DNA of 64,000 bases from NCBI RefSeq assembly GCF_026151205.1, contig NC_087077.1, positions 8,733,983 to 8,797,982 on the forward strand, in the 5' to 3' direction. Source of the DNA: Bolinopsis microptera. Lineage: Eukaryota; Ctenophora; Tentaculata; Lobata; Bolinopsidae. This document shows positions 1 through 64,000 of this stretch, piece after piece. Positions within the stretch are counted from its first letter, which is position 1; each line of letters starts with the position of its first letter. The translations under genes and the position numbers were made by a program. Below the pieces are notes generated by a model. That model saw only the letters and a program-made list of their open reading frames with translations. It was not told the origin of the DNA and ran no database searches.

Positions 1-3000
1 CACTATCTCTCTCTGGCCTGAATAGAGGAGTGATATTTGATTAAAAAATACAACGTAGTGCCATAATATGATATGGCAATATAGAATTATGTACTTAGTT
101 TTAGATTAAAATTAAGCATGATTCTTGGCCCTCGTCTGGTCAGATAACACGAACCTAATCTCATGACACACATAGGTACGATGTAGGGTAGATAAGCTTC
201 GATATCAGTCATTTGCGCCGTTATCTCTGTAACCATGGTAACGGAGGTCTCCCTGCATTTCTCTATCGAATCGTGGAACAGGGTCAGCAGAGGTTTACAC
301 AAACCAGCAAATAATCCCGATAGAACTCCCTGACAGAAACATTATGTTAAGTTTGTGCTTTATAAGCTGCCTCTACACCAGGATTTGAACAGACGACAGA
401 AATCTCAAAATAAGAATCCAGAGTTTCAGCATGATGCGCAACCTCGTGTAAGGTACAAGTGATTTTAGACTATCACAAGAAGTAGACCTGATTAATATGA
501 CACACACCTGTTCGAGTTTAGCAGAGGTTTGAGCCCTGATCCGCTCCAGAGCCTTCCGCTTAGCGAACCTGGTACCGTCATGTAGGCAGTTTACATCTCT
601 CTGGAGACTCTGCAGGATCTCGTCAACCTGGAGGAAAGCAACAGTTTACAGTTCAGAGTTATTTAAACTCTTCATCATGGAAACAGTTAAGAGATCAACT
701 TTGAGTTTTAACTGTTAAAAGTTAAGAGTCAAGAATTAGGAGTTGAGGCCAGAGGGGGAGGGGTTAAACGGTTAAAAAATCGACAAAAATATTATTCTAT
801 TTTGATGACAAAAATGTTGCTGCCATTCTCATATTTGTAGCTGCCTTAACGTGATTTGATAAATGAGGTCAACCGATTCTTACAAAATTAACTATACAAC
901 ATTGAGGTTAATAAAATTGAGGTTAATATTTTATTACAATAACTATACTAGTTATTTATTAGTAATGGGAAAATATCGCTTGCTTTTAAAGACTTACTAC
1001 AGGGATAGACTTACTACAGGGATAGTTCATCACCTGCAGCTACAGTGGGACTCCTAAAAACTGGCAGTCTCGAAAAAAGGAATTTCCTAAAACTTGTTAT
1101 CGTCAAAGTGTATATAAAGAAGTTCGACATAACGTTAATCATCGACACAAATTGGCTGATTTTGAGCAGATGGAATTGAAAAGGTCCAGTAGGATTGTTT
1201 CCGGTGAAAGGTTTGCTGATGAAATAAACCGATGTGGGTAAAGATGATATGCAGTAGACAACAGCAGTGAGAGCCACAGTTAAGGCTCCTTGCCATGGTA
1301 CAGTTCCTTTGACTTGCCTTGCAGATTTCTTCGCATCATACAGGTACCTCAGTGTAGGAACTGTTGTGGCAACGACAATAATGTTGGGGACAAATGTGAG
1401 TATTACTGCGATAGGTGCAATCAATATTCTGGCGACATCACCATTAAACCCATAAGCACAATTATAAGTTGTGTAATCGAAGTACACATCGTCCTTGTCC
1501 AAAACCAAGCAGAGTAACGGAACGACCGTAGGAATTATCCAAATAATGATGCAGGCTAGGTTTACTTTCTTTGTTGTCCAATTGGCTGCTTGGCAAGGAT
1601 ATTTGAGAAGAATTAACTTGCTGGAAGTGAGGAACGCTATTAGTAACAAGCCTGTTATGTAAGTGTTGTACTTGAAATAAACTTGGACATTGCACAGTGT
1701 TTCCCCTAGGATCCAACCGTTAGCAAATAGTGATACAGTTGTTGGGAGGACTCTGCTAGTTGAGATTGCAAGGTCAGAGATAGCAATGTATTGAATTATA
1801 GTGACTATAGACTTGTTGATTTTGAAAGCGTCCTTCTGGAAGGATGCAATCAGGATTAGGGTATCTCCAAAGAAGGATGATAGAAGCACGAACAAGCTAT
1901 TATATAGCAAGCCCAGGAGTATCTTTCTGCATTATGGTGCATCCCAAATATAGTGTAGTTTGTTGAGTTTATCATGGTGAGACAATCTTAGTTAACAGTT
2001 AACAACGCTTCGTTGGTGGTGAAAGCAGAGGCAGGGTCTCGCGAGAATTCAGAGCTTGTGGTGAAATAATAAGGTAAAATTCAGATACAACGGCTTCTGC
2101 AATGAAGAAATATTTTTTTAACTAAGAGCGTTAAACACGGAAGAAACTCGACTGTTTGCTAATGTACAAAAATATAATATATATTTGATTAGGAAGTTAA
2201 TTTGGTCTATAGTTTCAAGTAAGATTGTTGGTTTCTCATTGGATAATACCGTCCCCCATGCCCCGCATACAGCCTGGGATAAACTTACATGTTTTTACCG
2301 ACAAAAAGTACTCAAGGCCCGATTTGGATATATTTAGAATTCTAGCACTCTCAGATTACCTAGTTGAGTGTGTACCCAGTGGCGTAACGTTGCCTGTTGG
2401 CGCCCCCTGCCGAAAAGGCGCCCCCCTGTTGGCGCCCCCTCCCCTTTTGGTGCCCCTCCCTAAAATTGAACAAATTAGGTGATTTTAGAGGATACGCCAG
2501 TAAAATCTCTAAAAAAGTGTGTATCTAGAGTAAAACGCGCATTTTTGCTAGTACTTTAGTAAAGTTTTCGAAATTGTCCCACATTCAAACCAAGATTTGG
2601 CGCCCCCCTAAGACGGCGCCCCCCTGCACAGCGGGGTCAGCAGGGCCCTTCGTTACGCCACTGTGTGTACCACTACCTAGAACCTTGCCTAAACGTTCAG
2701 AACTACTGAATGTGGCAAGCCTGCTCCCTGAACAAAAAATACTAAATACGGGAAACAATGCACACAATGAGAACATCATATTAACTCGATTTACTCGAAA
2801 TGATTTTGTTTCTTCATATAAACACAACTTTTGAAAAAGACTGGCCACACCCAGGACCTGAAACTTGACACAGGTGTTCCTTGGGCTGCTACCCACAATT
2901 CTACTCTACAGAATTTTTATATTTGCCTCTGTTCTTGAAATTGTATATTCAAGATTAACTGTCTTTAAAAAAAGATAATTGGGGGTTAAGTTCAAAGTTT

Positions 3001-3435
3001 CAGGTCCTGGGTGTGGCCAGTCTTGTCCAAAAGTTTAGCTTTATCTTGGAAAAAGATATTAAGAGTTAAAGTTAAAGTTTTACATGTAATTACAGGTAAA
3101 CCTCAAACTTTGGCGCGTAATAATTCAGCAACGCAAGGTCAGATTTTTATGCAGTTTATTCCTAAAAAATTATGATCTAAACCCCCCCCCCCCCTCTGGC
3201 CATAAGATTCTGAAAAAAAGTTAAGATTTAAATTGTAAGAATTGAGAGTTAGGGATTTTAAGTGCATCGCTTAAATTTGAAATTTAGTTTACCTTTGCTA
3301 TCTCATTGGGTGACAGATTTTCTTTGGCATTGTCCAGGATCCGGTCACTCTTTCGCAGCACCTTCTCTGGTTCCTCTTTTTGGATATCCTCTGCTTCCTC
3401 GGATGTTACTTCTTTGATTTCCATTCCACTGGCTA
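1..3435 (-). CDS. DNAAF5: DNAAF5 (HEATR2)-like dynein axonemal assembly factor, N-terminal exons (partial)
   Basis: Four minus-strand exons with GT-AG borders: 3293-3435, 508-627, 155-329 and 1-17 (continues off the window). Their phases join cleanly. The predicted protein starts with an acidic linker, then a helix pair (VNCLHDGTRFAKRKALERIR), then a HEAT-like unit (KPLLTLFHDSIEKCRETS ... YLPYIVPMCVMRLG) ending in GQREIV at the edge. This matches the layout of the N-terminus of HEATR2/DNAAF5, a cytoplasmic HEAT-repeat factor needed to pre-assemble axonemal dynein arms. The initiator exon upstream of 3435 was not found; a short first exon between 3436 and 4260 is likely. A GPCR gene and two small transposons lie in the 2.7-kb intron 628-3292. 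Family assignment is from recognised sequence similarity; another HEAT-repeat protein is the alternative. Confidence 0.72.
1014..1975 (-). CDS. Rhodopsin-like (class A) GPCR, intronless, with apparent N-terminal frameshift
   Basis: A 1-kb open frame encodes seven hydrophobic segments. TM1 begins near LLYNSLFVLLSSFFG. The paired cysteines expected before TM3 (GETLCNV) and in extracellular loop 2 (YNCAYG) are present. The DRY position reads SSKLILLKYP and the NPxxY position reads SNFFIYTL, so both hallmark motifs have diverged, as in many lineage-specific receptors. The longest frame has no good start: an in-frame stop lies just upstream of about 1925. A methionine at 1975 in another frame gives a plausible glycosylated N-terminus (MINSTNYTIFG). 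The two frames join if one base is missing near 1921-1930. This is either a decaying gene or an assembly error. It sits inside a DNAAF5 intron on the same strand. Ligand unknown. Confidence 0.75.
2377..2663. mobile_element. hAT-type MITE (287 bp) with 8-bp TSD
   Basis: The element starts CAGTGGCGTAACG and ends CGTTACGCCACTG, perfect inverted termini of hAT type. It is flanked on both sides by TGTGTACC (2369-2376 and 2664-2671), an 8-bp target duplication, which is the hAT hallmark. The interior is GC-rich with repeated GGCGCCCCC blocks in both orientations and no transposase. It lies in a DNAAF5 intron. Confidence 0.9.
2826..3035. mobile_element. Foldback MITE-like element with ~40-bp TIRs
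   Basis: About 40 bp at 2826-2866 recurs in inverted orientation at 2995-3035; the core is AAGACTGGCCACACCCAGG then ACCTGAAACTT. The roughly 130-bp spacer has no ORF of note. No transposase and no certain target duplication are seen, so superfamily is unassigned. It sits in the DNAAF5 intron near the hAT MITE. Confidence 0.7.
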
Positions 3436-4260
3436 CTGGAAAAATCCAGGTTAGGCATTATTCGTTAGTTTACAGAGTTTTAAACTTTTATAATTTCGAA
3501 TAATAAATTTTATGTAGTACAGATCAAATGAATAAAGAACTGGAAACAATAAAAAGAATTCGTTCTGTTCAAATATATTAAGTGAATAACTCATAAATTA
3601 TCTCTGACCAATAAATAATAATCGTCAATCTCCCAAATCCAACTTTCCCTCTCAGTCTTAAACTTACCATCATTCTTCAAGAAGCGAATTTAACGTTATC
3701 AAAATTCAAATTTAACATAGAAATGTACAACGTAATCATATCTATAGTGAAACACAAGGAAAATGTTTTTGACACTCGATAATATTAGAATTGAAGCAGC
3801 TCACGCGTCTTTGTCGGGGGATGCTACGTAGGCCAATGAGGTACTAACCGAGGCCTACTGTGCTGACACCAACATTTAACGTATGTAATATTGCTTATTG
3901 CATCAATTTTTGGCACCATTCCGATTGGAATGATACAAACCCACTTTTTCGAACAGAACCTATATAACAGAAACGATCAGTCTCAGTATAATTCAGCAAC
4001 CACCGTGTCAGATTCAGCAACGAAAATGAGCTTTCAAGCAACGTTGTCCAATCAGATGTCAGCAAATATAGTATGAAGTAATTAGTATCATGCAACAAAA
4101 ACAGATAGTAAGCAATTCAAACATACACTGTACACCAAAAATGTAGGAGATTTTAACCTGCAAATGTCTTTAATATTTTATATCAGGTTATGTAAAGCAA
4201 ATCATAAAGCAAAAACGAAGACTTCCGCATAAACCGAGGTTAGATACCAACTTCAGGTTG
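3436..4260. other. Intergenic/5' region between DNAAF5-like and Kelch genes
   Basis: About 0.8 kb of AT-rich DNA without a supported coding exon. It probably contains the unlocated first exon and promoter of the DNAAF5-like gene and the 3' untranslated region of the Kelch gene. Short frames here have no splice or homology support. Confidence 0.5.
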
Positions 4261-6891
4261 TTACTTCTGCAGCCCATAGAGCGAAGTCATGGCTACACCA
4301 GCCTTGGAATGTGGTAGAGGTTCGCAGTAAGACCAGGAATTATTCCTGATGTCGTACTGTTCCATAGCTGTTAATCTGGACCCGTCTATCCAACCTCCAA
4401 ATGCGTACACATAGCTGAAATTCATAAGTTTTGACCATGGTGACTCCTGGAAACTTAGTGACTGTTCGATTTTTGAAGTTCACAAAGATGTTTTAGTTCA
4501 CAGTTTTCACATAAGAGAGCATTATAAGATCAATAAAAAGTAAAATAACTTACTCTCCGAACAAAGCTACATTAACCTTATCTCTCCTAACTTCCATACT
4601 TTCGAGGTACTCCCATCTTCCCTCTCTGGAGAAATTTCACTCATTATTAGATTACTGAATATTTCATTAAGAATTTAATAAGCTTACTAATAAGCAGTTG
4701 ATTTGTTGATATAGTTCCAATTCAAAAGGTACTTGAAATGTAAATTTCGATAATAATCAAACCCGCGACAACAGGTACAAGGACTTAAAAGTTCAACCTT
4801 TAGACTCCACCTCCCTAAAAACCCCTTCTCCACTTCAAAATATATCTTACCTGGGGTCGAATCGCTCGACTGTGTCAGTTCTATAACCACCTATTGCGTA
4901 CAGTGCACCACCTCATCACAAAATGGGACTGTTAGAGATTAATATATAACATAATAATAAATTATCAAGAAGCTCGCCGAAATAATCGTTGTTCGGTTCA
5001 CTGGTTTCGTTATTCTAGATCGTGCTTTTTGTGGTCGGGCAGAACTTTTTATGTATTTTACGTGAGAGTGGTTCACAATCACGTGTGCGGTTGAACAATT
5101 TTCAAGCTGATCTCCAACCAAAATGAACCACAAACAAAATCACAGAACCCATAAATCTAGAGCTCACCGGAGGAAACAAGTCCACATCCCCATCTGGGCT
5201 CGTTAAGAGGTATCCCCTGAGTCCACTTGTCCTTCTTGAGCTCGTACGACTCCACAATATCCAGGTCACTGTTACCATACTGGTTCCCACCCACTACCCA
5301 CAGCTTGTCGTGGAGGGACGCTACCCCGCACCCCTCACGGCTGTGCTTCATCGGTGAAATCTGGGAAAAGAACACAGGGTGGAACTTTGGACTTAGTTTG
5401 AGGTGTAACTCAATTAATATCTTGAGCTTTAGTTCAGTGTTTCGACAACAAAAATTACAATTCATTTTAAATTCAAACCTTTATGTATCCTTTTAGATCT
5501 AAAATCTACAATCTACATGCTCCCCTTCCAGAAATCCCCCCTCATCCATCCCCTAATATGAAGATCCCCTTACCGCGGTCCACTTGTTAGCAATAGGATT
5601 AAAGTACTCCACACTATTAGTCCACTCTTGAGGAGTCCTCCCACCCACTACAAATGCGTGACCTGAAGAGAAGGCAGACCCGCTACCTTCTCGCTTCTGT
5701 AGGAGGGAGGCTATAGGCTTCCAGACCAGGTAGTTACAGTCGAACTTATAGGCTGAGGAGGGGTTGAGTACAGTTATAGGCTGAGGAGGGGTTGAGTACA
5801 GTAATTATAGGCTGAGGAGGGGTTGAGTACAGTTAAAGGCTGAGGAGGGGTTGAGTACAGTTATAGGCTGAGGAGGGGTGGAGTATAGTTATAGGCTGAG
5901 GAGGGGTTGAGTACATTTATAGGCTGTGGATGGGTTGAGTATACTAATTATGTTGCGTTTAAATCTTGACGTCAAATGATAACTTAAATGTCATGATCTC
6001 GGTTAAAACGAACGTTCGCGTTTTTTAGATACTATATTGTCTAGACCCACGCACCCAACGGACCAAAATTAGTTTACACATTAAATTAAGAGATCGATAT
6101 CAACAATCGCAATGGGAGTGCTCTGGAGTGCCCGGAAGTTTTATTGCTTACATAAACACAGTGAATAGATTATTTGGTTAGTGAACATTATAGGCTGTGG
6201 TTATCTAGTCTCCTGTTTCCATCGAATCATTTTGTTTAAAGTTTTGCAGCTCCAAAACTCGAATTTGCTTACTAAACCACTTGTAAATGCCACATATATT
6301 ACTAAAATTAGAGAGTAAGTAACTAACCTGATCTGCTGGCCCTGCCGTTGATATCCCTGCCCCCAGCTATAATAATACTCCGGTCCCTCTCCAGCAGCCC
6401 TGTGGGACAGGTAGTAGCGTTTACTTTACCTACAGGGAGGTTAGCTAGAGGGACCCACTTGTCTGCTGTAGTCACATACGCTAAACACTCCGTTTCACCC
6501 CCGTACCTATAATCTGAACGTCGTTACGTTTAGGAGGAATTCCAAAAACTTGGAGGAATTCCAAAAGAACAGGAGGAATCCCAAAAACTTGCCTCATTAA
6601 ATATGAGGCGATAAACTGAGATAATCTCCAATTTTGCTCAGACCCAAATCTACAGTAAAAACAAGATTTTAGTAAAATTAACAATCGTTACCCTCCAAAG
6701 CAGAATATAGAGCTCTTGAACTCCGGGGACAGCTCCGGATCCCCCAGTCTAGATATGGAGCTGGAGGACTTGTTTCTCATACTCTTGTTGCTCCGACTCA
6801 CCTCCGTGTTACCACTGCATCGTCGCGACCACAGTTCCACTGTGGTCGCTTTTCTTTGTATTTTCTTTGCTTCTGTTTTTAGTCTCGACAT
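4261..6891 (-). CDS. Kelch-repeat protein (six blades, no BTB domain), 7 exons
   Basis: Exons 6692-6891, 6328-6506, 5574-5752, 5168-5360, 4851-4911, 4554-4625 and 4261-4414 all have GT-AG borders and compatible phases, giving a 345-residue protein ending at a TAA. After a basic, serine-rich N-terminus of about 60 residues come Kelch blades marked by double glycines: IFCFGG/YGGE, IIIAGGRD, HAFVVGGRT, LWVVGGNQ, LYAIGGY and YVYAFGGW, each followed by a spaced Tyr/Trp. This predicts a beta-propeller used for protein binding. The BTB and BACK domains of KLHL adaptors are absent. A splice-acceptor-like TAG lies two bases before the ATG (6892-6896) with a CTTAAC branch-like site upstream, suggesting trans-splicing or a 5' UTR exon. 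Partner unknown. Confidence 0.85.
5753..5940. repeat. 28-bp minisatellite that duplicates a 3' splice site
   Basis: Six to seven copies of a 28-30 bp unit (plus strand: TTATAGGCTGAGGAGGGGTT then GAGTACAG) lie directly against the 5' border of a Kelch-gene exon. Read on the minus strand each unit contains CTCAACCCCTCCTCAG, a polypyrimidine tract plus AG, identical to the acceptor used at 5752. The array therefore multiplies the acceptor. Confidence 0.88.
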
Positions 6892-7315
6892 TGCTAGTTG
6901 GAGTTAAGGGGTCAGTTGGCGGTAGGTTTGCAAATAATGGTGGATTTGTTGATGTTAAAAACTTCCACTAGATATAGAGATTCAGTATAAATGTTAATAC
7001 CCTTAAATTCCATGAACACTTTGACTTTTTTTAATGAATAAACGAACCAAGTAAAACTGAGACAATCACAGGGTAAATTACAAACATGGAAATTATATAG
7101 CAAATGAAATTTTATTTTCAGAAAAATGTTTTAAATCTACAAATTCTGTACAATATTTACATTTTTCAATGGCCCATATGTGGCAATCAATGATTCTAAA
7201 AATATGATGCCGCTTTATCGGCAATGGCTGTGGTCTCATAACGGGGCATTCTGTATTTTATCTGAATATCAAAACCTATTTGGTGAGATAACTAAAAGTA
7301 AACATCAACATTGGC
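6892..7315. promoter_or_regulatory. Short intergenic gap between CFAP206 3' end and Kelch gene 5' end
   Basis: Only 424 bp separate the CFAP206 stop codon from the Kelch initiator on the same strand. The gap holds the CFAP206 3' UTR and whatever promoter the Kelch gene has. An acceptor-like AG close to the Kelch ATG is the only clear signal. Confidence 0.45.
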
Positions 7316-10300
7316 CTAATCACATATGTCATTGTGAGTGTCCACATCCAGAGTTAAGTCCACTTTATAGGCCTCGGTAGTCTCCGACTTACAACCTCTG
7401 AGACCAGCAATAAAGACGCTGGGTTTGGGAACACTGGTACCCTTTACTCGTGTAGTTTGGGTGTCTTGTGTCTTTGGTTGGTATATCTGAGAGGGGGTTG
7501 AAATTGAAGTGGTAAGTCCTAGGTTTTTCTAAATAACTGGTTCGGTATGAGGTGACCTCAGTGAGGTCGCGTATCTAGACATAAGTAAAATAGTGAGCTG
7601 CCTCTGTGTGAAAACATCTGCTAACCTGGCAGCCTACCAAGTTCCTGCCAGGCTGCCAAGTTGCTGCCAGGCTGTCAGCAGGCACTTTATAATTTCTATG
7701 CAATTCAGGGGCCGAAAAGGAATATGTCTGAGACACAGCTGTCGGTGCCGGATTGTTCAGAGCACAGCTGTTTCTTAATTTTAGATTATAACCCACATGT
7801 CGTACATAATTTTGTCGAGCGATATGTACCGTGGACGAATGCAAAAGTCATTAATTCTCAGTAACTTTTGTAAACATCGCATGACGATCGTATTTTCCTC
7901 TACAATTTATTATCCCTCGTCCATCATGCGGTTATTGTGGGTTCAGCTAGTCGTATCATCACTGTAAACAGTCACCTACACAAATAGGCTTATTTCTAGG
8001 GCCCGATGTAATTGCTATGACCAGTTTACTGGTCAACTGGTGTTTCAGTGTCCCTATTTTTGGTTACAATCGGTCACTTGTCAAGGTATGTAAGGTCATT
8101 CGGCGAATTTTCTTTGAAATAAAATTATGTATTTGTGTAACAATTTGAAAGTTTACTGATTTAAAAAAACGATAAGCAGTGACCTTCGGCACTTGAAATA
8201 TCCTAAATCCTCCATTGATTTTTTATCAAAGATATTGTTAGATTGTGCCGTAAAGGTAAATAATTGTTTTATCAAATACTTGTTTTGTTAATAGTAGTTT
8301 TACCTGTGTAGCGTTGTTTCTCCTAAAGTTGCTGCCGTCAGTCTGGACACTGTGGGTGATCCTTGTTCTCAGATTAGCTAACTTTATGGCCTTCCTCCTC
8401 ATTTCCCACTCATTCCACTCGTAGTCCGGGTCTATGTTAGATTCTATTGGATGCACCTGACGGATATTTTAAAGTGGTGGTATAATTATTTATCAAAATA
8501 TGATATTAATATCTAAATCATTTGGTGCAAAGTATCTAGAAGAGATATTTTGAGAAAAGAGCCTGTAAAATAGGTATTTTACAACCACCACTCTACAAAC
8601 TTATTAGTGTTTTACGTTACATCACGTGGATAAGATATACGACTTTAATATATAAGTGGTATTTAGCATCATCCATCTGCATCATCTATTGTATCTTCAG
8701 TAAATTGCCACAAAATTCATTATTATTACTATTTACATGATAACAGCCCCGAAATTACAACACCATCTGGCCGCACGCGCATGTTTCAACCTACAGCCAC
8801 TTTGCTACTTTTTTTTTTATTGAAATCTTTCAATTATTATCATCAGAATTTATTACAATATCAATGTTGTATAGAATTTCTAAAAATGGACTAGAGAAAC
8901 CAAAAAATGCCTTGACAAGTGTACAGCGATGATAACAATCAGGGGACACCAATACACCCAAATAACCAAACAAAAGGCCTCGAGAGACCTGATGAAAAGT
9001 CGAGCAATTACATTGGGCCCCAAGTGCAGAAGGAGAAAAATGGGCAAATAATATGAGCTGTGAACTTAGGAGGCATTTCTAGGTTTTTAAGAATAATTGC
9101 CACAACCCAAAAATTCTCAATTACAATTGGCTGATTTGTAATATTTCTAATGGAATGAAGTTTTAACGATAAAATTTAAATAATTGAATATAAAAGACTA
9201 AATCAAAATTGTATCCGAATAAAGCAAAAATGCGTGATGAGTACCTCAAAAAAAAAATTAAAACAAAAATAATAGAGAAATACACTACCCGTAGTCTGGA
9301 GAAAAAGAATTGTCAGGATCTGAACTAGGGTCAATATCTACAGATGCAGTACAAACATGTTCCTTCCAGATGTGTTTAATAAGTTCTGTTTTAAACACAC
9401 CTGGTCTGATAATCTCTCGAAGGGAAAGAGGAAGTCGGTTCCAAGTGAGATGAGCTCGATAAAAGTAAGATTTAGATACCTTACTCGGGATTATTATGAC
9501 CGGGATAAAGTGGTGGGTTTAGGGTAATTTCGCCATATTTTTCCCGAACCACATTTTCACCGGTCGTTAATAAACCCGCCTACTCAGCTTTTAGGGTTCC
9601 CAAGGGGTATGGGTGCTCATATTTTAATCGTTGTCTTATATTCACTAAAGAAGACTATTGGGACACTTGTTGTAGGTTTTTCGACTTCATTTGGCTAAAA
9701 TTGCAAAAAATTCACCTTTTTGCCCAATTCGTGTCATATATCCTTATTGTCAAATTTGATTTAAATAGGCCAATTTTTAATTTCTTAGGTATTGACTATC
9801 TCTACATAATGAAATAGGACTCAAAGTAAAAGTAACAGTTAAATTAAAACTTGAATTAATTAAAACTGATGAAAGGGATGATCCAGATGAAGATAACGAA
9901 GATGATTACAACTTATTGGAAGACTAAACAGCTCTCCCTTTATCTTAATATCGATCTGGTTGTTACGCTTCAAATGTTAAAAATTATTTTCCATCTAGTT
10001 TGATTAACCACGAGTCATTATTTCTGTCTACTTTCAACAATTATTGATAATTCGACTTGTTTCACAAGTTTTAGCAATGCGAAAATTTCTAAACTTGCTT
10101 ATCTCTAATAAGGAAATTTACATCTGAGACAAAATTTTTGAATCTAAAATTGAAAGGTTGGACACCGGTAAAATGGCGACCGGGAAAATGTGGTGGGTTT
10201 TGAGCAATTTCGCCATATTTTTCCTGAACCATATTTTAACCGGTCGTTAATAAACCCGTCGTAATAATCCCGAGTAAGGTATAGCTGAGCCAGGTGGAAT

Positions 10301-13300
10301 TGAAGATATTACTGATAAGTGATCGAGATGTGAGCTTCTCAGTCGGCTTGACCCGGAGAAGAAAGTAAGGTACTGAGGCAGAGTGGTGCATGGGTGGTAT
10401 TGATGCACTAGGGAATGAAAGAACTTGAGATCATGGTAATCAAACCTGTACTTTAGGGGCAGAATATTTAACTGTTTACAATGGGCATTATAGATTTCCT
10501 CTACACTATAGCTTACACCGTAATCATTACGAATCCATTTGAGGGCCCTTTTCTGCAATCCTTCAAGCCTATTGATAGTGCTACTGGACGCTGGTCGCCA
10601 AATGATGGGACAGTGTTCGAATATTGAGCGTACAAGAGTAAGATACAAGACTCTTCTCTTGTTCAGATCATTAATAAAATGACAATTTCTCTTAAGCATG
10701 CCAAATTTTTGGTTAGCTTTACCATATAGAGCATCGGCCTGGCTATTAAAATTTAGATTAGACGTCATGATTATGCCTAAATCTTTTTCAGAATCTGTAT
10801 AATCAAGAAGAGTTTGGCCCATAGAGTAAGTGTAACGTGTAAATGGTAAAATGCCATCTAAGGGAGACCACCTCTTAAGTATAGCTAAGACCTTACATTT
10901 ATCAGGATGAAACTTCATCTTATTAGTTCTTGCCCATGTCATGAGATAATTAATATCGCTTTGAAGTATATGGTGGTCTTCCTCTTGGGATATCTCTCTC
11001 CAAATTTTAGTATCATCAGCGTATAAAAGGATATTAGTGCCCTGAGAAAGTCCAGAATATATATCATTTATGAAAAGAACAAAAAGTGTTGGTCCGATTA
11101 TTGACCCTTGAGGAACACCTGACAACACCGGTAGGGTTGCAGAGATAGCCCCATTAACAACTACACATTGCTGACGTCCGGAGAGGTAACTTTTCATAAA
11201 TTGGAGAAGCATTCCATCGATGTTATAATAAAATTTTAGCTTGTATAGTATTAAGTCGTGGTTAACGGAATCGAATGCTTTGGCAAAATCGAAGTAAACA
11301 ATATCAGATCTAATGTTCTTGTTAAGAGAGAGGGATAGGCTATCGCAGAATTCAACCATCTGAGTTGCACAAGATTTGTGAGGCAGGAAACCATGTTGAC
11401 GAGGATCAATTTTATCATAACATCTACTCAAAAGTTCATCTCGAATAATTCTTTCCATGACTTTCATAACTAAGCTAGTCAAAGATATTGGCCTATAATT
11501 CTTAATGTCATTCTTGGAGCCTTTCTTGTGTACTGGAACAACAATTGCATATTTCCAATTTGAAGGTAGGAAGCCGGATACATAGCACTTTGTGAAAAGA
11601 ATCTCCAGTGCTGGGGCTAACGTAAAGGCACATTTTTTAAGAACTTCACCATGGATTTTATCCGGTCCCATAGCTTTTCTAGTATTCAAATTCTTGAGAA
11701 TATCTACTATCCTAGACGAACTGAAAAGGGTAGATACATAATCAATATCATCCTGTGTGAGTGTGTTATCAACATGTACATCATAATCACTAGGCGATGA
11801 GAACTGTTGATGAAAAAAGGTATTAAATAGGTTTGCTTGGTCAGAATGATCACTTTTGTGTACATCTTCTAGGTGAATTTGTTCAGGTATGCGAGTATTC
11901 TTAGATGTTGCTTTTACATAGGACCAGAATTTCTTTGTAATTAGATTCGAATCATCCTCGTCCTCAAAGCTAGATGCCATCTTGTTGGAGGCAATTTTCT
12001 TAAAATCGCTTCTGCTTTTAGAGAACTTAAAGTACTTCTCAGCCTTGCAGGAAGGGTCCGTGGTTTCTTTATAACTTTTGTGTAGCCTTTCTTTTTCTAG
12101 GCAGGCCTGATGAGACTCAGCGTCAAACCAAGGAGGTTGAGCCCTGCCTCCAATTTAAATATATCATTTCATGTACTGATCAGTGGACCAAAGGATGTTC
12201 TCCGCACAACAGCGTATATTAGCATTTACAGGACTCCGCACAACAGCGTATATTAGCATTTACAGGTCTGACCATTTAAACTCCATATGGACACGTTTTT
12301 TTTTAAGTGTGGTGAGTTGCTGATTTCACTTTTTTCAAAGTAGAGTTCACAAAATGAGGAAAAAGTCGCAATGCTTTTTAAAGTACAACCATAAATTTGA
12401 ACATAAGATGAAGTGAAAATATTCAGCAGTTGCGATTTGAAAAAACGAAGTGCCAGGCTCAAGCAGAATATGACTTATGAGCAATTAAACTGAGTGCCAA
12501 AAATCAGCAAACCATTTTAACCTCCAATTGACTAATTCCATTGATTTCGCCATATTTTGCTCAAATATTGTTCACATTACACTAGTAGATTGGAGTGAGT
12601 AACTGTTTTCAGCATTTTAGTCATGATTAGCAATTCCAGTAAGTGACAGAATTCAGTAAGAAGTCATTTTTATAGGGGGGGGGTGACATGTCTCCAATGT
12701 CTCCAATGTCTTTTGTCTTTTTTGAAAAGATAGGGTGCAGAGACATGTCCTGGAGACATTGGAGACATTGGAGACACAGCTTTTGGAGACATTGGAGACA
12801 TTGGGGACATTGGAGACATTGGAGACATTGGAGACAAAGCTTTTGGAGACATTGGAGACATTGGAGACACTGGAGACGTAGATGTATGATTGGAGAAGGA
12901 GGAGGATCTAGGAGGAGGATGACCCAGGAGGAGGACTCAGGAGGAGAAGGAGGAGGATGAGGACTCAGGAGGAGGACTCAGGAAGAGGACTGAGGAGGAC
13001 TGAGAAGGAGGAGGACTGAGGAGTACTGAGGAGGATGGCTGAGTAGGATGGCTGAGGAGGATGGCTGTGGAGGATGGCTGAGGAGGATGGCTGAGGAGGA
13101 TGACTGAGGAGGAGGACCTAGGAGGAGGAGGACCCAAGAGGAGGAGGACCCAGGAGGAGGAGGAGGACTCAGGAAGAGGACTGAGGAGGACAGAGAAGGA
13201 GGAAAACTGAGGAGTACTGAGGAGGATGGCTGAGGAGGATGACTGAGGAGGATGACTGATAGGGAGGAGGAGGAGAAGAAGGACTGAGGAGAAGGAGAAG

Positions 13301-16300
13301 GAGGAAGACCTAGGAGGATGAGGACCCAGGAGGAGGACTCAGGAGGAAGAGGAGGAGGAGGACTCAGGAGGACTGAAAAGGAAGAGGACTGAGGAGAACT
13401 GAGGAGGAGGACTGAATAGGAGGAGGAGGAGGGGGACTGGGGGAGGACTGAGGATGAAGAAGACTGACGAGAAGGATGAGGAGGAGGACTGAGGAGGAGG
13501 ACTGAGGACTGAGGAGGATGAAGAGGAGGAAGACCTAGGAGGAGGACTCAGGAAGAGGACTGAGGAAGACATAGAAGGAGGAGGACTGAGGAGTACTGAG
13601 GAGGATGACTGAATAGGATGACTGAGGAGGATGACTGAGAGGGAGGAGGAGGAGAAGAAGGACTGAGGAGAAGGAGAAGGAGGAGGACCTAGGAGGATGA
13701 GGACACAGGAGGAGGACTCAGGAGGAAGAGGAGGAGGAGGACTCAGGAGGACTGAAAAGGAAGAGGACTGAGGAGGAGGAGGACTGAATAGGAGGAGGAG
13801 GAGGAGGGGGACTGGGGAGGACTGAGGATGAAGAAGACTGACGAGAAGGATGAGGAGGAGGACTAAGGAGGATGAAGAGGAGGAAGACCCAGGAGGAGGA
13901 GGACTGAGGAGGAGGATGAGGACTGAGGAGGACTGATGAGGATGGCTGAGGAGAATGGCTGAGGAGGATGACTGAGAGGGAGGAGGAGGAGGAAGAGGAC
14001 TGAGGAGGAGGAGTAGGACTGAGGAGGAGAAGGAGGAGGACCTAGGAGGAGGAGGACCCAGAAGGAGGACTCAGGAGGAGGAGAACTCAGGAAGAGGACT
14101 GAGGAAGACTGAGAAGGAGGAGGACTGAGGAGTACTGAAGAGGATGACTGAGGAGGAGGAGCAGGATGAGAAGGACTGAGGAGGAGAAGAAGGAGGAAGA
14201 CCTAGGAGGATGAGGACCCAGGAGGAGGACTCAGGAGGAAGAGGAGGAGGAGGACTCAGGAGGACTGAAAAGGAAGAGGACTCAGGAGAACTGAGGAGGA
14301 GGACTGAATAGGAGGAGGAGGAGGGGGACTGGGGGAGGACTGAGGATGAAGAAGACTGACGAGAAGGATGAGGAGGAGGACTGAGGAGGAGGACTGAGGA
14401 CTGAGGAGGATGAAGAGGAGGAAGACCTAGGAGGAGGACTCAGGAAGAGGACTGAGGAGGACAGAGAAGGAGGAGGACTGAGGAGTACTGAGGAGGATGA
14501 CTGAATAGGATGACTGAGGAGGATGACTGAGAGGGAGGAGGAGGAGGAAGAGGACTGAGGAGAAGGAGTAGGACTGAGGAGGAGAAGGAGGAGGACCTAG
14601 GAGGAGGAGGACCCAAGAGGAGGAGGACCCAGGAGGAGGAGGAGGACTCAGGAAGAGGACTGAGGAGGACAGAGAAGGAGGAAAACTGAGGAGTACTGAG
14701 GAGGATGGCTGAGGAGGATGACTGAGGAGGATGACTGATAGGGAGGAGGAGGAGAAGAAGGACTGAGGAGAAGGAGAAGGAGGAAGACCTAGGAGGATGA
14801 GGACCCAGGAGGAGGACTCAGGAGGAAGAGAACTCAGGAAGAGGACTGAGGAAGACTGAGAAGGAGGAGGACTGAGGAGTAATGAAGAGGATGACTGAGG
14901 AGGAGGAGCAGGATGAGAAGGACTGAGGAGGAGAAGAAGGAGGAAGACCTAGGAGGATGAGGACCCAGGAGGAGGACTCAGGAGGAAGAGGAGGAGGAGG
15001 ACTCAGGAGGACTGAAAAGGAAGAGGACTGAGGAGAACTGAGGAGGAGGACTGAATAGGAGGAGGAGGAGGGGGACTGGGGGAGGACTGAGGATGAAGAA
15101 GACTGACGAGAAGGATGAGGAGGAGGACTGGGGAGGAGGACTGAGGACTGAGGAGGATGAAGAGGAGGAAGACCTAGGAGGAGGACTCAGGAAGAGGACT
15201 GAGGAAGACATAGAAGGAGGAGGACTGAGGAGTACTGAGGAGGATGACTGAATAGGATGACTGAGGAGGATGACTGAGAGGGAGGAGGAGGAGAAGAAGG
15301 ACTGAGGAGAAGGAGAAGGAGGAGGACCTAGGAGGATGAGGACACAGGAGGAGGACTCAGGAGGAAGAGGAGGAGGAGGACTCAGGAGGACTGAAAAGGA
15401 AGAGGACTGAGGAGGAGGAGGACTGAATAGGAGGAGGAGGAGGAGGGGGACTGGGGAGGACTGAGGATGAAGAAGACTGACGAGAAGGATGAGGAGGAGG
15501 ACTAAGGAGGATGAAGAGGAGGAAGACCCAGGAGGAGGAGGACTGAGGAGGAGGATGAGGACTGAGGAGGACTGATGAGGATGGCTGAGGAGAATGGCTG
15601 AGGAGGATGACTGAGAGGGAGGAGGAGGAGGAAGAGGACTGAGGAGGAGGAGTAGGACTGAGGAGGAGAAGGAGGAGGACCTAGGAGGAGGAGGACCCAG
15701 AAGGAGGACTCAGGAGGAGGAGAACTCAGGAAGAGGACTGAGGAAGACTGAGAAGGAGGAGGACTGAGGAGTACTGAAGAGGATGACTGAGGAGGAGGAG
15801 CAGGATGAGAAGGACTGAGGAGGAGAAGAAGGAGGAAGACCTAGGAGGATGAGGACCCAGGAGGAGGACTCAGGAGGAAGAGGAGGAGGAGGACTCAGGA
15901 GGACTGAAAAGGAAGAGGACTGAGGAGAACTGAGGAGGAGGACTGAATAGGAGGAGGAGGAGGGGGACTGGGGGAGGACTGAGGATGAAGAAGACTGACG
16001 AGAAGGATGAGGAGGAGGACTGAGGAGGAGGACTGAGGACTGAGGAGGATGAAGAGGAGGAAGACCTAGGAGGAGGACTCAGGAAGAGGACTGAGGAGGA
16101 CAGAGAAGGAGGAGGACTGAGGAGTACTGAGGAGGATGACTGAATAGGATGACTGAGGAGGATGACTGAGAGGGAGGAGGAGGAGGAAGAGGACTGAGGA
16201 GAAGGAGTAGGACTGAGGAGGAGAAGGAGGAGGACCTAGGAGGAGGAGGACCCAGGAGGAGGACTCAGGAGGAGGAGAACTCAGGAAGAGGACTGAGGAA

Positions 16301-19300
16301 GACTGAGAAGGAGGAGGACTGAGGAGTAATGAAGAGGATGACTGAGGAGGAGGAGCAGGATGAGAAGGACTGAGGAGGAGAAGAAGGAGGAAGACCTAGG
16401 AGGATGAGGACCCAGGAGGAGGACTCAGGAGGAAGAGGAGGAGGAGGACTCAGGAGGACTGAAAAGGAAGAGGACTGAGGAGAACTGAGGAGGAGGACTA
16501 AATAGGAGGAGGAGGACTGGGGAGGACTGAGGAGGAGGACTGACGAGAAGGATGAGGAGGAGGACTGAGGACTGAGGAGGAAGAGGAGGAGGATGAAGAG
16601 GACCCAGGAGGAGGAGGACTGAAGAGGAGGACTGAGGATGAGGACTGAGGAGGAGGAGGAGGACTGAGGAGGAGGTGGACTTGGGGAGGACTGAGGAGGA
16701 GGAGGACTGACGAGAAGGATGAGGAGGAGGATTGAGGAGGACTGATGATTGAGGAGGAAGAGGAGGAGGATGAAGAGGAGGAGGAGGAGGGACCCAGGAG
16801 GAGGACCCAGGAGGTCCGGAGGAGGACCCAGGAGGAGGACCCAGGAGGAGGACCCAGGAGGAGGACCCAGGTCCCAGGTGGAGGACTCAGGAGGAGGAGG
16901 AGAACGACTGAGGAGGACTGAGGAGGAGGAGGAGGAGGAGGAGGAGGAGGAGGAGGAGGAGGAGTCTCCAAAAGCTGTGTCTCCAATGTCTCCAATGCCC
17001 CTAATATCCATTTTATGTCCCTAATGTCCCCAATGTCTCCAATGTCCCCAATGTCCCCAATGTCCCCAATGTCTCCAAAAGCTGTGTCTCTAATGTCCCT
17101 AATGTCCCCAATGTCCCCAATGTCTCCAATGTCTCCAAAAGCTGTGTCTCCAATGTCTCCAATGTCTCCAATGTCTCCAATGTCTTTGTCTTTTTCGAAA
17201 AGATAAGGTGCGGGAGACATTGGAGACATGTCACCCCCCCCCTTTATATCTGAATACGACTGCTCTATTGATGGTTCTTGTCAAAATATTAAAAAGATCA
17301 AGGCATAACTGTGTTTATTTCTGGATAAGATAATGATTGGTTGTGTCTTTAAACTAATTCCTACATGTCTATGTGCCAGCCATCAGCAAAAAGTCACACA
17401 TGTATCAGCTTGAAATTTAATTTTTTCTAATTGATGAAATAATTATCGAAATTTCAGTTCTCTTGTTCAGTCACCATATTGACTTTTAGATTGAAGGTGC
17501 CATCAATCAGTTAAAATAAGGCCTGAACTCTGTACTGCTTACACTCAATTATGTCCCGAGTGCCCAAATTCAGCATATCAGTCATATAGATAAATGATGT
17601 AAAAAGACAAAAATTGTCTATTTCTTGATCCATGGGTGTACTAGTGTTAGTTTAAGCATCTATTTCGGAAAGTAATGTGTTCATAAAGGGGTCAAAACAG
17701 ATAATAATATTAGAGTGCCACTAATCAGCTGTAGTGACTGCTGCAGCCAACGTGGGAATTACCAACTATTGTGAGTCAATATCAGCATTATTAATCATCT
17801 CAAACCACCGGATTGTTTATGTTTCAGATACGAATCTTAGTTAAGTTATATCCTGATAATTTGAACAGCATATGTGTCCTGAAAATCAGTAAAAATGACT
17901 TATTTGACAGAAATAGTCATTCTTACTGCTAAATGGCACTCATTTAGTTTAAAATATTGTTTGAGGGAGCGGTGTGCCTTTTTTTGTTTAATGTGGCACA
18001 ATTTTGTTGCACTGTGTGCCATTATTCAGCTTAAAATGACTTCTTTTTCTAGGCATATACCAATGGTAAATCACATAAAATGTTTGCTTTGTAAGCAGTG
18101 TTGTGATAACCTGCTATAACTAACTTAAAAATAACACAATGAACTTCAAAAATCAATAGTATGTACCTAATTTCCATGATGAACATAATATTGTTGTCAG
18201 TAATCTACTTTATCGTGCCAATAGTCAGCAAAAAGTCATTTCTATGAAGATTTTAAGCTAAAAATATTATTTATAAAATGACTTTTTGTTGAATTAGAAC
18301 ACACAATATCGTTAGATTTTGTAAAGAATCATCTTGATGAACCTGCCTATACTGTCAGACATCAACTGTATAGTGCCAATATTCAGCAAAGAGTCATTTC
18401 TTTTGAATTTTTAATCGTGATGAATTTGACCTAAAAATGACTTTTTACTGAAAACTGACACACTCTTAATTTTATTTTCGAACAGAATGCTGTTGAGCAG
18501 ACTTATTCTCGACAGTATGATTGAAAAACGTTCTAATTTGTTGCTGTCTAGCTACTGCAATGTAAAAAAAATCAATTGTAATTTTGTGAGTGAATTTTTA
18601 CTGAATACAGGCACACAATAGGTTTTTCCTAGGTTACATTATTACAGACCAACGTTTCTTGAAAGTTGTTACAGTTCATTCACAAGCTGATCAAAAGTAT
18701 GGGCCTTGTACAACCCCTTCAACCAAACTAGAAATTTTACCAAACAAATGACTGTTTGCTTATTTTGAGCACAGTTCAAGTATTCCTACCAAAATCCAAA
18801 TATTCTTTGAATAATTTTGAGACATAATCTGAATTTTGAACAGAAAAGTCGCAAAATTCAGTTTTTTATGGGCGTTTTCAACATTATAGTCCAAAATGCT
18901 GAAAACTGGCACTGCCTTGGTACTATATTATGACATATTAACTAAGTAATGGATTTTCCTTACAGGGGCAGTTAAGATTGAAGGCATATCTGTGCAACAC
19001 TTTCTAGTTACTAGTCATTTCACTTTCATTGTCAAAAGTGTCATGGCACTCAAAGTCATTTTCACCACACTTAAAAAAAAACGTGTCCATATCCAGGATA
19101 ACGAATACCATCTGCCGAACCTATGCTGGCAATTCTTTACTATCTTTCCATAGATGAGCTTCTGGTCTATCTGTCATCATAATAATATGGTATAGTAGTA
19201 CCATTAATTGTTAGTAATATTAATGATAACATTTTCCCAGTACATCTCTTGCAAGTTGGAAAGATATCGATGACCCATAATCCATATATATATAATAGTT

Positions 19301-22300
19301 GTTTTTGACCACTTTAAACGCATTTCAATGACCAATGACCAGTTGCAGTTTCAACAATTTTTGTGCAATTTTTGGAGCAATTTTCATTACTGACTTTACG
19401 TTGGCAACTAATTTGCGAAGGACAAATAAAACAATGAGTAAATCTGAGTTTCATTTGTCCTCCTCGTGATTATATTAGTTTTCAATTCAATTGAACTTGC
19501 TAAGGCACGTGAAGTCCGTGATGAAATTGCTTAACTCACGCTCTTCCCCGAATCCCCACTGCCAATACGTATTCTATAAATAACGTTTTATCGTGATTGA
19601 AATTGTCTATTATTCACAATCCAGCCCGCTTCAATCTTGAGGTACCTACCTCGGTCTGAATGCCAGAGTCTCTTTTTGTCAGAGGTTTCTCTATCATGTG
19701 ACCCGGTTCTGCACTTTTACCGTACGGAGTAATCGTACTGAACTGCATGTGAAGTTCCAGCAGCTGGATCAACTCTGGGGACCGCTTAGCTGCTTCTGCT
19801 ATGTGCGCTATGTACCTGTATAAAACAGTCATTTTCAGTCAGAAAGACCTAAAGTTTATCAGTTAGATCTACACCTGGTGAACATTCGGTTCTTAAACGG
19901 CGTTTTAAGCAGTCGTAAAATGGTGGTAAGCGGCTCTTAAACGGTGGTCGGTGTAAAACTGCACATAAAGACATAGAATATCAGTATTATAAACGGACAA
20001 AAACCATAAGGTGCGCACGATTAAGTTTATAATAGTTTATAATAGTTTATAATAGTTTATAATAGTTTATAATAGTTTATAATAGTTCCCCCATTCTTAA
20101 AGTTCCCCCATCGAGTTGTATAAAGCTCTCTTCATGTTTGGGGCTAAATTAAGATAGGAATAATTTATAATTATCACCAGATTTGGCATTGTTTAATGTT
20201 GTATAAAATGTATGTTTCCGGTACAGTTTTTATGATAGGCATTTTAACCTAGCACCTTCTAGATATCGTAATCAGGAATGTAACTACTAACAAATATTTG
20301 AGACATCTCATAAACACCTCATAAATGAGTGACCTTATAACCATGAGTTTTTGAATTATTTCTAACATAAAACCGTAATGCGTGAAAGGCCACGGGTCAT
20401 ACGGCATATTCCTCTTTTTGGAGCTCCGCCAAGTATTCGTAATCGCAGACGGTGAAACATCCTTTTTATTTTTGGTTCAACCGAACGTGATATTTGGGGG
20501 GGGTCCAACCCGATCAATTCCGATCATTCCGATCCCGATTTTGGCCTTATCAACCCTCATATCGGAAAAATCGGGAAAATTTAAATCTTCCCTCTGAGGT
20601 TTCTAGGCGATATAGGTAGCTATTTCTGTACTTAAATATGACAAGAAATCGATTGGTGGTGGTCCCAGAACCCCAAAACGGTATCTTGTTCCAAACAAGA
20701 ATCGTTTCGTCCGAAAAACAACACAATGTCGTACCAACTCTTGTTTGACAGAAACATCCACCCCGGTCCACAATTGAAAGAGGTACGGTTGGTAATAACA
20801 ATCGTAACAAATAGCGAACGCTTTAGTAACTTTTGATTTAAATTGTCTCCACAATTTGTAACAGGCTATCTGCAGAAATGGGTAGCACGGTTAATGACTA
20901 TGGTCCTTTCTCAAACTTCCAATCCTCAGTTAGATACAAAGAATAGTCTACACAATTTTCAATAACATTAAAAGGGATGAAAATCACTTTATTTATCAAA
21001 ATCTTTATTTATCATGTAACAACTTTTCCATAGTACTGGAGAGTAAAACTCTGTTAAACAAAAAAATTCTCGGGCACATTTTGAGTCAGTAACAGTAACA
21101 TGTCAATATGTTACAGACTCAAATGCGTTTAAAAACATTTTAGTAACAATAAATTGTGTAAACTAATGAGGAGGAGGAGGAGGACTGAGGAGAAGGAGGA
21201 CTGAGGAGGACAGAGGAGGAAGACTGAGGAGGACCAGGACGAGCACTAGGAGGATGAGGACGAGGACTAGGAGGATGAGGACGAGGACTAAGGACGATGA
21301 GGACGAGGACTAAGGACGAGGAGGAGGACGACTGAGGAGGAGGACTGATTAGGAGGAGGACTGATTAGGAGGAGGACTGATTAGGAGGAGAAGGAAGAGA
21401 AGAAGGAGGAGGAGGATGAGGAAGAGAAATGAGGAGGAGGAGGAAAAGGAGGAAGACTGAGGAGAAAGAGGAGGACCGAGGAGGCCTGAGGAGGAGGAGG
21501 ACTGAAGAGGAGAGGGAGGACTGAGGAAGAGGAGCAGGATTGGTGTGGAGGAAGACGAGAAGGAGGAGGACGAGAGCGAGGACGAGGAGGAAGACTGAGG
21601 AGGAGGACTGTTAAAAAGGAGAAGGACGAGGACTGAGGAGGAGGACTGAGGATGAGGAGAAGGAGGACTGGGGGAGGACTAAGGACGAGGAGGACTGAGG
21701 AGGAGGACTGAGGATGAGGAGGAGGAGAAGGAGGACTAGGGAGGACTGAGGAAGAGGAGGACTTAGGGAGGACTGAGGAGGAGGAGGACTAAGGAGGATG
21801 ATGAGGAGGAGGACTGAGGATGAGGAGGAGGAGAAGGAGGACTGGGGGAGGACTGATGAGGAGGAGGACTGGGGGAGGACTGAGGAGCAGGAGGATGACT
21901 TAGGAGTAGGAGGAGAAGGAGGAGAAGGAGGAAAAGGATGAGAGGGAGGAGGAGGACTGAGGAGGAGGAGGAGGACTTAGGAGTAGGAGGAGAAGAAGGA
22001 GAAGGAGGACTGGCGAGGAGGAGGACTGACGAGGAGGACTGACGAGGAGGAGAAGGACTGCGGAGGAGGAGGAGGACTGAGGAGAAGGAGGAGGAGGAGG
22101 ACTGACGAGTAGGAGGAAGAGGAGGACTGAGGAGGAACAAGATGACGACTGAAGAGGATGAGGAGGATGAGAAGGAGGACTGGGGGAGGACTGAGGAAGA
22201 GGAGGACTTGGGGAGGAGGATGAGGAGGATGAGGACGATGAGACTGATGATGACTGAGGAGGAAGACTGAGGAGGATGAGGACGAGGACTAAGGACGAGG

Positions 22301-25300
22301 ACTAGGAGGATGAGGACAAGGGCTAATGAAGAGGAGGAGGACGACTGAGGAGGAGGACTGATTAGGAGGAGAAGGAAGAGGAGAAGGAGGAGGATGAGGA
22401 GGAGGACTGAGGAGGAGGAGGAGGATGAGGACTGAGGAGGAATACTGAAGAGGACGAGGACTAAGGACGAGGAGGAGGCGGAGGACGACTGAGGAGGAGG
22501 AATGATTAGGAGGAGAAGAAAGAGGAGAAGGAGGAGGAGGAGTAGGAGGAGGAGGAGAAGGAGGAGGATTAGGACTGGGGGAGGACTGAGGAGGAGGATA
22601 AGGAGGAGGAGGACTAAGGACGAGGATGAGGACGAGGACGATTATGAGGAGGACAGAGGATGAGGACTGATGAGGAGGAGAAGGAGGAGGAGGATGAGGA
22701 GGAGAAAGAGGAGGAGGACTGGGGAGGACTCAGGAGGAAGAGGATGATGACTGAGGAGGAGGATGAGGACTGAGGAGGAGGACTCAGGAGGTGGACTCAG
22801 GAGGTGGAGGAGGATGAGAAGGACTCAGGAGGAGGAGGACGACTATGAGGAGGACTAAGGAGAACTGATGGGGAGGAGAAGGAGGATCAGGAGGAGAAAT
22901 GCAGAGGATGAGGAGGAGGAGAAGGAGAAGGAGAAGGAGGAGGACTGGGAGTAGGACTGAGGAGGAGAAGGGGATTGAGGAGGAGGGTGAGGAGGACTGA
23001 GGAGAAGGACGAGGACGAGGACGAGGAGTCAGGAAGAGGACTGAAGAGGACTGAGGAGGAGAAGGACTCAGGAGAAGGAAGACTTAGGAGGAGGAGGACA
23101 TCTAAATGTTTTGTCTGTTTTTGTCCGCCCTACTTTTTGTCCGTTTTGAAAATACAGGGTACCGAACGGACACAAAACATGATCCCCCAGCCAAGCATGT
23201 GTTACGATACAAATGTACTTGACTATACATTTAAGGTGCAGTGTACTAGTGATATTATGGTATGTTTAAAGACCGGACTACAAAATATAACCCTAGTGTT
23301 GTACTTATACATAATAACAAGTAACAGGGATAAAATTAATGAGCAGAAACAATCAATCTCAAGTCAAGAGGCCAAAGCACTCGGGTCTGGGAGTACATGA
23401 CAACTCCAACTAGTAGTGAGCATACTAGCCCCTGCAGTGGAAAAACACATAAAACATACTATTGGAATGTCCAATTAGTTCGTTTTCTCATAACAATATA
23501 GCATATTTAGGGGTTTTTTATCACTTCCTCACTTCTGAGAGGTTTTAGAGATCGATTCTCTAAAATTTCTCAATTTTCCGATTTTTCCGATTTTTCCGAT
23601 TCCGATTTTGGCCTCATCAACCCTCATATCGGACATCGGGTTGGACCCCCCCCCCCCCCATATTTATAGTTATTAAGTTTTGGCACGCCTTATTTCGGGC
23701 TCATGTTATCGAATATATTGTACATCAAAACATTAAGTTCTAGTGCAGCCGTATCAGCATACATTCGAAAATAGGCCATTTAATTAAGTTTTAACTTATC
23801 ATACAGATGCTTTTGATTAATTTGGAAAACAAAAAAGTTTTATCAGCAGCGTTTTCTTAAATGATTGATTACATTCTGTAATGTAAAGGTGTCTTGTGTT
23901 GCGACTGTTTCACTCTAACTTTCACTCACCGGTCTGGGTCAGCAGCAAACTTGACAGCTGCTTCTTTAGAAGTAAAACAGAAGAAGTGATCCTTGTACCT
24001 CAGTACCCCAATAAGAGGATTACCTGAAAAGTGTATCGTTGTTACACCAATAGTTTTTAAATTAACACTAGAAAAAAATACCACTGCAATTCGGATAAAA
24101 TTATTTAAGCATAGCATGCCAGCTGATTGCTAACCGAGGGAACTATCAATATAGCCCATTTACCTGGTAATAGAAGTCTGTCGTGGACGGCGATGCTAAA
24201 CCCGCAGAAGCCCTTGTACTGAAGTGGTAGCTGACTGAAGTTCCGGGTTGTTTCCGGAAACAGGAATTCCAAGTTTTTAAAGTGAGGTGCGTGTTCCACC
24301 CGACCCTCCAGACCACTGGTTTCAGTTATCCTGAATAAGGAATTGAGTTGAAAAATGAAAGCGCTTTAGTTTCAGCTAAATCCGCTCTCAAATATACAAT
24401 TTTTCTACTTTTGCTTCAACAGATTTCACGGAAATCTAATTTCCATGTTTTTGAAGACGACCCCTCACCTCTCCTCGTCACTCCTCAAGATAAGGCCCGT
24501 GAGGAGGGGTTGTAAGATACTATCTGGCAACACTTCCTTGTGAGACCGAGTGAAGGGCTCCAAGTTGGCCTGGATGTTGCTGATAACGGAGAGAAGGACC
24601 ATCTCGTCCTGGAACCCAGTCCATATCTTAGCCAGCGAGATGAACTTAGGGTATACCTGATAAACCATTCATGTCAGGGAGTGGGAGGAGGTTAGGGTAC
24701 ATAAGATATGAAATATCGGGGGAATAAATTTAGTAATTATCTTCCCTTCATGGATATGATAGCCTAGCCCTAACAACCCAATGCCCATAATTCCCAAAAA
24801 TATCACCTTATCTCTCATTGTTGTCGCCAATTTTGGCTGTTACTCGTATCCAAATCCTTTCACTAGACATTCCTATCCAGCTATTCCTACATATTTCTTA
24901 TTTTTGATTTCGTCATGCCCCACGAATTTGTCTTTCAGTCGGGGTTCGGGTTGGGATCGGGGGTCATAGACAATAGACATGCTTAGGCAGGTTGAAAATG
25001 ATTGTTTATTGATTTGGTATAGTTGGGGGGGCGTCGGATTTTTTAACTATATATTATAACGATTTAGTGAATATTCTAAATTTTGTATGAGTACAATACC
25101 TGGTTAGTTGGGACAGCCGTTTTGCTCTGAATAGTGTTCTGCAGCTGAATCAGCACCGACCTCAAATCCCTCTCCAACGTGTTCACTTGATCTGTTGCCA
25201 CAACAACATCGTTCAGCAGCACCTAGCACATAGGTTACTGTTAAGTTCGATTCCTTTGATATTCGCATATTCAACAATATTATCTCATATTATATTTCAG

Positions 25301-28300
25301 ATGTTTGGGATGTTTTCCGTTGGTGGGGTCTCGTCAATTCATTATCTTCCGGGTGATGCACTTTAATTGGGAGGCTTCTGTAAACCAATTCAGGGATTAC
25401 CCTCAGCATTAGCAAATTCAGGTTATAATTAAGCCAATGACTAAACAATGACCCCGTTCACAAATCATCCGGTTATTTTATACCCGGACCGTTTTTATCA
25501 AGTTGCATAACGTAATCCACTAATTAAGCAGACATGCGGTTTGTTCATTATTCCCTCACTTTCCTTTAAAGGTGACGTCAACTCGTCAAGTCACAGGTGT
25601 CATATCTTGTGATATCATGTACCTATCCGCACCCATATTTGCTGCACCAGCTGCACACAATGTTATCTCTCGACCAATGTTTATCGTACTTCAGATTGGA
25701 AGTACGACGTTTTTCTTTAGTTTGGTATTTACTTTAATGTTTAATCAGTGTATGTTACATCAGTATTTAATCAGTATACGCCACTCCTTCGTCCTTTGTA
25801 TTTTACTTTAACTGCACTATCACACCTTCGTGTAAAACACAGTACATTGCTCACACGCGAAATTCCTACATGAAACTGCTCCTAAACGACACTCAAATCC
25901 CAAAAAACAAGTCAAACCATTCAACTCGGTACTCGGCACTGGAAACACTGCAACATTCACTATGCACTGGAAACTCTGCAACATTCACTATGCACTGGAA
26001 ACACTGCAACATTCACTATGCACTGGAAACTCTGCAACATTCACTATGCACTGGAAACTCTGTGCTCGGTATTTGATCTCACCTTTAAAAACGCCTCGTG
26101 TTGTCTACAATTGATAACAGCTTGACGCAGCATATCTGGTTCAGGTTCCTCCAGCAGCTCCGCATTCTGTCGTTCGATCAGCGCCGTGTACCGTGATATG
26201 AACCTGATGTGGAACATGGCGTTAATAATTTATGAAACCTTGTTTAATTTTGAGAACTTATAAATCTATGCTCAGTTGTAGAAGCGCTTCCCTTTTATAC
26301 AATAATTTGAAATGTGCCTTTTTGTCATTCAAACGGATTAAGTTCATAACATTGAGATTTCATTTGATGATGAAATCTATGTTAGATTTAATATTTGCAG
26401 ATTAAAAACGCGTGATTCATTCTGTTGAAGAGATAGTGCCCAATTTAACAGCAAGGAGCAGTTTGTCATAAAACCGTAGCTCATGCTCAATATGTGTAGA
26501 GTCAAATTAGCTTACCATTAGCAAAATTTGAACGCAGCCACAGAAAATGTGATCTAAAAGCACGGTTGGGTAATCCGTCAGTCTGAGTCCGGCCACTTTT
26601 TCTCTTGATTTTAAGAGGTCACGTGACATTACTAGTACCGCGGGACAAATTGTGCATAGGTTAATAGATTATCCCCCTTAAGTGCTATCAAATGCAGCAG
26701 GTGATACTGGTAATCTAGCTTTATCTATTTGTCGCCGGGAGTACTCCATTCTCATTGATCAGCTGCATTACTGCACCAGACATTTGATCATTTAATCGCT
26801 GCACCTGAGTACGACAATTACCAGAAATGCTGCTGAATCCTTAGCGGCTGAAGTGCACAACAATATCATTTTTACGAGACGAACTTGTGAACTTATTATA
26901 TGAGGCTGTTAGCTCATAACTTGGCCAAGGATGGCCCTTTAATCATTCGTCTACTCACTTTTAGGAAACATTATGCATTTCCGTCAGCGAGAAAACGGGT
27001 TTTCTTTTAATAATTTTACCATTCTGTTCCTGGGATTCGTCACATTAGATTTCACTCGAGATCTACATTTATACGTAATCTAAGCGTTTTGGAATTTTTC
27101 AAAAACCCCGTAACTTTACCTTGAAAATACCTAACACAATCTCCCAATTAGAATGAGCTGGAAAGATAGCGCAGGAATCTGGCACTTGCCCTCAGTAGAC
27201 CACTTTCTCGGAGCCCTCTGTCTAACCTGCCTCCTTATCGGCACTCCTAGCAACCTCACCGCCCTCATCTACTTCTCCAAGAAACGTGTACGTGACACAC
27301 CCACACTCCTGTACGTGACTATCACTCTCACGGACACCGTCACGTGTGTGCTGATAACCCCGGTAGCGATCACCATGTTTTCCGGTAGGAGTCCGGGCAT
27401 GTTTGGGAGTTTTACAGCGTGTAATATGTGGGGCTTGCTTTGGGAGATTCAGCCTTATTATTCTGTGTTTCTCGTGTTCATGTTGACGGTTCTCAGAACG
27501 GTTTCGCTCGTTAAACCCCTCATTGTTATAAAAACCCGACGGGTTTTAGCCGTGCTGATCGGGTATTTCGCGTTCCTCGTGATCAGATTCATTGTAGGAC
27601 TGGCAGCAAATCTGGGACGTTACAGATACGAAGCTAAGGATGGCTACCCCTACAACCACTTTACAAACCCTTGGTTCGCACAGTGGGATATTATTGCCGG
27701 GGTGGTGCTACTAGCGTTCCCCATAATCCCTGTAGCAGTGAGCTGTGTAATGTCCGTGTATATAGTCCGGAGTTCTGTGTCTGCATGCCAGGAGGAGGTC
27801 TCCAGTAGGACTCGGGGAAAGAAACGGAACAGTAAACACAGAGCAACAACAACTATACTGCTCCTAACAATCATCTACATAGTCTTCAACATTCCTGTCT
27901 TCATAAACTACATTAGACTAGCCGTAATAGTATTCAGTTCAAGCCACAAAGACTTCCTGAACCCAGACGGAAACAACAGGTTTGTCCACGCGTACGCATG
28001 GCTCTTCACCTATATCATATCAGTAGCTCTGAACGCTTTGGTAAATCCAATAGTATATTTATTCCGCATGCCCCGGTTTAGACAGTCTATCAAGGATATC
28101 TGGATTTGTAAGCTAGACTTCCGACAACTGGACAGCTCAGCTACGATAGTGAGCAACAGGGTGGTCCCGGTTATACCTATTAATGGTTACAACGATCACC
28201 AGTTAGGACTAACCTCACCTTCTTCAGTGGGTCTGGTTATAGACTTGGGTAATAGACTAGAGGATGTGACAGATAAAACTACTAGCACTGCATCAGGGGA

Positions 28301-31300
28301 ACTACACCAGGTGTGTGTAACATAGAGAGGCTTTTATAAAAGCTATTTTAGGAGATAATGCCCAATTTAAGTATTAAAATAGATTATTTTTTTAATGGGC
28401 GCATTTGTCTTATGGCGCAAAGCAATTTCGTAAATTCAGGAAAATTGTCCTTCTATCCGCAATACCCTCCCCCACCTAACAACTTACAGTCGGGTACTAT
28501 TCAGTTCGTTCTCAATGTTCATGGTAGCGGAAGGGATTGCTTCGTTGAGGATGGAGGGCAGGTTGTCAATACCCTCTCCACCTTTACCACATTCCTTGTT
28601 AAATAACCGGATACCTGTCACTATCTGAGTTAGTTCACGTAGCTGGCGCTCCTGAGAACAGATTACGAATTACGATCAACAACTATTTTATGCTCGTTTT
28701 GAGTTATTTAGTGACGGTATTTATTAATGATTTTAGATTTTTTTGTCATATATCATATTGAAATTATGTATTATTTGTAGACTGATGCAATACTCGAATA
28801 TTAATCAGGAATATATATGGGTGTTGAAAAATCTTAGGCATAGATATTTTGATATATTATGTAGCTGTAGTTAACTTTAAAGAACGACTTTTTCTTCTGT
28901 ACAGTAATACGAGTGTTCTTATTTGCTGAACCGCAAACGCTTCTATACAAAATAAATTGGGCCATAAATTGCAATGCATACCTTGTCTCGCTTGGTAAGA
29001 GACATGAACGTGCCCAGCTCGGTTTGAGGGAACACGCTCTGGAGAGCTGCAGTTGCTTCTCTCACTACTGATATATCAGTGGGGGAACCTAGCCCTGACC
29101 TGAGGTTTAGTAGTAGTTAGTAAAGTTATAGAATTATCAAGACTTACTCGTGTACCTCACTGTACTGAACACAGTGTCTGTCTGGAATACTGCGCAATGG
29201 ATGGAGCCTCAGTGTAAACTGTAAGGATTAAATTAAATGTTTACTCATTACCCCTAAACCATTAAAATGTCTAATCAATAGTTTAAGTTACCAGGACCCA
29301 CCTGAGAAGAACACAGCTGACAATTTTGCGGTAGAGTCCCTCCAGTTCCTCTCTCGTCCTAGCTCGGCTGTCTGTTATCTCTCTCATCACCTGGAGAAAA
29401 TATATATTTTGAGATAATTGTTAATAGCTAATAATGTTTTGGGGTCCTGCCCTCAATATTATGGAAATTACCATTAGCAATCATCAATGCTAGCCATATT
29501 TTAGATCACATAGAACGAGGTCCTCAGCCCACCTAAACGTACAGGACTACAGCCCGGTTAGACCTAACCGATATTACGATAGGTTATTATAACTCATTGA
29601 AGTCTGCGCAGGATATCACTAAAAGATAATCTGGTTAATCAGAAATGGGTACAGGTTTAAGTCAGGTTACTGAAGAACATTAAGAGATTTCTCAAGACGA
29701 ATTTATATCAGCAGGAATTTCAAGAGGTGACTATTTAAGACCAGAAAAATTTCGAACCATCACATTTACAGTTTATTTTTGACCTCTTTAACACATTGAC
29801 ATGGTTACACTTCATTTTCTCGTGTTGTCACTGTTGGTGAGCAGCGCATATTGTCGCAGACTGAGCAAAGTAGCAGCGAGAGTAAAGGACCAGATTGAAG
29901 GACTAACATCAGAAATACAGTCTCTACAGGAGCTTCAATCTGACAGCTTAGTACGAGTACTGCTAGGACCTGATGCAGAGGAAGTGGAAAGTTCTTGCTT
30001 CAAGACATGTGTGGGAGATACAGGAAAGGGGGAAACTGAGTGGGAAGATATTGAAAAAGAGGGGAAGATCCTGACTAGAATTGATATCTCTGCCTGCAGA
30101 TTCACCTCCTCACCGATCATCACCACAGCGCTCTCCGGGGACGGTCACCACGACAAGATTATTGGAGTGAGTGCTCCGTTTGAGCTTACCAACAATGGGT
30201 TTATTGTCAATCTGCTGGGAGAGACCGTTACAGGATTCGAAGATCACAGAAATCCTATTGATCTGGACAAAGCGAACCGATTCAACTGGCATATCTTTTG
30301 GATTGCGGTTGGAAACACTTGTTAAACAAAACCTGCACGTCGCGATATTTTAAAATGACGATTTGTCTTCTTTTAGTTTGCTGTTCCCATTGATATTATA
30401 TATATGTTATTCTATAACAAGTTACAGCTGTTTCAATTGGCGAATAAATGACAATTATTATTTAAAACTTGAAAATAGAATATTGATAACAATAACCAAC
30501 GAAAAGTATTCCGTTTACCGGTTGCAATCTGGACTCCAGAACTCTTTTGTGTTCTTCCAAGAATTCATTCCGGTTAGTGTAGTTCATGTCAAAGTAAACC
30601 TGGTTGAATATCCGACGTCAGTCAATACAATCAATACAGTCAATACAATCAATTAAAAACCCAACAAGTTGAAAACGTTCAAATTTATTAAAAATAAAAC
30701 ACCAAATCAACTAATTTAGGATGTACAGTTAACAAATACTGGTACCTGCATCTTGATGGTATCGAGACTTGGAGATGCGCTCATCAGAAGTCGATCTACA
30801 CATGTTTTAATGAGTTTCTGCACATCGTCCTTCGTTAGAGTTCGCTCAACATTAAACTGGTTGTCGGGGTCTAAAACAACCTGAAAAAGGATAATTACCT
30901 TCGTTGACACAAAGTAGATAATTAGGACAAATAATGTTATTAACTCTTGTCTGCTTTCAACACTACTATATAACTTTCAACACTACTATATATAACAAAT
31001 AATTTGAGGTATGTGACATGTACGCAAACAAGTAGTGGGATAGATAAGACAATACGAAAACTCAGACCAGATAACGCCTCAATACCTGAAACTGAAGATC
31101 TCCTTCTTCTCGTCTTCCCAAATATACAAAGGGAGTCCGACCCATAAGTCGGAACCTCTCCGGTTGGTTCAAACTTTTTCGATTTTGATCCAGTCTTTGG
31201 CCCAACCTCCTTACTACTATCTAATTAGCTTGGATTTGGTTTTGGTATCTTCATCCTCTTTGGTACTATACCAGGCGAAACTATTATTTCCTTGACTAAT

Positions 31301-33477
31301 GTCTCAACCCCCCAGATTGACAAGATACACCGTAAACTTCAGCTGATTGCCCCACAGGACTACGACTTGGACGGCAGGATCGAACTATTGAAGTCCAGCG
31401 TAATTTACAACAACGGGCTAAGTGAATACAATGAATCTGACATACAGGTGATATTCAAAAATGGTGATTTTGTGGATTTTAAAACAAAAGATGACAGTTT
31501 TGAAGGGCTGTTTCCAAAAAACAAGTCTGGCAAAGTGTTATATCCATGCCAAGTATGTGCTGGGGAAGTCACAGACAAAAGTGATTCCAGTGGATCGGGA
31601 ATTGAATGTGATGGTTGTAACATGTATTTTCACAACCAATGCTCTAGCAGACCCCTTACTAAACCAGAATTTGATTTTATTACAAAGTCCCCTGGCTATG
31701 TCAAGGTTCTATGTCCACCCTGCAATAGAGTATATGGCAGTGCTGCCCTTAAGCTAAGGCGAATTGAAAAGAAGGTTACCAAGACGGCAAATACAATTAA
31801 TCTCATGTCAGATCAGGTAGAGGACCTTGTTAGTATTGCCAGTAAACCATCCTATAGTGGAGTGACCAGTAAAGCAAGTAATGCGAATCACCATCGAAGT
31901 GCTTTGCTTCCTACAAACTTGGTTGAGAGTCTCCACACAATGACTAAATCTACTAGGGATAGCCAGAATGCAGATAAGCTTAAACGGATAAGAGTGGCAG
32001 TCAGACCAGGTGACACTAACATCCGCACCAGTCGTGATATCAGGAAAGAGTTCAACAAACACCACAAAGGCTTAGTCATTAAACACTGTCGCCTAACAGC
32101 ATCTGGTTCTATAACCTTTGAGTTTGAGGATGAGACCACTGCCAAGTCAGTTCATGATAGCTGGTCTACTGAATTCTTTGGAGGAAATAAGGGCATGAAA
32201 ATTCCGGGAGCTGACAACACCACTGGAATAGTCAAACACGTTTACGATGACCTATCTGAAGATCAGATGAAAGATGATATCATGAATAATTACTCAGAGG
32301 ATATCTTCTAAACTCATTTCTTTTTGTCCTTGACAGACTGAAATGGCCATCTCCCTATTGCTCCTGTGGTCATGAAGAACAAACTGCAATTCATATACTG
32401 ACTAGTTGTGGTCATGTTGACGAAGACCTTAGGGACCAAGCCTCATATCTTCTCAGTATTGGTAACGAGGTCTCCAATCTGGAAGATCTGGGTACTCCAC
32501 ACTTGGCGATCCAAAACTGCTCCAGAGATCCAAAGTTCATCCAAATCTGCAGTGAATGCGTGAATAATGATGACCTCAAGCTAAGAAGGAAGATCTGTAT
32601 TTCTACAGGGCCCACCCACGCCTAGCTGGGGAGTCTAGTCCCTACACTAGACGGCCAATGCTCTATCCATTGGTATGTACGCGGCCTTACCCAGGCCTGT
32701 AATAAATGGGGAGTCCCTCTTAGGACGACCAGTGCTAGACACTGTTTACTACTGACTGAATGGAAACCTATTTTACTCTTCGGATTGGTAGAACCTGTCT
32801 GGTTACATGAACATTGGAGCTAGTTTTATATTAACTCACATGATATTATTGTCGACTTAGACTGCTTGGATGTATCACATCTCAACCATTGTTGGGTGTG
32901 TTACTTTGTTATGGGCTTCACTTTTAAGCTTTATTGATTTTATCTATAAAAGTGCATCTCCATTGATATTTATGTAACTCAAAAAACTTTTTCTACCAAA
33001 AACGTTTTTGATCGGGAATCGTCTTTAAACTATTTTGGGGAATATTTTGACTTGATATAACGACGTCGTCGTAATGACACAAGTGACTGATCAACCACCT
33101 TATTTGATAGTGTTTTTAAAAATAAAGTATTTATATTTTTAACTTGGGGTGTAAATATTTTTAGGGTTTTTATTTTTTTAAATTTCAGATCTTTCATACT
33201 ATTTGTTACTAAAATGCTCATTGTAGCCTATAATATTTAGATTTTCATCATCATCTTGTCTGCTTTACCGGGCAGAAAACTCGAAATTAAATTACGCGTG
33301 TGAAATGTTAATATATCATTGGATACAATAGTGGTGACAAATAAATGATATTAAACATACCGCCTTGACCATGAAAGCCACCAGAGTCTCGCTAACAGCT
33401 TGACCTTTCACTGCACATTCTTGAGCTATCTCTCGGATAATGTTCTTGATAACAGATTCAGCTTGAGCTCTCGACAT
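7316..33477 (-). CDS. CFAP206: CFAP206, cilia- and flagella-associated protein 206, complete, 14 exons
   Basis: Exons (minus): 33361-33477, 30746-30880, 30519-30599, 29302-29390, 28982-29099, 28488-28651, 26083-26203, 25100-25222, 24469-24656, 24164-24330, 23930-24023, 19650-19815, 8304-8456, 7316-7486. They total 1887 bp, a 628-residue protein, close to the usual vertebrate length of about 620. Every junction keeps frame. Family signatures run in order: AESVIKNIIREIAQECA, TLTKDDVQKLIKTCVDRLL, VYFDMNYTNR, IVTGIRLFNKECGKGGEGID, LEFLFPETTRNF, LLLPGNPLIGVLRYKDHF, ELIQLLELHMQF, YEWNEWEMRRKAIKLANLR, VFIAGLRGCKSE. CFAP206 is a microtubule/radial-spoke-2 protein needed for axonemal beating. The start is preceded two bases upstream by an acceptor-like TTTTAG. 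Introns carry two nested genes and most of the window's transposons, making this a 26-kb gene. Confidence 0.97.
9285..12155 (-). pseudogene. LINE ORF2 reverse transcriptase, truncated and interrupted
   Basis: The main part (12155 down to 10282) holds a full reverse-transcriptase palm: NYRPISLTS, DIVYFDFAKAFDSVNHDLI, GVPQGSIIGPTLFVLFINDI, and the catalytic LLYADDTKIW, followed by a thumb region. The C-terminal piece (9478 down to a stop at 9285-9287) encodes HLTWNRLPLSLREIIRPGVF. The two are separated by an 801-bp TIR element; skipping it plus one TA leaves one continuous frame. The N-terminal endonuclease is gone. Function in life is reverse transcription of its own RNA; this copy cannot be autonomous. 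Confidence 0.88.
9479..10279. mobile_element. 801-bp TIR element with TA target site, inserted in the LINE
   Basis: Ends are inverted: CCTTACTCGGGATTATTA at the left (9479) and its complement ending at 10279, each bordered by TA (9477-9478, 10280-10281). A longer subterminal segment (TGGTGGGTTT ... CGGTCGTTAATAAACCCG) is shared near both ends. No transposase is encoded. The TA target suggests a Tc1/mariner-like or related mobiliser. Insertion post-dates the LINE. Confidence 0.85.
12201..12268. repeat. 34-bp tandem duplication
   Basis: Two identical tandem copies beginning TCCGCACAACAGCG and ending TTTACAGG, 34 bp apart, lie just left of the large TIR element. Confidence 0.85.
12690..12890. 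repeat. Left GGAGACATT 9-bp repeat arm
   Basis: Tandem copies of a 9-bp GGAGACATT unit (complement AATGTCTCC) with an interspersed AGCTTTTGGAGAC variant. The orientation flips near 12740, so this arm is partly self-complementary and also complementary to the matching arm at 16965-17225. Confidence 0.85.
12891..16962. repeat. 4-kb homopurine-biased minisatellite (GGA/GGACTGA units)
   Basis: Almost pure G and A on the plus strand with periodic CT, built from units such as GGAGGAGGACTGAGGAGGAC. Higher-order copies are present: the stretch at 13339-13572 recurs nearly unchanged at 14978-15211, 1639 bp away. Long open frames here give only poly-Ser/Pro/Leu or Arg/Glu-rich peptides and are treated as artefacts. 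The strand bias could support triplex (H-DNA) structures and R-loops. Confidence 0.93.
16965..17225. repeat. Right AATGTCTCC/AATGTCCCC 9-bp repeat arm
   Basis: About two dozen 9-bp units AATGTCTCC or AATGTCCCC, separated into blocks by AAAAGCTGTGTCTCC. It is the inverted counterpart of the left arm at 12690-12890. Confidence 0.85.
17371..18640. repeat. Degenerate hairpin-motif array in the outer element
   Basis: A motif of the form GTGCCA-N4-5-TCAGCAAAAAGTCATT recurs at about 17371, 17497, 17560, 17714, 18018, 18216 and 18373. Inverted copies (AATGACTTTTT-GCTGA) occur at about 18277, 18437 and 18585. Direct and inverted copies at 18216/18277 and 18373/18437 form stem-loops 157 bp apart. Further copies lie at 12480 and 12640, so the array belongs to the outer element and predates the inner insertion. 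Confidence 0.65.
19096..20489. other. CFAP206 introns flanking exon 19650-19815
   Basis: Apart from the CFAP206 exon at 19650-19815 and a 10-bp tandem repeat near 20030 I see no gene, RNA or element here. Sequence is AT-rich single-copy-looking intron. Confidence 0.5.
20024..20087. repeat. 10-bp tandem repeat (TTTATAATAG)n
   Basis: Six to seven perfect tandem copies of TTTATAATAG in a CFAP206 intron. Confidence 0.9.
20496..23659. mobile_element. Second G-run-ended element with 6-bp TSD and GGA-minisatellite cargo
   Basis: Left end: eight G then TCCAACCCGAT (20496 on). Right end: ATCGGGTTGGA then fourteen C (to 23659). ATATTT flanks both ends (20490-20495, 23660-23665). Both subterminal zones carry CCGATTTTGGCC then TATCAACCCTCATATCGG in the same orientation, plus CCGATTTTTCCGATT-type repeats. 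The centre is a GGA-rich minisatellite. No transposase. The design parallels the 12675-17242 element, but the TIR sequence after the G run differs, so they are distinct subfamilies at least. Confidence 0.8.
21168..23098. repeat. 1.9-kb GGA-rich minisatellite
   Basis: Purine-rich array made of GGAGGAGGACTGAGGA-type units with CGAGGACTA variants, in the same strand polarity as the 12891-16962 array. It forms the core of the second G-run element. Confidence 0.92.
25930..26062. repeat. 28-bp tandem repeat next to a CFAP206 exon
   Basis: About 4.5 copies of a 28-bp unit (CACTGGAAACACTGCAACAT then TCACTATG), ending about 20 bp from the donor side of exon 26083-26203. Confidence 0.9.
27153..28325 (+). 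CDS. Class A GPCR, intronless, nested antisense in a CFAP206 intron
   Basis: A 390-residue single-exon frame with seven membrane segments: TM1 near FLGALCLTCLLIG, TM2 near LLYVTITLTDTV, TM6 near TTILLLTIIYIVFN, and TM7 with a canonical NPIVYLF box. The conserved cysteine before TM3 is in FTACNMWG. At the end of TM3 the DRY motif is replaced by LRTVSLVKP. Intracellular loop 3 is basic (RTRGKKRNSKHRAT), as expected for G-protein contact. The ATG follows an acceptor-like CAATTAG by one base, hinting at a trans-spliced leader. The gene lies wholly within the intron between CFAP206 exons 28488-28651 and 26083-26203, on the opposite strand. Ligand unknown. Confidence 0.9.
   Translation: MSWKDSAGIWHLPSVDHFLGALCLTCLLIGTPSNLTALIYFSKKRVRDTPTLLYVTITLTDTVTCVLITPVAITMFSGRSPGMFGSFTACNMWGLLWEIQPYYSVFLVFMLTVLRTVSLVKPLIVIKTRRVLAVLIGYFAFLVIRFIVGLAANLGRYRYEAKDGYPYNHFTNPWFAQWDIIAGVVLLAFPIIPVAVSCVMSVYIVRSSVSACQEEVSSRTRGKKRNSKHRATTTILLLTIIYIVFNIPVFINYIRLAVIVFSSSHKDFLNPDGNNRFVHAYAWLFTYIISVALNALVNPIVYLFRMPRFRQSIKDIWICKLDFRQLDSSATIVSNRVVPVIPINGYNDHQLGLTSPSSVGLVIDLGNRLEDVTDKTTSTASGELHQVCVT
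29801..30325 (+). CDS. Small secreted protein with coiled coil and H-type-lectin-like domain (tentative)
   Basis: A 174-residue single-exon frame. Residues 1-18 form a signal peptide (MVTLHFLVLSLLVSSAYC). Residues 20-50 are heptad-rich (VKDQIEGLTSEIQSLQELQ), a probable oligomerising coiled coil. Two cysteines follow (SSCFKTC). The C-terminal half has the pattern FTSSPIITTALSGDG ... IIGVSAPFELTNNGFIVNL ... FNWHIFWIAVG, resembling the beta-sandwich H-type lectin layout (P-V-V strand, gF strand, terminal W-x-A). Secretion is well supported, carbohydrate binding is inference. AATAAA lies near 30444. It is nested antisense in a CFAP206 intron, and its 3' flank runs into CFAP206 exon 30519-30599. 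Confidence 0.75.
   Translation: MVTLHFLVLSLLVSSAYCRRLSKVAARVKDQIEGLTSEIQSLQELQSDSLVRVLLGPDAEEVESSCFKTCVGDTGKGETEWEDIEKEGKILTRIDISACRFTSSPIITTALSGDGHHDKIIGVSAPFELTNNGFIVNLLGETVTGFEDHRNPIDLDKANRFNWHIFWIAVGNTC
31226..32311 (+). pseudogene. LINE ORF1-like protein with PHD-type zinc finger
   Basis: An open frame from just after a stop near 31225 to TAA at 32309-32311 contains a PHD-like cysteine/histidine pattern (CQVC, CDGC, FHNQC, CPPC), a short coiled coil (KLRRIEKKVTKTANTINL) and an RRM-like stretch (KRIRVAVRPGD ... SITFEFEDETTAKSV). This combination is typical of ORF1 of CR1/Jockey-group LINEs in invertebrates. No convincing ATG opens the frame, so the 5' end is probably lost. It lies in a CFAP206 intron on the opposite strand. 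Host PHD protein is the less likely alternative because of the LINE C-terminus immediately downstream. Confidence 0.75.
32338..32625 (+). pseudogene. C-terminal end of LINE ORF2 fused downstream of ORF1
   Basis: Twenty-six bases past the ORF1 stop, a 95-residue frame begins LKWPSPYCSCGHEEQTAIHI and continues LTSC, the Cys/His signature found at the C-terminus of many LINE reverse transcriptases. The endonuclease and polymerase domains that should lie between are absent, so this is an internally deleted element. It is followed to about 32750 by what looks like element 3' UTR. Confidence 0.7.
32760..33360. other. First intron of CFAP206, AT-rich
   Basis: No gene or repeat recognised; AT-rich sequence with poly-T and poly-A runs. 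Confidence 0.45.
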
Positions 33478-33990
33478 CGCTAAAACCTTAATAGAAAATA
33501 AATTTAGGAAACTGGCTTTTTAAAAATGAAATGAACTTGCAAAATCTTGTCCCATTTTACTGAATGAACGAAGTATTTGCTAGAAAATGAACCGTATTTG
33601 GCGCTGTATTCGCGCGCCGTTTCCAATGGTTACACAAAATGCTGAAAAAGTACACTTTCAATATTGCAAGAGGTCGCGGAGTTTGCGCTCTTACGACGCC
33701 GATTACTAGGTACAATATCTGTGCTCCAGACCCCAGATCGAAGAGTTTTGCTTGACAAAATATGTACTGCTTACAATAGCATCTCGATAACTTACAAACA
33801 CTACATCTGTACAATAGTTACATGTATATACATTAAAAGAAGTGTCAACGATAAAATTCACCGGTCAGGAGTCAGCTTTTATGCACAAATCAATCTCAAC
33901 TTCATTAACAGCCAAATTAATCATTATATATATCTAGATCTAATATAAATATTCCCTCTGAATTAAATACTAAAGAAAGTTCTCTTTATT

Positions 33991-36900
33991 TCACTTAATT
34001 TTTGCTCTATTCATCAACTCCTCAAGTTTTTTGACCCGTTTGTTGAGAGTGTCCTGATCAGCAGCTAGCCTGCGCTGGGCACGCTCCAATCTCTTACGCT
34101 CCTCCAACAAAATAGCACGTTCTTTGCCGAACTGTTCCGTCTGTAACGCTGCCCAATCTTTACATAGCTGTGTGTGGTCGTTACATTGTCTGAAGGGATG
34201 CATATTTGTTAAGGGTAAGCGACTAAAGAATACCTTCGGGGCTGTTCAGTCCTCAAAAGGTGTACAGCTATTTTTTTAGATTTTTACCGATTCGTGGCTT
34301 TTGAGACGAAGTCTCTTAAAGCCATCATCGAAGGGTGGAAATCGAGATAATTTTACGATATACGAGGATAGCGACCTAATTCGAGTCCGTACAAATATTT
34401 TAGCTAGTGCACATATCGTTCTAAAAGTTGCCTGTTTAGTTCTAGTTGCTATGGTAGCATCCGCAAAGTTGTTTTATATTTGCGGGTTGAATCATTGTCT
34501 TAAATGTATGGCGCTAAACATGAAGAAAAATCAATGATCAATTGATCATTCTGAGTTTAAGCCAAGATTATTACCAGATTACGATCAGAAGATATGGCAA
34601 TGCAGTGGCTGAATGGTGCACAAATATCCGGATATTTTGCAATAATCCCATTTGTTGATTTATTTATATCAGTTACCTGATATTTGTATATTTCCAAATT
34701 TCATGATGCCTAATATGCTGTACAATGAGCATAGCTTTGAAGTAGGACGAACAGAGGACGAACTTTTAGTTATCAGTATTAACAATATCATTGTAAATAT
34801 CACAAGCATATAAAACATTGCCACGGATATAACGTTAACAGGTGCACAATGCACTATCCACCAGATAGTTATTATAGTCCGACAGTGCACTATGAGGGAC
34901 ACTGGGGCAGTGACCGACATCAGACTAGTAATAACCGGTAGTGTTTACCACGTGACCAAGGATACCCCTAAAGAGAGACGCGCACCCAGTTTCTATGTTG
35001 ACCATATTTATTAAAACCTGAGCATTACCATGGTCACTGACCCAGAACCCATGGTCAGTCTCGCCTATGTCTCAGTCACCTTTTGCACTGTTCCACTATG
35101 CAGCTATGAATATTACTGATTGCTTCTTTTAGTGAATTTTCTAATCTATTAAAAACTGCATTAAATAAATCCATCCATATCATCTTATAAGCGGTAATCT
35201 GCTAAATCATAATTGATGAACACTTTCCCTTACTCGTTAAAACAATTTAAATGCTTGGAACTGCAAAATGTAAATAGAGTTGCATATGATTATGATTTTT
35301 CGATTTTGATTTATGGCAGCCATTAATCATCTAACTTGATTAATCCAAGTGACACATAGAATAGTTTCTGGACGTTACAGTAATTCGAAAGCCAGGAAGG
35401 TCCATTTTTCTTTTCTTGGGCATAGATAACTCAAATTTGTAGTTGATTAGAGGCAATATATTGTGATTTTACCCTAAGATACTGAAAGCAATGTTCGAGA
35501 CGATTTGCTCAGCTAGTCCATGAGGGTCTTCACTCTTCAGCATTATCAACCAGTTAGCCGGATAGCAGGTAAATGCATCACATCAGACTGGTACACTATA
35601 TTAGTGTCTGATATAATACCCTGCACAAAACAGATAAAATTATATGATTAATACAGTGCACCATAATAACAAAGAGAATATAGTCTGTTCTGTTAGACAC
35701 CATGGTGTACCAGTCTGATTCCGACTGATACACCATGGTGTCTAACAGAACAGACTATATTGTGCACTGTAAGGGTACTCATCATTAAACATTGTCAAAT
35801 TTCTATTCTGTTAATATGTTACTTTCGTCGTGGTAGAATGTTAAAATTCTACTTTCATTTCTTTTCAATTGCCGTGTCATCAAGTGATGCCGCTGGGTAA
35901 TGGTCCTATGGGTCGCTTTAATTAACAGTGGTGCCGCTTAAATGTTTACAAATTAGTATCAAGTATACGTAAAGTAACTCAGTTTCATAAAGTTGCGCCA
36001 CATATTAAAAACTGCAATTTTTATCTTAATATTAATTTCCCTTTAGGAAGGATGAGATTAAAGGTCCTCCTTCTACTATGCTTCATAGTAGCAGTATCTG
36101 CGGGCAAAAAGGGCAAAAATAAAAAACAACCAGCGACAGAACCTCCAATAGGAGCTTATGGAGAGGATGCAACCTTCATCCTCAACCAGCCTGTTACAAA
36201 AAACGCTAAAAAGTTCTCAAAAGTAATGAAAGACCAAAACGTTGTGGGTACATGTAGGTATCTGCTCTTCAAGGCTATGAAGACTTGGAACGATGCCAAA
36301 GATTCCTGTGACAGTCTCATCCTTCCCATGACACTCCGAGTTAAGGGCTCTATGGCGACCATCAAAACGGAGGATGAGAACAAAGACATGGTAATGCTAA
36401 TGAAGATGGCACATGGAGTAAAGCACGTAGGCGGCAAATATGACAGGTTAAACTGGGTTTGGCTTGGTATGAAGAAGATAATGAACACTGGAGTTCACCT
36501 TTCTAAAGAGGAAATAGGAGAGAAGAACTTCAACGCGTCTGAGTGGAGATGGGTGGACGGGTCTATCCCGGAGTGGTGGAGATGGCAGAGAGACATGCCT
36601 GATCAGGACTACGACAAAAAGAAGGATATATTCCAGGACAGAGTTTCTCTTAGCAAGAAAGGACGGTGGGATGATAGCTTCGGGCAAAAGAAGATGCCGT
36701 ACGCGTGTAACTACTGCGGTAAGTACATAGTGGTGCAGAAACACGTGAAATGGGACCAAGCTAAGGAGCTTTGTGAATCGATGGGACTGACCATGGCAAA
36801 GATCAACAACCGTGAGGAAAACGAGGAACTTGATATGGCCGCCAGACTGATGATGGGGGATGAAGTGGGTGAGAGAAGGTGGAACCAAACTAATTGGATC

Positions 36901-39900
36901 TGGATCGGGACACGGGAGGTAATGGATGAGGATGGTGTGGGGACTGGTGTCTGGCAGCATCACGATGGTACTGAGCTACTCTGGGAGAGCCCTCCGTGGG
37001 ACTTCAAGAGGCAGCCTGATAACGAGATTAGGGGAAAGAAGGGTGAGCAGCAGGTTTTAGCTTTCTCAAGGATCAACACGAAATGGGATGATTCCTTCCC
37101 TCATAGAAAGCGTCCGTTTGCTTGCATGTGTCCAGAGGCAGCCTGCACGACTAACATTTACTGAAGTGGAAACTGAGGAGAGGTCGGCGTGTAATAGGAA
37201 TGAGCTCGATTAATTTTCATTTTGTAGGTGTTAATTTCATTTTTGGTCAAATTTCTCCTCGTTATAATATTGTGACTTGTAAGCTTTGAAATTCTATTTC
37301 AATTAACTTTGTGCTCATTCATAGGTCGTAATATTTAAAGATTTGGGAGTTCTTCGTCATCTTTAGGATTTTAGTTGTATTGTATGAATTTATATTACTG
37401 CATTATAAAGTTATAACCAACATGCTTATCATTGTTTCCCACTGGTTTAATGTCACAAAAAACAGTCACATGAAACTTAAAGAAGAATGTTGTCTAGTTA
37501 CCGACTGTACAGTGTACATACCACAGTGAGTGGTTATTAAAATATGTAGCATTCAGCTCGGTCTATATCTCTAGTCTATATTTCATTACTTACTAATATC
37601 ATAAAGTCAAACTTACTTACATGATATTACGATCAATAATTAGATAAACCACATAGAATAATTTAAAAGGTAGCTTTTCTTTATTCGTAAACTGTTATCT
37701 CATCGAACTTCAACTAGCTAATCTCACCAAACCTCTACAAAGTTGAACCCGAATTTTAATTAAACGAGGTTAACAGGTGAGCTGGAATTGTTTTTTGTAA
37801 TTTAGCGAGACTAATCACCGACTCAAGTAGTTGACTTGTTACAACTTCTAAGAAACCACTGCGGCACGTACAACAGGTAAGATTGCGAGTTAACTCTGGC
37901 AATGTTTTCTTTAATAAAATAATGCAAATTCTTAGGACTAATATTTTCATTAAAATATGTTCTGTCACGTTTGCTTATGATTCCAGGGATAATATCCGGT
38001 AGTAGAGACTAGGTAGGACAAGTGAAACTACTGTTTAGGAGGAAACGCGAGCTTTCAGTGTGCTACACTTTCATCAGGCTCAAATTATTTGTTATATAGT
38101 AGTGTTGAAAGTATTAAAAGGATCCAGGATCTCATGTTTGCTTAATATTGTTGATCAGCAATGATAGTTACCTTACGAGACATATTTAAAAGGTATGAAA
38201 TTACACCTGGAAATACACTGGAGAGAGAAACGTCCCTGAACCAGAAGATCAAGAAGATCAAGAGGAACTTGACTTGTAATTTTTCAAATTTCATATTTTA
38301 TTTTATTGATTTTCTCAAATATTGGGTTTTATTTTTGTAAAATATTAAGAAATGATAAAAATCCCCAAATACCATGATTTAATTTGGGGTATGAAATGAG
38401 TTGGTTTTCGGCAAAAAAAATCCCATATTTTCGTTCCCAAATCATTTAGGTCAACGGAATTTCGTACATTTTAAATATGTCTCGTAAGGTACTATAAACT
38501 ACCGAATTTGTATATTAAATTCTCTCATATTTAATAAATTGTACTCTTCTCCACTTAGAGTTAGACACTAGAATTCTTTTGTTACAGACAGTGACACAAC
38601 GGTCCCGTCTGGAACATATCATTGCTAGACCTCACGTAACAATCACGTGACCAGCACGTGACCAGCACGTGACCAGCATGACCAACAGAGAGAATTATAA
38701 TTCTAAAGCAGCCTCATGAAAAGGAGTATCTCAAGTACCGTACATCAACTACTACTCGTATGAGGACCCGTCAGTAAGAGGGGCAGGTATAACCTAATAA
38801 CCTAAAAACTTAATAACTTACTTCTTATTCTATTAGTTATTAGTTAATACTTGTTGCTTGATCATGTAACTCAGTCGGAGATTAGTGAATCGTTACTAGG
38901 GGAAAACCTCTTTAATCTTTTAAACTATTATTGCTTATCTAGTTTACATAGAGAAGGAGTGTGGGACGTGGGTCTCCAAAACTGCGATCTAAAACTATTT
39001 TAGCATATTTGAAATTTCAAGTTCATTTTAACCTAAGACTCCGGGCTATTCCAAAATTTACAAAATTGCTATGAATTTATTTACAACTCATATTAAAGGC
39101 AGAAATTGAGCAACTCAAAGAACCAGCATAAAGAAATTTTTTTCAAGATTTCTACCCCCTCCCCTCTGTGTGGCATTCCGACATTAGAATAATTGTACAA
39201 TGTACATCATTGCGGTAAAAATAAACAAATATTTCAATATCAATCAGGAAGTATGAAGCCAAAGATCTTATTGATAGCTGTGATATTGGTAATTTCCAGT
39301 GGTGTAAACAGCCAAGAAGACGAAGTTGTCGAAGATGCAGTGTACGGTGAAGACGCATCCTTCATCCTCAACCAACCTGTGGCACTAAACGCTAAAAAGT
39401 TCTCCGAAGCACTAAAAGACCAGAGTGTGGTAGCTACTTGTAGGTACCTGCTCTACAAGACCTGGAAAGATTGGTATGAAGCCAAGGACCTCTGTGAGAA
39501 CATTACTCTTCCCATAACAACCCGGGGTAAGAGTTCCATGGCAACCGTTAAAACAGAGTTCGAAAACAAGGACATAGTCACGTTGATGAAGCTGGGGTTT
39601 GGAGTTAAAAGTGTCGGCAAAAATATAACAGAAACAACTGGGTTTGGCTGGGCTTGGAGAGAGTTGTCAACAATGACGTCAAACAGGACAAAAAGAAGAG
39701 AGGGGAAAAGTACTTCCTTCCATCTGAATGGAAGTGGGTGGACGGGTCCGAGCCGGTGTGGTGGAACTGGCAGAAGAAGATGCCCGACGGAGAGAAGGAC
39801 AAGAAACTAGAACTCTACCAGGACAAGGTTTCTCTGAGTAAGAAAGGTGAGTGGGACGACAGCCTGCAATACAAGACAATGCCGTATGCCTGTAACTACT

Positions 39901-42900
39901 GCGGTAAGTACATTGTCATTCAGAAACACGTGAAATGGGAGCAAGCGAAGAGCATGTGCAAAAGCTTTGGACTGACATTTGCTACAGTTAACAGTAAGCA
40001 GGAAAACGATGATCTGGACTTGGCCGCTAAACTGATGATGGGAGCAGACGTCGACCACAAGAGATGGAACGAAACAAACTGGATTTGGCTGGGCACAACT
40101 GAGGTCATGCATACCGACGGTACGGGATCTGATGTGTGGGAGCATCACGACGGTTCCCCTCTCCTCTGGGAGCCAAACTGGGACTTCAAGAGGCAGCCCG
40201 ATCACTGGGTGAGAAGAGGCAAGGAACAGACTGCTGTGGCTTTCTCCAGGATCAACACAAAATGGGACGATTCTTTTGTCTGGAAGAAACGTCCTTTTGC
40301 TTGCATGTGTCCTGACGCAGCTTGCACAACCAATATTTACTAAAAACAGAGATTTGGTTAAGAGGAGTTTGATTCAACATGGCGTGGCGACGAAATGAAA
40401 TTGGACACGATTTTATAGACTTTAAATGAAATAAATAAAAGTTTAGTGAATATTACGGTTAATTTGGATTGCATTTTATAGACAGCATTTCACTGCTTCG
40501 TCGAGTTAAGTAATCATAGTTGACACAAAAATAAAATGTATCTAAACTGACCTAATCAAGTCATCTCTCTGCTCAAGGATCCACTTTTCCGAATCATCCC
40601 GTGCATGTTGTAGCTGTAACTTCTCCTGCTCAAAGCGCTCCTTAGCGCCGTACAGCGCCGAGTATTCAGCTTCTAGCACCGAGAATCCCTTCGATATCTG
40701 GCCTAGTGTTAGATGAGCTCATGTTTTTTAAAGAAAACCATCTCCACAGTTTTTAAAACTGGAGAATGTCACCAATTCATTAATTTACCGCTTTGATTTT
40801 AAAAACAGAAAGTTATCAATTTTAAAACTCGCACCTAAAACAGATTCTTTGAGCTTCTCTAGCCCCGTGTGTTTATCAATATCCGGTATTTGGAAGTCTG
40901 TGAGTGGAGGCACCGCAGGTAATTCTTCCTGAACATGACTTTGTTAAGTCGAATCAAGAATTTAAACTTGCTTTTATTTAAAAGTAATTAATTTGAATAA
41001 ATAGGAGATAATCATGTTTTCCCACTGTTCTGGAGCACCACGTGACTGCAGTGCACGAAGCTGTATACTTGGGGCAAAATGACGAAGAAAATTTGAAGAA
41101 TGACATCATCAACAGAGTATTGTCTAAATGAATACCATGCAGCCAGTCAACGCCAGGGAAATCTTATTACATGATAATCTAAGAAAAAAAGTCACCCAAA
41201 AGCGAAATCACACCATGATCTATCATGGCGCATCAAACTCTTACCTTACCATTCGTAATTTGATACATGAAAATTACTGAGGGAGTGACATTAGTTCGAT
41301 ATCTTTATAAGGTCACTCACTTTATCTTAATCTAATCAGCATATATGATAGAGTGCGGAAGCAGATTTCTGGTCACTAATGTAGTGTAATATGGTAAGCT
41401 AAGTGCAGCAGGGTTTAGGCTTTAGATCTTTTAGAATATTCTAGTATAAGTGTTAAATAACCGTTAGGATTAGTGTTATAGATTATGGATGGTTTTGGAC
41501 TTTGGAGGACACGTGGTAGTCAGGGTAGTTAGTTAGGTTATATTATTGACAGACTGAGCCACGTGTTGCCGCGTAACGCAGTGCTGGAAATTCTCATCTG
41601 CCCCGTTACGCTCAGTTCTTCGAGTGGCTTGTTGGGTAAGGTTTATAAAATTACCGTTGCCGAAGAACACTGTAACGTGGCCGATGTGTCACTAGTATTA
41701 GTTTGATTGACTGTAATTCACGCTTCGAAACTTGTTGTTCGAATACACTGTTTCCTTTGTTCTTACCTAACTTAGGACTCGATCAAGTCATTCGATCTTT
41801 TAAAGTCATACGGCACTCAGTAACCAGTAAGAGCTAAAGTGAAATTGCAGAGCTTGAGAGCTAGAGATTTGCAGGTATTCGTGTACGAGACTTCGATATC
41901 GTACCCGTATATTTCTTTAAGTACCGTGTACGACACTTCAATATCGTGCTTGTGTATTTCTTAAGTTCTGTGTACGACACTTCTCTATCATACCCTTGTA
42001 CATTTTAATTACCCGTGTACGCCACTTCGTTACCGTACCTTTGTGAGCAGGCAGTGTTGACCATTGGTACGCCCCGGGAGGACTGATCTGGTTGCCAACC
42101 CTATTTTACACTAAATGGCATGCTAGCGAGCGCTTTGTTTTACAATTCACGATACTGTTTTGAATTGTGGCGTGTACCGCGTAAGACCGTGTTCTGTGAG
42201 GTAGCGGTGTGATTTAAGGGACCCTTTTAAATGAGGACTGCTTTTAATGTGTGATGTTTTTACTGTGTTATTTTTGTGTGTGCCTTTTTGCTGTCACTTG
42301 TTTGGCTTGTTGTCATAAATATCGTTGGTATTAAACGGAAAAAAGATTTAAAATCGATCACAGTTTACTCCTAGAACATATATTATTATTTGGATTTTCA
42401 GGTCGGTAATTTTGATTAATAGTACACAAGAATTGGTTTCGTGTGCATTCCTTATAGTTTTTAGCGCTGATCATTTGAATATAATTCAGCAGATCTCAGT
42501 AGTCAGTGTCGTTTGTCTAATTGATTTGCATCAGGAAGCTACAGGAAGAAAACTGAGGGTACACACGGTTTCTATTCATCACACAACAGTGCTGTGTAAC
42601 AAGAACAATATCACAACATTGCATTGCTACGGAGGCTTGCAAAAGATCTCGAAAACTGTCGTAATAGTCGATAGTTTATTTTGATGTCATCGACAAACTT
42701 AGTCGAATGCAAAAGATGAATCATCAGTGCGTGCATTCTGACGGTGGAAAACTATTCATATGTGATGTCAAGCGGAAATGCATCGTCCTTAAATTGTTAC
42801 ACAACAAACGTAAAGACATGCTTGAAGTTGACGTGGCTGACTTTGACAAAATGTTTCCGGAAGGCTTACCTCCGATATTGTGGATAGAGAATTCTGTTTA

Positions 42901-45900
42901 CAACTCGGCAACAACTTTTGATGACTACCACAGAATAATGAATGAGAAGATTTCACAGCGTTTGCTTATGGTTGGTAGCCTTAAAGACGAAGGACCAAAA
43001 CAGGATAGTGAAACAGGGACTGAAACAGAAGGTGAAACAGCTGGTGAAACGTCAGGTGAAACATCTGGTGAAACAGCTGGTGAAACTTCAGGTGAAACAG
43101 CTGGTGAAACAGCTGGTGAAATAGCTGGAGAAACATTAGGTAAAACAGCTACTGAAATAGCTGGTGAAACATTAGGTAAAACAGCTAGTGAAATGGCTAG
43201 TGAAACAACTGGTGAAATAGCTGGTGAAACATTAGGTAAAACAGCTACTGAAATAGCTGGTGAAACATTAGGTAAAACAGCTAGTGAAATGGCTAGTGAA
43301 ACAACTGGTGAACTAGCTGGTGAAATAGCTGGTGAAACATCATGCGACACAGAACACGATAGGGATACAGAACACGATAATGAAATACAAAGGCTAGAGA
43401 AACTACTTAAAGATAAATTCCTGACTATGACTACCGAGGAAGTTATCACAAAGAATTTCCAGTCAGATGAATTTCACCTCCATCTTCGAAGATTTGAGAT
43501 ACTGACGAGATACAGTATAGAGGGTAATGACAAGAACACCAAGATAGATCTAACGGACGAGACAATATCTTGGATTCTATCCACAGCAGATGTGATGGAA
43601 AAGTTGATGTACAGTGGGAATACCGTCAGCATTGCGAAATCAATTATAATTCTCAAGACGATATTAGAGTTGGACGATGGGGCAAAGACTGGGTGGAAAT
43701 TGAAATTAGCTGTAGCGATAGCTCTTACGTTTAACGAAGAGATAAGACAACGTCAACCTACGATCACCAGTATTTGCCATTACTTCGAAGATGGGCCTAT
43801 CATCGATGGTATAAAACGATATTGCAACTTCGTTAAATGGGCACAAGCAGGCGAACTATTTAACACTTTCTTTGATTTATCTGTGTGGCACTTAAGGAAT
43901 GTGGTGAACGCTTACGTTTCCGATGATGAGCTTATCTGTGCGCGCAAGATCACCAAAACTAAAAACTTACCATCAAATCCAGAAAAGATTCGAAACTCAT
44001 TCTTTGGAGATATGATAAAATATAAAGCTTACAGACTAGGGACTGAGTTTACCAACCCTGAGAACTTTTACTTGACTAATTGGGTCACACTCAAGGACAT
44101 TTATCATTTTGGAGGAGCATGTGGCGCCAAGGCTCACTTCGGAGCTGCACTGAGTCAAGCACATGGTCTTCCCGCCCAAATATTATTGCAGCCTGGCCAC
44201 GCTATGTACATATGGTACAAACCTGAAACTGGCTGGGTCCTCAGTGGTCAACACAGATTCTCCTGGCAATATGCCTGGTTTAACGAGTGTGGACAACGTG
44301 CCTATGTAGACAGTTCCATCTTAATTCCATATATGGAACAGTTACAGAAGTTCTACGCGGACAATACAGATCCCATATCTAAAGCTTTAACAGTTGCAGC
44401 CATCATGCAATTTGAATGGGGATTTAACACTGGTCTCTCTTTTCTTGAAAAGTTTTACTCCACAAAATTAGGCGAAAGGTTGTTCAATTCATTTAATATT
44501 CCTATAATGACTCATCATATTCCATCAAGGTTTCAAAATTTAAATGTCGATGATATAATTAGAGTGGCAGCCAAAGAGCTTTCCAGTGAAAATTTATTGA
44601 AATATACCATTCGCTCGGAATTGGAGACGCTACAATTCAAAGACTTTCAATGGGAGATTTCAGGGGCGGTCCTGAACTTTAAATCTTTCAGCATGGTGAG
44701 AAAAATTGAGTTAACTTGGAAGAGTAAAAAGTATGAACCGAAAAAAGTTGAGATATTGTACAAATTTGAGGGCGAACTTATTCTTAAAACAGAAGATTTT
44801 ACAGCTTTTCCAGATGCTTTAGTAGATCAAATCACCTTACTCTTCGATTACGGAGATGCTGAATTTTATCCATTTAAAGTGAGGAAGATGGTTTTTAAGG
44901 GAGTTATGTTTCCCCTAGATAAAATATTAGATACATGTGTGAACCAACATTTTCATGATAACGAGCTAGCCAAGATTTGTGTAAAACGTATTGTAAGCTG
45001 GATATTATACCGCTTTTCTGTTGATTGAATTAAAAATACCGTATACACTAATTTTGCCTCAGATTTATGTTTTTTACGTTTTAAATTTTTGATAGAAATA
45101 TTTTTATATCATGAATACGATGTTGTCACATGATTGAAACGTTGAATATTTCCTTTCCTGATAATGATTGAATGAAATGATGGAATGATTTAAAACTTCG
45201 TATTTTTACGTATTTAATTTCGAGAGGTCAAATACAGCGTCCTTTTTAACCGATTTTTATCTAATTTAACAACACTGTTTTATACGATGATAATTCGTTT
45301 TTGTGAAATTCTGTTGTTTTTTTCCATCTTACATATTGTTCACAGTTACTAAAAATGATGTAAGATGTTAGGATAAAAAATAGAAAGCAGCACGATAAAA
45401 ACCTGTATTTTGAAGAGTGTGACGGGAGGGGAAGGGTTGTCTATCTGACAAGTAGGCATCTTCCTTCCTCTTAAACTGTGTATTTGCAGTACCCAGCAAT
45501 CTGGCAAGATAATAGGATGCGGATGATTGGTTACTAATTATAGGATGATTGGTTACTAATTATAGCTCATTCGTTAAATGTGAAACACTTAAATTAAACT
45601 CGACACCAGTTAAATGTCGGACCTTTGTATTTCAGCCTGGTGAATAAAAACTGGTGTCTTTTATATTAACATCGATTTGAATGTTCCTGAATCTGGGCCT
45701 CGGTAAGACTCCACACAGCTTGTTGCAACAATCGTTCAAATATTAACAGGTAAAAAACAGGTATTAAAAGCTCATTATATCAGAACTTACTCCCACGAGT
45801 CCCACATGAGAGCACTCAGAAGTTTACATACCATTTAAAGTATCATCGTTGAGTCCACCAAATACGTATAGCAATTCATTAAAAAGGGTCGATACGTGAA

Positions 45901-48126
45901 CATGTCTGGTCTCTGGCTGGGTGCCAAGTGTATCACACGTGTACCATGAGTTGGAGGAGAGGGAGTAATACCACACCTGGTGAGGAGTGACATTACATAT
46001 AATGGGCACAATCCGGTCAATCGTAAATATTCATTTAGATCACGTGGTCAATCGTTGAATATTTCTGATTGGCTGAAACACATCACGTGATCTTAAAGTG
46101 CTTGACAAGGCGTTAGTTTTCTTTTTTCCTCGAGGTTATATTCCTTCGAAGCAATAAAGTAGTTAAATGTAACACACGACAGGTCTTTGTGGTGGGAAAT
46201 CAATTTACAGGTCTCTCGTTTATTAGCTCTGGTTTATTAACGTATATAATGACCGGCCTGTCACATGTCTTCGAGGTGAACGTTGCAATGTGGTATTCTA
46301 TTAAAAAGAAAAAAGCATTCATTTCTTGGGTAGCTATCATTTCAGATCTTGGTGAGTTCCATTATTCATCTAAGGATGTTTAACTGAATCTATTAATGTC
46401 TGAATGTAAACATTTTGGGCACTTTATAAATTTATAAATTTAAGTGTAAACCAAAGAGGGTCAGTCCTAGAGTTTTGGTAACAGATAATCAATACGAATA
46501 AAGTACCCTAACTTTATACTGTGATACAAATTTAACCATATACAGCACTAACAGTATAGCTGAGTATTAGCTGACCTGATTGAAGCTATGTTCAGGCAAG
46601 CTATCGTTGCTTCCCCCAAACAGTATAATATAGTTGCTATCATAGTATGAGATGGTGCTAAAGTCACAGGGTGACGGGTACACTCCACTTGATATCTTTA
46701 TCTTAGTCCAGGTTAGAGTGGTTAGATCCAGGCAGTGCAGATCGTTATACCTGACATTTTATATTGTAATTTACTAATACTAAATATAGGTAACTTTCAT
46801 ATTACCTTTTAAATATCATAGTAGTATCATGTCTCTAGCTTAGAGTTAAAGCCGCTTAAAGTCAAGCTTAAACTTAAAACTTTAAAGGAAAGAAAGGAGT
46901 TTTAAGAGCCTCCTGGTAACTTACCATAACACATGAGATCCACTGCCTCCGAACACGAACAGTTTATTATCCGAGACAAGACTACAGTGATCTACCCGAG
47001 GTTGGGGGACTGCTCCTTTGGTATCAACACAGGTCCATCTTAGAGGGCTCGCACCTGAGGGTTCAGGGTAACTTACATCGTTACTTAACATTCCTTACAT
47101 TTAGACTTAGTTACTTAACATTCCTTACATTTAGTCACTTAACATTCCTTACATTTAGTTACTAACTTTAACGTTCACCATTATACAGAAAAATGTTCCA
47201 CTATTAATATTAAAAGGTAAGGTCGGACGATGAAAGTTTAGTAAGGACTACAAACTATTCATTTGACAAAATTAAAACTAAATATTAAAGCAGGAAGAAC
47301 TTGGAGGAAGAAGCTTACTGAGGTTAAGAGTATAAAGGTTATTAGAAGGTTCATCCATCATCACACCACCGAACATGTACAAAGTCTTGTTTCTCACTGA
47401 TATAGACTGTGATACTGGCCCTGGATCCCCTAGTAACTCTACCTGAAATTTAGCTAATGAAATACATTTTACGCAAGAATTTTGGCTCTTGTAAAACAAA
47501 TGCACTCCATTTATGGCACTAGGATTTTACCAGCTGTAAGGTTTAAGCAGGGAAATCATAATAATAATAATAATACGACTAACGCCAGTTTAAATAGAGC
47601 TCGCAAGTCGCAACATAACACCCAGAAAACACAGACAAATAAACATTGAACCCACCTCATACCAGGTAAAGCTTGAAGTATCCAATTTGTAAATTCCCCT
47701 GACATGCTCTAAGGTGAACTCATTGCAAGTACCCCCATACAGGTACAGGAACCCCCCACATTCCACGAGAAACCCCCCCACACGAGGCCCGGGGTTTACT
47801 CCTGATGTCGTTACCTTGTTGCTGTATATCTGCCGGGGATATGGAGGGTCAAACTAGGGTTTTCGTTCAAGGATAGAAATGGGTATCTAATCAATAATCT
47901 TGATATCTTTTGTGAAATCAGCAGCGGTTGATGCAGGATGCTTCACCTTTGATCCGTTGAGAGTGAAAATGAAGAGATCGTCGTAGTAATGATTGATACC
48001 GTTATCGTCCATGCAGGCTCCTCCGAAGACGTACCATCTCTCGTCAATCCTACACTGAGCACAGCCATATTTAGCTCCAATCTGATCTCCTTCTATTGTA
48101 CATTGTAGCCATGTTCCTTCAGACAT
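33991..48126 (-). CDS. Kelch-repeat plus coiled-coil protein, 10 exons
   Basis: Exons (minus): 47947-48126, 47656-47829, 47319-47442, 46925-47054, 46576-46750, 45832-45976, 45403-45467, 40834-40928, 40552-40702, 33991-34189, with GT-AG borders and matching phases; product about 478 residues. The first six exons give a six-blade propeller (WYVFGGACM, LYLYGGTC, LYMFGGVM, LFVFGGSG, IILFGGSN, LYVFGGLN). A proline-rich linker leads to a long charged coiled coil (FSVLEAEYSALYGAKERFEQ; LEERKRLERAQRRLAADQD; LNKRVKKLEELMNRAKIK). Start at 48126 lies seven bases after a good acceptor (TTTGTGGCCCAG). Kelch plus C-terminal coiled-coil proteins often act as scaffolds at membranes or microtubule ends, but I do not recognise the orthologue. 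Introns host three plus-strand genes. Confidence 0.82.
34190..36051. other. Large intron of the Kelch/coiled-coil gene upstream of the first lectin
   Basis: No supported exon. Contains the near-perfect palindrome at 35652-35771 and otherwise AT-rich DNA; the last few hundred bases should hold the CTLD gene promoter. Confidence 0.45.
35652..35771. mobile_element. Foldback element / near-perfect palindrome (120 bp)
   Basis: Arms of about 40 bp (35678-35717 and 35721-35760), with core TCTGTTCTGTTAGACACCAT and GGTGTACCAGTC and the near-complete inverted copy, meet around TGATTCCGA. Outside them TACAGTGCAC (35652) pairs with GTGCACTGTA (35762). Likely a short foldback MITE. Confidence 0.8.
36052..37164 (+). 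CDS. Secreted protein with two C-type lectin-like domains (CTLD-1)
   Basis: A 370-residue single-exon frame. Signal peptide MRLKVLLLLCFIVAVSAG, then a short Lys-rich linker. Two tandem CTLDs follow: the first has WVWLGMKK, WRWVDGSIPEWWRW and KGRWDDS with the final cysteines in YACNYCGKY; the second has WIWIGTRE, WQHHDGTELLWE and KWDDS, ending CMCPEAACT. A QPD motif (FKRQPDNE) in the second domain sits where galactose-type ligand specificity is set, and WDD replaces the usual WND, so calcium-dependent sugar binding is plausible but unproven. An acceptor-like CCCTTTAG lies five bases before the ATG. The gene is nested antisense in an intron of the Kelch/coiled-coil gene and is paralogous to the gene at 39253. 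Confidence 0.9.
   Translation: MRLKVLLLLCFIVAVSAGKKGKNKKQPATEPPIGAYGEDATFILNQPVTKNAKKFSKVMKDQNVVGTCRYLLFKAMKTWNDAKDSCDSLILPMTLRVKGSMATIKTEDENKDMVMLMKMAHGVKHVGGKYDRLNWVWLGMKKIMNTGVHLSKEEIGEKNFNASEWRWVDGSIPEWWRWQRDMPDQDYDKKKDIFQDRVSLSKKGRWDDSFGQKKMPYACNYCGKYIVVQKHVKWDQAKELCESMGLTMAKINNREENEELDMAARLMMGDEVGERRWNQTNWIWIGTREVMDEDGVGTGVWQHHDGTELLWESPPWDFKRQPDNEIRGKKGEQQVLAFSRINTKWDDSFPHRKRPFACMCPEAACTTNIY
38171..38489. mobile_element. 319-bp MITE, CCTTAC termini, TA target site
   Basis: Inverted ends CCTTACGAGACATATTTAAA at 38171 and the complement ending at 38489, bordered by TA (38169-38170, 38490-38491). Shares the CCTTAC terminus and TA target with the 801-bp element at 9479-10279, suggesting the same mobiliser. 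Confidence 0.85.
38644..38682. repeat. 11-bp tandem CACGTGACCAG repeat
   Basis: Three to four head-to-tail copies of CACGTGACCAG, each containing an E-box-like CACGTG. It lies about 600 bp upstream of the second lectin gene; a regulatory role is only a guess. Confidence 0.75.
39253..40343 (+). CDS. Second double-CTLD lectin gene with a one-base frameshift (CTLD-2)
   Basis: Paralogue of the gene at 36052 over its whole length. Signal peptide MKPKILLIAVILVISSGVNS, then YGEDASFILNQPV as in the first copy. The frame breaks at an A run at 39618-39622: five A where the paralogue alignment needs three or six. Downstream, in the other frame, both CTLDs resume (WVWLG, WKWVDGSEPVWWNW, KGEWDDS, WIWLGTTE, FKRQPDHW, TKWDDSF) to the same C-terminus CTTNIY. 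The rest is intact with conserved residues, so either the gene is newly broken or one base is missing from the assembly. An acceptor-like CAATCAG precedes the ATG by five bases, as in copy one. AATAAA at about 40430. Confidence 0.85.
40929..42706. promoter_or_regulatory. Upstream region and 5' UTR of the transglutaminase-like gene
   Basis: Intron of the Kelch/coiled-coil gene on the minus strand. On the plus strand there is a TATAAA near 41643, a 45-bp tandem repeat at 41881-42045 and an acceptor (GGATTTTCAG) at about 42402 followed by 300 bp of probable 5' UTR. A solo LTR is an alternative reading of 41.4-42.4 kb; I could not find its target duplication. Confidence 0.4.
41881..42045. repeat. 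Diverged ~45-bp tandem repeat (GTGTACGACACTTC)
   Basis: Four imperfect copies starting GTGTACGAGACTTC, GTGTACGACACTTC, GTGTACGACACTTC and GTGTACGCCACTTC, each followed by ATATCGTAC-like sequence, about 45 bp apart. Confidence 0.8.
42707..45028 (+). CDS. Transglutaminase-like cysteine hydrolase/transferase with Gly-Glu-Thr repeat tract
   Basis: A 773-residue single-exon frame. Residues about 105-213 are a low-complexity tract of AGET/SGET/LGKTA/ASEM units. Around residues 465-510 is a transglutaminase-like core: GGACGAKAHFGAALSQAHGL with the presumed nucleophile Cys472, and LLQPGHAMYIW with His498, followed by a Trp-containing strand (GWVLSG) where the third catalytic residue would sit. The C-terminal 150 residues (SFSMVRKIELTWKSKKYE ... 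TLLFDYGDAEFYPFKVRKM) look like a discoidin/F5-8C-type beta-sandwich. There is no signal peptide, so it is probably cytosolic. Family logic suggests peptide or amide-bond chemistry; substrate unknown. Nested antisense in an intron of the Kelch/coiled-coil gene. Confidence 0.8.
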   Translation: MQKMNHQCVHSDGGKLFICDVKRKCIVLKLLHNKRKDMLEVDVADFDKMFPEGLPPILWIENSVYNSATTFDDYHRIMNEKISQRLLMVGSLKDEGPKQDSETGTETEGETAGETSGETSGETAGETSGETAGETAGEIAGETLGKTATEIAGETLGKTASEMASETTGEIAGETLGKTATEIAGETLGKTASEMASETTGELAGEIAGETSCDTEHDRDTEHDNEIQRLEKLLKDKFLTMTTEEVITKNFQSDEFHLHLRRFEILTRYSIEGNDKNTKIDLTDETISWILSTADVMEKLMYSGNTVSIAKSIIILKTILELDDGAKTGWKLKLAVAIALTFNEEIRQRQPTITSICHYFEDGPIIDGIKRYCNFVKWAQAGELFNTFFDLSVWHLRNVVNAYVSDDELICARKITKTKNLPSNPEKIRNSFFGDMIKYKAYRLGTEFTNPENFYLTNWVTLKDIYHFGGACGAKAHFGAALSQAHGLPAQILLQPGHAMYIWYKPETGWVLSGQHRFSWQYAWFNECGQRAYVDSSILIPYMEQLQKFYADNTDPISKALTVAAIMQFEWGFNTGLSFLEKFYSTKLGERLFNSFNIPIMTHHIPSRFQNLNVDDIIRVAAKELSSENLLKYTIRSELETLQFKDFQWEISGAVLNFKSFSMVRKIELTWKSKKYEPKKVEILYKFEGELILKTEDFTAFPDALVDQITLLFDYGDAEFYPFKVRKMVFKGVMFPLDKILDTCVNQHFHDNELAKICVKRIVSWILYRFSVD
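43022..43347 (+). repeat. Coding minisatellite (GGTGAAACAGCT units)
   Basis: Tandem 12-bp units encoding (A/S)GET and 63- to 96-bp higher-order copies encoding AGETLGKTA...SEMASETTGE. The frame is preserved throughout, so length changes occur in multiples of 12. Confidence 0.9.
45521..45564. repeat. 22-bp tandem duplication
   Basis: Two perfect copies of GGATGATTGGTTACTAATTA plus TA, in an intron of the Kelch/coiled-coil gene. Confidence 0.85.
47081..47158. repeat. Three-copy ACTTAACATTCC-type tandem repeat
   Basis: Three copies of ACTTAACATTCCTTACATTT with AG, spaced 24-30 bp, in a Kelch/coiled-coil gene intron just beside exon 46925-47054. Confidence 0.8.
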
Positions 48127-48852
48127 CCAGCTCCTGGGCCACAAAGAAATAATGGTTAGTGATATCATAAATAAAACGAGAAGAGTAGACAACCTTTAGT
48201 TTTGCGAATAAAATCGATTATCAGTGTGAATAAAACATAGTTGGGGCTATAAGCCTTCCATTTTCAATCCACTTTTCTAGTCGAATTTTCAAATAAACAA
48301 ATAATGTACTAGTAATGAAACAAAAACTGGGCACAAATGATAAAACATAACATAACCATTATATAATAATATGATGAATATGATCGGCAGTTAATAATCG
48401 GTAGCAGGTAGCCTAAGCATTACGGTTGTTCTTGCGGAATGTTTAAGTTGATGCTCGCAAATGCTGACCAATTTTGACTCGTTAATCAATTTAAAAATTA
48501 TCAATGAACACATGCCTGAATCTGATAGTTTACAACTTTGTACAGTTAAAATTAATTTAATACATTTTTCACTCCAAATTGCGATCAACACAATTTGAAA
48601 ACGGCATAAAACATTCCATTGACGCATCTAAATTCTAAACGGTGGAATTTAAGCCTGACTATTCATACAACGCACAGCATCGTACGATTCCTCGTATTAA
48701 GCGAATATCAGTTCATCTCCACAACAAATATTATATACGATCTTAATCAATAGTAAAACATGTTATCACGGCTGATAAAATACTGATCTTTAAACGACTA
48801 AACAGCACAGGATAACTTTCAAGAATTTAATCTATTTGAGGTATGATGAGCA

Positions 48853-50079
48853 TCAGCTTTCTTGGGCATCAGGATCATAATCAAAGTCATTTTCATCAGG
48901 ACTGTTTAGTCGCAGTTCTTCTAACACGTGATCTTCGTACTCTTCCGTGTTTTCTTTGTAGTGCAGAGCCACTCTTATCTGATAAATTTAGAGAGCTGAT
49001 TAACCCAAAGTTTGAGTTTTGTGAAATTTCATAACGTCGACTAATAATAAACAAATTATGTTGGAGAGTTTAAATTTTTGTTGACTTGTTGTTTAGTAGG
49101 GTCACTATATATATACTACACTTGATGTTACTTATATTAAAGTTATGGCTGCTTTAGATAATATGATAAAGTTCGCATTTAAGACAATTATTCTGATTAC
49201 GAAAATCCCAAAATATCCAAGATACTTACTGCTTCACGAAATATTTTGACGACGTTGCTTCCATCGGCAGCAGATGCAAAGAACATTTCTATATTGTTAG
49301 TTGTTGCGAACTTGAAGGACTTTCCCGCCATATCCGGATCTTTGTCGATCTTGTTGGCCACACAGATAACCGGAATTTTGGGTCGGTATTTCCGGAGTTC
49401 CTTGTACCAGTTTGTGAGGTTTCTGTAAGTTACCTGAGAAAAGATTTTGTCAAAAAACCAAATCTAGGACAGTCTGATACCTCAAAATAATAATATCTAG
49501 TATATTCGGAACAGTAATTCTAAACTGCATAAATGATGAGTCGCAACAGCTACAGAAGTTTTCCCAAGACCGACCTTTCTGCTGACATCGAAGACAAGTA
49601 TGCAAGCTTGAGCACCGTGGTAGTAAGCGGAGTGCATGCTCTGAAACCTCTCCTGACCTGCTGTGTCCCATAACTCTAAATCAACCTGACAGCAGATATG
49701 ACATTATAAGTGGCGGTTCTAACTAGATAAAAAAGCTCAAACATTTATATTTATTCTGGTGTGAATTACTTAAACGTCTAAATTACTGATTGGGATATTG
49801 TTGATACAAATTAAAAATGACAACATAAAATTTTGATGATACCGTGATTTTGAATCAAGGTTTCACAAGGCCAGACGTCATCAATTGACAATAATCATAA
49901 CATAAACATCAAGAAACCTCTCTATCATCCACAGTGTCTGTATGTTTAAAAAGTGTGAGAGCGTAAGTAGAGAGTTGTTGAGGTTTGTAGTTGTCTTTTA
50001 AATACCTCTCAACCAGCTTGCTTTTACCAACTGCGCTGTCACCCAAACATATCACTTTCACTTTTTCGTTAGCTGCCAT
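48853..50079 (-). CDS. RABL2: RABL2, Rab-like small GTPase, 4 exons
   Basis: Exons 49918-50079, 49575-49685, 49230-49433 and 48853-48978 give exactly 200 residues in frame. G1 P-loop GDSAVGKSK, switch region [11 protein letters not shown]3 [10 protein letters not shown]4 NKID and G5 SAADG are all present; [16 protein letters not shown] and [16 protein letters not shown] match the RABL2 subfamily closely. There is no C-terminal prenylation cysteine, also typical of RABL2. RABL2 binds the IFT-B complex at the ciliary base and gates the release of IFT trains. The ATG lies one base after a CAG acceptor (ATCTGGCACAG at 50081-50091), so the mRNA is probably trans-spliced or has a spliced 5' UTR. 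Confidence 0.95.
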
Positions 50080-50837
50080 CCTGTGCCAGATTTTGGGGTA
50101 AGATTGTGTTTTTTATACGATGGTAACTGTAGATTATAATTACGATACTTTGAGTCAGTTCAGCATAAAATAGATTTAATTTAATTTATATAGCAAAATG
50201 TAAAATTTTTCAAGAAAGGAAGTATTGGGCCTAATTATTAAATGACTGTAATTCTGAAATTACACAATTTGGTAATCGTGAACACGGAACATTTCCAATT
50301 ATATTAGTAGTCCTTTTTTAAACTATAAAAGTCATGTTTTATGAGCAAAGAAAGTCGAATTGTTTTAAAATATCAACAGGGATTATTCTAAGGACTATGA
50401 TTGTAGTTTACAATATTTATTATATACTGTTATTTAAAATAAATCTGTTCTGAAAATTAGTCAAGCATGACCTGAAAATGAGACGCAATCTGTAACATAA
50501 TCTGCAGTTTTATTGTTTTATTTAATTCACAAAGTTACATTAAATATGTAATCATAATGTTCTGTATTCTGGAATAAAATATAATACTAAAGTACACAAT
50601 ATTATCGATACCTTGTGCAATGTGTAATAGATTGACATGCATTTATTAAAGTTTAATCTGTCCCCAAATATCTCATATAAAAATTGTCGATACGATAAGT
50701 CATAGTAATATAATTTGTCGATGTTACAACCATGCATAACAAAAGTTAAGTCATAAAATTTCTGATGACGAGTTGTGCAATGTAACAATGAACTTTAACC
50801 AGTTGGCTTATAAATATGTAAGAGCAAGGAAAACAAC
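50080..50837. other. Gap between moonraker-like 3' end and RABL2 5' end
   Basis: About 760 bp of AT-rich DNA on the shared minus strand; presumably 3' UTR and promoter or intercistronic spacer. No repeat or RNA recognised. Confidence 0.45.
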
Positions 50838-52995
50838 TCATGCTGGAAGAAACTCAGATAGATAAATATTATCAGCTATTCCATCACAAGAATTAATAAT
50901 TTCGTTACAAACATCATCCACAAGGTTGTCAGCGATGTTATCAACTATATTGTTAATAGTGGCCCAAGGATCAAACCCACTTGTTTTAAAATGTTTGGTG
51001 AGTCTCAAATACTGGAGCATTGCATTTTTGTAACTCTCAATTTGACGCATGTTCTGCTTAGGAAAGTTCAGTAAAGCTAACCCAGTTTTTGTACACTGAC
51101 TGTGAATAGCAGGTGGAGTAGCTATAATACTTGTGGGGATAAGCTCAGCACTCGGTAAGCACACTAGAGGAACCTCTTCAGTCATGTTTAAGGGATTGCT
51201 GTATTGCATATGCAACCACCTGCTTCTGATATCATCATCTTCCTTTTGAATTTCTTCTAATTGACCCAATAATTGTGTCATTGTTGTGCTCAGTTCTTTG
51301 GTCTTGAAGCTTGGTTCTGCACAAGGGATTGAAATAGGTGAAGGTATAACTGCCTTGATTTCATCAAATTTCTCTTCGGCATGTGATAATTCCCCAGTTG
51401 ACAGTGTTAACTCAGGAGAAGCAGGGCAGTTACCTCTTCCAAGCTCATCAATCCAAGCTTGTCTTGCTACCTCTCGCTCTGTTATAAGAGGAGTCACATT
51501 TCCTCTAATCTCCAATGGATCCCATTTAGCTTTATTTGGCGCAGAGGTTGGTCTTAAAGGCTCATGTAATGGTTTTCCTAAAGGTCTCTTTCCCCTCTTC
51601 ACACCAGCTGACATAGCTCGTTTGTAGGTATTATTGTATCGTGAAACATTCCCTTTTGACTTAGGCTTGATTACCTTTGAATTAGATGGTTTTGTAGAAG
51701 GTGCTTTTTTGTTGATAACAAGGTTTTTTGGAGGTCGGGACTTTTCTTTTGCAGATATATTCATCTTTGACATATTGTTGACTATAAGTGACTTAAGAGC
51801 AGCTTTCAAACTTTCATTCCTATCCGGGCTCAAAGGAGATCCAGTTGCTTGCTTCACTTTATCAGCAAGATTAAGCTTACCAGCAGGTCCTATAACACTA
51901 TTTGTAGAAACAACTTGTGACGGAGAAGGGGCAGGAGATATTAATGTTGAAATTTGGACATCCTGCAATTCACAGATTGTCCTTAACTCCTGAAGAAGCA
52001 GTTTTAAATCACCTCTCACTTTCTTTACAAGGTCTGTCATGTAAGTAGATTGCAAGGTTCGTGAAACACGTATGAAACTGTTTAAAGCACTCATCAGTGA
52101 TCTGTATGCTGTGCTCATATGACTGAACACATTACTTTGAGTCAACACGATTCCTCTGTGAATAAATGCTGTGCGCTTCAGCTGGCCAACAAGCTCAGAA
52201 ACGTGGCGTTTTGTGTTGTAAAGAAGTCTACACAAATGCCTCCGCTGTTCTTCAACTCTGCGCTGAAGCCTCAGTTCTACAATAGGATCTGGATACCCTT
52301 GTTTGCTTACTGGCTTACCAAGATCAATGTAAGCATGTTCTATGTTGTCAATCATCATAGAAATAGACTTTATAGATTTGTTTGCAGTTGAATCAGGTGC
52401 TGCAGAAGGAATATTAACTCTGAACGAAGCTGATTTGTTTGGTCTCCATACTGAAGCTTTTCTCGATTCAACAGGGTTTCTATTCGGACTGTGGGAAACA
52501 TAAGGGCGTCCTGGACTGAAAGAGGTACGTGCTGGTGCCTTTACATAGCCATGTTTGTGCTGGCTTAAATTATTGTTAGAGACCAGTTTTTCAGGGCTCT
52601 TTATTTTAACCTCTTTTACTGGAATGTGATCCAAGTCATCATCTTTGAATAAGTTCCCAAGGCGAATATCTCTCTTGGCAAGAAGCATCGCTCTCTCCAT
52701 TGTGTTGTTGTTGTCATGATGGTTTTCTATCCCATTAAAAAGCATAGGAGAGGGTTGTCTTATTGCTGCTTTGTTGTTGATTGCCGCATTAGCTCTCTCA
52801 AGGTTGAACTGAAAGTAACAATATGTTATTATTATTGAAGGGGTTTTCATTTCGTTTTTTAATTCATTCATTTTTAAACAGGAAGAACAATTTCAGGACA
52901 AACCTAACTGTAATACTTCAAATTATTATAAAGTTTAGCTCTATTTAATGAAATCATAAGTATCATACCCTGAGCTGTTCAGTAACATATGGCAT
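50838..52995 (-). CDS. KIAA0753: Protein moonraker (MNR/KIAA0753/OFIP)-like centriolar satellite protein
   Basis: A 27-bp first exon (52969-52995, MPYVTEQLR) is spliced to a single large exon (50838-52808), giving 665 residues. Diagnostic blocks in order: ERAMLLAKRDIRLGNLF near the N-terminus; a central helical zone (RRVEEQRRHLCRLLYNTKRH; AYRSLMSALNSFIRV); AKWDPLEIRGN then REVARQAWIDELGRG; a helix (TQLLGQLEEIQKEDDDIRSR); and a C-terminal module (SYKNAMLQYLRLTKHFKTSG, FDPWATINNIVDNIADNLVD, IYLSEFLPA) that parallels the FNPWLIAESFSEELVDEAL-type end of vertebrate moonraker. Vertebrate MNR works with OFD1 and FOR20 at centriolar satellites in ciliogenesis and centriole duplication. Assignment rests on recognised blocks, not on a search. 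Confidence 0.78.
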
Positions 52996-55440
52996 TGGCA
53001 ATCTTTCAGGTCATTTCAGAATATGTTAGCTTGCAGTCATCCTGAGAAGCAAAATCAATGATCTTAAAATAAACATTAAAAACATGAGGGGGTAATAAAC
53101 AGTAAAACCTCAATTAACCTTGCATTTTGAGGAAAGGAAAACATAGACTTTTTAACTATTCCTAGTGGATATCTATTAGCTACATTTCAGCTGCTTTTGG
53201 TCCCATCGAAAAACATTTTATGGCTGATCAAATGAAAAGACATTTTCATATTTATATATTACGTAAACACAGAGGGGGAAGAGGAGGGAGGTTTAAAATT
53301 GGCCAGAAAGTGATTGCGGAATAAGTGAGTGACCCCTTATACTCCAATAGCAGGGAGGTGTTGAGTGTGCACCTCATTGCCCAAAGATTGCTACTGAATC
53401 GGGTTAACTAGGTTATTGGTACAACTCAAATCAATCTAAAGTGAATACTTTTGGGGAGATTCATAAAACCCCAGTTTCTAGACACTATCCTTTTGATATT
53501 GAGATATTGGTATCTCAGATCACGTGAACATCGTTCCTTTTTTATGACACAGTAATTTATTGACACTCACAGCTATAATTTTAATCATTGAATCAGTATT
53601 TTATCTGTGCTCTGCGTAATGCATCACATGAATCAGTTTTTTAATCTATTAACTTATTACACATTTGTGCTCTGCTTTAGCATCACTTGACTATTTAAAA
53701 AAATTGTTTGTTCAGGCCATGACCTTATAGTCAGCCAATTGGCCATTGCTATATTATGTGTATATTGTTTGAATATTCTTTCCTTTAAAAAAAAATAAAA
53801 CCTGTTTTGACATATTATATTTTGTGCATCCTAAATAATACATACTTTACTGTTATCTTGGCCTTGGGTGCGCTAACAATGTCTAAAGACATTTGCAGTA
53901 CTTAGCACAGTGAATCGTTCAACATGACCATATTTAGATAACATTTATGGAAAATCACATGCCATATAACTTTTAAATCTGATATAATAAATAATTAGTT
54001 TCAGAAGCTCCTTGCAACTATTTAACTATCTCAGCTCCCTCTAGATACCTCAAACTCTAAACATCAAATTATATATTGCTTAAGACCGGAAGTTAACTCA
54101 AAATTAGTTAAACAAATTAAAAATTTTTGACATCTAACCAGATTGCAAATGTTGGAACTAATTGTATCACTTATATTTTTTAATTTAAGAAAAGAAAAAA
54201 AGGGGGACCCCTTAATAACAAATAATATAACGGGTGATACTCGTAAAATATTTGTTTCATATATTATTATTCGACGTCACGAGTCCAACTCGGCGCGCGT
54301 CCTGGAAGGTTGTAAACCTACAAGGACCGGCCCCAACCCATGTAGCTGAGACACCTCACAGCAAGAAGACCAAAGTTGCTCTTGCTTGTGAACCGAGCGT
54401 GCTAAATCACTCTACAGTCGATCTTCGAGATTGTTTTGGTTGACGATGTCAACCCATCGAGATCGTTGCTCTGCAAAGCAGAGCAACGATCGACGATCAA
54501 CGATGCGAAGCAAGAATGCTAGTTCGCGCGGCGCGTCGAAGCGGCGAAGTCCTCCAAAGATTGTTCTGAAAGGGCCCCCGATGGTTGTCAGTTGTAACCA
54601 TGACCAACTTCTATTAATGTATTTTCGGACGCTGATTCCGAATCAACCCCCATGACATAGGGTTAAAATGCTCTCCTAACGAGATATTGGCGAAAAACGG
54701 CGAATTTTTGTTTAACTGAGTCTAATATCTCGTCAGGGTTAGGGTTTCGGCATATGTTTTTGTTAAGGATTGGGTTAAGGTTAGGGTTGGGATCAGATTA
54801 TAGAGGGTTAGGGTTTCGAAAAGTCGTTCAGAACCCCAGCAGACCTTACTGGCTAGCGATATTACTACAGGGTGATCGCCTTTTCACAGCTTGTTGAGCT
54901 CCGCGCGCGCTCGTGAGTTCATTGCATTTGCACGCTTCAAACATTCCAAAGATGCAATTGTACCGCGTACCACGTGATACGATGCAGCCATTCAGAGAAC
55001 AACAATCTGCAAAGTTAAAGTTGTGCAGTTTTATATGACCTAAAATACGACTTTTCGCGATAATTCAAAATCTACGTTGTTTTTAATTTCCCCCTAGCTG
55101 GGGGGAAACGTTATTTTTACAAGGCGAACATTTTATTGAAAACCAGACGTTCGCGTTTCTATCTCTTTTACTTTCAAAGTTAGGCTCCAGCCAGTAAGGT
55201 TTCCTGGGCCGGCTAGAGAACGGGTTAAAAAAAGTCACGTGACAGTCGAGTGTAGAGTAATTAATCATCATCCCTTGTGAACGGTGTATCAACTACTATC
55301 ACTTATATTGCAAATTAAATTGTTAACTGAAAGTTTTATTAGAAAGCTTACACAAAATGTAAAGCTGTTTTTATTTGATTAAAGTTGATTACGAAAAGGG
55401 ACCGGGAATAAAAATGTCCAAAAAATTATTACTTAATATA
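52996..55440. other. Intergenic region upstream of the moonraker-like gene
   Basis: No coding exon recognised. AT-rich to about 54250, then GC-richer repeat-derived sequence with a 14-bp stem-loop at 54461-54491 and scattered TTAGGG/TTAGGGTTTCG words at 54725-54830. Confidence 0.5.
54461..54491. repeat. Perfect 14-bp stem-loop with 3-nt loop
   Basis: GATCGTTGCTCTGC, AAA, GCAGAGCAACGATC. It sits in GC-rich repeat-derived sequence, with a second shortened GATCAACGATGC echo right after it. Confidence 0.9.
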
Positions 55441-55450
55441 TCATAAAGTA

Positions 55451-55582
55451 GTATCTCGTCGTGACCCCCATCACAGTTGTCATACGTTGTATGACCCGCC
55501 GCGCACGTGTGCGCGGCGTAGAAACTTTACAGGGTTAGAGTTCCGCCATAGTGAAACGACCGTGGGGGTCACGACGTGATAC
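55451..55582. mobile_element. Short foldback element, TIR GTATCWCGTCGTGACCCCCA
   Basis: A 20-bp end at 55451-55470 is repeated inverted at 55563-55582 with a single mismatch. The interior holds two hairpins: CATACGTTGTATG and CGCCGCGCAC-GT-GTGCGCGGCG. Confidence 0.7.
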
Positions 55583-55836
55583 AGCATCACAACACACAAA
55601 GAGCCTAAAATGCAAAGAAACAGCTGAAACTGATGCATGATGCCGACTGCGCATGCTGCTAACTGCTACTAACTGCTGCTAACTGCTGCTGTCGCATGCG
55701 CTGCATTAGCAGTAGTTAACAGCAGTTTCTTTGCACTTTAGTCTCCCTGTGCCATTGTCGTTGCTCTACTATCGTATATACACGCCACACGGGGAGCTGC
55801 GCGCAATCTTGCGCGGCGGGTCATACAACGTATGAC
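55479..55836. repeat. 26-bp perfect inverted repeat pair
   Basis: GTCATACGTTGTATGACCCG and CCGCGC at 55479-55504 is present in exact inverted form at 55811-55836. The interval contains an ACTGCTGCTA-type palindrome at 55607-55741 bounded by TGCAAAGAAAC and GTTTCTTTGCA. These overlap the element at 55451, suggesting nested insertions. Confidence 0.75.
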
Positions 55837-55933
55837 AATTTTTCATTTGGTAGCGTGCGTGCGCGCCGCAAAACGAGGGACTTTTAAGTAATCACAAATC
55901 ATCGTGTTCTTATTTGACCATTGTTAATGGTTT

Positions 55934-56310
55934 GGCTCGGCGCGCGCTACTTCGTAGCACGTGCCATCGAGCACTTACCATCGAGCATGTACCATCGAGA
56001 AGAAACCGGCGCACGCTACTTCGAAGAAATTTAGACGACACAGGAGGAGCAAAGTGCAAAGAAACTGTCACTAACTGCTACAAACTGCCACTAACTGCCA
56101 CTAACTGCCACTAACTGTTACAAACTGCCACTAACTGCTACAAACTGCCACTAACTGCCACTAACTGCCACTAACTGCTACAATCGCGCCCACGCACTGC
56201 GCGCGCAGTTTGCAGCAGTTAGTGGCAGTTTGTAGCAGTTAGTGGCAGTTTGTAGCAGTTAGTGGCAGTTTGTAGCAGTTAGTGGCAGTTTTCTGCAGTT
56301 GCGCCGAGCC
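55934..56310. mobile_element. 377-bp palindromic element built from CTAACTGCCA repeats
   Basis: Ends GGCTCGGCGC (55934) and GCGCCGAGCC (to 56310) are inverted, with TTT on both outer sides as a possible 3-bp target duplication. Inside, a run of CACTAACTGC/TACAAACTGC 10-bp units (56053-56190) is followed by the inverted run of CAGTTAGTGG/CAGTTTGTAG units (56206-56299), so the whole can fold into a long hairpin. Confidence 0.75.
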
Positions 56311-58047
56311 TTTTAGCAATTTGTCTTTGGCGCCTTACATGCCACATGACTTATTGACATTGTATAATTGGTCTAAAAACAATTTTGTATTATTAGAAAA
56401 TATATGAATTTGGGACAAAATAATTTACTATCGAAGGAAACAAATATTAACTTTTTGACAAGAAAAGCGATTACCAACTAGTACTACAGTTACACAAACA
56501 CTGCATGGCAATACGATTACAAATTGTTTAAATGTTAAATCCGGGTATCGCTATTAGTATTGTGCTATTGTGCCAAAATTACAATATTATATGGTCAATC
56601 GTAATCATTTGCAATTTGGAAGACCCCTCTGCTGATATGTAAACGACTCCTTATACTAACTTGATTGTAGCAAAACGCGTGATGTTTATTGATCATCAGT
56701 TCGATAGGACGATAGTTATGAGAAAAGCTACAAAACTACAATTTCCATTACCAAAGTTTTAGAACTAAACGCTTGATTGAGGGTTCAGAACTTTATTTGA
56801 ATAACAGGGCCTCCCACGGATTGAACAGTTTTGTGCGGAGAAAGAAGTGAAGAGAGTACGAAGCCAAAGAGTTCTCCGACAATTATTCCAGCCAGCCTCG
56901 CCGCAGCAACGCCAACAGCAAGCAGCTGGACTTATCCATGCAACATATATAAGTATATACAACGCTGACCCAGAATGGACATGCCACGGTACCACTATAA
57001 TATTTGCTTCGATTCTCCGTGATACTGATAGCACTAGCAGTAGCAGAATTTGCTGCTTGTAATTCCTGGGCGTTGCTGAACCTGTCATTCCGCCCTATCT
57101 GCTATAGACATATTTTTAATCGCCATAATATGTTCAATGTTAAATCAATGTGTTTAACTTAATAAATGCAAAAGCCTGAGCGAGGTTACCCAGGTAAATT
57201 AATCTTTGCAAGTTGAATTTGCGTTTCTGAAACTACTCTCTGCACTGGTAATTGTATTTAAAAGGGAACACAAAATGATGTACGTGACCAAAATTATTCC
57301 CCGCGCGACGCTATAAGATTCTCTTTCAGCATTCAGTTTCAGTTAATTCTGGGTAATTCGCGCGTAAAATCATATTGGCACGTGTGCGTTCCATGTTCTC
57401 AGAATTAGGCAACGGTAAGTTTATAATCTTTAACTTTAACTGTTTGGAAACAGGTGTTGTTATTTTATGCTGGGAATCCCAAAAAGTGCTTGATCGGCCA
57501 GTTCATCATTGTGTCTCGCTAAATACTTGGCTAGTTTCATTAAGCTTCGACTAATCATCACTGTTGGCTTGGGGATGGTATTCAACTGTTGAGGGCCTAC
57601 TGTAACAGCCATTAATACGCTTATAGTTTTCAGACAGCTACTAACCGATATCCAATGGGTCTCAGCCATAGAATAATACAGGCTCAATTCGGTGGCTCGG
57701 AAAAGTATAATCTATAATATTGAAAGGTTCATGCGCAAATTTACCTAGTTTAGCCGTCATTGATTAGGTACAGACCGACGGAATTGCTCATCAGCAGATC
57801 TTGCGCTTCCGCTGCTGTATCGGACGTCTGTGATCAAAGCAGTAAAGTCGACCTCCCATAAATTGACAACAGGATGTCCCCTGATTCTCCTAGGTTTCTG
57901 GATAGAAGTCGACTATTTATGCTCAATTCTCGAGCCGATAATAGTCTTGCTTAGATTTTCAGACAATAGTCTTAAGATTCCTGTTGGTTTCATCGGTGTA
58001 ATTTATTACAAATATTATCTGTTCACCTTAAAGTTAGCAAATTTTGC
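56311..58047. other. Intergenic, low information; one promoter-like repeat copy
   Basis: No exon recognised. At 57288-57375 a block with TACGTGACC, ATTATTCCCCGCGCGA and GATTCTCTTTCA resembles sequence in both arms of the downstream inverted repeat (59527-59590 and inverted near 62400-62480). A short frame starting with ATG at about 57392 ends at a donor-like GGTAAGTTT and could be a tiny first exon; unsupported. Confidence 0.4.
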
Positions 58048-58165
58048 TTTTCGCAATTGAAACTATAAAAGCGATATGATTAGTCTTGCCAACAAAAGGT
58101 GGCTCGAGCTCCATTCCCCCCTACATAAACATTCAGTAGGGTTTTGTGTTCACCCGGCTTATATG

Positions 58166-58362
58166 TCGGGGTTTGTCAGGGTTTGTCGGGGTTTGTCGGG
58201 GTTTGTCAGGGTTTGTCGGGGTTTGTCAGGGTTTGTCGGGATATGTTGGGGTTTGTCAGGGTTTGTCGGGGTCTGTCGGGGTTTGTCGGGGTCTGTCGGG
58301 GTTTGTCGGGGTCTGTCGGGGTTTGTTGAAGGATATGTCGGGGTTTGTCGGGGTTTGTCGAG
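58166..58362. repeat. 10-bp minisatellite (GGGTTTGTCG)n
   Basis: About 19 tandem copies of GGGTTTGTCG or GGGTTTGTCA with a few GGGTCTGTCG variants. It is present only in the left arm; the right arm goes straight from CCCGGCTTATATA to TCAGGGATTTGAT. Open frames through it (GFVGVCQGLS-type) are repeat artefacts. Confidence 0.92.
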
Positions 58363-59731
58363 CCTGGAGGCTACATGATGCCTTCTCTAGGAATATGATT
58401 ATTATATCTCAATTTGGCTTTAGGTAGGGTGCCCCGCTAAAAGAACTGGATTCTTCCAGGAAGCATCCCGTGCACAGAGCTTGGTCTACATATATATTAA
58501 ATTATTAACCATTCATTCTGTATGTGCACGAAAATTTATTTCAATCAATCAATCAGGGATTTGATAAACACACAAATCAGGATGTCTGGAAGGAGTTTCT
58601 AGATGTCATGGACACGTGGTGTGACGGTGCAACAAAGAAGAAGATACTTTAATTTCGCAGTACACGTTCTACCGAGAGAAAAGAGGCTTATTCTCTACTG
58701 ACGCTGCCTCAAGTTTTAGCCAAGATTCTGACGGTCCAGTCTCTTGGTGGAGCAACTTCGGTTGAGAGGTACCCGAACTACAAAGTTTTCCAATGAAAGC
58801 GCTGTCGCAATCGACATCAGCCTCACCCTGTGAGACGAATTGGAGCTTGTACGACTGGGTGATAAACAAAAAAAGAAACCGCCTCACAGTTAACAAGCAG
58901 CGAGACCTTATTAATATTATTATTTATGTTATTATATTTATGTTATTATATTTATGTTAACACAAGTTTGCGTCTTATGAAAATTCACGAATTAAGGAGC
59001 AATAATTTTATTATTATTTGCTTATTGCTATACTAGTGACTTATTTTTATTCATTATTGTTTATTTACTGTCTAATTCCGACAACATAGTTTTATCTCAT
59101 TGTATCCATTTAAAGTTAAAAACGGACATTAAAATGAACGCTCGGAGCCCGGAGGCATTCAAACGTTTACGTACCTACGGGCGTTGACTTGAACGTAAAT
59201 GGGCAGACTATTTAACTTTAAGGTTAAACGGATATTAATATATGTACGCTATGCCCTAGCTGGGGCCTCTTCTCAGACTCTCGAGCGTTCAATTTGAATT
59301 GGTGTCGATTCAAAATTAAAGTTAATTAAAGTTCAATAAGATAAACTTATCATTGCTGGTTTGATTTTGGAACCTTCTCTAGACCTAGTAATTTTGGATT
59401 CGTAAGTTATGTGCGAGAATAGCTTCCCAGTCCCACGTCAAAGTGATTTATAGATTATCCTAAATCCTTATTTTTAAGGGAATCGTTAGGTATTCGTATA
59501 CTTATAGTATAGTTTTATTATTACACGTACGTGACCAATATTATTCCCCGCGCGATGTTATTACAAATTAGATTCTCTTTCACTTTGATCAGTTTCTTTC
59601 AAAAACAGATTCGCGCGTCAAATATATTTAGTTTGCGCGCTTTTGGTACTCCCAAAAGTACGTCAAAATGCAATTCTGTGAAGGGTGGGAATAAGTCTAA
59701 ACGCTGTGGAGACAACCTGTATACTACCAAG

Positions 59732-59908
59732 AGAGGATGCTTCTTCCACCACAAGCAAGCACTTTGGAGGAAGATGCAGCAACATGACCTAGTCCCGGAA
59801 TACAACGCAGAGAACTCAGCAGTACGGAAGTACTTTAAGATGATCGGTGCTATTGCCTTCGTGGACCTAATCTTCGTGGACCTAATCTTCGTGGATTGTA
59901 ATCTTTGA
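59732..59908 (+). pseudogene. MULE transposase fragment
   Basis: The frame encodes RGCFFHHKQALWRKMQQHDL then VPEYN ... VRKYFKMIGAIAFV. This is the C-terminal segment of the MULE-type transposase domain (GCxFHxxQAxWRKxQ ... LxALAFxP), downstream of the catalytic DDE core. The remainder of the transposase is absent. It ends in a short tandem FVDLI repeat (TTCGTGGACCTAATC twice) before the stop. The upstream frame from 59531 contains no recognisable domain. Confidence 0.72.
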
Positions 59909-60014
59909 TTTTATATTTAACCCCATATTTACTCATACACGACTACACTCTTGTCATTAAAACTTAAAAATGGAAAGTCAAATTTTTATTGCGTAAAGTG
60001 TTTTGTCGCACTTT

Positions 60015-60205
60015 AGTTCTTGTCGCACTACAGTCCAGGTAGCGCACTGTAGTGCGACAGTGTCGGCCTTGAAATTTCTCTGTCGCACTAGGGTACGTGT
60101 CGCACTACGATCCAGGTAGCGTACTCTACTGCGACAGTGTCGATCTTGGAGGTTTCGCACTAGGGTACATGTCGCACTAGAGTACGTGTCGCACTACAGT
60201 ACGTG
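60015..60205. repeat. Tandem hairpins: GTCGCACTACAGT stem units
   Basis: A stem GTCGCACTACAGT (60022-60034) with inverted partner ACTGTAGTGCGAC (60047-60059) around a CCAGGTAGCGC loop is followed by a second, slightly diverged copy at about 60098-60135 and by three more single GTCGCACTA words. It lies in the loop of the large inverted repeat. Confidence 0.8.
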
Positions 60206-63200
60206 AACCGAACTGCTGAAGGTAATTCGTTAGAAGGCTTACATCTCGATCCCGGGGTGCGGATAGAAGAAAAACATTATTTATAGTCTTGGACACTTAT
60301 AACTAGCTGATAGCACAGACTACGTTTTTGTTAGGAAGAATTAGGGTCCGCAAATATGATGTCATTGTCAAAGTATGAGTATTTACTTTGATAGACACCC
60401 GGCTTAGTTGTAGTGAACGTACGGAACGTTCACTAAAAATAGTTGTGAACGCGTTCGCTAAAAGATTTAACGTTCGGAACATAAGGTAAAGGAACGTTAA
60501 TCAGATTTGAAATATTAACACGTCGACACGCCATCGTTTCCCGCAATTTTACTTGTTCTAGATGAGTTAGAAGAGTTTTAGCGCGCGTGCATGCACGTGT
60601 CAGCAGAAAATATTTTAAATGCTAATAATTTAGGTATTTAATGAAAAAATATGTTAGTCTCATTATCGTATAATGGTCAGCATCCGCAATGTCTATCAGT
60701 ACAGCATCTCTACGTAATTGTGTACACTGTATAGTACACGGAATGAAGTATCGAGCATTAACAGATATATGTGTCATCATTAATTATGGATGAAAATACC
60801 TTTGAACTATTGAAAGTTGATGATCAATAAACGTCATGCGGTTTGCTACAAGTACAGTCAAGTTAGTATAAGATCTGTCGAAATTCGAGTGAAATTATTT
60901 TCATTCCCATACATTCAAAAACTGAGCCAGTAAACCTTATTAATATTTAGACATGATAAGTAAAAGTAACTCCAATCATTCCAATTTTTCGTCTGGTGTA
61001 TGTGAGTTTTTTCCCTCAAAATACTTTACCGGCTGATAAACATTAATATATTTCATGTACACATCTGTTTTCCAAACAGTTTAGGTTAAAGACTAAAGTT
61101 ACCGGTACGTGACCAGAACTGCATTGAGTGCACACGTGCGAATTTGATTTTACGCACGAATTAGTATTAAATGTTAGACCAAGAAATTGATCTAACACAC
61201 AACTGTACTTCTGTACACTTCAATGATTGGGCTGATGACTCCAGTGAAAGGGCTGGTGACTCTAGCGAAAGTGCTGGTGACGAGGAGAAAGACCATAAAC
61301 CAGGGATTCCTTCGGGAGCATGTAAGATTATATCCAAAGTTTGTTCGCCAATGGGGTGTGTCTGGGTGTCAAAGATCTTCAAGGTGGGTGCTACTTGTGA
61401 TGAACTCTAGAAGGATGGGATGGTAATACTCGGTCTCGCCGTCTGGAAGCCCATATAATTCCAGTTCAGAAACCGATTAAGGAGGTGCGGCTACTGATGA
61501 GAAGTCTCCTTAAAGTTTATTTGGGTTAGAAACGCCATCTGGGTCCCTACCCTCGCACAAGATTATTCTCAATTTTCTTGTTGTGTTCCACAATTCTACC
61601 AATAAGTATACTTACCTTTATGTACATGATATCTTTCTATAGCATATTCTCTATACAATAGTGTTTCTCCTATAATAATATATTGTACATGACAGACATA
61701 GAACTTATCCTGACTGTCATCTTTTGCGGACCCTAATTCTTCCTAACAAAAACGTAGTCTGTGCTATCAGCTAGTTATAAGTGTCCAAGACTATAAATAA
61801 TGTTTTTCTTCTATCCGCACCCCGGGATCGAGATGTAAGCCTTCTAACGAATTATCTTCAGCAGTTCCATAACTTAAGGTAGATACCATACTATACTACT
61901 TGTATCACGTCGCGATCCCCACCGACATGTCATTACTTTCTCTAAGTAGATCTTGAAGTGAAAATCGTTTCCGATTTTAGCGTTGATGTCGCTGAAAATT
62001 TCCGTGGTTGTTAGATTTGCCAAAAGCAAAAGTTCTTACTTCTTTCTGATCAAGGTATTCCATTAGCGTTGCATCACCATTAGCCTTAGGTAAAGGTATA
62101 AAATTCGATAACTGTTTTATCGTCTTATCGGTATCCGCATGATTTTCTGATCTAATTCTACCGGCCGAATGGCAAAGCGATAAACATTATTTTTCATAAC
62201 ACATCCGCGTTTTCCGACCAGTTTAAGTTAAACAAGGTTAACGGTGACCAGTCCTGTGGACAATGACATGGAGCCTATTACCTATGACTATAAATTTATA
62301 ATAATGCAATTCACAGAATTGCATTGCATTTTGACGTACTTTTGGGAGTACCAAAAAGCGCGCAAACTAAATATATTTGACGCGCGAATCTGTTTTTGAA
62401 AGAAACTGATCAAAGTGAAAGAGAATCTAATTTGTAATAACATCACGCGGGAATAATATTGGTCACGTACGTGTAATAATAAAACTATACTATAAGTATA
62501 CGAATACCTAACGATTCCCTTGAAAATAAGGATAATCTATAAATCACTTTGACGTGGGACTGGGAAGCTATTCTCGCACATAACTTACGAATCCAAAATT
62601 ACTAGGTCTAGAGAAGGTTCCAAAATCAAACCAGCAATGATAAGTTTATCTTATTGAACTTTAATTAACTTTAATTTTGAATCGACACCAATTCGAATTG
62701 AACGCTCGAGAGTCTGAGAAGAGGCCCCAGCTAGGGCATAGCGTACATATATTAATATCCGTTTAACCTTAAAGTTAAATAGTCTGCCCATTTACGTTCA
62801 AGTCAACGCCCGTAGGTACGTAAACGTTTGAATGCCTCCGGGCTCCGAGCGTTCATTTTAATGTCCGTTTTTAACTTTAAATGGATACAATGAGATAAAA
62901 CTATGTTGTCGGAATTAGACAGTAAATAAACAATAATGAATAAAAATAAGTCACTAGTATAGCAATAAGCAAATAATAATAAAATTATTGCTCCTTAATT
63001 CGTGAATTTTCATAAGACGCAAACTTGTGTTAACATAAATATAATAACATAAATATAATAACATAAATAATAATAAGGTCTCGCTGCTTGTTAACTGTGG
63101 GGCGGTTTCTTTTTTTTGTTTATCACCCAGTCGTACAAGCTCCAATTCGTCTCACAGGGTGAGGCTGATGTCGATTGCGACAGCGCTTTCATTGGAAAAC

Positions 63201-63385
63201 TCTGTAGTTCGGGTACCTCTCAACCGAAGTTGCTCCACCAAGAGACTGGACCGTCAGAATCTTGGCTAAAACTTGAGGCAGCGTCAGTAGAGAATAAGCC
63301 TCTTTTCTCTCGGTAGAACGTGTACTGCGAAATTAAAGTATCTTCTTCTTTGTTGCGCCGTCACACCACGTGTCCATGACATCTA

Positions 63386-63856
63386 GAAACTCCTTCCAAG
63401 TAGTAGAATAATATTGATTGCTCAATGAAATAAATGATTACGATTAAAATGTGGTATATAAGTCGTTCGTTTTTGGTGAAGTATTATCAGTTGCCATCAT
63501 CAACAACAACAACAACAGCTATTCCAATTCCTGACATGGTACTCTTCTGTCTAATGGACGAAATTAATGGACCCACCGCCTCCCGTAAGGTTGCTTAATC
63601 GTTTAATAAGCCTTGACACCACCGCTGATTGAAATTCGCGTGCGATGATGTGAACCCTGCTTGATTCAGGGGATGATGTGAACCCTGCTTGATTCAGGGG
63701 TTGATGTGAACCCTGCTTGATTCAGGGGATGATGTGAACCCTGCTTGATTCAGGGGATACTGTTATTATGCAGTAATGATCTGGTAGACAGGTGTTCGTG
63801 GACAGTTGTCCGCGGACAGTGGTCGGGCTATCTCGATACTGCCGAAACTCCTTCCA
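63386..63856. other. Insertion specific to the right arm, 13-bp direct repeats
   Basis: GAAACTCCTTCCA occurs at 63386-63398 and again at 63844-63856; the left arm has one copy. The 445 bp between carry a 28-bp tandem repeat. Either an insertion with target duplication or a duplication-mediated indel after the arms formed. Confidence 0.7.
63641..63758. repeat. 28-bp tandem repeat, four copies
   Basis: Four head-to-tail units of GATGTGAACCCTGCTTGATT plus CAGGGGAT inside the right-arm-specific insertion. Confidence 0.92.
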
Positions 63857-64000
63857 GACATCCTGATTCGTGTGTTGATCAAATCCCTGATATATAAGCC
63901 GGGTGAACACAAAACCCTACTGAATGTAGGGGGAATGGAGCTCGAGCCACCTTTTGTTGGCAAGACTAATCATATCGCTTTTATAGTTTCAATTGCGAAA

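Follow-up and report, generated by a model that had tools for sequence, protein, structure and literature searches.

Gene-less mobile segments with G-run, palindromic ends in Bolinopsis microptera, and a GGA repeat that seems to have spread between their families by nesting

Several described groups of mobile elements come close to the segments reported here. The minisatellite and microsatellite MITEs, such as Xmix, Xstir and miDNA4 in Xenopus, the lepidopteran (GTCY)n elements and a MITE of P. gingivalis, are presented in portions of two papers as non-autonomous elements with TIRs and TSDs that carry and spread a tandem repeat (PMC9659126, PMC4596501); the foldback element Tetris, according to part of its report, is also non-autonomous and modular, with internal tandem repeats in long TIRs of ~220-bp units and a link to satellite DNA (PMC4079207). 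For KolobokP, passages of the source describe a composite-like layout of terminal direct repeats (LTDRs) of about 450 or 660 bp with TIRs of their own, together with solo units, RR..YY termini and a TSD of TTAA or 3-5 bp (PMC9587614). Moreover, a section of one paper puts in print the lineages hAT5, hAT6 and hAT7 with TSDs of 5, 6 or 7 bp (PMC12730594), and excerpts of two papers give IS3EU/GingerRoot 6-bp TSDs and TA..TA termini, with TAYGG in fungi (PMC10045372, PMC12730594), while Dada, as part of its description has it, inserts in multicopy small-RNA genes and has no TIRs (PMC3706591).

The window analysed here, a whole stretch of 64,000 nucleotides of Bolinopsis microptera DNA, contains two elements, A and B (Table 1), with the general marks of a MITE or non-autonomous DNA transposon, i.e. 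TIRs, TSDs, repeated copies and no transposase of their own in the frames inspected. Direct reading confirmed the observation of an earlier note that both end in G and C runs, lie between TTTATA and ATATTT words and carry GGA arrays of the same strand polarity. The array is not their only content, as that note supposed, since B has about 660 bp of non-array sequence to the left and about 550 bp to the right of its array, and in A subterminal repeats with a 9/60-bp period flank the array on both sides. Past the run, an exact inverted repeat extends for 21 bp in A and 11 bp in B. Unlike the minisatellite MITEs, the elements have poly-G caps, ends built of inverted motifs and an oriented loop, and apparently an array transferred between families by nesting; unlike Tetris, they have a central array with one-stranded polarity. 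Their termini are G(n)..C(n) in contrast to those of IS3EU/GingerRoot, and in contrast to Dada they have TIRs and were found inserted, in our sample, in satellites and arrays as well as in a LINE and a repeat; on the strength of ends and TSDs we put aside IS3EU, Dada and KolobokP.

Table 1. Coordinates of elements A and B and their parts in the window
Feature	Position	Strand	Remark
Left TSD of A, TTTATA	12669..12674	.	direct read
Element A, 4,568 bp	12675..17242	+	GGA strand defines orientation
Left run of A, G9	12675-12683		direct read
Left terminal unit of A	12684..12750	+	fold z -7.8
Left subterminal tandem motif of A, (TGGAGACAT)n	12751..12877	+	
GGA/GGACTGA minisatellite of A	12892..16964	+	purine on + strand
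Right subterminal tandem motif of A	16978..17185	-	
Right terminal unit of A	17179..17233	+	fold z -5.7
Right run of A, C9	17234-17242		direct read
Right TSD of A, TTTATA	17243..17248	.	
Left TSD of B, ATATTT	20490..20495	.	
Element B, 3,164 bp	20496..23659	+	
Left run of B, G8	20496-20503		direct read
Left terminal unit of B	20504..20566	+	common to 91-97 bp solo copies
Remnant, left internal part of nested family-E element	20826..20907	+	95% over 82 bp
GGA/GGACTGA minisatellite of B, within nested E element	21168..23098	+	purine on + strand
Right end of nested E element in B	23100..23188	-	- strand reads GGGGGATCATGTT...
Right terminal unit of B	23585..23645	+	loop direct relative to left unit
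Right run of B, C14	23646-23659		direct read
Right TSD of B, ATATTT	23660..23665	.	

Besides A and B, four further poly-G-ended families were identified, namely C, D, E and F, and the ends have a common layout in which G(n) is followed by a short cap, a family-specific motif of ~10 bp, an oriented loop and then that motif again in inverted copies. For example in the left unit of A, the order is cap TGACATGTCTCC, motif AATGTCTCC, oriented loop TTTTTTGAAAAGATAGGGTGC and then the motif inverted. The cap is TCCAA in B, C and F, and TGACATG/TGTCATG/ATCATG in A, D, E. Between the two ends of an element the loop is direct, not inverted, as in the right unit of A, and the direct similarity of the two ends is higher than in all 200 shuffles in 7/7 copies tested; an element with such a direct loop thus has the look of a short direct repeat at its termini, with inverted repeats proper to each copy. 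Hairpin potential is found in 7/11 ends folded (z below -3), becomes weak at the right end of B and both ends of C (z -2.1 to -2.6), and is nothing unusual at the left end of B (z -0.4). The terminal units are ~55-120 bp long and also occur as solo units of 91-136 bp including the runs, of which L012, L017 and L065 have 7-bp TSDs and the E copy L092 has a 6-bp TSD; moreover, a micro-element of 47 bp (L090) lies within a TSD of 7 (or 8) bp. Poly-G caps combined with an inverted motif around a direct loop were not found in the open-access literature searched on ends, repeats and ctenophore transposons.

Genome-wide, the exact ends of A and B occur 131 and 205 times, compared with 0 for either reversed pattern. 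In the first 100 ends listed for each family, neighbouring ends within 15 kb form 39 convergent pairs in A and 40 in B, whereas divergent pairs number 0 in A and 3 in B, and same-strand pairs 1 in A and 0 in B; the A and B copies were drawn from these same ends, non-randomly and with unusual lengths favoured in B. G8TCCAA gives 615 ends vs 22 for its reversed pattern, a total in which B, C, F and possibly other ends are pooled, with no separate counts for the C and F types; all these searches required at least 6-8 G and their counts cover long-run ends only. One more candidate end, CACAAGAGCG..., was dropped with 2 copies only. Instead of the one single family imagined before, A and B represent two of at least six families and differ in their ends, and the genome holds hundreds of gene-less mobile segments with G-run, palindromic ends, many of which carry one kilobase-long GGA repeat. 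Tracts of G8 or more have 29,318 pattern matches genome-wide where base composition would predict about 650, and minisatellites are likewise plentiful. With G tracts so frequent, recognition of the run itself would be hypothetical, and likewise the quadruplex or triplex end suggested in the earlier note.

Of the 63 copies scored, 53 have a TSD of 5-8 bp, whereas mismatched pairs within a family show one in 22 of 934 cases (L044, L050-D, L052/L053-D and L090-L092 stand outside the 63). Its length is not fixed at the 6 bp formerly suggested: 52 copies have 5-7 bp, including 11 with 5 bp, a single one has 8 bp (TATATATA, ambiguous), and a clean TSD is absent in 10; at L008, L031 and L058 at least, the matching word was seen by eye a few C further outward. 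The LINE site of a D copy (L052/L053) is found uninterrupted in 61 exact and 2 one-mismatch matches, and the repeat hosting A in L033/L036 in 3 exact and 8 one-mismatch matches, with 0 in the control of each (reversed for the LINE site); L033 and L036 share their flanks and so may be one insertion copied along with the host repeat. For two F insertions the joined sites, looked for in the sequences fetched, are of low complexity and so weak as evidence, with a 20-mer matching 27 sequence-strand places, L052 and L053 included, for the one in the L053 array, and 0 matches at 20 bases but 1 at 16 for the one in L050. The existence of uninterrupted targets marks the elements as insertions, and neither the LINE nor the repeat target includes the G run. 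It is hardly credible, then, that no transposons are involved and that purine minisatellites and G tracts merely expanded in place between fortuitous flanking words, abundant as both are in the genome: the uninterrupted LINE (D) and repeat (A) targets contradict it, and the conserved convergent end pairs, the TSDs and the array-less F and solo units also speak against it. With repeated families, TSDs and uninterrupted targets elsewhere, the view is upheld that the elements are non-autonomous DNA transposons, poly-G at their termini and flanked by AT-rich TSDs.

As for an autonomous partner, no transposase or autonomous copy was seen in the longer copies inspected, which owe their length to nested insertions or long arrays and have no coding frame of their own. 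The longer B copies L003, L010, L013, L018 and L019 consist of the canonical element enlarged by insertions that have overlaps of 4-10 bp; a 12.7-kb A pair on C11 contains a LINE with nested D and F; a 12-kb B pair on C5 is no single element, the flanks of its two ends being different; and three long D pairs (4.9-6.0 kb) have arrays and no other frames. The elements might be hAT-type MITEs related to hAT5/6/7, a possibility we take seriously but do not favour, where a short GGGG end, presumably as in hAT ends such as CAGGGGTCC-AAC, was expanded by slippage and the G run plays no particular part. The prevailing TSD lengths agree with those lineages, though not with the canonical 8 bp of hAT; G8+ tracts far above composition make slippage plausible, and hAT dimerisation-domain matches are plentiful, with 150 scored at E<=0.001. 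However, hAT elements have a CA/TA-type terminal dinucleotide, whereas the copies here begin with G right after the TSD and have no CA or TA ahead; no linked transposase was seen, only one of 148 typed hAT places lies within 8 kb of A, B or E ends among the ends listed, and the one young hAT copy fetched, whose ends were not located, has no long G run. That the elements are members or derivatives of KolobokP is much less probable, for the terminal direct repeats with their own inverted repeats, the solo units and the RR..YY termini are matched, but the TSDs and the far shorter units are not, poly-G caps are added, no coding frame was found, and no Kolobok transposase or His-Me nuclease frame was noticed in copies read by eye.

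The purine minisatellites are indeed carried around the genome by the A and B families, but they are not a defining cargo as the earlier note assumed, being absent from F and solo units and apparently brought into B, C and D in a nested E. Pieces of E lie at the array borders in 19/21 B copies (the other two are array-less solo units), 8/8 D loci and 3/7 C copies, and also border both arrays lacking a poly-G pair, while 0/21 A and 0/3 F copies have them; L043, a C copy with an array, lacks E ends and has a B-like right end instead. In the window, the E element nested in B has a right-end run of 5 C only. Given such pieces at the array edges of B, C and D, the array was probably brought there by E, and it seems to have spread between families by one element landing inside another. 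Its polarity is fixed relative to the ends in 20/21 A copies, 19/19 array copies of B and 20/21 orientable D copies, L078 with CACG at both ends being excluded. E ends are absent at the array of A, but an E-like loop and the same array polarity are present: the A loop resembles 3/3 E versions with a shuffle p of about 0.003 each, uncorrected for the multiple tests in 36 pairs of hand-cut loops and two orientations, where several opposite-strand pairs likewise reach p<0.02. An independent acquisition or evolution of the array in each family, perhaps by expansion of GGA-containing subterminal motifs, appears unlikely to us; the absence of E ends in A accords with it, as does the GGA on one strand of the subterminal motifs in A, D and E, but E sequence bordering the array in B and D, and in some C copies, is against it, and so are the array words shared by A and B, in an alignment of ~72% which low complexity alone may give. 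Arrays without A or B termini, an eventuality raised in the earlier note, are common (44/75 loci), but 11/11 of those fetched, a non-random set of 11 of the 44 mostly from C1, hold the ends of another poly-G family or E remnants. The seeding of new satellites found no clear support; one 43-bp satellite contains an E-like cap, which can be chance.

To sum up, our preferred reading, with a probability of roughly 0.8, is that A and B are non-autonomous DNA transposons, two families in a poly-G-capped clan with a history of nesting and amplification. An enzyme supplied in trans, probably of one common type, would pair the element ends and insert the element at AT-rich sites through a 5-7 bp staggered cut that gives the TSD; single terminal units can stand alone between TSDs, and the G runs would lengthen or shorten by slippage at the ends, as the unlinked run lengths suggest. 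The GGA array would be native to the A/E lineage, from which array-carrying E elements would have entered B and D members, and C directly or via B, and amplification of the resulting composites, with B, C or D ends on the outside, would have followed. More doubtful is the further idea of an undescribed transposase lineage, whose putative end-recognition element would be a homopolymeric G run, free in length, together with a few bases of the cap.

From a broader point of view, a transposon clan with such an end architecture is described here in an early-branching animal lineage, and it lets one follow how a single minisatellite passes from one transposon family into another by nesting, a process of relevance to satellite dispersal. 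If it is true that the enzyme reads the G run, ends would be recognised in a novel manner, by which a core as small as 25 bp between its G and C runs could move; in the terminal palindromes the loop would stay constant, and the ~10-bp motif beside it would be swapped from family to family.

Direct reading of the two window elements, A and B, bore out the coordinates, G and C runs, target-site duplications (TSDs) and arrays in the earlier note, which regarded both as poly-G transposons carrying a minisatellite; its statement that the GGA/GGACTGA array is their only content did not hold, as other sequence is present besides the array. The whole assembly (264,652,675 bases, 232 contigs; the window is C6:8733983-8797982) was searched for exact ends, and among the first 100 listed for each element, convergent neighbouring pairs number 39 (A) and 40 (B), with a median spacing of convergent neighbour ends of about 3.1 kb. 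Judged by eye, a non-LTR element lies just upstream of A, and two C-type-lectin-like genes stand in tandem elsewhere in the window.

Positions of the features discussed
Feature	Location	Description
Reverse-transcriptase-like frame	window 10247-12154 (-)	635 aa, by translation
Element A	window 12675-17242	flanked by TTTATA
GGA array of A	window 12892-16964	
Element B	window 20496-23659	flanked by ATATTT
GGA array of B	window 21168-23098	
C-type-lectin-like genes	window 36,000-40,400	open frames 35926-37164, 39193-40343
Insertion in a B copy	L010:292-3484	~3.2 kb; long terminal inverted repeats (TTTTCTGACAAAAGTGCTTAAGTAACA)
E element in satellite	C2:2260100-2265700 (L047)	TSD ACTAA
hAT copy	C12:6590700-6595500 (L088)	open frames 301 and 513 aa
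Satellite with E cap	C5:339072-340908 (L089)	43-bp unit, ~42 copies: G run, then ATCATGTT

Poly-G-ended families of non-autonomous elements
Family	End	Genome matches	TSD of 5-8 bp	Fold z of ends
A		131 exact; reversed pattern 0	17/21	-7.8, -5.7
B		205 exact; reversed pattern 0	17/21	-0.4, -2.2
C	GnTCCAACTACA		6/7	-2.6, -2.2
D	GnTGTCAYGTCCG	665; control 0	5/5	-5.5, -7.2
E	GnATCATGTT	155, 39 from one satellite	3/4	-10.4, -4.8
F	GnTCCAAGGGGAAC		5/5	-3.8 (one end)

Twenty regions each of A and B were fetched, giving 21 copies of each with those of the window. In all six families together, 53 of 63 scored copies have TSDs of 5-8 bp, against a match of at least 5 bp in 22/934 mismatched within-family pairs taken as control. 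The LINE site struck by D (L052/L053) also exists in uninterrupted form, with 61 exact matches and two that differ by one mismatch; for the repeat struck by A (L033/L036) the corresponding counts are 3 and 8, and the joined sites of both are without a G run. A and B elements are real and mobile, and their end structure is unusual. In all seven copies tested, the two terminal 110-base ends are similar when compared directly, far beyond what 200 shuffles give, and an inverted repeat exists alongside; the layout in common has a cap, copies of a motif in inverted orientation, and a loop that runs the same way at both ends, the two loops lying on one strand in 19/21 A copies. DNA folding of 11 ends and two solo units, i.e. 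lone terminal units without array (z -2.3 for B, -4.2 for C), shows that strong hairpins are typical of A, D, E and F and not of B or C. Four solo units (L012, L017, L065, L092) have TSDs of 6-7 bp and a solo E unit (L066) has none. The micro-element L090 consists of 13 G, 25 bases and 9 C between GTATTGT copies, and L091, perhaps a deletion remnant, of 32 G, 12 bases and 24 C between AGTATAT copies.

Among copies the G runs span 6-42 and the C runs 6-50, where the lower bound is imposed by the search patterns, and the two lengths in one copy correlate at 0.16. Tracts of G8 or more match 29,318 times, roughly 45-fold above the 650 or so that base composition would give; the 28,875 matches of the reversed pattern carry no information as a control. 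The run at the element ends may serve for recognition or may be a product of slippage. The E cap also recurs in the L089 satellite, an 8-letter match that could be due to chance given some 29,000 G8 tracts, and at L047 an E element sits within a CCCTCCCCCACTAA-like tandem satellite that resumes on both sides. No transposase was found for the poly-G families. hAT domains are frequent (150 scored matches), and of 148 hAT places only one has a listed A, B or E end within 8 kb; seven near-identical hAT matches have open frames of 513-530 aa, which suggests recent activity. The insertion in the B copy L010 has broken frames with a DNCSAQNK-like stretch, which may be the decayed remains of a DDE transposase from a different family.

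The array is present in 21/21 A and 19/21 B copies, the two exceptions being solo units of 91 and 97 bp; in 4/7 sampled C copies; in 5/5 whole D copies, with 16/17 D midpoints leaning GGA or TCC (L077 only partly array); in 3/3 long E copies; and in 0 of 3 F copies. A 28-mer from the array matches 273 times in the genome, and the first 100 listed matches form 75 loci, of which 31 have one of the listed A or B ends no more than 6 kb away (about 1.7% by chance). Of the other 44, 10 are near a listed E end, and 11 were fetched: nine carry the ends of poly-G families other than A and B, and the remaining two (L041, L049) show E remnants only. Array polarity relative to the ends is constant in A (20/21), in B (19/19) and in D (9/9 and 11/12, one further copy omitted).

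With E end references from L048, which therefore matches itself, E ends adjoin the array in 19/21 B copies, always as E-left, array, E-right in the same strand relation. E-right occurs in 8/8 D loci and E pieces in 3/7 C copies, and the E ends searched for are absent from 21 A and 3 F copies; the array-bearing C copy L043 has a B-like right end and no E ends. Two D loci (L050, L069) contain E at matching internal positions, as expected if a composite of D with E was copied. With orientation kept, the A loop is similar to those of E, and A and E are thus read as sister families that would have kept an ancestral array, with B, C and D as probable recipients.

The available parts of PMC9587614, PMC3706591, PMC10045372, PMC12730594, PMC9659126, PMC11797021, PMC12221973, PMC4079207 and PMC4596501 hold no description of poly-G termini, and the open-access literature search turned up no such end structure; the families may already be filed in Repbase. 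To sum up, A and B represent a variant of non-autonomous DNA transposon with unusual ends, whose cargo has probably spread via nesting.
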